Positions 1 to 38,472 of a stretch of DNA of 38,472 nucleotides are shown piece by piece. The translations under genes and the position numbers were made by a program. Each line of letters begins with the position of its first letter. Within the stretch, counting starts at the first letter, position 1. Source of the stretch: Candidatus Roizmanbacteria bacterium GW2011_GWA2_35_19 (GTDB taxonomy: Bacteria > Patescibacteriota > Microgenomatia > UBA1406 > GWC2-37-13); the NCBI GenBank assembly GCA_000990565.1, contig LBQC01000006.1:1-38472 (forward strand). The letters are read 5' to 3'. A model generated the notes under the pieces. That model saw only the letters and a program-made list of their open reading frames with translations. It made no database searches and was not told the DNA's origin.

Positions 1-112
1 AGTTAGTAGTAAGGTTTAGAAGCGTGTCAAGAAGGTTGATATTGGAAATTAGAAAAAAACCTTTCATCCAACCTCTATTATCATAACCCGTTTCCATACC
101 TAATCACTATTT
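1..112. repeat. Intergenic hairpin repeat, family D
   Basis: The stretch pairs a purine-rich left half (aaggtttagaagcgtgtcaa, then ggaaattagaaa) with a pyrimidine-rich right half (aacccgtttccatacc, then attttccattta). It forms a long imperfect hairpin just downstream of the wzy-like gene stop. The same arrangement recurs at 22376-22497 between nusG and rplK, and in frame inside the giant fibre gene (10436-10558) and acetyl-CoA synthetase (35020-35135). It may act as a transcription terminator here, which is inference. Confidence 0.6.
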
Positions 113-117
113 TCCAT

Positions 118-2079
118 TTATTTGGCTTCAGGGCTTGCTTCTTTTGGTAGCTCCAGTCTTGGGTCAATTTGGGTAGTCGGTGGGGTCGGTAAATTCAAAC
201 TACTCGGTTGATTATCTATTTCCAATTGATTAACTTGATCTTCTTCTTTTGGAAGCATCTTTTTAAAATTTTCAAGCTCTTTTTCCACCTTTTCATAATC
301 TGCCTTATTAGCCTTTGAATCAAGTAATTTTAAAGTTGCCTGTAAAGCATTGACAGCCAAAGGATAATTTTTTTTCTGGAAATGAGCCCAAGCGTAGTTA
401 TAGTTAGCATTTGGCCAGTTAGGTTTAAGAGCAACTGCCTGCTCAAAAAATCTGAGAGCATCATCATATTTGTTTAAAGAATAATAAACTCCTCCGAGGC
501 CGACCCGGTAAACTGGGTTTTGCGGATCAGCGAGTATTGCCCTTTGATAAGCGGAGATTGTCCAAACATCAGCTCCCTTTGCAACGTTAATAATATTTGA
601 ATAAATCTGGGCCAACCCTTGCCAATTGCCGGCCTTTTGCGGATTTAAAGAAACAACCGCTTTCGCCTCGGCAATTGATGATTGAATGGCCTGGGTAATT
701 ATTTGACGGTCTTGTTCAGTAATTTTTTTTGTATTTTTTTGAACAAGATTATTAGCGATCAAAAGATTTGTCTGGGCAAAGTTACTTCTAAATCTTTCAA
801 TAAAAGGATTTAAAATAATTGCTTGCCTTTGGCTGTCATAGACAACCTTAGCGTTATTGGCAACTACTCCGTTGATTGATTTTTTGAAAAAATATTCAGA
901 TGCGTATGATCGGCCAAGAAGATAACCAGATGAACCTACTAAACCCAAAGAAATAACAACGATGCCAAGATAGATAGGTAATAGATCTGATAAATCAATT
1001 GTAGAGACAGTGACCTGTACATGGTAATTTATTAAACCCAACGTTACAAAAAATAAAAACCAAACGATTAATGAAGGAGGGAGGAAAAATAAACAAATAA
1101 GCAAATAAACAAATAAATAAATGAATTGCTTCATTGTTTCATTGCTCCATTGTTTGATTGTTTGTTTGAACACCGAAAAAACCAACAGACCAAACGTCAA
1201 TAAACCAAAAATACCGGTTTCGGTGAGAATTTGCAAAATAGCCGAACGGGAAAGATTAAATGAATGAACCTGCCACAAAGCCGATTGATTATAAGCAAAA
1301 TCTTTTACACGAGTGAAAATTGCCGAAAAATTATCGGGACCGATACCAAATATGGCCGTCTGTGGATTTTTTAAGATCTCCAGGGCGGCGAACCAGGAAA
1401 GCCGGAACGGAGGTAATAGGAACCCACCTTCGCCAAGGCTTCGGCGGGCAAAGAGAGAATAAACAATTAGAAAAAGGGCGAGGAAATTGATAATCAATGT
1501 CATCCCCCTGAAAAGGGGGATCCAGGAAATTTTAGTCTGGATTCCCTCCTTCGAGGGAATGACATGGGGACGTAGGAATGACACAATTCCCCAAACAACA
1601 AAAAAACCTAATAATATATAAAAGACGATTGTTGTCAAAGAAAGAATAAGAGAAGAAACCTTCGTTATATAAGGTCCGACCTTATCAGATAAGGACGAAC
1701 CTTTCTGATGGGATAAATAGAAATACAAAATTACCAACGAAATCATCGCTACCAATCCAAAACTTGGATTTAACAATGCCTGGACTTTATTGATTGAGGA
1801 AAATAATGTAGATAAAATAACGGTCGTTAAAAAAAGAAGAATTGAGTTATCAAAAGAATTTTTTTCCCAAGAAATTTTTTTTGTAAAAACAATTTGAATT
1901 GTAGAAATAAAAATAAGTAACAAAACTCCAAACCCTAAAAAATATAACTTATTTGTCACAAAATATTCTTGTGTTGTATTAAGGAAAAAGAACGGAAACA
2001 AAAATATTAAGCCATTAAGAAGAAAAAAATTTATTTTTTGGAATATTTTTTCCATATTCAAAAACATAATATATAACAA
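118..2079 (-). CDS. O-antigen ligase/Wzy-like polytopic membrane protein with C-terminal TPR
   Basis: This is probably a glycan ligase or polymerase of the O-antigen ligase superfamily acting at the cytoplasmic membrane. The N-terminal two thirds hold multiple hydrophobic helices. A WaaL/Wzy-type block reads GIGPDNFSAIF, then WQVHSFNLSRSAILQILTET and GIFGLLTFG. Residues about 480-590 form TPR-like helices (PVYRVGLGGVYYSLNKYDDA, then FFEQAVALKPNWPNANYNYA). Two repeat-derived peptides are embedded: residues about 173-194 (VIPSKEG...PLFRGMT, from 1499-1563) and the KQTIKQWSNETMKQFIYLFV stretch (from 1088-1169). The 2079 start overlaps the upstream prepilin by 22 bp; ATGs at 2067 or 2055 are equally possible, and 2055 follows the prepilin stop. 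The prepilin gene lies directly upstream on the same strand. Substrate unknown. Confidence 0.72.
   Translation of the reverse strand: MLYIMFLNMEKIFQKINFFLLNGLIFLFPFFFLNTTQEYFVTNKLYFLGFGVLLLIFISTIQIVFTKKISWEKNSFDNSILLFLTTVILSTLFSSINKVQALLNPSFGLVAMISLVILYFYLSHQKGSSLSDKVGPYITKVSSLILSLTTIVFYILLGFFVVWGIVSFLRPHVIPSKEGIQTKISWIPLFRGMTLIINFLALFLIVYSLFARRSLGEGGFLLPPFRLSWFAALEILKNPQTAIFGIGPDNFSAIFTRVKDFAYNQSALWQVHSFNLSRSAILQILTETGIFGLLTFGLLVFSVFKQTIKQWSNETMKQFIYLFVYLLICLFFLPPSLIVWFLFFVTLGLINYHVQVTVSTIDLSDLLPIYLGIVVISLGLVGSSGYLLGRSYASEYFFKKSINGVVANNAKVVYDSQRQAIILNPFIERFRSNFAQTNLLIANNLVQKNTKKITEQDRQIITQAIQSSIAEAKAVVSLNPQKAGNWQGLAQIYSNIINVAKGADVWTISAYQRAILADPQNPVYRVGLGGVYYSLNKYDDALRFFEQAVALKPNWPNANYNYAWAHFQKKNYPLAVNALQATLKLLDSKANKADYEKVEKELENFKKMLPKEEDQVNQLEIDNQPSSLNLPTPPTTQIDPRLELPKEASPEAK
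1088..1169. repeat. AT-rich aaataaac-type repeat inside the wzy-like gene
   Basis: Near-tandem aaacaaataagcaaataaac units are followed by an inverted, related run (ttcattgtttcattgctcc, then ttgattgtttgtttg). The segment is in frame and on the minus strand encodes KQTIKQWSNETMKQ followed by the hydrophobic FIYLFVYLLICLFF. A closely similar repeat at 13908-14045 encodes the hydrophobic core of another protein's signal peptide. Confidence 0.65.
1499..1563. repeat. GTCAT-ended palindromic element, copy 1 (in frame in wzy-like gene)
   Basis: The 65-nt element begins gtcatccccctg and ends cgagggaatgac. Each half is itself a small palindrome (ccccctgaaaaggggg; ttccctccttcgagggaa). Its outer 27 and 25 nt match, base for base, the reverse complement of the copy at 4076-4138 inside the giant fibre gene; only the central 11-13 nt differ. 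It is read through without disrupting the frame. Confidence 0.9.
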
Positions 2080-2729
2080 CTAAGATCAGAATAGATAATT
2101 ATATCAGGAAAACTTTCCTTGCAGGTTGCATAATTACTTTTGCAGACATTACAACCTTGAACTGTTTCTCGGTATACGCTTTGTTCAGGTTGACATTCAA
2201 CAAATTGTGGAGTTGGAGTTGGGGCACTACTATTTCCAATGCTGGTATTGGGACTGGAAACTCCATAATTATAACTATAGTCCGGTTCAGGTCCACAACC
2301 ACCGGCGCATCCAACAGAAGCAATCACAGGATCGGCAGTATTGGACAAAGTCGTATAAATTCTATACCAGGATGGGCAACTGGCATCGTCGACTTGATAC
2401 AAATATTTTTTTATAGGTTGTTGAGGATCACAGGGAAGTTGTGAAAGGTATGGATTGAAATCCGGGGAGTTCGCATCATTACCGCAGATATTGCATGGAA
2501 TTACACCAGTATCGTTGTAGCAAATCTCACTTGGCCGGGGATAACAATCTTTATCGTTATAATAATCTTCTAAAACTTTACTTAGTTGAGCTAATTCCTG
2601 TTTTCTTTTAGTGTCTTGGCTTTTCTCTATTTGTTTTTTCGGATTAAGGGTGATTAGGGCAATTACTGCCAAAAGAATGATCAGACTAATGACGATCATA
2701 ATCTCCATGAGGGTAAACCCTTTTTTCAT
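2058..2729 (-). CDS. Type IV prepilin / pseudopilin-like protein
   Basis: The N-terminus MKKGFTLMEIMIVISLIILL is a textbook class III signal: processing is expected after Gly4, giving a mature protein that begins with Phe and has Glu at position 5, followed by a hydrophobic helix. The globular part (residues about 45-223) is Cys-rich (about 14 Cys, with CxxC-like pairs) and has a Ser/Thr/Pro linker near residues 155-172 (SSAPTPTPQ). It would be processed by a prepilin peptidase and assembled by type IV pilus machinery, neither of which lies in the window. Its start codon overlaps the stop of the upstream four-helix-bundle gene by 4 bp, so the two are probably translationally coupled. ComEA/ComEC genes 15 kb away suggest a link to DNA uptake. 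Confidence 0.88.
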   Translation of the reverse strand: MKKGFTLMEIMIVISLIILLAVIALITLNPKKQIEKSQDTKRKQELAQLSKVLEDYYNDKDCYPRPSEICYNDTGVIPCNICGNDANSPDFNPYLSQLPCDPQQPIKKYLYQVDDASCPSWYRIYTTLSNTADPVIASVGCAGGCGPEPDYSYNYGVSSPNTSIGNSSAPTPTPQFVECQPEQSVYRETVQGCNVCKSNYATCKESFPDIIIYSDLSCYILCF

Positions 2730-3355
2730 ACTTTTATTTTACTAATTCTTAATTTATTTTCCAGTGACTCAACTAATTTTCGAAGTAGCCAATCAGTTTT
2801 ATTAATTAGTTCTATAAAGATTTCGTAAGTCAAATCATGAGCAGTAACATTGTTTAAAGGAGGATAAAGGAGAGTTATAGGATGGTAATTAAAATCCTTT
2901 ATCTTCCTGTAATTTCCTTTATTCTCCTTTAATCCCTTATTCAATTCTCCAAGATTAATACCAATTCCTACCAAGCTTGATCCTGGGCTTGATTGAAGAA
3001 ATTTATCCTCGGTCAATTCCCTTACATCTCCCTTGACTTCCTCCAGACTTCCCTGACTGTAACCTATAAATTGAAGATATTCTGACGTGGTGGTCCTTTT
3101 ATAACCTTCCTCAATATTCCGGACAACGCTTCTTGCTGCGTCGTCTACTTGAGATTTTCTCCGGTATTCAGACTTTGGTAAGGACTCGGTAAATTTTCTA
3201 ATGAAAAATCGTAAAAGGACAGCATTAGACCAGGGTACAAGATATTTATAACCATCGGGATCGGTCCACGCCCGCGAACTGCTTTGAGGATTTTTTGTTT
3301 CTTCAATCTCCCTCAGAGTTTTTTCTACTAGCTGTTGTGAAATAGATTTATCCAT
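2726..3355 (-). CDS. Four-helix-bundle protein (23S rRNA-IVP/S23-like family)
   Basis: The signature of this family is visible at residues about 70-115: DDAARSVVRNIEEGYKR, then TTSEYLQFIGYSQGSLEEVK. Family members are small (about 110-130 aa), are often annotated as four helix bundle proteins, and have no established function. This one is longer (209 aa) because of an N-terminal extension with YLVPWSNAVLLRFFIRK and because a repeat element (2856-2943) adds a peptide at residues about 138-167 (LKENKGNYRKIKDFNYHP) in the predicted loop before the last helix. A sister copy of the repeat lies immediately upstream of its start (3358-3459). Confidence 0.8.
   Translation of the reverse strand: MDKSISQQLVEKTLREIEETKNPQSSSRAWTDPDGYKYLVPWSNAVLLRFFIRKFTESLPKSEYRRKSQVDDAARSVVRNIEEGYKRTTTSEYLQFIGYSQGSLEEVKGDVRELTEDKFLQSSPGSSLVGIGINLGELNKGLKENKGNYRKIKDFNYHPITLLYPPLNNVTAHDLTYEIFIELINKTDWLLRKLVESLENKLRISKIKV
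2856..2943. repeat. Family E hairpin repeat inside four-helix-bundle gene
   Basis: The left arm aaaggaggataaaggagagt pairs imperfectly with the right arm tcctttattctcctttaatc around ggatggtaattaaaatcc. The same arrangement occurs between genes at 3358-3459. Here it is read in frame. Confidence 0.8.
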
Positions 3356-3357
3356 AT

Positions 3358-3459
3358 CTCCTTGTCCTTTAAGTGATTTTAAAGGATTGTAAAGGAAAGT
3401 TAAAGGATGGTTTATTATCCTTTAGTTTCCTGTAGTCTCCTTTAATCTCCTTTAATTAA
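3358..3459. repeat. Family E hairpin repeat, intergenic copy
   Basis: This copy fills the gap between the giant gene and the four-helix-bundle gene and includes the giant gene's stop codon. The left half reads attttaaaggattgtaaagg and the right half tcctttaatctcctttaatt, around ggatggtttattatcc. It is the clear relative of the in-frame copy at 2856-2943. Confidence 0.8.
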
Positions 3460-6400
3460 TAATAAGCCAATTAAATTTAATTGGTACGGACGATGGTGTA
3501 TTAGAAATGACTTTAAAGTATGACTTGGTTCCAATAATTTTTTCTCCGACTGATAGTTGAGAGATAGAAACAGTTGAAGAAGTTGGAGTTAAATAAATCA
3601 GTGAGCTTTCTTTAATGTTGTTGTTATAAATTATAATTTCGCTGGAATTTTCCGGTAAAATTCCCAAGCCGGCGCTTGAGGTAGCCGTCTCAATCGCCGG
3701 GGCGAAGATCCCGTTTTGGGTAAAATTATCCGGGGCGGCGATCACGGCGGAATTAGTGGAGATATTGTTAATTGTTAAATTGTTGATTGCTAAATTGTTA
3801 ATTGTAACCTGTCCATCGTCTGTCAGTGGTTTGATTTCGTTCGTCCGTATCCCGCCTTCTGCAATTAGCTCACCCTTTGTGGTGATCGTTCCGTCTTTGG
3901 CGATTATCACCGCCCCGTCAAGCAGATTAATTGTTGAAAGAGCAGAAAGTTTTAATTCGGACGCTAGGGAAATAATTGAATTTTGATCAATTAGGGTGGT
4001 ACCAACGAGGAGGGAATTACTGACGGAAACGTTGTATAAATTGGAATTTCCGGTGACAGTTAGATTTTCAAAAGCGTCATTCCCTCGAAGGAGGGAATCC
4101 ATTTCTTGAGACTGGATCCCCCTTTTCAGGGGGATGACAGAAGATGAAATATTCTGGTAATTGGTCGGGTCGGGCATGGATTGATTCTGAATGTCCGCAA
4201 TTAACTTTTGGACATCATTGATATTTGATGATAGAGAATCAATTGTCCCAGATTCAATTTCACCGGCAATTAATTTCCCAGAAATTGAGGCCTCGTTGGT
4301 CGTTAACGTGTCTGAAGCGAGATTGCCAGAGACGGTCGCATCATTATCAATTTTCAGAGAATCGGCGATTATTTGCCCGGAAAATGAGGCATTACCAACG
4401 GCATCGATCACGACCGCTGATTTTCCTTCAAGGCCTTTGATGATTAATTTGGCTAATTTACCGGCATTAGGGTCGACACCGGGGTCGACCCCTACGTCGT
4501 CATTTAAATCAATTGTTAAATCACTGTTTTGCGGTTTTATTTCATTCGTTTGTACAATATTTAATTTGGCTGTTCCTGTTGCAATTAAATCCGTAGTTTC
4601 AACAACAGGTGAGACTATTTTTTCCTGGACTAAAATATTTTTCGCGACCAATAAATTATCAACTAATATATTTTCCGTCTCTATTAATCCTGACTTAATT
4701 TTCCCCACCATTAATTCTGAAAAGGCCCCTATGCGAGTAACTATCTCTCCGGTATTTAATTTAACATTGTAAATTTGATTATTGAAAATTGATTGAAAAT
4801 TTTCCGCCTGGTTTCCATCATAAACATACGGCGTTTGGCTATCGTTTTTTATCTGTAAATCACCCATTGAGGTAATATTCAAATCAGCTAGTTGGCCAGA
4901 AAGAGAAGAAATTTGTATTTGCTGTTCTTGGATAGCTTTTGTGAGGACGGGAATAAGACCTGTTGTATTGAGTTGTTTATATCCATTATCTTGATCAATA
5001 CTAACCAAATTAGGGATCAGCGTTTCAACTTCTTGGGCAATAAAACCAAGGTTTTTATAAATTGAAGCTCCGCTTTTCCAGTTAAAATCTACTGGTCTTA
5101 AGTTCATAATAGTATCTAGGCCAAAAGAAGTGTCTTCAATATCCTGTTTTAGCCGGACATCTGAAGTACAAGAAATAGTACCTCCAGTTGCCAAAGTACA
5201 ACCAGTGGTGTTATCACTTAAGAATCTGGCAATGACTCCATTTTCCGGAGCCAAAACATCAAGAAAGTATGCAGGTACTAATCGTCCAATACCCACTCTT
5301 CCAGTATCAGAAATAACAGTATTGACGGCTCTTCGATAGATATAAACATTATCAATATAACCGTTAAAATTAATGTCCGGAGTAAAAATTATATCTGTGT
5401 TATTGGCTGTAGCGTCGAAGGTAAGATCATATGATCCATTGGCACTAATTGCATCGTGAGCTGCCGTTCCAACTTTTGGAGTGACAGTGCCGGCTGTTCT
5501 TCCTCCCATATCAAAAGTCATTCTATATATTTGATTATTATCAATATAGCCGTCTGTTAAATTACAAGATAAATCTGCAGTATTTAATACGGTATGAAGG
5601 GCCGTCCCACCAGAACGAGCCCAGCCGGCACCGTATGTCCAGCATGTTGTAGCATTTGTGAAAGTAATATCATCAGCATCTTGGTCGTTAAGATTAGCTG
5701 ATTCGACCGCTTGAACCTCTATGGCGTTACCTGAAGGAGTATCAACATCAGCTAATATTTCTAATGTAGCCGTAGGTGCAGAAGTACCGATTCCGACGTT
5801 GCCGCCATTTGGTTGGATAATCACATAACTGGAAGTTTTTGTAGCATTACTAGTCCCGTCAAGAATAAGGTTTCCACTAGCAGCATTCGATCCATAGATA
5901 GTTGCATTATCAGCAGTAAAGGTAAGCTCGGTAGCCCCACCCCAAGCAACTGCAGATGAAGTTGTTAGTGTGGCAAGCGAGGAGGCGGTGATTGTAGTAC
6001 CACTAAGGGTAAGGTTACCTCCTAGAGATGTTAAGTTGTTTCCGGATACTGTGAAAGTGTTGTCTAGAGTTGTAGCTCCATGTAAAGTTAATGTTCCTGG
6101 AGTGGTGGTAGAACCAATAACGTTGACTGAAGAAGCTCCGGTTCCAAGCGTGGTGCTTCCCGTTGAATTAAGAGTACCAGCAACATCAAGTAAATAACTT
6201 GGAGTGGCGTCACCGATGCCGACGTTGCCTCCTGTAAAGAGGGCAGAGTAGGTAGCATTACTGAAAGTGGCAGTTCCAGTAAATGTATTGGCAGATGTAC
6301 CGGTTTGGGTGTAGACTCCATTATTTGTAATCCCTGTTATTCCGGTCATGGCTCCGGTAGTTGAAATATCCCAATCATTTGAGTTTAATGACAAGGTTCC

Positions 6401-9400
6401 TGCATTACCAATAGTAATAACATCTACACCGGTTGCGCCGGTGCCAATATTAATAGTGTCTATTCCAGTACCTGTACCAAGGTTTAAAGTTCTAGCTACG
6501 TTTGATGCCCCAACATTAATTATCTGGGAAGCATCAATAGAGTCAAGCGTTACGGTACCCGTAGTTGTTTGCAGGGTTAGACCTGTGGCGCCTAAAATAC
6601 CCAATGTTCCGTCGGCAGTGATATTGTCACCATTAACTGCCAGATCACCAGCAGTGGTAATATTACCCGTTGCCCCTGCGACCTGGAATAAATCGCCGTC
6701 ACCAACTGTGAAGGTGGCAAGCGGCGTGGTGTCACCGATCCCGACGTTGCCACCAATAGCTAATAGGGCATAACCAGATGTAGTTTCAAACAAGCCGGCC
6801 GTACCGCCCGCACTGGAATATCCCTGTACACCATATCCTGAAACGGTTGATCCAATGACTCCATTACCTGTACTGGAATATCCCTCGACACCGAAACTTG
6901 AACCTACTCCATATATGCCTGTTCCGCCGGTGCCATATACACCGTAAATAGAACCATCAGCGCGAACACCATGCGCTGTGCCTGCACCATAAATAGCAGC
7001 ATTGGAATCTCCAACTCCTCCAACACTTAATTTTGATAATGGGGCAGTCGTTCCAATCCCAACGTTTCCGCCAGCGAAAATTGCCGCATAATTAGCATCT
7101 GCTCCGGTTGGTGATTCTACATAAAGTCCGTATTTGGTGGAAGTTCCATTAGTTGATGAAGTACCATTGGCTATATATAAGCCATATTGGTTGACAGTAC
7201 CAAAATCTCCAGCATGAGACGCATTAGTCGTAATATATTCCCCATATACATGAGTAGTACCGGCTGTAGTTGGAGCGCCCCCGGTGCCGGTAATCGTATT
7301 GTATATTCCATAGACATTCTTTGTTGCTGCCGTATCCAAAGCTCCAGTGTTACTGACTTTGTTATAAATACCAAAATCAGTATTAGCTAATGCTATTGCG
7401 TCAGTCATATAATTAAAGATACCCGTTGAAGAATTAGCATTGGTTGAATTACTATTGATGGTTCTAATGTAAAGGTTATTTCCGCTTTGACCTACACCGG
7501 TTGTGTCAATAGTGGCTTCAGAATATATAAGACCCGTATTTGTACCACCAGAGTTTCCAACATCTGAGGCGATTTTTAATCCAGCGTCAGTCACTCCAGC
7601 TGTACCTCCTGAAGGACCGGTTATTACAAGTTGTGAGCCTGTGGTTAAGGCAGTGGCAGACAAAGTCAAAATATCACCGGTCGTGACAGAATTGGCTGTA
7701 ACTCCGGCAATAGTACCCGATGTACCAATGCCGGTGTTAGTTATCAGAAAATCCCCGCCCGTAGTTAATGTTGAATCAATATCGAGTTTAGCATCAGGTG
7801 AAAGATCATTTATTCCTATACTTCCGGCGATTAACAAAGAACTCCCAGTGTTAGCGGGATCAAGATAGTAAGAAGTGCTGGTTTTGTCGTAAAAAACCTC
7901 ACCGGTGACCGTGCCTGTAGTATCGATATTTCCAGAAGTATCAACTGAAAAAGCATCAGCTGTCCCGGCTTTAAGAGTCCCTGATGCGTCAAAATCTCCG
8001 GTCACAGCTATCGTCCCATTTGTATCATTATCTATTTTTTCTCCATTAGCAAAGGTAATATCTCCGCCTGCACCTGTGTTGAATGTTAACCCAGTTGTTC
8101 CTTGGATAACCAGATCTCCAAGTGCGGTTAAAGTTGTTGAAGAGAAAGTTGCATAATCAGTTCCTGATCCATCCTCAAGTGTAATAGTTCCGTCCGTTTG
8201 ATTATGTATCTGCTCAGCATTTTCAAGTTTTAATTCAGCCGTTCCAATATCCGCAGCATCAAAATTAATTCCATATGTGAAGTCGATCCCAGCTGCTCCA
8301 GTATCAAATCTGATGGCATTTTGCACCATATCATTACCATCATTATTAGCTAAAGTAAGAAGAGCATCTAAACCCTCATCAACATCACTAGCTCCATTGG
8401 TAGCTTGAGATAAGGAAAGGAGGACTTGATCCTGATCTCCTGTACCCGTCGTATCTTCTCCCTGAGCAGTCAAGCTAAAGTGCGTTGCTGCAGTATCAGC
8501 GCCTGAATCCCAGTTGAAAGTGCTATTGTAAGTCGCCATCGTCAAGGTTAGATCAGCAGCTGGGTTATCAATTTCATTCCAAGGGATGGTTCCCGAAAAT
8601 ATTCCATATATGGTTCCGTCAACTTCAAGATTTCCTTCAATATATAAATCATCATCACTATCTACATTTGAAGCTCCCGTGGTTGAATCTCCAATCACAT
8701 TGTAGGCAACGTCGGTTGAGCCGGAACCACCAATGTTTAAAACATCGCCGTCAGCCAATACAACCTGTTCAATAGTTCCTCCTCCGGCAGCGTCTATCGT
8801 CAAATCACCAGTTGATGAAACGGTAAAACCTGAATAAACAGTTCCGTCCGTATATGTTAGTCTTAACTGCTCTCCAGAAGTTGCCAAGGAATCCAGCTTG
8901 GCATCAGGGCCAGTTGTTCCAACACCAACACTCGCTGAACTACCAGAGAAAATATGATCACCATCAAATGGATTATAAGTTATTGTTCCATCCACTCCAA
9001 AAGTGATACCGGCATTGTAGTATTTGACTCCCGTTCCTGCCGCTCCTGTTAACTGTAAATCGTCGTTTGTATTTATTTCCCCAACAACTTGAAGTTTATA
9101 AGTAGGAGCTGTCGTTCCAATTCCCATATTTCCATTTTCCACAATCAAGCCATAGTTATTGGTAGCACCAGAGGCGGAGAAATAGCCACCGACGTTGGTG
9201 GAAGTGGTTCCGGTGTTGGTCACAGCAGAGTAGAGTCCATAGGCAGTATGGGAAGCATTGGCGTTGGTGCCTGATCGGCTGATATCCAAAAGTTTAGAAA
9301 CTCCACTGGCTCCTCCGGCTGTCGAGGTGGAGGATAAGTCAAACAAAGTACCGGTGGTTAAACCGGTGGAGGAAAGAGCAAAAGCATCTTCTGTTGTGAT

Positions 9401-11074
9401 TGAATCAAAAGTAAAGGCGGTGGTATAGCCGGCATGAGCCAGGGAGAGATTACCATCTGGGACGGTTAAAGCATTCCACTTTAAAGATGAAGCACTGATG
9501 GAATTACTCCAGCTCATATCACCAGTTGTATTTGAAGTCAGATAATATCCAGAAGCAGCTCCAGGAAAAGCATTAGGTAACTTATATACAGTATCTCCCG
9601 CTAAAGTATCCGGAGCCTGAAGACCTACATAGTTAGTTCCGGCTCCAGAGGGCTCTGCTAAACGCAAATCTCCTTGATTGGTAACGGTGGTATTTCCACT
9701 ACCGTCAATAGTTAATCGATTTTCCGTATCAGTTGAGCCGCCGGTCCGGAATTTTAGTGTTCCTGATTCAGTTGCCTGAAGGATTATATCCCCAGTTCCG
9801 GCTGATTGAATGACGGTGGCTTTAGCGCTTGATAAAGTAAAATCAGTTGATGCGGATGTTGATCTGATTCCTGGAGACGATGCTGCAATTAGCAGATTAC
9901 CGTCAACATTGATATAAGGAATATTGGAAGCGTCGGAGCCAGGGGGAAGCCCCTGTAGGGTTTCAGAATTTATAGCATAACCAACGTTGGCAATTTGCTG
10001 ACGGGGAGTCATTTCACTATCTGAAGCCACGGTTATTCCAAGATATACATCGGCATTCTCAGAAAAAATTGAAGAATCAACTTCAGTACCACAGACAGTC
10101 TGTGGCGGAGTTGGCGAGTACCCCGATCCACCGATTAAGACATTAAAAATTCCATCTTGATCAGGAGTCAGTGAGCAGGCCCCGGCCGTATATAATGCTG
10201 ATCCGCCTGATGAAACACTATATAGTTTGAAAGTTACATTGGTTGCAGTTGAAATAGGATTAGCTAAGCTGTCAGTCAGCCGACCCTGAAAAGAAAGTAA
10301 TCGGCCCGCTCGAGTAAGCCCGGTTGGATAAGCAAAAGCTTTCTCCGACTTTAGAAAAAATTGATTATATATCCCGGCACCCATTACAGAAACAAAGATG
10401 AGAATTATAATTAGGCCAATGTAATGTTGCAATCCAAAGTTAGAAGGAAGGTTTAGAAACGAGTTAGGAAGTTGGTTGATGGAAGCTTGATTCTTTTCTA
10501 ATTTCTTACTTCTATTTTCTTGACCCGCTTCAAAACCCACCCTCCAACTTCTAAACAGGCTTAATATTTTACTAAATAATTTAGGGCTTATTAAAGCCTT
10601 ATTAGGAGGGATTTGCTTGTCCTCTGTAGTTTTCTTGACCTTTGAAGCCTTGGCGAAAGAGGTAGCGTAGGAGGAATCTTTGATATTTGAGATTTTCTTA
10701 GCTGGGTTCTCCGTCATCCACCCTTGAGAAATACAGAACGAACAAAATTTCCTTAAAGCAGAAAGTCGACGGTTGATAGTTTTGTGAGGGAGGTTATTTA
10801 CAACAAGATAAGAGCGATATTTAAAAACAACCTCTGAGGTCATGTCATTTCGAAGAAGCCTCTCGACCTTGCTCGAGGTAAACTCCGCGACTGAGAAATC
10901 TGGATTTCTCGCTGTGCTCGAAACGACATCAGTACCAACGTAATGCTCTAACCAGCCTGCAAAATGACGAAAATCTGAGAGATAATTTTTTAATGTGATT
11001 TGAGAGACGTTTCCCGCAGTCAAGAAACTTTTGAATTGTGGCTCTAGATTATATAGATTATACCCTTCTTGCAT
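3452..11074 (-). CDS. Giant membrane-anchored fibre with recombinase-type N-terminal domain and S74 chaperone
   Basis: This is a 2540-residue mosaic. Residues 10-130 match the SAM-like core-binding domain of XerC/D-type tyrosine recombinases (ITLKNYLSDFRHFAGWL, then HKTINRRLSALRKFCSF), split by a repeat-coded insert at about 50-77. No catalytic R..HxxR..Y domain follows. Another repeat insert (about 173-213) precedes one transmembrane helix (about 217-239). The rest is beta-rich, with at least eight phage-fibre motifs of the form VGIGTTAPxxxLxV. Near residue 1971 an S74 intramolecular chaperone/peptidase begins with SDVRLKQDIED; Ser1971 and Lys1976 match the catalytic dyad spacing. About 480 further residues follow, with polymerising-type repeats. 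Expected topology: N-terminus in the cytoplasm, fibre outside. The promoter sits about 8 nt upstream of the ATG. The substrate or partner is unknown. Confidence 0.85.
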   Translation of the reverse strand: MQEGYNLYNLEPQFKSFLTAGNVSQITLKNYLSDFRHFAGWLEHYVGTDVVSSTARNPDFSVAEFTSSKVERLLRNDMTSEVVFKYRSYLVVNNLPHKTINRRLSALRKFCSFCISQGWMTENPAKKISNIKDSSYATSFAKASKVKKTTEDKQIPPNKALISPKLFSKILSLFRSWRVGFEAGQENRSKKLEKNQASINQLPNSFLNLPSNFGLQHYIGLIIILIFVSVMGAGIYNQFFLKSEKAFAYPTGLTRAGRLLSFQGRLTDSLANPISTATNVTFKLYSVSSGGSALYTAGACSLTPDQDGIFNVLIGGSGYSPTPPQTVCGTEVDSSIFSENADVYLGITVASDSEMTPRQQIANVGYAINSETLQGLPPGSDASNIPYINVDGNLLIAASSPGIRSTSASTDFTLSSAKATVIQSAGTGDIILQATESGTLKFRTGGSTDTENRLTIDGSGNTTVTNQGDLRLAEPSGAGTNYVGLQAPDTLAGDTVYKLPNAFPGAASGYYLTSNTTGDMSWSNSISASSLKWNALTVPDGNLSLAHAGYTTAFTFDSITTEDAFALSSTGLTTGTLFDLSSTSTAGGASGVSKLLDISRSGTNANASHTAYGLYSAVTNTGTTSTNVGGYFSASGATNNYGLIVENGNMGIGTTAPTYKLQVVGEINTNDDLQLTGAAGTGVKYYNAGITFGVDGTITYNPFDGDHIFSGSSASVGVGTTGPDAKLDSLATSGEQLRLTYTDGTVYSGFTVSSTGDLTIDAAGGGTIEQVVLADGDVLNIGGSGSTDVAYNVIGDSTTGASNVDSDDDLYIEGNLEVDGTIYGIFSGTIPWNEIDNPAADLTLTMATYNSTFNWDSGADTAATHFSLTAQGEDTTGTGDQDQVLLSLSQATNGASDVDEGLDALLTLANNDGNDMVQNAIRFDTGAAGIDFTYGINFDAADIGTAELKLENAEQIHNQTDGTITLEDGSGTDYATFSSTTLTALGDLVIQGTTGLTFNTGAGGDITFANGEKIDNDTNGTIAVTGDFDASGTLKAGTADAFSVDTSGNIDTTGTVTGEVFYDKTSTSYYLDPANTGSSLLIAGSIGINDLSPDAKLDIDSTLTTGGDFLITNTGIGTSGTIAGVTANSVTTGDILTLSATALTTGSQLVITGPSGGTAGVTDAGLKIASDVGNSGGTNTGLIYSEATIDTTGVGQSGNNLYIRTINSNSTNANSSTGIFNYMTDAIALANTDFGIYNKVSNTGALDTAATKNVYGIYNTITGTGGAPTTAGTTHVYGEYITTNASHAGDFGTVNQYGLYIANGTSSTNGTSTKYGLYVESPTGADANYAAIFAGGNVGIGTTAPLSKLSVGGVGDSNAAIYGAGTAHGVRADGSIYGVYGTGGTGIYGVGSSFGVEGYSSTGNGVIGSTVSGYGVQGYSSAGGTAGLFETTSGYALLAIGGNVGIGDTTPLATFTVGDGDLFQVAGATGNITTAGDLAVNGDNITADGTLGILGATGLTLQTTTGTVTLDSIDASQIINVGASNVARTLNLGTGTGIDTINIGTGATGVDVITIGNAGTLSLNSNDWDISTTGAMTGITGITNNGVYTQTGTSANTFTGTATFSNATYSALFTGGNVGIGDATPSYLLDVAGTLNSTGSTTLGTGASSVNVIGSTTTPGTLTLHGATTLDNTFTVSGNNLTSLGGNLTLSGTTITASSLATLTTSSAVAWGGATELTFTADNATIYGSNAASGNLILDGTSNATKTSSYVIIQPNGGNVGIGTSAPTATLEILADVDTPSGNAIEVQAVESANLNDQDADDITFTNATTCWTYGAGWARSGGTALHTVLNTADLSCNLTDGYIDNNQIYRMTFDMGGRTAGTVTPKVGTAAHDAISANGSYDLTFDATANNTDIIFTPDINFNGYIDNVYIYRRAVNTVISDTGRVGIGRLVPAYFLDVLAPENGVIARFLSDNTTGCTLATGGTISCTSDVRLKQDIEDTSFGLDTIMNLRPVDFNWKSGASIYKNLGFIAQEVETLIPNLVSIDQDNGYKQLNTTGLIPVLTKAIQEQQIQISSLSGQLADLNITSMGDLQIKNDSQTPYVYDGNQAENFQSIFNNQIYNVKLNTGEIVTRIGAFSELMVGKIKSGLIETENILVDNLLVAKNILVQEKIVSPVVETTDLIATGTAKLNIVQTNEIKPQNSDLTIDLNDDVGVDPGVDPNAGKLAKLIIKGLEGKSAVVIDAVGNASFSGQIIADSLKIDNDATVSGNLASDTLTTNEASISGKLIAGEIESGTIDSLSSNINDVQKLIADIQNQSMPDPTNYQNISSSVIPLKRGIQSQEMDSLLRGNDAFENLTVTGNSNLYNVSVSNSLLVGTTLIDQNSIISLASELKLSALSTINLLDGAVIIAKDGTITTKGELIAEGGIRTNEIKPLTDDGQVTINNLAINNLTINNISTNSAVIAAPDNFTQNGIFAPAIETATSSAGLGILPENSSEIIIYNNNIKESSLIYLTPTSSTVSISQLSVGEKIIGTKSYFKVISNTPSSVPIKFNWLIIN
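4076..4138. repeat. GTCAT-ended palindromic element, copy 2 (in frame in giant gene)
   Basis: The 63-nt inverted copy of the element at 1499-1563 has identical arms and a different centre. Because the orientation relative to the gene is reversed, it encodes a different peptide (VIPLKRGIQSQEMDSLLRGN) near residue 2320 of the giant fibre. Confidence 0.9.
10436..10558. repeat. Family D repeat inside giant gene
   Basis: The plus strand reads aaggtttagaaacgagttag in the left half and attttcttgacccgcttcaa in the right half. It encodes GFEAGQENRSKKLEKNQAS and continues to NLPSNF, just before the transmembrane helix. The acetyl-CoA synthetase gene carries the same element at 35020-35135, encoding GVEAGQENSEKKTEIN...NPSSNF. 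Confidence 0.85.
10844..10927. repeat. GTCAT-ended palindromic element in recombinase-like domain
   Basis: The 84-nt element has near-inverted ends gtcatttcga and tcgaaacgac and an inner palindrome (ctcgaccttgctcgag). It interrupts the SAM-like domain of the giant protein between HYVGTD and FKYRSYL, presumably in the loop between two helices. Confidence 0.8.
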
Positions 11075-11082
11075 ACAATATC

Positions 11083-11112
11083 ATAATAAAACAATAATAA
11101 TAATGAAGTCAA
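11083..11112 (-). promoter_or_regulatory. Promoter of giant fibre gene (near-leaderless)
   Basis: On the minus strand TTGACT (11107-11112) is followed after 18 nt by TATTAT (11083-11088). Only 8 nt separate the -10 box from the ATG at 11074, so transcription should start about 1-2 nt before the start codon. Confidence 0.6.
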
Positions 11113-11257
11113 GAGCTATTTTAATAGTATTTTGATATAGTTTAGCCTAAGTGCAGATATAATCCTATATTTATAATTAAACGTAATTAATATAATAACC
11201 GCATAAAATATTCACCTACTTAAATATATATAAATATATCATAGAGCTTATAGTAAT

Positions 11258-11324
11258 AATCGTTAATAAATTTTAAGTAAATATAATTTTTGTTAATAAA
11301 AATTATATTTGATAATTAACGATT
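11258..11324. repeat. Nested perfect palindrome in intergenic region
   Basis: The outer arms aatcgttaat (11258-11267) and attaacgatt (11315-11324) are perfect inverted repeats. Inside them, aaatataattttt (11279-11291) and aaaaattatattt (11298-11310) form a second perfect 13-bp stem with a 6-nt loop. It is unlike the family repeats elsewhere. It could be a regulator binding site, a terminator-like structure or a replication-related site; the sequence does not decide. Confidence 0.85.
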
Positions 11325-11591
11325 TAAATTCACACAAGTATTTATGTGAATTAAGGAAAGATGCCGGGTCTATTTTATTAAAAAAAAGTAATAACACTTT
11401 TTATTAAAATGGATTTACATATTTTTAAGAAATAAAATCTAGCAAAAGATGGAATAATTCATATTTATCACTTAATTTATTATTCTGCTATTTTATTAAT
11501 CAATTGTTTTGGATTATAATGTTGCTCTATTTACTACTTGTGGTGTTATATGTACAACACTAACCCTACCTATAGTACCAAAACGGGGCGG

Positions 11592-11620
11592 TTGACAATA
11601 TTTATGAATATCCTTATGAT
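11592..11620 (+). promoter_or_regulatory. Consensus promoter of Big_1-like gene (leaderless)
   Basis: TTGACA (11592-11597), a 17-nt spacer and TATGAT (11615-11620) lie 8 nt before the ATG at 11629. A transcript beginning about 7 nt after the -10 would have essentially no 5' leader. Confidence 0.75.
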
Positions 11621-11628
11621 TAATATCA

Positions 11629-12042
11629 ATGAAGAAATCGTTAGTATTTTTACTATTTTTAGTCACTGTAATTTTAGGGTTTTCTATATTTTTTGGGCTT
11701 TATGAAGTCAAGTTCTTTTCAAGTCGGGCCTCAGTTTCTACATCTTCTTTTTCAGTAGATAACTCATATGTGTTTATAACCCCGCTTCGTGCTAGAGCAA
11801 ATGGACAAGAAAAAATAAGGTTAACGGTATTTATTCTTAATAACCAAGGAATTGGAGTACTTGGAAAAAAGATTTTTATATCTCCAAATTCAGCTCTAAA
11901 TATTGAAGCAATTCAGGGCTTGACAGACAGCTTTGGCAAAGCTTACTTTGACATTACATCATCGGCGACTGGAGAGTTTTACTTGGAAATAAAGGCCGAT
12001 GATATAACTCTGGCAGATAAGGCTCACTTGAGCTTCTACTAA
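11629..12042 (+). CDS. Secreted or membrane-anchored Big_1 (invasin-type Ig-like) protein
   Basis: Residues 1-27 form a signal anchor or signal peptide (MKKSLVFLLFLVTVILGFSI). Residues about 45-137 match a single bacterial Ig-like domain of the Big_1/invasin type: PLRARANGQEKIRLTVFILN, then GLTDSFGKAYFDITSS and TGEFYLEIKADD. Domains of this type are beta-sandwiches found in adhesins and surface layers. Only one domain is present, so this may be a small envelope or pilus-associated subunit. It has its own consensus promoter, and its 3' end overlaps the convergent neighbour by 89 bp. Partner unknown. Confidence 0.75.
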   Translation: MKKSLVFLLFLVTVILGFSIFFGLYEVKFFSSRASVSTSSFSVDNSYVFITPLRARANGQEKIRLTVFILNNQGIGVLGKKIFISPNSALNIEAIQGLTDSFGKAYFDITSSATGEFYLEIKADDITLADKAHLSFY

Positions 12043-12940
12043 TAGCAAGGCTTTCTCTTACTACTATTTCTCTCCCTTTTTGAATGCCAAAAGGATGAAA
12101 CAGTTTTTTGTACAAAACATAAAGCAGATAACCAATTTCTGAAATAATTAGGATTTCGATAATCCTTGATCTTATTAGACCTAAGATTATCGATAGATAT
12201 CTAAATATAACCATCCATACGGGCAGAATTTTGTAGTTAAGTCGTACACTTTCCGGAGTTTTTTCATCATTGTATTCAGACTGAGCAAATAATCTGAAAG
12301 AATCGGGGCCGGACGAGGGCAAAGAGAGGTTAAAATTACCGAGGGAGTCGGATTTTGCAGTAAGCGATGGGAATGAGGTAGCCTCTACCGGCTTAATAAT
12401 TGGGTAAAACGGACTGATTTTTGATAATAGTGAATCACTATTTCTTGTGAAAACCGAAAAATCTACCTCACTATTAGGTATAGTTTGTCCTGAAAGTATA
12501 ATCTCATCATTTATGTAATAATAGTCACTATTTAAAGATAGGGTGGGCGGGATCAAAACCGGGCCAATATTCACATCGTATTGAGTCGGGAAGGGTGGTA
12601 GGCAAACAGAGGTAGAAATCCGGCCAAACTGATCTTTGGAGCTCAAACAAGCCTCACGAGGGGAAAATGGAGAAAAACGGTTATTAAATGCAAAAAAGCC
12701 TTCCTCATCTGCCGTCGTCTGGTCATAGACTCCTTGTCCATCAAAAGTCACTAGGGCAAGAGGGGACGTATATCCAAAAAGACTAAAGCGATACTCACCG
12801 ATAGAGATACTATTTGAAACTGTATGTCCTTGAGTCCCGATTCCGGCCACCTGCGGACTGAAATTAACCTTAGAATGAAGCCTATATAGCTGGAAGGGGA
12901 TTAATAGTAACAAAGCCGAGACTAATAAATATTGGCGCAT
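11954..12940 (-). CDS. Ig-like surface membrane protein of surface locus 1
   Basis: I start at 12940 because MRQYLLVSALLLLIPFQLYR begins a signal peptide and TATACT lies 7 nt upstream on the minus strand. The frame is open to an ATG at 13021, which would prepend a basic stretch and overlap the DUF916-like gene by 62 bp. The exported part has at least two beta-rich modules: FGYTSPLALVTFDGQGVYD, which resembles a carboxypeptidase-regulatory-like fold, and a second Ig-like one (YYINDEIILSGQTIPNSEV). Near the C-terminus come hydrophobic helices (VWMVIFRYLSIILGLI and IIEILIISEIGYLLYVLY) and a basic cytoplasmic tail. It is the third gene of an operon-like set with the DUF916-like anchor and the 509-aa secreted protein. 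Role inferred: envelope structure. Confidence 0.7.
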   Translation of the reverse strand: MRQYLLVSALLLLIPFQLYRLHSKVNFSPQVAGIGTQGHTVSNSISIGEYRFSLFGYTSPLALVTFDGQGVYDQTTADEEGFFAFNNRFSPFSPREACLSSKDQFGRISTSVCLPPFPTQYDVNIGPVLIPPTLSLNSDYYYINDEIILSGQTIPNSEVDFSVFTRNSDSLLSKISPFYPIIKPVEATSFPSLTAKSDSLGNFNLSLPSSGPDSFRLFAQSEYNDEKTPESVRLNYKILPVWMVIFRYLSIILGLIRSRIIEILIISEIGYLLYVLYKKLFHPFGIQKGREIVVRESLAISRSSSEPYLPELYHRPLFPSKTLQSPMM

Positions 12941-12959
12941 AACTACAAGTATACTACTT

Positions 12960-14003
12960 TCAAATGCCTCTTTTTCGAAGTTGTGATTTAAGTTTCTCAA
13001 TCTCTTCCTTCTCTTTTTCAAGTGCTTTCTCTAATTCATTTTCCTTAACAGTGAAGTTCTTATAAAATTTGTTTATAAGCATACTCACAATTATAATCGC
13101 GAGGATGACGGCGGTCGCGACTCTCCATGGAAAGACCCAAACATAGGTGCTTTTCTCAAGCGCCTGGCCTGTAAGACCGTATGAGGCAGCTAAATCAAGA
13201 CGATATCGGCCCATCATCCACTTAGTGCCAAGTTCATTCTTAAAAGACCTTGATGTATCGGGGAAAATATTTTCTTCCGGGAGTCTTTTTTGGTCTACCA
13301 AGCCTCCGGTCATATTAGTAAGGCTAACAACCCCTCTTGGCCTTATATGATAGTCACCTCGATTTAAAATTTCGGTTTCAAGTGTAATCGGTCCATATTC
13401 AAAGAAGGACGGGGTAAAAAATCTTGAGACAATGGCCTTTTCAGCCGTAACACCTGCAACTTTAAGATAGACGAGAGCGGCAATTCTTGATCCGACCCCA
13501 GTTCCAGCCTCATTTATTCCACCGACCGCCTTTGGCACTTCAGGACCCGGCTCAAAATATACAGCTACATATCTTCCCCCTGGTCTTGCAGTCTCAGGCA
13601 CAGAAATAGTTGCCTGGATTGTGACTTTATCAGTCGCGGGAATGGTAATCCTATCATATGGTATTGTAAACCAACTAGCGCCGGAAAATTTTGGAGATGA
13701 GAGGGCGGGATTATCGATTATTACTGGTGTCCCATCAGTATCTTGGACGACAAAATCGGCGATTCTTAAAATTCCAGATACTGGCATTTCTCCAGAATTA
13801 TAAAATCGTACATTGATTGCCGATTTGCCACCCGGATCAACCTCAAGTTCCTGACGGGCCGGGGCCACAATAAGCGGCATGATTGATTGAGCCACTACTC
13901 CTTGGGAATAAACAAATAAACAAATAAACAAATAAACAAATAACAAAAAGACAGATTTGAGTTTTGAGACTTGAGTTTTGAGATTAATTTGTTTATTTTT
14001 CAT
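12960..14003 (-). CDS. DUF916-like surface anchor protein (Ig-like domains, TM helix, coiled-coil tail)
   Basis: A signal peptide (residues 1-39, ending VVAQS) is followed by two beta-sandwich domains. The first (about 42-185) has DPGGKSAINVRFYNSG, SGASWFTIP and ETARPGGRYVAVYF, the pattern I know from DUF916-type proteins that pair with WxL proteins in Gram-positives. The second spans about 190-288 (FFEYGPITLETEILNRGDYH). A TM helix lies at about 294-312, and a charged coiled coil at 318-345 would be cytoplasmic. The hydrophobic core of the signal peptide (LFVYLFICLFVYS) is encoded by the repeat 13908-14045, which also surrounds the start codon. The neighbour upstream (509 aa) is secreted, and a paralogous pair lies at 18994-20790. 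Proposed job: holding the secreted partner at the cell surface (inference). Confidence 0.75.
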   Translation of the reverse strand: MKNKQINLKTQVSKLKSVFLLFVYLFICLFVYSQGVVAQSIMPLIVAPARQELEVDPGGKSAINVRFYNSGEMPVSGILRIADFVVQDTDGTPVIIDNPALSSPKFSGASWFTIPYDRITIPATDKVTIQATISVPETARPGGRYVAVYFEPGPEVPKAVGGINEAGTGVGSRIAALVYLKVAGVTAEKAIVSRFFTPSFFEYGPITLETEILNRGDYHIRPRGVVSLTNMTGGLVDQKRLPEENIFPDTSRSFKNELGTKWMMGRYRLDLAASYGLTGQALEKSTYVWVFPWRVATAVILAIIIVSMLINKFYKNFTVKENELEKALEKEKEEIEKLKSQLRKRGI

Positions 14004-14045
14004 TTGATTATTTAATTATTTAATTATTTGTTTATTTGTTTATTA
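13908..14045. repeat. AT-rich inverted repeat around the DUF916-like start codon
   Basis: The left arm is a tandem of aaacaaat units (13912-13945); the right arm is ttatttgtttatttgtttat (14025-14045). The arms are complementary over about 20 nt. The start codon at 14001-14003 lies in the loop, so the mRNA could fold around it. The left arm is translated as part of the signal peptide. Confidence 0.8.
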
Positions 14046-15572
14046 AAACGTCGGTACGGCCGTATATTTAACTTTATTATAATAATATCCGGCGGGTTGA
14101 GTGCCTGGTATCGCAATTCGATAGCAGACATATATAGATGATCCTGAAACAGGAACGGTATTGTTCATAATTTCAGCAGTACTGTCCGATCTTGACTCTG
14201 ATGCCTCCTGGTCTGCTAACTGTTTTGCAGAAAAAGTTCGGCTTGATTCATTATATAAAAATTCGGCATCAGTCCCAGATTGATTTTCAAGCGAATATCC
14301 AAAACCTACATATGTTGCCATATCAGTCCAATCCTGAGAAGTCTGGTGAGTACAAGGCGTTGCTCCACAGGCCGTATCACGAATACAAGTGCCTGAAGAA
14401 AAGGTGAATTCACCTGCCGATGGAGTCGCACCTGTACAGACATTACCGTCCCGACCCATCTGGTCATTTTCTTCAGCATAGACCTTATATCCTGCGCTAG
14501 CATTGGTTGAGACTGTTAATTGTTGAGCAGTATTATGGGTAGCTGTAGCATAAGTTGATGAGATTGTACCCCATGGAATTGAATATGCAGTTGAATCAGG
14601 GGTTGCTGACGTTCGAGTTATATTACAAGTAGTACCGGAATCAGCAGTAACTCCCGCAACCGTAAAGGATAAAGATTCATCGACTGTCGCCGATACAAAC
14701 ACAGCTTCAACTGGAGCGACTTTCATATTAACCTGATCAATCGTATTGTCCGAGCCATCACGAGTCCTTACATTTATTGTATATAGATCAGCAGTTCCCT
14801 GAGTATGTCCAGAATTGATTGGAGCCGGATTAATTAGACCGGGGGAAGAATCGACTGTTATTGTTATTGCCGATGGAGCCACACATAAAGCGGTCTGACG
14901 ATCAATTCGTATTGTGTGATCAGTTGAAGAAGTACCACAAGTAATTGTTTCGGTTGCAACCCAGTTTCCATCTGTACAACCAGTAACTGTGATATCAGCG
15001 GCGGCAATTCTATTTGAGGCGTCTCCCATGTCAAAACCATTAGTTGCGGCGGTTGCAGCGGTATCCGGGAAACCATCACATGGGGTAGTATCTGCGTCAA
15101 GAGCGGGAATGGTAACTAAAATATCTCCATCAAGCGGGACTTCATTCACTGTTGTAAATGCGATTGTCAAACTTCCCGATTGAGTCGCAATTACTAAGTC
15201 AGCTGCTCCAAGGGCGGTGCCGCCAAGAGCAGTTGTGATGTTAAATGTCGTTGTGCTCGGGATACTCGAGACAACATAAGTGTTCTGCATATAGCACCCA
15301 TCAAGGGTAGCTCCGGCAAAACAGACAGTGTCTTTCGGAAATAAATGATGAGTGTCATTATCAGCATTGCCGGACGCGTCTATTGTAACTATGGAAGAAC
15401 CGATGGCACCAGTAGCAACACCTGCTCGATAAGAAAGTCTTGAATTCGATAAGGTTGCTGATGCAGAAGTAAGACTAGCTGAATTAATAATGTTATTTTG
15501 AGGTAGTGTAATTATAAAAAGATACGTTAATGCAAAAAAAATAAGACAAAAAAACAATATTTTTTTAGCCAT
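14043..15572 (-). CDS. Secreted beta-rich surface protein, WxL-like partner, locus 1
   Basis: A signal peptide or anchor at residues 5-24 (ILFFCLIFFALTYLFIITL) precedes a Thr/Ser/Ala-rich, low-Lys exported region with several Cys pairs. The last roughly 130 residues form a module shared with the 245-aa protein at 20053-20790: a YVGFGYSLENQSG block, then PGTQPAGYYYNKVKYTAVPTF-like sequence at the very C-terminus, against PIQPAGSYQTVVSFVATPSY in the paralogue. The gene order (secreted protein, then DUF916-like TM protein) mirrors WxL loci of Gram-positives, although no WxL motif is present. The promoter TTGACA-17-TATTAA ends 6 nt before the ATG. Likely a surface layer or adhesion component. Confidence 0.7.
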   Translation of the reverse strand: MAKKILFFCLIFFALTYLFIITLPQNNIINSASLTSASATLSNSRLSYRAGVATGAIGSSIVTIDASGNADNDTHHLFPKDTVCFAGATLDGCYMQNTYVVSSIPSTTTFNITTALGGTALGAADLVIATQSGSLTIAFTTVNEVPLDGDILVTIPALDADTTPCDGFPDTAATAATNGFDMGDASNRIAAADITVTGCTDGNWVATETITCGTSSTDHTIRIDRQTALCVAPSAITITVDSSPGLINPAPINSGHTQGTADLYTINVRTRDGSDNTIDQVNMKVAPVEAVFVSATVDESLSFTVAGVTADSGTTCNITRTSATPDSTAYSIPWGTISSTYATATHNTAQQLTVSTNASAGYKVYAEENDQMGRDGNVCTGATPSAGEFTFSSGTCIRDTACGATPCTHQTSQDWTDMATYVGFGYSLENQSGTDAEFLYNESSRTFSAKQLADQEASESRSDSTAEIMNNTVPVSGSSIYVCYRIAIPGTQPAGYYYNKVKYTAVPTF

Positions 15573-15578
15573 ACTATA

Positions 15579-15607
15579 TTAATAGTATATTAAAAATATG
15601 TTGTCAA
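15579..15607 (-). promoter_or_regulatory. Promoter of surface locus 1 (leaderless)
   Basis: On the minus strand TTGACA (15602-15607), a 17-nt spacer and TATTAA (15579-15584) are followed by 6 nt and the ATG at 15572. The predicted start of transcription coincides with the start codon. A small hairpin (actcatac/gtatgagt) lies just upstream. Confidence 0.7.
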
Positions 15608-15662
15608 GGGGAAATAAACTCATACAAAAAAGGTATGAGTCTACAGTTGTTATAAATTGCCC

Positions 15663-15691
15663 TTGACATAAAAAAATCCGTCTGTTACATT
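15663..15691 (+). promoter_or_regulatory. Promoter of PaaX-like gene
   Basis: TTGACA (15663-15668), 17 nt and TACATT (15686-15691) precede the ATG at 15701 by 9 nt, giving a 2-3 nt leader. TATAAC at 15691-15696 is an alternative -10 but has poor spacing (22 nt). Confidence 0.5.
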
Positions 15692-15700
15692 ATAACTTAT

Positions 15701-16498
15701 ATGGGAATCAAAGAAAGACGGACGAAGATTTTACTTTCATTATTTTTAATTGCGGGCGTAGATTTTTCGGATGTTGCTATTGACGAAAGAATTCAAAAAG
15801 TATTTGATCTAACTCTAAACCAGAAGACAAGAGGGACTTTATCTGGGTTAATAAAAGAGGGGATGATAGAGAAAAGCACGGGTCATTCTGGGGAGGAGAC
15901 GAAGTCGACGACACCAGAATCAGCGCAAGATTCTGGACAAGCCAGAATGACATATCATTTAACCAATAGAGGGTTTGCGGAGCTGTCACTTGAGTTCTCG
16001 TTTTTTAGGTATCTTAAAGAAAAATGGGATGGCAAGTGGAGAATCATTTCATATGAGATTCCGGAAAAAAAACGAGAAATCCGCGATCGATTGCGACGTG
16101 AAATGCAGGGTTGGGGTCTTGGTCCATGGCATAGATCTTTTTGGCTGACACCTCATCCGATCATCGGAACCTTAAAAGAACTAGTCTCACAAAAAGAAGA
16201 GGAAAAATATATCCAGGCTTTTGAATCCGATCATTCATTTGGAGACCGTGAAATTTTAATTGAAAAAGTTTGGGGTAAGACAGAACTTGATAAATCCTAC
16301 AGAGCATTATTTAAAAAATGGCACGATGTGCTTTCATCAGACCTCCCAAAGACAGATAAATTTAAAAAAGTGATATCTGAATATGTCGATATTCTTCGTC
16401 AAGATCCAGGACTTCCAAAAGAGCTGGTCGGCGAGGGATGGATTGGGTTTGAAGGTTGGAATATCTTCAATGAGATTAAGAGCATATTACTCTCATGA
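15701..16498 (+). CDS. PaaX-like transcriptional regulator with Cas2-like domain
   Basis: The N-terminal region (residues about 5-95) is a winged-helix type domain (TLNQKTRGTLSGLIKEGMIE, later YHLTNRGFAELSLEF). The middle (about 105-180) matches the ferredoxin-like Cas2/PaaX domain: WDGKWRIISYEIPEKKREIR, then LRREMQGWGLGPWHRSFWL. The C-terminal part is helical. PaaX family members are DNA-binding repressors; CPR genomes often carry this version, for unknown targets. A GTCAT-ended repeat (15882-15951) adds HSGEETKSTTPESAQDSGQA in frame in the wing of the wHTH. It is divergent from surface locus 1 with a 128-bp shared promoter region, so it could regulate that locus. No cas1 or CRISPR is nearby. 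Confidence 0.8.
   Translation: MGIKERRTKILLSLFLIAGVDFSDVAIDERIQKVFDLTLNQKTRGTLSGLIKEGMIEKSTGHSGEETKSTTPESAQDSGQARMTYHLTNRGFAELSLEFSFFRYLKEKWDGKWRIISYEIPEKKREIRDRLRREMQGWGLGPWHRSFWLTPHPIIGTLKELVSQKEEEKYIQAFESDHSFGDREILIEKVWGKTELDKSYRALFKKWHDVLSSDLPKTDKFKKVISEYVDILRQDPGLPKELVGEGWIGFEGWNIFNEIKSILLS
15882..15951. repeat. GTCAT-ended palindromic element inside PaaX-like gene
   Basis: Perfect terminal inverted repeats gtcattctgg (15882-15891) and ccagaatgac (15942-15951) enclose a GC-richer centre. The 70-nt unit is translated between EGMIEKSTG and YHLTNRGF. Confidence 0.85.
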
Positions 16499-16500
16499 AT

Positions 16501-16600
16501 TTCTAATTTCTAATTATTCTAATTGACCTAAATATTTACCAATGTCTAAATCCCAATTGGATAATTGGGTATTTTTTAGGTTAATTAGAAATTAGGTCAA
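16501..16600. terminator. Long inverted repeat between convergent genes
   Basis: Left-half aatttctaattattctaatt and aattgacct face right-half aattagaaatta and aggtcaatt, with an inner hairpin cccaatt/aattggg followed by a T-run. It lies between the PaaX-like and ComEC-MBL stop codons and probably ends transcription from both sides. It resembles the window's other repeat families in design. Confidence 0.6.
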
Positions 16601-17418
16601 TTAGGTAATTTAAATACTATGTCTCCATCTAAGTCCGTCCGTTTAATTTTAATATTTTGGGCCTTAAGATAATCTAAAACTTCGTGGGTAGGATGACCAT
16701 AAGAATTATTTTTTGAAACACTTATCACAGCGTAGTCAGGGTCTGCCAATCGCAAAAACTTTTTATTTAAACTGTATTTTGAGCCATGATGGGGAATTTT
16801 AATAACATTAAATTTTTCAATAGACAGTCTTGACAGTCTGCTAAGAATTTTTGAGGTGATATCCCCCGTATACAACAGTCTAAAGCCGTTTAATTCGAGT
16901 GAAAAAACCATAGAAAGGTCATTTGGGTCGGCGGACGTAAATAATCTAACTGGCCAGTAAAAAACAATCCGTCCGTTACTAATGTTAATTAGATCCTTAT
17001 AATAAGCAGAAATAGAATAGATATTATTTTTTATTATTATATTTTTCAATTCAAGCGGAAGTTTTTTTTTACCGTCTAATTCGTTAATAATAATTCTATT
17101 AATTTTATAGTACTTAACAACAGATGAAAGTCCTCCATAATGGTCTTTCTGAGGATGACTGATAATAACAAGTTCAATTTTTTTATCAAAGGCAGGCATA
17201 TATTTACCTAGACAGTTAACAACTTTTGAGTCGGGTCCGGCATCTATTAAGATATCGACATGATTTAGCCGTACATAACTTGCATCTCCCTGACCCACAT
17301 TGCAAAAAACAACTTTATTAATATTACTACTGCTTCTTAAATGTATAGTCATCAATACAAACAAAGAAAGCAACGTCGCAAGTAAAATAGATCGAGCCGT
17401 AACAGGGGACTCTTCCAT
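16597..17418 (-). CDS. comEC: ComEC C-terminal part: metallo-beta-lactamase domain protein
   Basis: A single N-terminal hydrophobic helix (ILLATLLSLFVLMTIHL) anchors a ComEC/Rec2-type metallo-beta-lactamase domain. Visible motifs are FCNVGQGDASYVRL, DILIDAGPD, SHPQKDHYGG (the metal-binding HxxxxDH core), LLYTGDI and KIPHHGSKYSLN, and near the end NSYGHPTHEVLDYL. In competence systems this domain is thought to process the non-transported DNA strand at the membrane channel. In most bacteria it is fused to the channel; here it is a separate gene that begins within the stop codon of the membrane part (TAATG overlap at 17418). Coupled translation and a two-subunit ComEC are inferred. Confidence 0.85.
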   Translation of the reverse strand: MEESPVTARSILLATLLSLFVLMTIHLRSSSNINKVVFCNVGQGDASYVRLNHVDILIDAGPDSKVVNCLGKYMPAFDKKIELVIISHPQKDHYGGLSSVVKYYKINRIIINELDGKKKLPLELKNIIIKNNIYSISAYYKDLINISNGRIVFYWPVRLFTSADPNDLSMVFSLELNGFRLLYTGDITSKILSRLSRLSIEKFNVIKIPHHGSKYSLNKKFLRLADPDYAVISVSKNNSYGHPTHEVLDYLKAQNIKIKRTDLDGDIVFKLPN

Positions 17419-18200
17419 TAGAATTTAAAGAAAATAAACGGTAATTTTGACAGAGTTTCAACTACAAAAATGAGATAACTTAGTAGTCCATAACATATTA
17501 AAGACGGTATATAACCTAAGAAATAGTTAATTTTGCCCAAAATTGCTGTCAAAAAACCGAAGATCATAAGGGGAGCAATGATTCCTGAGACAAAAAGATT
17601 AGAAATAGGTGCAATTATAGATACTTGTTTAAAATAAATGAAAATAATCGGGGTAGTGAATATTTGCGCAGCAAGAGAAACCCTTAAATCCTTACACACT
17701 GACCATTTAGAAGAAGATCTACCAAATAAAATTATTCCGAAAGTTGCTCCATAAGACAACCAAAGAGAAATTGTTGTAAGCCATAAAGGAAAAAAAATAC
17801 CAATAAATATTATGGATAAAATAAGAGAATAAATTACAAAATATTTTCTTCCATATAAAATTGCAACAGACGTTAACAAGCCCATAATGGCGGCTCTGAT
17901 TATTGGGGCCTCAGGACCTACAAAAATAACGAAGAAAATAATACTTAGTATGGTTATCAGTATAGACACCAATTTGCCAAGATTCTTAGTAAGCGAGCTT
18001 ATTATTACTGTTAATAGGGTAATATTTATACCTGATAAAACGACTATATGGAGCAATCCAACAGTCCTTAGACTTTCATAAAATTCTTTTGAAGTCTTTA
18101 GGTTGGTGCCAAAAATTATTCCGCTTAATAGCGAAGAGTGCGGCTCTGGAAGATAGGCGTTAAAAACCGGCAGAAAAATTTCCGGATGTGGAATACTCAA
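17418..18200 (-). CDS. comEC: ComEC/Rec2 competence membrane domain
   Basis: This is the channel part of the DNA-uptake protein ComEC. Characteristic Competence-domain segments are present: SSLLSGIIFGTNLKTSKEFY, LRTVGLLHIVVLSGINITLL, GPEAPIIRAAIMGLL and LSLWLSYGATFGIILF-like helices. About eight TM helices fill the 260 residues. The usual N-terminal OB-like DUF4131 region is absent, and the metallo-beta-lactamase part is encoded by the next gene. The start codon overlaps the comEA-like stop by 4 bp, so comEA, comEC-membrane and comEC-MBL form one coupled operon for single-strand DNA import. Confidence 0.85.
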   Translation of the reverse strand: MSIPHPEIFLPVFNAYLPEPHSSLLSGIIFGTNLKTSKEFYESLRTVGLLHIVVLSGINITLLTVIISSLTKNLGKLVSILITILSIIFFVIFVGPEAPIIRAAIMGLLTSVAILYGRKYFVIYSLILSIIFIGIFFPLWLTTISLWLSYGATFGIILFGRSSSKWSVCKDLRVSLAAQIFTTPIIFIYFKQVSIIAPISNLFVSGIIAPLMIFGFLTAILGKINYFLGYIPSLICYGLLSYLIFVVETLSKLPFIFFKF

Positions 18201-18859
18201 AGCTCAATCAAATTTTTAATGTTTTCAAAGACACTTTTGCTCATAATTTTTTTAATAATAAGTTCATCTAAAGCCTTAAAAGGTCGATTGTTGATTATTT
18301 TTTCTCCGGTGATTTTACCGACCCCCGGTAGGGTATCGAGCTCTTCAAAAGACGCGGAATTTATATTAATTAATTCATTGTTAAGGGCTGATTTATCCTG
18401 AGCGAAGCCGAAGGATTGCTGACTACTAATTGTGTTATTTACGGCTTGAGGGTTTTCAGAAAAGTAACCATTATCGACCTCCCATATTGAAGGGATATAT
18501 ATTTTTTCTTGATCAGATAAAATCCTAGCTTGATTAAAATTTCGATAAAAAAATTTATTATCAGCATTTTCTGTTAAACCACCAGCCTTCCCTATGACAT
18601 TATTTAATCTTTCACCGGGCGTAACTTCATATACGTCGGGTTTATTTACCTCTCCGCTGACGTCAACGAATATTTTCTGAGTATTTTGATTTACATATAC
18701 TGGTATTTCCTCATCATCAATTGAAGTTTTATTATTTACCAAATATATAGCCATTGAAATGACGGTAAGGACAATGGAAAAAATTATTAAAACAATCTCG
18801 ACGATATATTTCTTAATTGTTTTTGATTTCAATAATTCGAAAAAATTACTTTCTCCCAT
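18197..18859 (-). CDS. comEA: ComEA-like DNA receptor (SLBB plus helix-hairpin-helix)
   Basis: An N-terminal TM helix (residues about 18-40) is followed by an SLBB domain (IFVDVSGEVNKPDVYEVTPG, then LNNVIGKAGGLTENAD) and a C-terminal helix-hairpin-helix region (ININSASFEELDTLPGVGKI, then AEKI-like TGEKIINNRPFKALDEL). This is the standard ComEA layout, binding double-stranded DNA outside the membrane and passing it to ComEC. Between the two domains the peptide QQSFGFAQDKSALNN comes from a short repeat half-site (ctgagcgaagccgaaggatt at about 18399-18418). First gene of the comEA-comEC operon. Confidence 0.88.
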   Translation of the reverse strand: MGESNFFELLKSKTIKKYIVEIVLIIFSIVLTVISMAIYLVNNKTSIDDEEIPVYVNQNTQKIFVDVSGEVNKPDVYEVTPGERLNNVIGKAGGLTENADNKFFYRNFNQARILSDQEKIYIPSIWEVDNGYFSENPQAVNNTISSQQSFGFAQDKSALNNELININSASFEELDTLPGVGKITGEKIINNRPFKALDELIIKKIMSKSVFENIKNLIEL

Positions 18860-18865
18860 ATATTG

Positions 18866-18930
18866 ACTTGGAACTTTATGAACTTTAAAAACTTTATAAA
18901 CTATATGGTCTAGTTTGTCTATGGACTATA
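18866..18930. repeat. Family F 'ggactttatag' type repeat, intergenic
   Basis: It contains ggaactttatgaactttaaa and actttataaactatatgg, followed by tctatggactatatgc. It sits upstream of comEA and resembles the repeat at 23780-23877 and the in-frame segment of transketolase at 28286-28335. The remaining bases to 18993 show nothing recognisable. Confidence 0.5.
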
Positions 18931-18993
18931 TGCTACAAAGCAGGGTTTTTGGATGATATTAATGACCTAATATTTATGAAGGACCACTTTTAA

Positions 18994-20013
18994 TCAATCA
19001 TCATTCCGGCTAAATTTTTTTATGACGTAGATTGTCAATGTAACAACAATAATAAAACCGAAAAGAAGCTTAAAAGGAAAAGCGAAAAATGAGCTTGATG
19101 CAAAAATCGTCGGTGAATTTTCACCGAATGTGATATTTGTCGATAAATTATATAAACCGACAAAAAAGCCATTAAATATTAAAGACGAATTACCGTCATT
19201 GATAGAAGCGCTTGGAGTAGCCTGCCCGCCATTGGCTTCGCCTGCAGGCGATGGCAGGCGGGCTTCAATCAATCTTTGCGACTGGGCTAAAATATTTTTC
19301 GGAATGATCTCATGAGTTGAAGTTTCACCGAAATTTCCTCTTAGGGAGATTTTTCCTTCGGGCTTAATTAAGTTATTTCCCTTGTTTTCAACAATAAGCA
19401 TCAATGGAACCTTATCAAAGCTATCAAAAATCTTTACAACCTTACCAAATAAATTAAGCTTAAATCTGCTGAGTATTTCAAAAATAGCAATTTTAGGCTT
19501 GACTTCGACAATTCCGGACTCGGTTACGGTAATCAAAATATTAGAAGCGATTGTAGCCTTGGCGCGAGAAGATGCGACTCCTTCAAGCGTGGGCGGGGGA
19601 ACAGTCTTTGCAAGAAGAGAATAGTAATAGTCTCCCTCTGGTGCTCCATCAGGCACTCTTATTCGGAGTAATAACTGTTGCTTTTCTCCAGTTTTTAAGA
19701 AAAACGATTGATTTAGTTGAAGATCGGCATTGTCTAAGTAAAAGCGCACGGGACCCTCAAGAGTTGATTTTAAGCTAATTTGACCGAGATTATCTTTCGG
19801 CTCAAAGCTGACGACTTCGGCTTCAATAATAGTCGGATCGCCGGAATTTTCTAATGAATAGGCGACCATGATCGATTTTCCCGGCTTAATAAACACTTCA
19901 AGGAGGGGAGGAGAGATAGACAAACTGACCTGTTGAGCAAAAGAGTGACTAGTGGCTAGTGAATAGGGAATAGTTAAAAGCAAAATCGCAAATATAATGT
20001 TTTTTAATTTCAT
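18994..20013 (-). CDS. DUF916-like surface anchor protein of surface locus 2
   Basis: The architecture repeats that of 12960-14003. A signal peptide ends SHSFAQQ (residues about 1-28). The first beta domain has SISPPLLEVFIKPGKSIMVA, GEKQQLLLRIRVPDGAPEGD and YYYSLLAKT; the second (about 180-300) has FDKVPLMLIVENKGNNLIKP. One TM helix lies at about 311-331, and a short basic tail (KKFSRNDD) ends the protein. The first family member has a longer coiled-coil tail. A GC-rich palindrome (19222-19263) adds ARLPSPAGEANGGQATPSAS within domain 2. The repeat 19944-20060 codes for the end of the signal peptide and folds around the start codon. It follows the secreted 245-aa protein by 39 bp. Role inferred as in locus 1. 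Confidence 0.72.
   Translation of the reverse strand: MKLKNIIFAILLLTIPYSLATSHSFAQQVSLSISPPLLEVFIKPGKSIMVAYSLENSGDPTIIEAEVVSFEPKDNLGQISLKSTLEGPVRFYLDNADLQLNQSFFLKTGEKQQLLLRIRVPDGAPEGDYYYSLLAKTVPPPTLEGVASSRAKATIASNILITVTESGIVEVKPKIAIFEILSRFKLNLFGKVVKIFDSFDKVPLMLIVENKGNNLIKPEGKISLRGNFGETSTHEIIPKNILAQSQRLIEARLPSPAGEANGGQATPSASINDGNSSLIFNGFFVGLYNLSTNITFGENSPTIFASSSFFAFPFKLLFGFIIVVTLTIYVIKKFSRNDD
19222..19263. repeat. GC-rich palindrome inside DUF916-like gene 2
   Basis: gcctgcccgccat pairs with atggcaggcgggc around a cgcctgcaggcg core. It is far more GC-rich than its host gene. Related cctgcc/ggcagg palindromes occur at 26663-26683 (P-ATPase, encoding LPAGRQG) and about 29868-29893 (transketolase, encoding GGPPAGG). 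Confidence 0.8.
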
Positions 20014-20060
20014 ATTGTGTTTTTCTAGTCACTAACCACTAATCACTAGTCACTAATAAC
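19944..20060. repeat. Family G 'cactagtcactaa' inverted repeat around a start codon
   Basis: The left arm gagtgactagtggctagtga lies inside the signal-peptide codons. The right arm, reading ctagtcactaaccactaatc and actagtcactaa, lies between the genes and reaches into the last codons of the 245-aa gene. The start codon (20011-20013) is between the arms. A fragment of the family is in frame in the P-ATPase gene at about 26448-26476. Confidence 0.8.
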
Positions 20061-20790
20061 TCGGCGTGGCTACAAAACTTACGACCGTTTGATAACTGCC
20101 TGCCGGTTGAATTGGTGAGATATTAGCTTTAAAAGTTAGCGTAGCTTGACGGCTTGTTGACACATTGGAGCTTGACATTATTACGGCCGGCGCCTCAGCC
20201 AAGAGTCGATCGGGGAAAGGTCTAAAGTGGCTTGATGATGTAAAGTCAGCTGGGATATCATTACCGGCCATATTGTAGCCAAACCCGTATGCGGAAGCAG
20301 AATCCCAAAGTTTAGCCGTCGATTCCGTGCAGGTTTCGGTCCCTCCATTACAACTAGTATCGACAATTGCATTTCCTGAAAGAGTTTTAAGAGGCGACTC
20401 TTCGATCGTTGTCACTTGGTACTGTCCGGCCGATCCAAATGCAACCGTCAGCACTGTGTATGCGGTTGACGGAGTGTTAGGAAGTAAAGAACCAAGATCA
20501 ATATTAATATCTGATATTGAAAATCTAAATGGAATTACCGAATGTAGATATTGAAATCCGGCCTTAACAACATATCCACTTGAAGAAAACTGCCCGGCCG
20601 CCAGCTGGCCAATCGTATCTGATAGTTTATAACCGGACGAGGACTTATCTCCTGCGGCCGAAGAGGTATTAGCCGATTCAATTATAAATCTAGTTGACTC
20701 CATGTTAATGGCATGAACCTTTCCCTCACTTGTCATTCCGAGAAGGAAAGAAGCGACGACGAGGAATCTAGTAATGACAAAGAATCTCAT
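20053..20790 (-). CDS. Secreted beta-rich surface protein, WxL-like partner, locus 2
   Basis: Residues about 1-27 form a signal peptide (MRFFVITRFLVVASFLLGMT); its hydrophobic core is encoded by a GTCAT-ended repeat element (20732-20778). The mature N-terminus has a motif common in secreted CPR proteins (GYKLSDTIGQLAAGQFSSSG, then YVVKAGFQYL). The C-terminal module (YGFGYNMAG, then ANISPIQPAGSYQTVVSFVA and TPSY) is shared with the 509-aa protein of locus 1. It lies immediately upstream of a DUF916-like anchor, as in locus 1, and overlaps the upstream membrane-protein stop by 4 bp. Probably an envelope-surface subunit held by the anchor protein; this is inference. Confidence 0.7.
   Translation of the reverse strand: MRFFVITRFLVVASFLLGMTSEGKVHAINMESTRFIIESANTSSAAGDKSSSGYKLSDTIGQLAAGQFSSSGYVVKAGFQYLHSVIPFRFSISDINIDLGSLLPNTPSTAYTVLTVAFGSAGQYQVTTIEESPLKTLSGNAIVDTSCNGGTETCTESTAKLWDSASAYGFGYNMAGNDIPADFTSSSHFRPFPDRLLAEAPAVIMSSSNVSTSRQATLTFKANISPIQPAGSYQTVVSFVATPSY
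20732..20778. repeat. GTCAT-ended element forming a signal peptide
   Basis: The 47-nt element begins gtcattccgag and ends ctagtaatgac. On the minus strand it encodes residues about 5-20 of the 245-aa secreted protein (VITRFLVVASFLLGMT). Confidence 0.75.
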
Positions 20791-21422
20791 TTCTGTTTTT
20801 CAAATTTTTCAATTAATTTTTCCATTCTAGAGGCGGATTTTTTAATAATGTTAAGCTCATGGTCTCCGACGTAGTTTTCTACCGCCTCCTTGATGTTTTT
20901 TATATGATTCTTAAGTAATAAGGAAATAAATAGAAATGTATCTTCCTGAAACTTTTGACTTTTGACTTTTGACTTTTGACTTTCTATATGTTCTTGCCCC
21001 ATATACATAGCAAAAGGAGTGATGAAAGCCAAAGAAATGATAGGTAATAATGCTTTAATGTCTTGATTCTGAGGCAGATTCAATAGAAAAAAAGTTATAA
21101 GAGCAATCGTCGAGGTAACTGAAATAACTGGCTCAAGTATGAGCGATAATGAAAATAGAAGAAAATATATAAGAAAGAAGAATGGAGAAGATAACCCACC
21201 TGTTGAATTAACGATTCCCAGGACGATTAAGGTGAATACGACCGATTCGGCAAGGCGCGAGTAAATAGACTTTTCGATAAACATTTTTTTTGTCAGGTAT
21301 AGAAAAATAAATAATCCGGCTGAAATTTGAAGCTCATATTGAGCCAAACTAGTCTTAGGATAGATAAAACCAAGAACCATAGCCAGAATTAAAATCAGAG
21401 AGTGAGTAATTTCTTTTGACAT
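20787..21422 (-). CDS. Polytopic membrane protein, sensor-like, no kinase domain
   Basis: Five to six hydrophobic helices (residues about 5-150; for example LILILAMVLGFIYPKTSL, then GGLSSPFFFLIYFLLFSLSL) are followed by a cytoplasmic helical tail (IKNIKEAVENYVGDHELNII, ending ASRMEKLIEKFEKQK). The GGLSSPFFFLIY block recalls membrane modules of histidine kinases, but no DHp/HATPase domain is present, so this may be a truncated or stand-alone sensor. I start at 21422 (MSKEITHS), with TATATT 6 nt upstream; an ATG at 21437 is also open. The peptide ESQKSKVKSQKF comes from a tandem gacttttgacttttgac repeat (about 20950-20988). It is first in the locus 2 operon. Confidence 0.55.
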   Translation of the reverse strand: MSKEITHSLILILAMVLGFIYPKTSLAQYELQISAGLFIFLYLTKKMFIEKSIYSRLAESVVFTLIVLGIVNSTGGLSSPFFFLIYFLLFSLSLILEPVISVTSTIALITFFLLNLPQNQDIKALLPIISLAFITPFAMYMGQEHIESQKSKVKSQKFQEDTFLFISLLLKNHIKNIKEAVENYVGDHELNIIKKSASRMEKLIEKFEKQK

Positions 21423-21532
21423 AATATAAATATACAATAATAAAACTCTAAATACTAAATCCTAAGTTCCAAACAATTTAAGATTTATTTGGTTATTCGA
21501 ATTTAGAATTTAGTGCTTAAATAGTATTATTG

Positions 21533-21541
21533 TGTTACAAT
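21533..21541 (+). promoter_or_regulatory. Extended -10 promoter of secE-nusG-rplK-rplA
   Basis: TGTTACAAT fits an extended -10 (TGnTATAAT). No good -35 is visible. Ten nt separate it from the secE ATG at 21552, so the leader would be about 4 nt. Upstream, ggttattcgaatttagaatt (21490-21509) is repeated between secE and nusG (21751-21770). Confidence 0.5.
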
Positions 21542-21551
21542 ATAAAAAATC

Positions 21552-21749
21552 ATGGACAATAAACAGATTAGAAATAATGTTGGTCAGGACATAGTTGATG
21601 AGTTAAAAAAGGTAAGCTGGCCATCTCGCAAAGACACAATTAGACTTACATCAATTGTCATCGGAGTCTCCTTGATAATTGGATTGTATGTAGGTATAAT
21701 AGATGTCTTGTTAGCAAAAGGACTAGAGTTTGTGACTAAGTTTCGATAA
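21552..21749 (+). CDS. secE: Preprotein translocase subunit SecE
   Basis: This is a 65-aa single-span protein with the conserved SecE amphipathic-helix motif VDELKKVSWPSRKDTIRLT followed by one TM helix (residues about 33-55). SecE holds the SecYEG channel together. Its position immediately before nusG, rplK and rplA is the classical bacterial order and supports the call. Confidence 0.95.
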   Translation: MDNKQIRNNVGQDIVDELKKVSWPSRKDTIRLTSIVIGVSLIIGLYVGIIDVLLAKGLEFVTKFR

Positions 21750-21784
21750 AAGTTATTCGTATTTAGAATTTAGGGTTTATTTTA

Positions 21785-22372
21785 ATGAATCAGCAACAAA
21801 TTGCCGAAGAACAAAAAGTAGTCGAAAATATTACCAAAACTGTAGATCCTGCAGCAAAGTGGTATGTCATACATATTCAAACTAGCTACGAGCAAAGAGT
21901 TAAGCAAGCGCTTGAGCAAAGAGTAAAATCTTTAGGTGTTGAAGATAAGATTTTTGATGTTGTTATCCCAACCCGAGAAATAGTCGTCGTCAAAAAAGGT
22001 AAAAAAACTAAAACTACTGAGAAAGTTTTTCCCGGATATATTCTCATTAGAATGATATTAAATGATGATTCATGGTTAGTGGTAAGGACAACTGAAGGTG
22101 TAACTGGATTTGTAGGAGCAGGACTTAAGCCAACGCCGATTTCAGAGCGAGAAGTTGATGCTATCATGAAATTCGTTACTCAAGAGCAACCGAAGTTTAA
22201 AACTAAGTTTTCAGTTGGTGAAGCGGTCAAGATTACAGAGGGGCCATTTGCTGACTTCTTGGGAACTGTTGAGGCACTTGACGAGCAAAGAGGCAAGGTT
22301 AAGGTCTTAGTCTCAATATTTGATCGTGAAACACCGGTTGAGTTAGATTTTTTGCAAGTTACTAAACTTTGA
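21785..22372 (+). CDS. nusG: Transcription termination/antitermination factor NusG
   Basis: The NGN domain begins at residue about 24 (AKWYVIHIQTSYEQRVKQAL) and contains FPGYILIRM and VRTTEGVTGFVGAG. The C-terminal KOW domain includes FSVGEAVKITEGPFADFLGT and ends with VELDFLQVTKL. NusG binds RNA polymerase and couples transcription to Rho, ribosomes or pausing. The N-terminus is about 20 residues longer than in E. coli. A weak AGGG lies about 9 nt upstream of the ATG, one of few Shine-Dalgarno-like signals here. Confidence 0.96.
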   Translation: MNQQQIAEEQKVVENITKTVDPAAKWYVIHIQTSYEQRVKQALEQRVKSLGVEDKIFDVVIPTREIVVVKKGKKTKTTEKVFPGYILIRMILNDDSWLVVRTTEGVTGFVGAGLKPTPISEREVDAIMKFVTQEQPKFKTKFSVGEAVKITEGPFADFLGTVEALDEQRGKVKVLVSIFDRETPVELDFLQVTKL

Positions 22373-22375
22373 AAA

Positions 22376-22497
22376 TAGAAGAAAGGTATAGAAACAAGTT
22401 AAGAAGTTAGAAGATAGAAATTAGAAAGGTAGAATCTATCCTCCTTTTTCCATTTTCCTAACTCGTTTCCAAGCCCAATTACCATTTTCCAATTTAA
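22376..22497. repeat. Family D hairpin repeat between nusG and rplK
   Basis: Left-half ggtatagaaacaagttaaga and gatagaaattagaaagg face right-half ccattttcctaactcgtttc and attaccattttccaattt. It is the same design as 1-112. It lies inside the ribosomal operon, so it may be a pause, processing or attenuation hairpin. Confidence 0.7.
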
Positions 22498-22500
22498 AAT

Positions 22501-22926
22501 ATGGCTAAGAAAGTAAAAACAATCATTAAGTTAAATTTACCAGCAGGGGAGGCAACTCCAGCTCCTCCAGTTGGTCCGGCTTTAGGTCAGCATGGGATTC
22601 CAATCATGGAATTCATAAAGGAATATAATGCTAAGACGGCCAAGATGAAAGGTGATGTTGTACCAGCTGTAATTACGGTCTATGAAGACAGAAGTTTTAC
22701 TTTCATTACAAAACTGGCACCAGTCTCAGCCTTAATAAAAAAGAAAATTGCCTTACAAAAAGGATCTGGAAAACCAAATACGGAAAAAGTTGGGAAACTA
22801 ACTAAGGTGCAAGTTGAAGAAATCGCCAAATTAAAATTAGCGGATTTAAATACCGATGATGTTGCCTCCGGTGCCAAAATTGTGGCCGGCACAGCAAGAT
22901 CAATGGGAGTAGATGTTGAAAATTAA
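22501..22926 (+). CDS. rplK: 50S ribosomal protein L11
   Basis: The 141-aa protein starts [20 protein letters not shown] and contains [17 protein letters not shown] and the C-terminal rRNA-binding signature [19 protein letters not shown]11 forms part of the GTPase-associated centre with 23S rRNA. Length and all main blocks are normal. Repeat elements flank it on both sides, which is unusual for an operon normally kept compact. Confidence 0.97.
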
Positions 22927-23056
22927 TAATTGACGGTAGAGAATAGACGGTAGAAGATAGTATTTAGAGTGTGGAGGATGGATGATAGAAAGTCCATTTT
23001 CTATCATCTAACTTCAAAAAACTATCCTCAACTTTCAATCATCTACAGTCTAGACA
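22927..23056. repeat. Family C hairpin repeat between rplK and rplA
   Basis: gacggtagagaatagacggt and gaagatag face tttctatcatctaacttc and caatcatctacagtctagac, with ggatggatgatagaaag/ctttctatcatc-like pairing. Relatives are read in frame in transketolase (27941-28072) and acetyl-CoA synthetase (35730-35848). Confidence 0.65.
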
Positions 23057-23066
23057 TTTTTATAAT

Positions 23067-23126
23067 ATGGGTAAAGTAAAAACTAGAATTCTTGGGAACG
23101 AAGAGGTCGAGGAAAAGCAAAAAAAA
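23067..23126 (+). other. rplA: Out-of-frame 5' end of rplA and A8 slip site
   Basis: The ATG at 23067 opens a frame encoding MGKVKTRILGNEEVEEKQKK, which looks like the authentic N-terminus of CPR-type L1. The frame then dies 29 codons in. The run of eight A at 23119-23126 is where the two frames meet: with seven A the sequence would read straight into the L1 body. A 5-bp hairpin (agagc-aaaa-gctct) follows directly. Confidence 0.7.
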
Positions 23127-23778
23127 GAGCAAAAGCTCTGCCAAGGCTTCTGAGGTCAAGGAAAAGAAAGCTAAAAAAATAGTTGTAAAACTAAGGGGAA
23201 AAAAATACTTAGCCGTCAAAAAATTAGTAGACAAAACAAAAACATATCTCTTAAAAGATGCCGTCGATATGTTAAAGAAAATGAAGACAGCAAAGTTTGA
23301 TGAATCGGTTGAGATTCACATTGTTGTTGATGGGACGGGTCTTAAGGGAGAATTGGAGCTTCCTCATTCAACCGGAAAACAAGTGAAGGTCGCCGTAGTT
23401 GATGAAAAATTATTAGGTGAGCTTGAAAAGGGTAGAATGGACTTTGATATTTTAGTTACCCATCCTTCTTTTATGCCAAAACTTGCAAAATTTGCCAAAG
23501 TATTAGGTCCAAAAGGATTGATGCCTAATCCAAAAGCTGGGACAATATCGACAAAACCGGAAGATATTGTTAAAAAATTCAGTCGTGGAGTTATGAGATG
23601 GAAAACTGAGCCAAAATTTCCACTTATTCACCAGATGATTGGAAAGATTTCATTTCCAGAAAAAAATTTAGTAGAGAATGCAGTTAAATTTATTGAGGTA
23701 GTAGGTAAAAAACACATACTGAAGGCTTATATTAAATCTACAATGAGCCCCTCTATAAAACTTGATCTTCAGAGATAA
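23092..23778 (+). CDS. rplA: 50S ribosomal protein L1 (5' end frameshifted)
   Basis: The L1 body is unmistakable: KTKTYLLKDAVDMLKKMKTA, FDESVEIHIVVDG, HPSFMPKLAKFAKVLGPKGL and MPNPKAGTIS. L1 binds 23S rRNA at the L1 stalk and often represses its own operon. In this frame the only upstream start is TTG at 23092, because an in-frame TAA lies at 23077; the probable original start is ATG 23067 in another frame, joined at the A8 run 23119-23126. The basic N-terminal tract (SSAKASEVKEKKAKK) includes a short repeat-like piece (ccaaggcttctgaggtcaag). Whether this is an assembly error, transcriptional slippage or real TTG initiation cannot be decided from one sequence. Confidence 0.92.
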   Translation: MGTKRSRKSKKKSKSSAKASEVKEKKAKKIVVKLRGKKYLAVKKLVDKTKTYLLKDAVDMLKKMKTAKFDESVEIHIVVDGTGLKGELELPHSTGKQVKVAVVDEKLLGELEKGRMDFDILVTHPSFMPKLAKFAKVLGPKGLMPNPKAGTISTKPEDIVKKFSRGVMRWKTEPKFPLIHQMIGKISFPEKNLVENAVKFIEVVGKKHILKAYIKSTMSPSIKLDLQR

Positions 23779-23779
23779 T

Positions 23780-23877
23780 AAGTCCATAAAGTTGAAAGTC
23801 TATAAAAGAAATAAAGATGTTTTAACATTGACTTTATAGACCTTAAGGGCTTGATGGACTTTATAGACTAAAGCAGT
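23780..23877. repeat. Family F hairpin repeat, probable bidirectional terminator
   Basis: agtccataaagttgaaagtc and tataaaagaaat face gactttatagaccttaaggg and ggactttatagactaaag. It separates the convergent rplA and cytidylate-kinase-like genes with no other sequence between them. Confidence 0.65.
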
Positions 23878-24552
23878 TTAGATCTTAAATCTTCTCTTCG
23901 CAAGATCAACTATAATATCGGAGGAATCTTCGATTGTGAGGTTCGGGCCGGTCCTTAGCACCATATCATAATGATGAGCCTTTTTATGGTTATGATTATA
24001 TAGTGCTTCGATAAAACGTCTTCTTTCTTCATCTGACTCATTGATTCTTTTTATGGCTTCATTTCGGGATATATCTTCGTAAGTCATTTCCCAGGTAATT
24101 CTTTGATTCATATCACAGATAATTCTGATTTTCAAAGAATGGGGGAAGATAAAATTAGCGCCACGTCCCAAAATAATTGCATATCCTTTTTGACCGATTA
24201 ATGATAGAACTTTAATTAAGTGGCGATAGTATCCGGACATATTTATAAATCGTCTACCGAAGACTTCAGTAACGAGTTCATCAACTAATGGAAGTTTTTT
24301 TTCATCAATAGACTTTATTAATTTTTTTTCAAGATGGGCTTCTTTAGCGATCTCATCAATTATCTCCTGATCATACACATGCCACGGGTCACCAAGCCTC
24401 TTGGCTATAAGATTTGCGATCGCCTTGCCACCGGAGCCCATCTCACGAGAGATCGTAATAATTGGCAAAGGTCCTTTAGGAGTCACTTTTTCATACTGTG
24501 GAAAAGCTAGTTTTGGGAGATTTTGTGAAATAAGCTCGTAAAGCCTTTTCAT
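23878..24552 (-). CDS. Cytidylate-kinase-like family protein
   Basis: A P-loop-like start ITISREMGSGGKAIANLIAK is followed by LGDPWHVYDQEIIDEIAKEA and later IILGRGANFIFP and DISRNEAIKRINESDEERRR. This matches the Cytidylate_kin2 group, presumed nucleoside monophosphate kinases with an unusual GSGG Walker A; the substrate has not been settled. The C-terminus (HYDMVLRTGPNLTIEDSSDI) matches the family end. I start at 24552 because TATAAT lies 7 nt upstream; an in-frame start at 24579 would overlap that promoter. The HEPN-like gene is divergent from it. Confidence 0.85.
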   Translation of the reverse strand: MKRLYELISQNLPKLAFPQYEKVTPKGPLPIITISREMGSGGKAIANLIAKRLGDPWHVYDQEIIDEIAKEAHLEKKLIKSIDEKKLPLVDELVTEVFGRRFINMSGYYRHLIKVLSLIGQKGYAIILGRGANFIFPHSLKIRIICDMNQRITWEMTYEDISRNEAIKRINESDEERRRFIEALYNHNHKKAHHYDMVLRTGPNLTIEDSSDIIVDLAKRRFKI

Positions 24553-24559
24553 AGAACAA

Positions 24560-24589
24560 ATTATAGCATAGTTGCTCACGTTCTGTCAT
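24560..24589 (-). promoter_or_regulatory. Promoter of cytidylate-kinase-like gene (leaderless; -35 in a repeat)
   Basis: On the minus strand ATGACA (24584-24589), 18 nt and TATAAT (24560-24565) precede the ATG at 24552 by 7 nt. The -35 box is the terminal ATGAC of the repeat element 24585-24627. Confidence 0.6.
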
Positions 24590-24627
24590 CCTGAGCGCGG
24601 GAACGAAGTGACCGAGTCGAAGGATCC
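24585..24627. repeat. GTCAT-type element in divergent promoter region
   Basis: gtcatcctgagcgcgggaac is followed by gaagtgaccgagtcgaagga and tcc. This is the widespread GTCATCCTGAGC...GAAGGATCC type of short bacterial repeat. It lacks the far ATGAC end, so it is a partial copy. Confidence 0.7.
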
Positions 24628-24649
24628 AGAGTATGTTAAACTTTTATTT

Positions 24650-25144
24650 ATGGATAAAATGGGAAGATTAGTAATGAGGACGAGTGAATTCTGGCAATAC
24701 TTATCTAAAAATCAAAAAGACCTAATTCTTGAAGGACAGTACTTGATGGAAGATATCATAAAAGACAATGCCTATCAGTTTAAAGACTATTCTTTTTTGG
24801 TTTTTCCTTTTGCAAAGGCCTATGAAGGATTTTTAAAACAACTTTTCAAAGATATTAAGTTTATTTCCCGACTTGATTATATCTCAGATCATTTACGCCT
24901 GGGAAAGCTAATGTCACCTAATCTGATTAGAAAATTGGGGGAAAGATCACTTTACGAGAAGATAAGAATAAAGACAAATACGGAATTAGCTGACAAAATT
25001 TGGCATGTCTGGAAAACAGGCCGAAACCAAATCTTTCACTATTTTCCTCATAACTTGAGAGCGGTCAGTTTTACTGAAGCGTCATTGATTATAAACGAAA
25101 TATTAAAAACAATGGAAGAAGCACACCAAAAACTTTATATTTAA
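24650..25144 (+). CDS. HEPN-like helical protein, possible RNase toxin-type domain
   Basis: This is a helical protein of about 164 aa. Residues about 12-70 (EFWQYLSKNQKDLILEGQYL and FLVFPFAKAYEGFLKQLFKD) and the C-terminal GRNQIFHYFPHN recall the C-terminal domain of RnlA-type toxins; RNQIFH satisfies the HEPN RNase motif R-x4-H (R then H at +5). HEPN proteins are often RNases in toxin-antitoxin or defence systems. No antitoxin-like gene is adjacent: the next gene is a Ca2+ ATPase only 10 bp on, and the previous is a kinase-like gene on the other strand. I start at the ATG 24650; an upstream TTG frame would only translate repeat DNA. Enzymatic role uncertain. Confidence 0.5.
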   Translation: MDKMGRLVMRTSEFWQYLSKNQKDLILEGQYLMEDIIKDNAYQFKDYSFLVFPFAKAYEGFLKQLFKDIKFISRLDYISDHLRLGKLMSPNLIRKLGERSLYEKIRIKTNTELADKIWHVWKTGRNQIFHYFPHNLRAVSFTEASLIINEILKTMEEAHQKLYI

Positions 25145-25154
25145 ATTGAAAATT

Positions 25155-27827
25155 ATGAAAGGATTATCATCATCTCAAGCAGAGGCTTTTCTAAAGCAAT
25201 ATGGCCTAAATATCATTTCGGATCAAAAGAAAAAGACTTTTATTCAAAAATTCTTTGAACAGTTTAATAACTTCTTAACAATTTTATTAATCACGGCCGC
25301 GTTTTTTTCATTATTTTTAGGTGAAACAATTGATGGTGTGTTGATCATTCTAATAGTTGTTTTAAATGCCGCTTTTGGTCTATATCAAGAAGCCAAGGCA
25401 GAAGAATCATTATCTGTCCTTAAAGAAATGACAAGGACGATGGTAAGGGTACTTCGAGATGGTAGACAAGTTGAAATTGAAAGCAAATTTTTGGTTCCGG
25501 GTGATGTAGTTTACCTTGAGGAGGGGATTAAGATATCAGCCGACGGAAAAATAATTGAGTCAATTAACTTAGAAATAAATGAATCGGCCTTAACTGGGGA
25601 GTCACTCTCTGTTTCAAAGCAAATAGACGAAGAAGTATTTTCAGGAACGATTGTAGCCCGGGGTCGCGGGCTAATGCTCATTGTCAATACTGGAGACTCA
25701 ACAAAATTCGGAGCAATTGCAAAAAATATTTCAGAAATTAGTGACAGTGCAACACCGCTTCAAAAAAAATTGGAAGGCCTGACACGATTTATTGGCATCG
25801 GTGGTATCATACTTTCAGTAATTGTTTTTTTAATATCAATTCTTGAGGGTAGTGGATACTTTCCGGCTTTTTTACTTTCAATTTCGCTAGCAGTCGCCGT
25901 TGTCCCGGAAGGGCTTCCGGCCGTTATGACAATTACTCTTGCAATCGGAATGAAAACGATGGCCAAAAAAAAAGCCATTATCAGGAAGCTTTCGGCGATT
26001 GAGGCGCTTGGAAGCATCACTTTGATTGCAACTGATAAAACCGGCACTTTAACGACAAACAAGATGCAAGTAAAAGAAATATTTTTTGATAATACTACAA
26101 AATCTCAAATCTCAAATCTCAAATCTCAAATAAATTCTAAATTACAAAATAAAAATATTAAATGTTTAGAATTTGAAGATTTGGATTTATTTGGATCTTC
26201 GGATTTAGAATTTAATGCTTCGAAGTTATTATTACTAGATGGTATTCTTTGTTCGACCGCCTCACTTGTTTATATTCACGATCATGGAAGTTGGGATGTA
26301 CTTGGAGATCCTACAGAAGGCGCCTTATTATATTTAGCCCAAAAAGCCGGCATTGACATTGATGAAGAAAGAAAAAAATGGAAACTGATTGAAGAAAAAC
26401 CATTTGACAGCGTTACAAAAATGATGACGGTCATTGTTAAAAATAACAAATCACTAGCCACTAATCACTCATCATTTTGCTTTTCCAAGGGAGCGCCTGA
26501 GTCGATAATAAAAACATCAAATCAAATATTGGTAAATGGTAAGGTACAACAATTAACGGACGTAAAAAAAAGAGAAATAGAAAAATTAGTCGCCAAATGG
26601 GCAAAAAGAGGATTAAGAGTACTGGCGTTTTCGTATAAATCCGAAATGCAAAATTCGAAATCCCTGCCTGCCGGCAGGCAAGGCGAAACAAATTCAAATC
26701 TCAAATTTCAAATTGAAAGTTCCCAAAAAAATAATATTTTTTTGGGTATGGTTGCGATACATGATGAGCCGCGAGTAGAAGTAAAAGAGGCAGTAATTAA
26801 GGCAAGGAGGGCAGGAATAAAAATTGTAATGATAACTGGGGATAATGAGAAAACTGCTGAGGCGGTAGGAGTGTCATCGGGGATTGTAAGGTATGGATCT
26901 GAAATTTTAACCGGCTCTCAGCTTGATGAATATTCAGATGAAGAATTATTAAAAATCCTTCCAAAAGTTGCGATATTTGCCCGGACTAATCCTTTTCAAA
27001 AACACCGGATTGTTAAACTTTATCAAAGTCTTGGTGAAATAGTCGCCGTCACCGGTGATGGAGTTAATGATGCAATAGCATTAAAACAGGCTGATGTCGG
27101 TGTTGCAATGGGTCGAGTTGGGACGGATGTAGCTCGAGAAACGGCTGACATGGTAATTACCGATGATAATTTTGCCACAATCATTACTGCAATTGAAGAG
27201 GGAAGGGGGATTATAAATAATATTAAAAATGCCATTAAATATCTGTTATCATGCAATGTCTCTGAAGCCTTTGCTCTAATAATTGGATTAATTTTAGGAC
27301 TTCCGACCTTATTTTATCCAATACAACTTTTGTATATTAATTTAGTTACTGACGGACTACCGGCTTTAATGCTATCTTTCTCGCCTCGTGACCCAAATGT
27401 TATGTCGATAACTCCTGAAAAAGAGATGGTTCTTCTTAAAAAGAAAGATCAATTTTACATATTTTGGGTCGGCTTTTTTGGATCATTATTAGTGGTTGCA
27501 GGATTTTATATTTTTGACAAATGGTTTGGTAAACTCGGTGGGACGGCCGCTTTTTCTATTTTGACAATAATTCAATCATTCGTATTTATTGATCTCTGGT
27601 TGAGTCACCGCCACATTCATACAAACTTCAGACACTTAATGTCTCCATTATTTTTCTTAGCATTTAGTATCCCATTAGTTCTACAGTTAGGTATTTTAAG
27701 CCACCCATTCTCATCTGCGATCTTCAAAGTTTCTCCGGTAAATATATTGACATACGTATATTTCCTAATAATGGCTTCATTTACACTCTTGTTTATAAGA
27801 GTAGTAAAAAAAATAGTTAAGATTTAA
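25155..27827 (+). CDS. P-type ATPase, Ca2+-type (P2A-like)
   Basis: A cation pump of the inner membrane. The phosphorylation motif ATDKTGTLTTNKMQ places Asp294 as the acceptor (from ATG 25155). Also present are the actuator TGES loop (SALTGESLSVSK), MITGDNEKTAEAVG and VAVTGDGVNDAIALKQADVG. M4 has VAVVPEGLPAVMTITLAIG, and M6 has LLYINLVTDGLPALMLSFSP, matching SERCA-type Ca2+ binding residues (N and D of NLVTDG). About ten TM helices. Three repeat-derived peptides lie in the nucleotide-binding domain: residues about 315-356 (KSQISNLKSQINSKLQ, EFEDLDLFGSSDLEF), about 431-442, and about 496-525 (KSLPAGRQGETNSNLKFQIE). The ATG is 10 bp after the HEPN-like gene; the end overlaps convergent transketolase by 11 bp. 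Confidence 0.93.
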   Translation: MKGLSSSQAEAFLKQYGLNIISDQKKKTFIQKFFEQFNNFLTILLITAAFFSLFLGETIDGVLIILIVVLNAAFGLYQEAKAEESLSVLKEMTRTMVRVLRDGRQVEIESKFLVPGDVVYLEEGIKISADGKIIESINLEINESALTGESLSVSKQIDEEVFSGTIVARGRGLMLIVNTGDSTKFGAIAKNISEISDSATPLQKKLEGLTRFIGIGGIILSVIVFLISILEGSGYFPAFLLSISLAVAVVPEGLPAVMTITLAIGMKTMAKKKAIIRKLSAIEALGSITLIATDKTGTLTTNKMQVKEIFFDNTTKSQISNLKSQINSKLQNKNIKCLEFEDLDLFGSSDLEFNASKLLLLDGILCSTASLVYIHDHGSWDVLGDPTEGALLYLAQKAGIDIDEERKKWKLIEEKPFDSVTKMMTVIVKNNKSLATNHSSFCFSKGAPESIIKTSNQILVNGKVQQLTDVKKREIEKLVAKWAKRGLRVLAFSYKSEMQNSKSLPAGRQGETNSNLKFQIESSQKNNIFLGMVAIHDEPRVEVKEAVIKARRAGIKIVMITGDNEKTAEAVGVSSGIVRYGSEILTGSQLDEYSDEELLKILPKVAIFARTNPFQKHRIVKLYQSLGEIVAVTGDGVNDAIALKQADVGVAMGRVGTDVARETADMVITDDNFATIITAIEEGRGIINNIKNAIKYLLSCNVSEAFALIIGLILGLPTLFYPIQLLYINLVTDGLPALMLSFSPRDPNVMSITPEKEMVLLKKKDQFYIFWVGFFGSLLVVAGFYIFDKWFGKLGGTAAFSILTIIQSFVFIDLWLSHRHIHTNFRHLMSPLFFLAFSIPLVLQLGILSHPFSSAIFKVSPVNILTYVYFLIMASFTLLFIRVVKKIVKI
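26097..26222. repeat. AT-rich family H repeat inside P-ATPase gene
   Basis: caaatctcaaatctcaaatc tandem units, then taaattacaaaataaa, are followed by tttagaatttgaagatttgg and ggatttagaatttaatgc. Similar text occurs between genes at about 21440-21512. It is read in frame just after the DKTG region. Confidence 0.65.
26640..26725. repeat. Composite repeat inside P-ATPase gene
   Basis: atccgaaatgcaaaattcga, then the GC-rich palindrome cctgcctgccggcaggcaag, then aattcaaatctcaaatttca. The palindrome codes for LPAGRQG. The composite suggests one repeat landed within another. Confidence 0.75.
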
Positions 27828-30027
27828 AACTCAAAGCAGCTTCAATAATCGCTCTTGCATCAATCTTTTCAAATCTGAGGAGTTCTTCGGAGGATCCGGA
27901 GCAGGGGATTTTGCGAACACAAAGATGGACAAAGTTTATGGACGATAGACGATTGATGGTAGATGATAGGGGTTGAGGATTGATGATAGAGGATCGATTT
28001 TTTTCTATCTTCGATTTTCTATCTTCTACACCTACCTTCCACTTTCTATCATCTATCGTCGTATTTAGCGCTGTTAACACAGCTTCACCGATACCACCGG
28101 CTGGGTAGTGATCTTCAACGACGATGATATTTGAATAATTCTTAGTTAGTTGGTTAAGGGTTACTTGGTTAATTGGTTTTACACAATATAAATCAACAAC
28201 GGTCGTTTCAATATTTTCTTTCGCTAGTTCTTTCTGAGCCTTCAAAGCTTCATGCAGTGTAATCCCCGCCGCAATGATTAGTGTTTTTGACTTTATGGAC
28301 TTTAAGGACCTTTTGACTTTATGGACTTTAAATCCACCGATTTCAAATTCTTCCTTTTCATCATAGATGATTGGTGTTTTTCCTCTCGTCGTCCTCATGT
28401 AAAAAATACCCTCATTTTCAGCCATTATTTTTGTTAATTTTTTTGTTGAAACTGAATCCGATGGATAAAAGATCACTGAATCCAAGATACTTCTCATCAT
28501 GGCAATATCTTCAAGACCCATCTGGGAGGGGCCGTCAGCTCCAAGTGAAACTCCTGCATGCGAACCAACAATTTTTATTCCCCCCATATAGTCATTTCGC
28601 GGGAGAGAAGCGACCGAGAAATCTAGCGAAGCGTTACGTCCCGATTTAATCGGGACTAGATCTCTCACGGAGCTTGTCCTGAGAGAAATCGAAGGGCTCG
28701 AGATGACACAAGGTGTTAGTGAATATTGCGCCATTCTAATTTGATCGAACGTCTGGGTTAAAAAAGCGGCAAAGGTCGATACAAAAGGTATATAACCCAT
28801 TTTTGAGAGCCCTAGTGCGACGCTCATCATATTTTCTTCAGCGATAAACATCTCAAAAAACCGGTCGGGAAAACGGGCCTGAAATTTACTTTCATAGGTT
28901 GAATTAGCGACCTCTGCATCAAGGACAACGATGTTGGGATTTTCCTCACCAAGTGAGACTAGAGCATCCCCATAAGCCTCCCGTGTAGCTATGTCAGTGA
29001 TTCGTGATAAGTGATTAATGATAAGTTTTTTGCTGTAATTTTCTAGTTTGTTTAAAACATTTTGAATTTTGGATTTTTGATTTGATTTTAAATTTAAAAT
29101 TTCAAATTGAAAATTTGGTTTAGCTATCTTTCCTCTAACCTTAAGGTCAAATTTTCCAAGTTCTTTCAAGGTAGACTTTAATTGATTTTCATCAAGTGTT
29201 TTTCCATGCCAATTTTCCTTATCTTCTAAAAACGACACTCCTTTACCTTTTATAGTTCTTGCAATAATCATTGTTGGTCGCTGGTCTTTTACCGTCCGTT
29301 TATTTTCTACTTCTTGAAAAGCCTTATCTATCTCTTTAAGGTTATGTCCATTGTTTACAATAATTGTTTTCCATCCGAAAGCTTCAATCTTTTTCTTATA
29401 GTCATATACATCCCATCCTTCTTCAGTCTCTCCTTGCTGGCCAAGTCGATTAACATCAATCATCCCGACAAGATTTGAGAGTTTATAATATGAAGCGATT
29501 TCCAAAGCCTCCCATACCTGTCCTTCAGCCATCTCAGAGTCACCCATTAATACCCATACTTTAGGCGTTCTTTTTATATTTGATCTTTGTCCGTCAGTTG
29601 GCGGATTGATCTTTAATCTTATTCCAAGTGCCATCCCGATTCCAACCGATAAACCTTGGCCTAGACTACCCGTTGCAACGTCGACATATGTAAAAACTGG
29701 ATTAGGATGACCTTGGAGGCGTGAACCAAATTTTCGAAGAGTCATTAATTCATCATATTTAATTGCTCCAGCTGCGTGATACAATGAATATAAAAGTGGA
29801 CTGGCGTGACCTTTTGATAAAATAAAACGATCATTAAGGACACTCCTCGCGTGTCTGAGATCAGATTTAAAGAATCCGCCAGCTGGCGGACCGCCAAAGA
29901 AAAGAGATGCCATGAGCTCAACGGCAGAAAGGGAAGATGTCGGATGGCCTGATCCAGCCTCAGACGTTGATGTTAAAATATCATAGCGAATTAGCCGACA
30001 TAAGTTTTTTAGCTTTTTTTCATCCAT
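27817..30027 (-). CDS. tkt: Transketolase carrying several repeat-coded inserts
   Basis: Thiamine-diphosphate enzyme of the non-oxidative pentose phosphate pathway. Motifs: SEAGSGHPTSSLSAVELMAS (His28), FILSKGHASPLLYSLY (His74), TGSLGQGLSVGIGMALG, VWVLMGDSEMAEGQVWEALE (the TPP motif, GDS instead of GDG), and in the pyrimidine domain FFEMFIAEENMMSVALGLSK and GIKIVGSHAGVSLGADGPSQ. The 736 aa exceed the common 610-670 because of inserts at about 46-52 (GPPAGGF), 140-155 (NPPTDGQRSNIKRTP), 302-346 (NFQFEILNLKSNQKSKIQN...), 441-479 (GTCAT element), 565-581 (VHKVKRSLKSIKSK) and 652-696 (family C). All keep the frame, so the enzyme is probably made. Its start is 33 bp from the divergent GGDEF gene. 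Confidence 0.93.
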   Translation of the reverse strand: MDEKKLKNLCRLIRYDILTSTSEAGSGHPTSSLSAVELMASLFFGGPPAGGFFKSDLRHARSVLNDRFILSKGHASPLLYSLYHAAGAIKYDELMTLRKFGSRLQGHPNPVFTYVDVATGSLGQGLSVGIGMALGIRLKINPPTDGQRSNIKRTPKVWVLMGDSEMAEGQVWEALEIASYYKLSNLVGMIDVNRLGQQGETEEGWDVYDYKKKIEAFGWKTIIVNNGHNLKEIDKAFQEVENKRTVKDQRPTMIIARTIKGKGVSFLEDKENWHGKTLDENQLKSTLKELGKFDLKVRGKIAKPNFQFEILNLKSNQKSKIQNVLNKLENYSKKLIINHLSRITDIATREAYGDALVSLGEENPNIVVLDAEVANSTYESKFQARFPDRFFEMFIAEENMMSVALGLSKMGYIPFVSTFAAFLTQTFDQIRMAQYSLTPCVISSPSISLRTSSVRDLVPIKSGRNASLDFSVASLPRNDYMGGIKIVGSHAGVSLGADGPSQMGLEDIAMMRSILDSVIFYPSDSVSTKKLTKIMAENEGIFYMRTTRGKTPIIYDEKEEFEIGGFKVHKVKRSLKSIKSKTLIIAAGITLHEALKAQKELAKENIETTVVDLYCVKPINQVTLNQLTKNYSNIIVVEDHYPAGGIGEAVLTALNTTIDDRKWKVGVEDRKSKIEKNRSSIINPQPLSSTINRLSSINFVHLCVRKIPCSGSSEELLRFEKIDARAIIEAALSFKS
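27941..28072. repeat. Family C repeat inside transketolase
   Basis: Plus-strand gacgatagacgattgatggt and gataggggttgaggattgat face tttctatcttctacaccta and ctttctatcatctatcgtcg. It encodes VEDRKSKIEKN and NPQPLSSTINRLSS; acetyl-CoA synthetase has VEDRKLKIENQ and NPQPLSSTIDPLSS from its own copy. Confidence 0.9.
28286..28335. repeat. Family F repeat inside transketolase
   Basis: ttgactttatggactttaag then gaccttttgactttatggac. It is read as KVHKVKRSLKSIKSK. Intergenic relatives are at 18866-18930 and 23780-23877. Confidence 0.7.
28591..28707. repeat. GTCAT-ended palindromic element inside transketolase
   Basis: The 117-nt (39-codon) element starts gtcatttcgcgg and ends gggctcgagatgac, with an inner perfect palindrome gtcccgatttaatcgggac. 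It is inserted between CVI and the conserved GGIKIVGSHAG block. Confidence 0.88.
29003..29125. repeat. AT-rich repeats inside transketolase linker
   Basis: tgattcgtgataagtgatta is followed by ttttgaattttggatttttg and aaatttaaaatttcaaattg. It lies in the linker between the TPP and pyrimidine domains, where an insertion should be least harmful. Confidence 0.65.
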
Positions 30028-30060
30028 AATTACAGATTAGCAAATTTATTAGTAAAATAT

Positions 30061-30546
30061 ATGACAGGACCTCTTAACCCATTAATCGAATCTTCTCGTA
30101 AATCAAGGATAGAGTTTCACAAAATACTTCTTGAAGAGATGATCCCAAAATTATCAGAGCAGATGATTTATGACAAGGGACTTGATACTAGAAGACGGTT
30201 CAATTTTAGGGGAAAAACATTGGAAGAGAAACAAGTAAAAATTTTTAATCGATCTGCCTTTATTGCAACCAACGTCGATCATATTAAAAACGAACCAACC
30301 TCGACAGATCTTGCTTTTTTGGCATTTGATATTGCAGGGCTCCGTGAAGCTGACAAAGCAGAAGATGGTGAAGGAAATAAAGCCGCCGATTTAATGCTTA
30401 ATCGGATCGCTTATGCAACTAATATAACTCTCGAAAAGTACAGAAAAGAAAACCTCGATTTGGCAATTAGTTTTGGTCGTTATGGCGGTGATGAATTTAT
30501 GATCTCAGTGTTGGTCCTTATAGCCAAGAAAAAATCAAAGGCTTAA
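30061..30546 (+). CDS. GGDEF domain protein, 5' part of a frameshifted gene
   Basis: The 161 residues end in a GGDEF signature (SFGRYGGDEFMIS) after a degenerate domain body (LAFLAFDIAGLREADKAEDG and LMLNRIAYATNITLEKYRKE). GGDEF domains make cyclic di-GMP when active. The RxxD inhibitory site is absent (ENLD at that place). Just after the motif the frame fails: from about 30513 the -1 frame reads GPYSQEKIKGLKGEIQKSIE and runs without a stop into the 401-aa ORF at 30624. The two ORFs are therefore one gene of about 588 codons with a single-base disruption near 30511-30513. It starts 33 bp from the divergent transketolase. Confidence 0.75.
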   Translation: MTGPLNPLIESSRKSRIEFHKILLEEMIPKLSEQMIYDKGLDTRRRFNFRGKTLEEKQVKIFNRSAFIATNVDHIKNEPTSTDLAFLAFDIAGLREADKAEDGEGNKAADLMLNRIAYATNITLEKYRKENLDLAISFGRYGGDEFMISVLVLIAKKKSKA

Positions 30547-30623
30547 AAGGTGAAATTCAAAAATCCATAGAAAGTCTAACGGGTTATTATCGTTATCAGG
30601 GAGCGGCTCAAGGACTAGAGATT

Positions 30624-31829
30624 ATGGAGAATAAAATATCTTTAAAAAACAATGAAATTCTTGAAATAAAAAGGCCAGACGAAAATCAAAATGACGGTTA
30701 TGATAGAGAAGTATTTGATTTTTTTCTGAGTAGAGGATTGGTATTATTACCTAAGGATATTGAAAAAATTAAATTAAAATATGAAAAAATTGAAGGACGA
30801 CAATCTTTCAGCGCATGGGCAAAAGATAATCCAGTTTCAGTTAACTATCCCAAGGTAGTAGTCTCACTAAAAGATAAATTCAACTTTATTGCTAAAAGCT
30901 TTCCAGGATTAACCGGAAGAATTAATGATATTTATTCGTCTGCGGAGATAGTCGATCTAAAAAATGGGAAAGACAGTGAAAAAACTAGAGAATTAATACT
31001 ACTCTTCTTAGAAGAAGTTTTATTTGATAGATTAGTCGGAACTCCAATCATCCCTCCTGAAGAATTTTTTTCCAATCTCGAAAATGGCAAATATGGCAAT
31101 CTTTTTGGATTTGACGTAAAGTTTGTTAAGGAAGTCAATGATAATGTTAGCTATGTTGATGGCGACATGATGATTAAAACTCTTTGGGATAAAATTAGAT
31201 TAACGTTAGGGGATCAAGTAGATAAATTCGACATCCAAAGACGAGGAAGTACTTTTATTTTCGCGCTGAAAAAAGGTGAAATTGTCGAAAATAGCATAGT
31301 TAATGAGCTAAGACAAATAACATCGCTAATGGTTGAAGTAGGAAGTGAAATGATAGATTTACCTTTAGGCATAGGAGAAATAGTTCCTTCAAGTTCTTTA
31401 CCGGACATAAATAGAAAAAAACAAGTTAGAGATAGCTATGAAAAACTATTAAATAATCTTGATAGTGATTTTTACAGCAAACTAGCAATGATTTTTAATC
31501 AAGATACAAATTTTAATGAATCAATATATAAGTTATGGCAACTAGTATTTCCCCAAAAAGCAAACTTTGAAAATAATATGTTTATCTATGATATTCCTTT
31601 ATTGGCAAAATTATCCAGATATTTATTTATTGGCAAAAGAGCCAGAGAAAGGTCGGGAAATATGCTGGCCACTATCCAATCCCGAGGAGAATTTAGCCAA
31701 GAAGAATTTAACCCTTTAAGAATGATTATGGAAAAAATTAGTAAATATTCATATGGAAAAACTTTGACTCTTGGTGAACTAAATGTATTGTTTCAAATTG
31801 CCTGCGGAGTAGTCAATTTTGATTCTTAA
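30624..31829 (+). CDS. 3' part of the frameshifted GGDEF gene, with a degenerate second GGDEF domain
   Basis: The frame is open upstream to about 30513, so the ATG at 30624 is only the first methionine, not the true start. Residues about 175-225 (VNDNVSYVDGDMMIKTLWDK, then FDIQRRGSTFIFALKKGE) align with a GGDEF domain in which the catalytic GGDEF is replaced by RGSTF; it would be inactive as a cyclase and might bind nucleotide. The rest is helical and unrecognised. The gene converges on an HD-GYP gene 8 bp away. No membrane or sensory domain is visible, so the input signal is unknown. Confidence 0.6.
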   Translation: MENKISLKNNEILEIKRPDENQNDGYDREVFDFFLSRGLVLLPKDIEKIKLKYEKIEGRQSFSAWAKDNPVSVNYPKVVVSLKDKFNFIAKSFPGLTGRINDIYSSAEIVDLKNGKDSEKTRELILLFLEEVLFDRLVGTPIIPPEEFFSNLENGKYGNLFGFDVKFVKEVNDNVSYVDGDMMIKTLWDKIRLTLGDQVDKFDIQRRGSTFIFALKKGEIVENSIVNELRQITSLMVEVGSEMIDLPLGIGEIVPSSSLPDINRKKQVRDSYEKLLNNLDSDFYSKLAMIFNQDTNFNESIYKLWQLVFPQKANFENNMFIYDIPLLAKLSRYLFIGKRARERSGNMLATIQSRGEFSQEEFNPLRMIMEKISKYSYGKTLTLGELNVLFQIACGVVNFDS

Positions 31830-31837
31830 TTTCTTTG

Positions 31838-32650
31838 TCATTTTAATTTTTCAAAAAAGCTTTCGCTTTTTTGGAGATGCTTCAAGACTAAAGGAATGAA
31901 AAGTTGGACTTGATTTACCATTTTAATATATGCTTCCTCAGTCGTTTCGCTACCTTGATAGATTCTATCGTTAGTTATAGCGTCAAAATAATCAGCCATA
32001 GTGATAAATTGGGAAAGTGGTGAGATGTCGTTAGGATCAACCTTATAATATCCATTCCCTTTCTGTCTTTCGTGATGAAGTGCTGAAATATACGCAAGAT
32101 GTCTTGTTTGGGGAATCAAAGAAAGGATATAGCCTGTAAAATGTGTGTGATCGCGAGTAATCTCTATATCTCTAATGCCTCTTTGACCATTTTGGCTGTC
32201 GAGGATAGAATTTGGGATAACAATTTTACCAATATCATGAAGAAGAGCGCTGTAATATAGATCTGTTAACTCCTTTTGTGTAAAAGCATTTTCCGGATTT
32301 TTTAAACCATAGTCAAAAGCAAGATTATAAGTCATTTTAGCAACTCTTCTGCTATGATCGGCATAAGTTTTGTTATGAATATCAAGAAGCGGCAATAAAT
32401 ATTCATTAGTTACCTGATCAAGGCTTATATGAGAGGGGATTGATCTTTTAAAAAGATCCTCAACACTTTCATTTATTATTTTTGGGATACCTTTTTTACC
32501 AATTATTTTTTTTGTCCACAGGTCATCAAGACGTTTTTCCAAAAGAGTGTATTTAAACATCAATTGCTCAGGAGTTTTTGGTAAGGGTGATTGAATAATT
32601 TCGTTATGACCTGATACACGTAAAATTCGAGATGTTTCAATTTGGGCCAT
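31838..32650 (-). CDS. HD-GYP-type phosphohydrolase
   Basis: The C-terminal two thirds (residues about 95-260) carry an HD-GYP domain: YADHSRRVAKMTYNLAFDYG, ALLHDIGKIVIPNSIL, ITRDHTHFTGYILSLI and ALHHERQKGNGYYKV. The last motif is HHExxxGxGYP with Pro replaced by Tyr. HD-GYP enzymes hydrolyse cyclic di-GMP or related dinucleotides with two or three metals; the HD and HHE ligands are kept. No receiver or PAS domain precedes it, only a helical N-terminus. A strong promoter with an inverted-repeat operator drives it. Together with the GGDEF gene opposite, it suggests a small second-messenger module. Confidence 0.85.
   Translation of the reverse strand: MAQIETSRILRVSGHNEIIQSPLPKTPEQLMFKYTLLEKRLDDLWTKKIIGKKGIPKIINESVEDLFKRSIPSHISLDQVTNEYLLPLLDIHNKTYADHSRRVAKMTYNLAFDYGLKNPENAFTQKELTDLYYSALLHDIGKIVIPNSILDSQNGQRGIRDIEITRDHTHFTGYILSLIPQTRHLAYISALHHERQKGNGYYKVDPNDISPLSQFITMADYFDAITNDRIYQGSETTEEAYIKMVNQVQLFIPLVLKHLQKSESFFEKLK
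31852..31873 (+). terminator. Hairpin terminator with T-run
   Basis: caaaaaagc and gcttttttg form a 9-bp stem with a tttc loop, 23 nt after the GGDEF gene stop. It overlaps the 3' codons of the convergent HD-GYP gene, where it encodes part of SESFFEKLK. Confidence 0.6.
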
Positions 32651-32654
32651 GTTA

Positions 32655-32676
32655 GTGGGATATTATATCATCCCAC
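32655..32676. promoter_or_regulatory. Inverted-repeat operator over the HD-GYP -10 box
   Basis: gtgggat (32655-32661) and atcccac (32670-32676) are perfect 7-bp inverted arms around an 8-bp spacer that contains the -10 box. A dimeric repressor bound here would block the promoter. The same arms could form a hairpin if transcribed. Confidence 0.65.
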
Positions 32677-32690
32677 CTCTGAAGTGTAAA
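32662..32690 (-). promoter_or_regulatory. HD-GYP promoter
   Basis: On the minus strand TTTACA (32685-32690), 17 nt and TATAAT (32662-32667), 11 nt before the ATG at 32650. The leader would be about 4-5 nt. Confidence 0.75.
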
Positions 32691-32701
32691 ATATTTACTA
32701 A

Positions 32702-33775
32702 TCAATTACAGGAAGAACCAATAGCCTTGCAGGTTTTATCACATGAGTAATAACCACAAGTACTGTTTTTATAATTACATGTTTCAATAGTTGTTTCTGA
32801 AAAACAATATGATTTTTGTGAAGTCTGAGATGAGCAATTTTTATTTAAAATACAATAATCATATGACCCGGATTCAAATATAAAGTTAGGAATATTAACT
32901 TGAATCCAGTTAGCATAGCTTATTACCGAAGTAAAAGTTCCAGAGTCGAATAAAAAAAAGTTTGGACATCTCGAAGATGACATAATTCCTATCTGTAGTA
33001 ACCTTTTTTTATTTAAAGCTAGAGGACTGCCGGAATCACCATCACAACCTGAGGACTTATTGTAAAAAGATGCTCCTGAATTTGCATTAAAAAGCGCCGA
33101 CGGTACAGTATTTTTGACGAAGAATAATTTAGTTTTCATTAAATCAGTATTATTTTTACTTTTTTCAGTAATTCCAAAACCGATTAATACTGCTGTGTTT
33201 CCATTTTTAGTGGCGTCCTCTTCATTTTTACTACTATAGAAGTTTTCTGGATAATCTTTATAATCGATTATTCCATCCATGTTTCTATCAGTATTTGGAT
33301 TAGGTATAGATATAGTTGGAATTCCTCTGGCAGACTTTGTAAGGTGTAATAAGGCAATATCAAAATACCCAGGTGTTTTATTTTGGTAATTTTGATTAAT
33401 AATAACCTTATCAACATAAGAAGTATGGAGCGCTAATAGCTCTTTATTAATATGATTGAGTCCAATAATTACAGATACTTTTTTACTATCAATCACTTTA
33501 TTACTTCCGTCGTATAAACAATGCGCAGCAGTTAAGACATACTCCTCATGGATTAAAGACCCTCCGCATTTTGAATAGCCATTATTAATTACAACATTAT
33601 ATGGAAATTCATTATCTCTGGCCATTTCACCATAGTAAATAGACGGATTACTCGCTTTTGCTGTAGTTGTCTTTCTGTTAAGAATACTTTTTATGCCGAT
33701 ATAAAAACTCAAAAAAAATACAAACAGCATTATTAAAAATAAATATTTTTTATCAAAACAAAAATTATTCTTCAT
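32702..33775 (-). CDS. Membrane-anchored trypsin-fold (S1A) serine protease with Cys-rich tail
   Basis: An N-terminal TM helix (residues about 11-29) exposes a chymotrypsin-fold protease: LTAAHC gives His85, FDIALLHL Asp139 and GDSGSPL Ser248. The mature N-terminus could be IYYGEMA at residue 46, in the place of IVGG. The S1-pocket position six residues before Ser248 is Ser242, as in chymotrypsin and not Asp as in trypsin. A loop at 163-174 (DRNMDGIIDYKD) matches a Ca2+-binding EF-hand loop. The last 50 residues hold about nine Cys (YCILNKNC to SSCN), perhaps a disulfide-rich binding module. No repeat element is seen in it. It follows the unknown 259-aa gene by 26 bp. Likely an extracellular protease of this episymbiont-type cell (inference). 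Confidence 0.88.
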   Translation of the reverse strand: MKNNFCFDKKYLFLIMLFVFFLSFYIGIKSILNRKTTTAKASNPSIYYGEMARDNEFPYNVVINNGYSKCGGSLIHEEYVLTAAHCLYDGSNKVIDSKKVSVIIGLNHINKELLALHTSYVDKVIINQNYQNKTPGYFDIALLHLTKSARGIPTISIPNPNTDRNMDGIIDYKDYPENFYSSKNEEDATKNGNTAVLIGFGITEKSKNNTDLMKTKLFFVKNTVPSALFNANSGASFYNKSSGCDGDSGSPLALNKKRLLQIGIMSSSRCPNFFLFDSGTFTSVISYANWIQVNIPNFIFESGSYDYCILNKNCSSQTSQKSYCFSETTIETCNYKNSTCGYYSCDKTCKAIGSSCN

Positions 33776-33801
33776 CTAGGTTAAAAAAGTATTACTTAAT
33801 G

Positions 33802-34581
33802 TTAATTTACTACAAAAAGGTTAATTATATTAATGCATTCCTGAACGGTTGATCTAACGGCATCGTTTATTTTATCCTTATCTTTAAATTTACTAGATAT
33901 GCTTAAAAGTCGTCCTTTAATCTGATTAAGCTCATCGAAAGCTAATGCGTCTTTATTATATCCACAAAATGAGTCGATGAACCCAACTAACGTAGTAAGG
34001 TTGGATCCTCGATAACGATTAATTGCCATGATATTGTTTACTTCATCATTCCAACCTGATGAATTATCTAGCTCGTCTTGAAAGAGTCTAAGAGTCATCA
34101 TAATTCCTTGTTTCCACGGTTGTCTTTCTAATGCATGACTTATTAAGCCGTCATCAATAATTGGAGCCTGTAGGTATCTTTTACTAACATCAAGTATTGC
34201 TGCTAGTGATTGTCTTCCGGGACCCTGAATTCCACTCGGAATAACGGTTGTTCTATTTACAGCTTCTAAGTCGCTAGGTAAAGGATTGGTAATAACGAAT
34301 GGTTTTGGGGCTATAATATCAGGAATGTTATTTCCGTCACGGCTAATTATGTGAACTTTTGGAGGATTCAAAAAAATTTGAGACGCTAATTCTTCAGGAT
34401 CAGTATTAGCCTTAATAAAATCAATATGTGACAAATCTTTATTGTCTAATAAATCTCTTGGAAATTGTTTCAATATTGCTTTTATCGGAAATTTTTCAGT
34501 TACAGATCCGACAAGCTCATAAAACCTATTTGAAATTTGTGCTAGAGTTTCTTTGGTATTTGTTACTTTTTCACCTACCAT
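33802..34581 (-). CDS. Unrecognised soluble protein
   Basis: I do not recognise this 259-aa protein. It has no signal peptide or TM helix and is largely helical with a central Pro-rich, extended part (PPKVHIISRDGNNIPDIIAP and TTVIPSGIQGPGRQSLAAIL). The C-terminal half is helical (NQIKGRLLSISSKFKDKDKI). It starts 15 bp after acetyl-CoA synthetase and ends 26 bp before the S1 protease, so the three may be cotranscribed. The IPSGIQ string is short and I do not call it a repeat insert. Confidence 0.6.
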   Translation of the reverse strand: MVGEKVTNTKETLAQISNRFYELVGSVTEKFPIKAILKQFPRDLLDNKDLSHIDFIKANTDPEELASQIFLNPPKVHIISRDGNNIPDIIAPKPFVITNPLPSDLEAVNRTTVIPSGIQGPGRQSLAAILDVSKRYLQAPIIDDGLISHALERQPWKQGIMMTLRLFQDELDNSSGWNDEVNNIMAINRYRGSNLTTLVGFIDSFCGYNKDALAFDELNQIKGRLLSISSKFKDKDKINDAVRSTVQECINIINLFVVN

Positions 34582-34596
34582 TTAATTTTTCAAAAA

Positions 34597-36702
34597 CTAA
34601 TCTTCAAGCGTTGATATATCACCCACAGGTTGGCCGAGCTCCTGGGCTTTAAGGACCCGTCTCATTATTTTTCCAGACCTGGTTTTTGGTAGTTTGTCAA
34701 CAAAATCGATTTCATCCGGAGTTGCGATCGGCCCGATTAATTTACGGACGGTCATAACTAGTTCTTTTTTTAACTCTTCAGTCGGCTCAACACCTTGTTT
34801 TAGTATCACAAAAGCCTTAATAGATTCACCTTTAATCTCATGTGGTTTACCGATGACAGCCGCCTCAGCCACTTTAGTATTACTGACAAAAGCAGATTCA
34901 AGCTCAGCCGATCCCAGGCGGTGGCCAGAAACTTTAATAACATCATCATTTCGGCCGACGATCCAAAAGTATCCGTCTGCATCAATTTTGGCGGAATCTC
35001 CAGCAAAATATATAAAATCTTGGAAGTTGGAAGATGGGTTTGGAAACGGGTTAGGAGGCTGGAAATTAGAAATTGGATTTATTTCTGTTTTCTTCTCACT
35101 ATTTTCTTGACCCGCTTCCACACCATCCTTCTGCATTTTTATCTTTTCAAAATAAGTTTCTTTATATCTCGTCGGATTATTATAGACGTCGAGAAACATC
35201 GAAGGCCATGGCTTTTTAATAATTAAGTATCCTTGAGTATCGGGAGGGACTTTTTTTCCATGATCATCGACGACGTCAGCTTCAACCCCAAAGAAAGGCT
35301 TAAAAGCGCTTCCCGGCTTTAAACCTACTGAGGGGACTGGCGTAATCATATGCATTCCGGTTTCAGTCTGCCACCAGGTATCCATTATAGGTAATTTTTC
35401 ACGTCCGACGTGTTTATAAAACCACATCCAAGCTTCAGGATTGATTGGCTCACCAACTGACCCCAATATTTTTAGAGTAGATAAATCATATTTTTTAAGA
35501 TGATCTTCACCAAATTTCATGAGAGCTCGGATCGCTGTTGGCGCGGTATAAAACTTTGTAACTTTATATTTATCGATTAACCTCCACCAGATTTCAATAT
35601 CGGGAAAATCAGGCGTCCCCTCATAGACAAAAGTAGTAATTCCATTTATGAGCGGCCCATAAAGAATATATGAGTGGCCGGTGATCCAGCCAGCGTCAGC
35701 TGTCGACCAGAAGATATCTGATTGATTAGACGATAGTGGATCGATGGTAGAGGATAGGGGTTGAGGATTGAGGTTAGAAGATTGATTTTCTATCTTCAAC
35801 TTTCTATCTTCTACTTCTACCTTCAATTCTCTATTATCTACCGTCGTTCCTTTTATATCAAATACATATTTTAAAGTTGCATAAATCCCGACCATGTAAC
35901 CGCCGTGGCCATGGATTATTCCTTTTGGCTTACCTGTGGTCCCTGATGTATAAAGAACGAATGAGGGATCATTTGACTCCATAATTTGGGTCGAGCAGAG
36001 AGTATCTTGATGAGCAACAAGTTCATGCCACCAAATATCTCGATTTTCTTTCATTTCCACGTCATTTTTTCCATGTTTTATTACAATCACTTTTTCGACC
36101 CGGGGGAGTGATGAAACTACCAAATCAACGGTTTTTTTTGTTTCGATAAATTTTTTACCATATGGATAACCATCGGCACAAATTATTATTTTAGAATCGG
36201 CATCCTCGATCCGATTTTTCAAAGCATCGGCCGAGAAGCCGGAGTAGACGACTGAGTGAACGGCGCCAATTTTAAGACAGCTAAGCATGGCGATAAACTG
36301 CTCGGGGATCCGGGGGAGATAAATAGTGACCTTATCACCTTTTTTAACACCAAGCGACCGCATACCATTTGCAAATTTACAAACTTCATCATTTAGTTGT
36401 TTATAGGTGTATTTCCGGTCTGTCCCATCCTGGGCGACCCAGATAAGGGCTAGTTTTTCCGCAACATCTGTCTTTTGCCAGCGGTCAAGAGCGTTATAAA
36501 CAATGTTGGTTTCCCCGCCTACAAACCAGCGGGCATAAGGGTATTTCCAGTCTAAGACTTTATTCCAAGGCTTAAACCATGAAAGCTCCCGGGCAATATT
36601 TTCCCAGTAAGCTTCAGGGTGTTCAATAGATTCACGATATAATTTTTCGTAATCTTTAGTATAGGAATTTTCAAGGGTTTCCGGTTTCGGATTAATTAAC
36701 AT
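34597..36702 (-). CDS. acs: Acetyl-CoA synthetase (AMP-forming) with two repeat-coded inserts
   Basis: It converts acetate, ATP and CoA to acetyl-CoA through acetyl-AMP. Motifs: SFVLYTSGTTGKPKGIIHGH (P-loop), SDIFWSTADAGWITGHSYIL, IMDTWWQTETGMHMITPVPS, GYFWIVGRNDDVIKVSGHRL, and KTRSGKIMRR with the Lys that is acetylated in other bacteria. Two inserts interrupt it: residues about 285-325 (family C: LKVEVEDRKLKIENQSSN, NPQPLSSTIDPLSS) and about 523-561 (family D: GVEAGQENSEKKTEIN, NPSSNFQ). Without them the length is near 620 aa, close to the family norm of about 650. Both sit between conserved blocks, so activity is plausible. It lies in a run of minus-strand genes. Confidence 0.95.
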   Translation of the reverse strand: MLINPKPETLENSYTKDYEKLYRESIEHPEAYWENIARELSWFKPWNKVLDWKYPYARWFVGGETNIVYNALDRWQKTDVAEKLALIWVAQDGTDRKYTYKQLNDEVCKFANGMRSLGVKKGDKVTIYLPRIPEQFIAMLSCLKIGAVHSVVYSGFSADALKNRIEDADSKIIICADGYPYGKKFIETKKTVDLVVSSLPRVEKVIVIKHGKNDVEMKENRDIWWHELVAHQDTLCSTQIMESNDPSFVLYTSGTTGKPKGIIHGHGGYMVGIYATLKYVFDIKGTTVDNRELKVEVEDRKLKIENQSSNLNPQPLSSTIDPLSSNQSDIFWSTADAGWITGHSYILYGPLINGITTFVYEGTPDFPDIEIWWRLIDKYKVTKFYTAPTAIRALMKFGEDHLKKYDLSTLKILGSVGEPINPEAWMWFYKHVGREKLPIMDTWWQTETGMHMITPVPSVGLKPGSAFKPFFGVEADVVDDHGKKVPPDTQGYLIIKKPWPSMFLDVYNNPTRYKETYFEKIKMQKDGVEAGQENSEKKTEINPISNFQPPNPFPNPSSNFQDFIYFAGDSAKIDADGYFWIVGRNDDVIKVSGHRLGSAELESAFVSNTKVAEAAVIGKPHEIKGESIKAFVILKQGVEPTEELKKELVMTVRKLIGPIATPDEIDFVDKLPKTRSGKIMRRVLKAQELGQPVGDISTLED
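35020..35135. repeat. Family D repeat inside acetyl-CoA synthetase
   Basis: Left-half ttggaagatgggtttggaaa and gggttaggaggctggaaat; right-half attttcttgacccgcttcca. The right-hand string attttcttgacccgcttc is identical to that of the copy in the giant fibre gene (10436-10558). Confidence 0.88.
35730..35848. repeat. Family C repeat inside acetyl-CoA synthetase
   Basis: gacgatagtggatcgatggt and gataggggttgaggattgag face tttctatcttctacttctac and ctattatctaccgtcgt. It aligns along its whole length with the transketolase copy (27941-28072). Confidence 0.9.
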
Positions 36703-36811
36703 AGGTTCATTTTGACGGAAAAAAAATCAAAAAGCAAGGGAAAGTAATAGTAAAAACATACAATTCTTTAAATGAAAAAAGGGGATGTTTAGGAAACAAT
36801 AGATTATCGAA

Positions 36812-37993
36812 TTATTTATTATCCATTCTCTTTAATTGTCTACTTACGGCGGTTAATATTCCATCGAGTTCTTTTTGTGTCATATCAGGGGCAGGAGCTA
36901 TCCTTATAGAATCTTTTCCTGCTCTTAAAAAAATAATATGCTCATTATCCTTCATAAAATTCCAGAATTTTTCACGTTCACCGTTTGACGGAAAACTCCA
37001 AGCAAGATAGCCAGTATCCTCCCTCATTCTAACTTTTTGAAGGATATCTGGATGTACCTCGGAAAGAGTTTGCAATCCTGCGTAGAGCTTATATGATCTT
37101 TCAAATAAATTTTCCCAGAGTTTTTTATCTTGGATTGTTTGCATCACCATCATTCCACTTAACATATCATGCATAGATGAAGTGTGCGTCCCACCCAGTC
37201 GTTGGGGCCCTTTTTCTCTTATAAATTCAGGATTTAATCCTAATTCTTTTATTTTTTCAAGATCATAAACTGATCCATTAGCATGAAAGACCTTTCCGAA
37301 AGTAGTGATATGGGCGTATTTCAAGACCTCTTCAGTGAAGGGAGAGGCTGATCCATCAGGATTTATTGTCCAGGACCGGCCGCTCATCTGCACGTTATCA
37401 ACTATTAGTAATTTACCATTTTTTTGGCAAATTTCATTTAGACGACGTAACGCATTTGGGTTGACGAGTCTTGCCCCACCTTCAGCTTGAAAAGGATATT
37501 CTATAATGACATATGCGTGTTCATCCTGAGCCATTGATCTTTCAACTTGAGCCATTGATTGTTCAAATAATTCTTCAGTACCATTTTCATCAACGGATCC
37601 ATCTTGGTTATAAATTATAATGGGCGCTTCTTCGACTCGGGTAATTTTATTATTCCATTTGTGGCCTGTTTTTTCCTTATTTGATGTTCCATCTGCAGGA
37701 TCATCGTATCGGCCATGAAAAGCCCCTCCAAAAGCTATTCCTTTCAATTGATTTTCTTCAATGGTCTTTCCCTCTTTTAAGTATTTTTCGGCAACAAGAC
37801 CTTTAGCATTGTCAATTGCATCAGCTACTCCCAAAACACCGGCACTTACTGGTAGTACAGTAAAATTCGATTCCTTTTCTTTATCTCCTCTTGAAAAAAA
37901 CTCCTGCATCATCTTTACAAATGAAGCCTGAATCTCAGTTGTAATTTCGGTTGGAGTTGGTTTTTCAAAAGATAAAGCTCCCAAAAAAAGCAA
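36812..37993 (-). CDS. Class III PLP aminotransferase, main part of a frameshifted gene
   Basis: The pyridoxal-phosphate aminotransferase body has FTVLPVSAGVLGVADAIDNA, GIAFGGAFHGRYDD, IIEYPFQAEGGARLVNP, GKLLIVDNVQMSGRSW (D-x-V-Q, PLP nitrogen contact) and ITTFGKVFHANGS with the probable Schiff-base Lys. The closest type I can think of is L-lysine 6-transaminase or 4-aminobutyrate aminotransferase; substrate unproven. The frame is open upstream of the 37993 ATG (HQELDENNLLLFLGALSFEK) and joins the 99-aa ORF at 37915-38214 if the T7 run at 38021-38027 had eight T. The intact protein would be about 467 aa, normal for the family. Confidence 0.82.
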   Translation of the reverse strand: MLFLGALSFEKPTPTEITTEIQASFVKMMQEFFSRGDKEKESNFTVLPVSAGVLGVADAIDNAKGLVAEKYLKEGKTIEENQLKGIAFGGAFHGRYDDPADGTSNKEKTGHKWNNKITRVEEAPIIIYNQDGSVDENGTEELFEQSMAQVERSMAQDEHAYVIIEYPFQAEGGARLVNPNALRRLNEICQKNGKLLIVDNVQMSGRSWTINPDGSASPFTEEVLKYAHITTFGKVFHANGSVYDLEKIKELGLNPEFIREKGPQRLGGTHTSSMHDMLSGMMVMQTIQDKKLWENLFERSYKLYAGLQTLSEVHPDILQKVRMREDTGYLAWSFPSNGEREKFWNFMKDNEHIIFLRAGKDSIRIAPAPDMTQKELDGILTAVSRQLKRMDNK

Positions 37994-38214
37994 AAGATTA
38001 TTTTCATCAAGTTCTTGATGTTTTTTTGGCCACTGGGGTGCGAATTATTTTCGAGAAAATTTTCATCCTGAGCAAGCGCAATTCTACCTCTCTCCATTAT
38101 CTTTTGAAGCATCGGATTCAAGGAGACGGCAAAGCTTGGAGCAGTTTCAAATAATGGAGGAGCTTCAAATAATGTTCTTACCTCTTTAGGAGTTGCTGTA
38201 ACTGCTTTGGACAT
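37915..38214 (-). CDS. N-terminal part of the frameshifted aminotransferase
   Basis: The first about 60 residues (MSKAVTATPKEVRTLFEAPP, then FLENNSHPSGQK) look like the true N-terminus of the aminotransferase at 36812-37993. After residue about 63 this frame reads a nonsense tail (KIIFCFFWELYLLKNQLQ). The promoter TTGACA-16-TACAAT lies upstream of its ATG, and none lies before 37993, which supports translation beginning here. The change of frame falls at the T7 run 38021-38027 (A7 in the mRNA). Confidence 0.75.
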   Translation of the reverse strand: MSKAVTATPKEVRTLFEAPPLFETAPSFAVSLNPMLQKIMERGRIALAQDENFLENNSHPSGQKNIKNLMKIIFCFFWELYLLKNQLQPKLQLRFRLHL

Positions 38215-38241
38215 ATATTAAAAACTACAGACGTTTGGAAT

Positions 38242-38269
38242 ATTGTAACAAAAAGTTATCAGTTGTCAA
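38242..38269 (-). promoter_or_regulatory. Promoter of aminotransferase gene
   Basis: On the minus strand TTGACA (38264-38269), 16 nt and TACAAT (38242-38247). The -10 is 27 nt from the ATG at 38214, giving a leader of about 20 nt, so this gene is an exception to the leaderless pattern. No Shine-Dalgarno is obvious. Confidence 0.65.
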
Positions 38270-38342
38270 TTATTACCATTCTTGTATAAGTAAGAGAGGT
38301 TATTAAAAACAATGGGGAGGTTGAAAATTAGAATTAGGTTGA

Positions 38343-38400
38343 TATAATAAAGTAATCTATGACTCTAGAAAAATTTGGCGCTGGTATTCCAAACGGTTGA
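38343..38400 (+). other. TATAAT box and 13-codon ORF at window edge
   Basis: TTGAAA, 16 nt and TATAAT (38343-38348) precede an ATG at 38359 by 10 nt. The ORF encodes MTLEKFGAGIPNG and stops at TGA (38398-38400). It might be a leader peptide, a gene remnant or the start of a frameshifted gene outside the window. The rest of 38215-38472 shows no other gene. Confidence 0.3.
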
Positions 38401-38472
38401 TATCAAGTTGATTTAGGTTGATAAGAAAGACGAAGCTTAGTACGTAGAAACGACAGAAAGTTGTAATACTTC

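Follow-up and report, generated by a model that had tools for sequence, protein, structure and literature searches.

In-frame CGTC-tagged REP dimers in a Roizmanbacteria genome and a GIY-YIG nuclease element as their probable parent

Three genes in a 38,472-nt stretch of Candidatus Roizmanbacteria DNA (the window) carry elements that we identify as CGTC-tagged REP hairpins paired head to head. These dimers are most likely non-autonomous and derived by internal deletion from an element that encodes a GIY-YIG nuclease. For the explanation as a whole, in which REP dimers were inserted in frame, are deletion derivatives of the nuclease element and were copied through the action of the nuclease, we estimate a probability of about 0.6. 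REPs are among the commonest bacterial repeats, and for the CGTC-tagged half the means of spread has been unresolved since 2013; no dedicated transposase has been reported for CGTC-tagged REPs (Di Nocera 2013, PMC3733652). What is new here is that the conserved spacer of extragenic dimers matches the ends of a GIY-YIG element lying between the same two arms, which we infer would be the missing mobility partner.

The original prediction of two in-frame copies in opposite orientation with conserved outer arms was confirmed. The dimers lie at 1498-1564 and 4075-4139 and are mutually inverted, with arms of 28 and 26 nt instead of the 27 and 25 nt first given. Exact matches link 1498-1525 with 4112-4139 (28 nt) and 1538-1563 with 4076-4101 (26 nt), where dinucleotide shuffles give a chance expectation of 0, and a centre of 11-13 nt is the sole difference between the copies. 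The description of an identical palindromic element is correct for the shared arms but not for the palindrome, given that each copy consists of two distinct hairpins placed head to head, ATCCCCCT-GAAA-AGGGGGAT and ATTCCCTC-GAAG-GAGGGAAT, with stems of 8 bp and loops of 4 nt. Copy 1 comprises a CGTC/TGTC-tagged C-type arm (GTCATCCCCCTGAAAAGGGGGATCCAG; 1498-1525, forward strand, matching the reverse strand of 4112-4139), a truncated spacer (1526-1537) and a T-type arm (GTCATTCCCTCGAAGGAGGGAATCCAG; 1538-1564, reverse strand). The right part of this spacer, GAAATTTTAGTCTGG, continues into the next unit and is similar to the 3' trailer of the GIY-YIG element. Copy 2 comprises a T-type arm (4075-4101, forward strand), a truncated spacer unlike that of copy 1 (4102-4111), in which, reading from C to T, CCAGTCT of the 5' leader survives, and a C-type arm (4112-4139, reverse strand). 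All four units have a CCA tail, both dimers combine one ATCCCC-type with one ATTCCC-type arm, and the single-stranded dimer is predicted to fold into a four-way clover (z -3.2 to -4.4).

A third intragenic dimer of the window, at 15881-15952 in a PaaX-like gene, is atypical in its 7-bp stems, one 22-nt loop and tails CAG and CTT instead of CCA. Its first unit (GTCATTCTGG...CCAGAAT, with the 22-nt loop) occupies 15881-15920 on the forward strand and its second (GTCATTCTGGCTTGTCCAGAAT) 15930-15952 on the reverse strand. A search of the 1.12-Mb genome for the arms, as proposed with the original prediction, found the exact arm pair of the first two copies only inside the window, but it also found 25 strict units of the CGTC REP family. 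Further intragenic dimers of this genome lie in TsaD and GatB. The GatB spacer was considered as captured host sequence (DKKGNN there, KKGEK in relatives) and this was rejected, as it matches a shortened family spacer. Nested insertions inside hairpin loops were also seen.

The unpaired tag at one end has T at position -1, just before the dimer, in 39/44 dimers and C in 4/44, followed by GTC; an A succeeds the dimer in 40/44 cases. Stem pairs 1-2 (A-T, T-A) occur in 39/39 distinct units, although the units were retrieved using that pattern, and pairs 6-8 vary yet remain Watson-Crick in 36-37 of the 39. That these changes preserve pairing supports conservation of the hairpin and not of the peptide, as had been proposed. 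A C-type arm is paired with a T-type arm in 36/37 dimers, including 9/9 in the source genome; the former count is partly ascertained, since a single C/T dimer served as the similarity query for many of the dimers outside the source genome. The 44 dimers show no target duplication of 3-8 nt, and duplications of 1-2 nt are at chance level.

The inserts sit in unrelated genes. The first is at residues 173-194 of a 653-aa TPR/Wzy-like membrane protein (118-2079, reverse strand), where it encodes VIPSKEGIQTKISWIPLFRGMT in frame. The second, also in frame, encodes VIPLKRGIQSQEMDSLLRGND in a variable linker of a 2540-aa fibre-like protein with a Peptidase_S74 chaperone (3452-11074, reverse strand). 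The third lies upstream of the PaaX central domain in the PaaX-like regulator (15701-16498, forward strand). The insert is absent from 29/29 Wzy and 24/24 PaaX orthologues checked, and the insert peptide from 16/16 fibre orthologues checked; GatB orthologues likewise lack the insert peptide. Because the Wzy, fibre and PaaX orthologues checked are all without them, the inserts are derived insertions; by sequence comparison this is demonstrated at the level of gene loops, not to the base, the relatives being too diverged (best approximately 85% protein identity) for a base-by-base alignment of filled and empty sites. Hence, the proposed comparison of such sites yielded empty orthologues and no duplication but did not define the target site to the base. 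Together with the related units found genome-wide, the empty orthologues uphold the original reading of a mobile element resembling the rickettsial palindromic elements (RPEs). That the mobility is recent, as also suggested, was not borne out: the TsaD insert peptide is found outside the source genome only in another species (genome G016), so that this insertion is common to both.

The insert could instead be kept for a function, as a regulatory RNA hairpin or a useful peptide. Stems conserved through paired changes would fit this, as would the reading frame, given that all eight dimers examined in ORFs are in the VIP frame. However, orthologues do without the insert, the host genes are unrelated and Rfam gives no match for it, and the frame bias is weak (P 0.02), for which reason we rejected it as a sign of peptide selection; a retained function is hardly credible. 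Short spacers are found in 8/9 intragenic and 15/35 extragenic dimers (Fisher P 0.02, rank test P 0.07, biased sampling). A firmer difference is that intragenic dimers have 2.9 of 6 frames open compared with 1.2 for extragenic dimers.

The link to a nuclease comes from the extragenic dimers, which have a conserved spacer resembling the 5' and 3' ends of a GIY-YIG nuclease element. Long spacers typically start with CCAGTCTATAATTAC and finish with ATTTAGTCTGG, and the same holds for leader and trailer in the GIY-YIG elements. The parent-type element is approximately 400 bp long and consists of a C-type arm, a short leader, a gene for a nuclease of approximately 97 aa, a short trailer and a T-type arm. 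The nuclease is a GIY-YIG domain only (PF01541, E 2.6e-17), for which the alignment shows the conserved residues Tyr, Arg and Glu, and the source genome holds one apparently intact element (contig C48). That long-spacer dimers are this element minus its ORF is well supported, resting on the similarity of leader and trailer. The original prediction set conserved arms against a changing centre and took this to suggest recent mobility or selection on the hairpin; the pattern was observed, but different internal deletions fit it better than hairpin selection alone. The differing centres of the two copies would then be what different deletions left of the conserved spacer in a longer element.

Inward-facing arms flank this GIY-YIG subfamily in 5/5 copies in the genus, four by an automatic flank rule and the fifth through a composite arm; the nuclease frame is truncated in one copy (G013 C3). 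Outside the genus, in Proteobacteria, flanking arms are found at 10/20 loci of GIY-YIG homologues, the other half failing the automatic rule. The corresponding controls are 0/10 for other GIY-YIG genes, 0/43 for Y1 transposases, 3/20,000 for random segments and 1% for off-gene segments of the same non-CPR loci. The CGTC units here are thus strongly associated with a GIY-YIG nuclease and not with Y1_Tnp. The dimers might nonetheless be REPIN-like and moved by the Y1 (IS200/RAYT-type) transposase of the genome: it has five Y1_Tnp genes, such genes occur in 44/57 genomes searched, and REPIN dimers share the head-to-head layout (PMC3116915). However, beyond the lack of inward-facing CGTC units around all 43 Y1 genes, only 1/43 has a canonical unit within 600 bp, some carry other palindromes (GGTCAGACCCT...), and some genomes have Y1 without units and others units without Y1. 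An absence of association is likewise reported in PMC3733652, and we regard a Y1 mover as very unlikely. We also give little credence to spread without a dedicated enzyme, by template switching or hairpin-primed repair. The absence of target duplication and the nested insertions in hairpin loops would suit it, but it does not account for why C-type arms pair with T-type arms, why the spacer is conserved or why a nuclease lies between the arms.

A less easily dismissed alternative sees in the GIY-YIG gene a passenger of the homing type that inserted into the spacer of pre-existing REP dimers, with plain long-spacer dimers as its empty sites and the REPs moved otherwise. The anatomy is identical under both readings, GIY-YIG domains are known from homing endonucleases (PMC1564403), and the sampled sequence holds far more plain dimers than nuclease copies, although intact nuclease copies were sought in only part of each genome. 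A passenger would, however, leave the CGTC REPs without any mobility enzyme, and in several taxa the arms around the nuclease are of the local CGTC type, as long co-evolution predicts. We consider it possible but unlikely. The nuclease was absent from the viral contigs and phage records searched, and we found no literature linking CGTC REPs to GIY-YIG, with preprints and most subscription journals outside the search.

Under the deletion-derivative reading, dimers would have inserted without target duplication into the three genes and been retained because the frame was kept and the sites lie in variable or tolerant loops. The nuclease would act on the folded dimer, the four-way clover formed as a single strand, and copy the element to new sites; that it drives mobility is an inference, no mobility having been observed. 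In a more general form, CGTC REPs would be the hairpins at the ends of a minimal mobile element with a single gene, that of the nuclease of approximately 97 aa, the dimers of Patescibacteria and Proteobacteria, intragenic ones included, would be its deletion derivatives, and the whole would be a nuclease-driven counterpart of RAYT/REPIN. This we hold tentatively, at slightly short of even odds. A small nuclease enclosed by the arms is a testable candidate mover, in culturable organisms. In this streamlined genome TsaD and GatB have gained REP-derived peptides in frame, which extends protein evolution by palindromic inserts beyond Rickettsia and the few other bacteria for which it was reported.

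The atypical third dimer aside, the window elements share the CGTC-1 anatomy of the CGTC-tagged REPs (PMC3733652), with the tag, an 8-bp stem starting with AT, a 4-nt loop and a CCA tail, where the super-family has stems of 8-9 bp and loops of 4-5 nt, as well as the predominance of head-to-head heterodimers and occasional intragenic copies. They differ in their occurrence in Patescibacteria, the strict pairing of C-type with T-type arms around a conserved spacer and the nuclease gene between the arms. The rickettsial parallel first proposed as an analogy proves to be more than that: RPE-4 and RPE-6, along with Neisseria dRS3, are members of the CGTC REP super-family to which the dimers belong (PMC3733652), and the rickettsial elements share with the dimers in-frame insertion in unrelated genes with empty orthologues. 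Rickettsia is of another phylum, and the super-family placement is taken from PMC3733652 without a sequence comparison with Rickettsia. Like MITEs, the dimers are short, with inverted ends, and are probably non-autonomous derivatives of a longer element, but neither target duplication nor a DDE transposase was found here. The nuclease has the domain and the conserved Tyr, Arg and Glu of GIY-YIG homing endonucleases and small standalone bacterial GIY-YIG proteins (PMC1564403), but is a 97-aa domain alone between REP arms. As in the REPIN/RAYT system (PMC3116915), two inverted REPs and a spacer make a non-autonomous unit with a clover-like fold; whereas REPINs combine a GTAG tag with a Y1 transposase, the dimers described here combine a TGTC/CGTC tag, without Y1 association, with a GIY-YIG nuclease.

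The two reported copies, at window positions 1498-1564 and 4075-4139, match far beyond chance and lie in frame in two genes, as the original prediction had held; the hosts are a TPR/Wzy-like gene (118-2079) and a fibre-like gene whose product carries a Peptidase_S74 chaperone (3452-11074). The idea of a single palindrome had to be given up, given that each copy consists of two unlike hairpins placed head to head (GTC-ATCCCCCT-GAAA-AGGGGGAT-CCAG plus GTC-ATTCCCTC-GAAG-GAGGGAAT-CCAG); the short centre is not the same in the two copies. A wider scan located one more head-to-head dimer, at 15881-15952, which keeps the reading frame of a PaaX-like gene (GHSGEETKSTTPESAQDSGQARMT). In the 1.12 Mb assembly (52 contigs, 86.7% complete), 25 strict units are present.

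Judged by sequence and predicted fold, the elements match the CGTC-1 type of the CGTC REP super-family, with the CGTC/TGTC tag, an 8-bp stem starting AT, a 4-nt loop, a CCA tail and a mostly head-to-head dimer arrangement. The super-family takes in Neisseria dRS3 and R. conorii RPE-6 and RPE-4 (PMC3733652). Stem pairs 6-8 vary among 39 distinct units, with pairing kept in 36-37 of them. Units are present in 27 of the 57 genomes searched (this one counted), with a maximum of 111 in one genome. With GatB as query, the closest named relatives found were Candidatus Roizmanbacteria, of the Patescibacteria.

The insertions in the three window genes are derived, as far as orthologous sequences can tell: the inserted peptide is absent from 29/29 Wzy-like, 16/16 fibre and 24/24 PaaX orthologues. 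Its position in the fibre and PaaX proteins is a variable linker or loop, as it is, less cleanly, in the Wzy-like protein. More in-frame copies in the same genome are found in TsaD, GatB, an Aminotran_5 enzyme and a DUF2298 protein. For the first three, most orthologues have no insert, and in several the same loop is occupied by other repeat-derived peptides. TsaD alone has CGTC-type insertions in four genomes (G000, that of the window, G016, G017 and G048), most of them falling in two loops, and the second-loop insertion is common to G000 and G016, with one arm altered. The same loops in relatives' GatB, TsaD and PaaX-like protein hold other low-complexity or repeat-derived peptides, as if several repeat families could land there and be tolerated. 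Separately, the fibre protein has an N-terminal phage-integrase SAM-like domain (residues 63-128), odd beside an S74 chaperone towards the C-terminus, and a gene for a 23S rRNA intervening-sequence protein (PF05635, 2726-3355) lies between the two reported copies.

Dimers combine an ATCCCC (C-type) arm with an ATTCCC (T-type) arm in 36 of 37 cases, including 9/9 in this genome. Long-spacer dimers have a common spacer that typically starts CCAGTCTATAATTAC and ends ATTTAGTCTGG. The window copies keep different apparent remnants of it, the first at its right end (GAAATTTTAGTCTGG) and the second at its left end (CCAGTCT), and therefore their arms agree and their centres do not. Short-spacer dimers have a mean of 2.9 of 6 frames open, against 1.2 for long-spacer dimers (P 1e-6), so the shortened forms are more often readable through. 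No target duplication was found among 44 dimers; the preceding base is T in 39 and the following base A in 40. Some arms are composite, the loop of the CGTC hairpin holding a nested string of 18-24 nt. Both genes that host the reported copies also contain, in frame, a second repeat family (CGCCAAGGCTTCGGCGGGCAAAG; 1424-1451 and 10630-10662); it is read as ARRSLGEGG in the Wzy-like ORF and as SFAKASKVKKTTEDK in the fibre ORF, while composite CGTC arms enclose a string related to it (GAGCCGAAGGCTTCCC). Degenerate simple repeats (AAATAAACAAATAAAC; TTTTCTATCTTC) at 1079-1132, 13898-14044, 27941-28062 and 35729-35847 lie partly within predicted genes.

Y1 transposases show no association with the dimers: none of 43 genes lies between inward-facing arms and a canonical unit occurs less than 600 bp away from only one, in agreement with the reported lack of association of CGTC repeats with transposase genes (PMC3733652). 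Some Y1 genes of the genus have nearby palindromes of another kind (GGTCAGACCCT...AGGGTCTGACC), unlike CGTC units.

When arm pairs were searched for an enclosed gene, two such pairs turned up, one in G000 (contig C48) and one in another genome, G013 (contig C3); each encloses the same small ORF, which encodes a GIY-YIG nuclease (PF01541, E 2.6e-17). A profile search of the sampled sequence added three subfamily members (in G016, G013 and G015), and every one of the five is closely flanked, left and right, by CGTC arms that face inward. An automatic flank rule for this arrangement scores four, the fifth having a composite arm; it is met by 0/10 other GIY-YIG genes in the sampled CPR sequence and by 3/20,000 random 295-nt segments.

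Beyond the CPR, a tblastn search of a plasmid collection (some records chromosome-sized) with the G000 protein matched 34 records, many from genera listed as CGTC hosts (Neisseria, Azospirillum and others; PMC3733652). Among 20 loci examined, several from near-identical strains, 10 meet the rule (Aeromonas, Azospirillum lipoferum, Neorhizobium, Rhizobium CIAT894, two Shinella, Novosphingobium and three Sphingobium), as do 1% of off-gene segments of the same loci. Loci outside G000 were partly picked by similarity, and rates there are indicative only. The A. lipoferum gene sits between sufB and sufC. By eye, the N. gonorrhoeae gene lies within a dRS3 array, and related variant repeats occur near the gene in Planktothrix and Spirosoma. 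No such repeats accompany the Radiobacillus gene, which occupies a yazA-like place next to rsmI and serves as a fitting negative. The Planktothrix gene is bordered by an MmeI-type restriction gene and DISARM drmA.

The two halves of the dimer spacer have their counterparts in the leader, which runs from arm to start codon (CCAGTCTATAATTACTTTATAATG in G013), and in the trailer that follows the stop (TTATAAGGAATATTTAGTCTGG), and a plain dimer therefore looks like an element minus its gene. The association of the subfamily with CGTC arms is statistical, and both it and the resemblance of the spacer to leader plus trailer are established. The main rival reading is that the nuclease gene is a homing-type passenger. 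In the mechanism that we propose instead, the nuclease would recognise the folded arms and set off the copying of the element to new sites or its joining there; the window copies would be deletion derivatives that either were mobilised in trans or stayed behind. Family identity, derived in-frame insertion and C/T arm pairing are firm; the steps of the proposed mechanism are inferred, no mobility having been observed. Single-stranded dimers are predicted to be able to fold as a clover (z-scores -3.2 to -4.4), the form also proposed for REPINs (PMC3116915).
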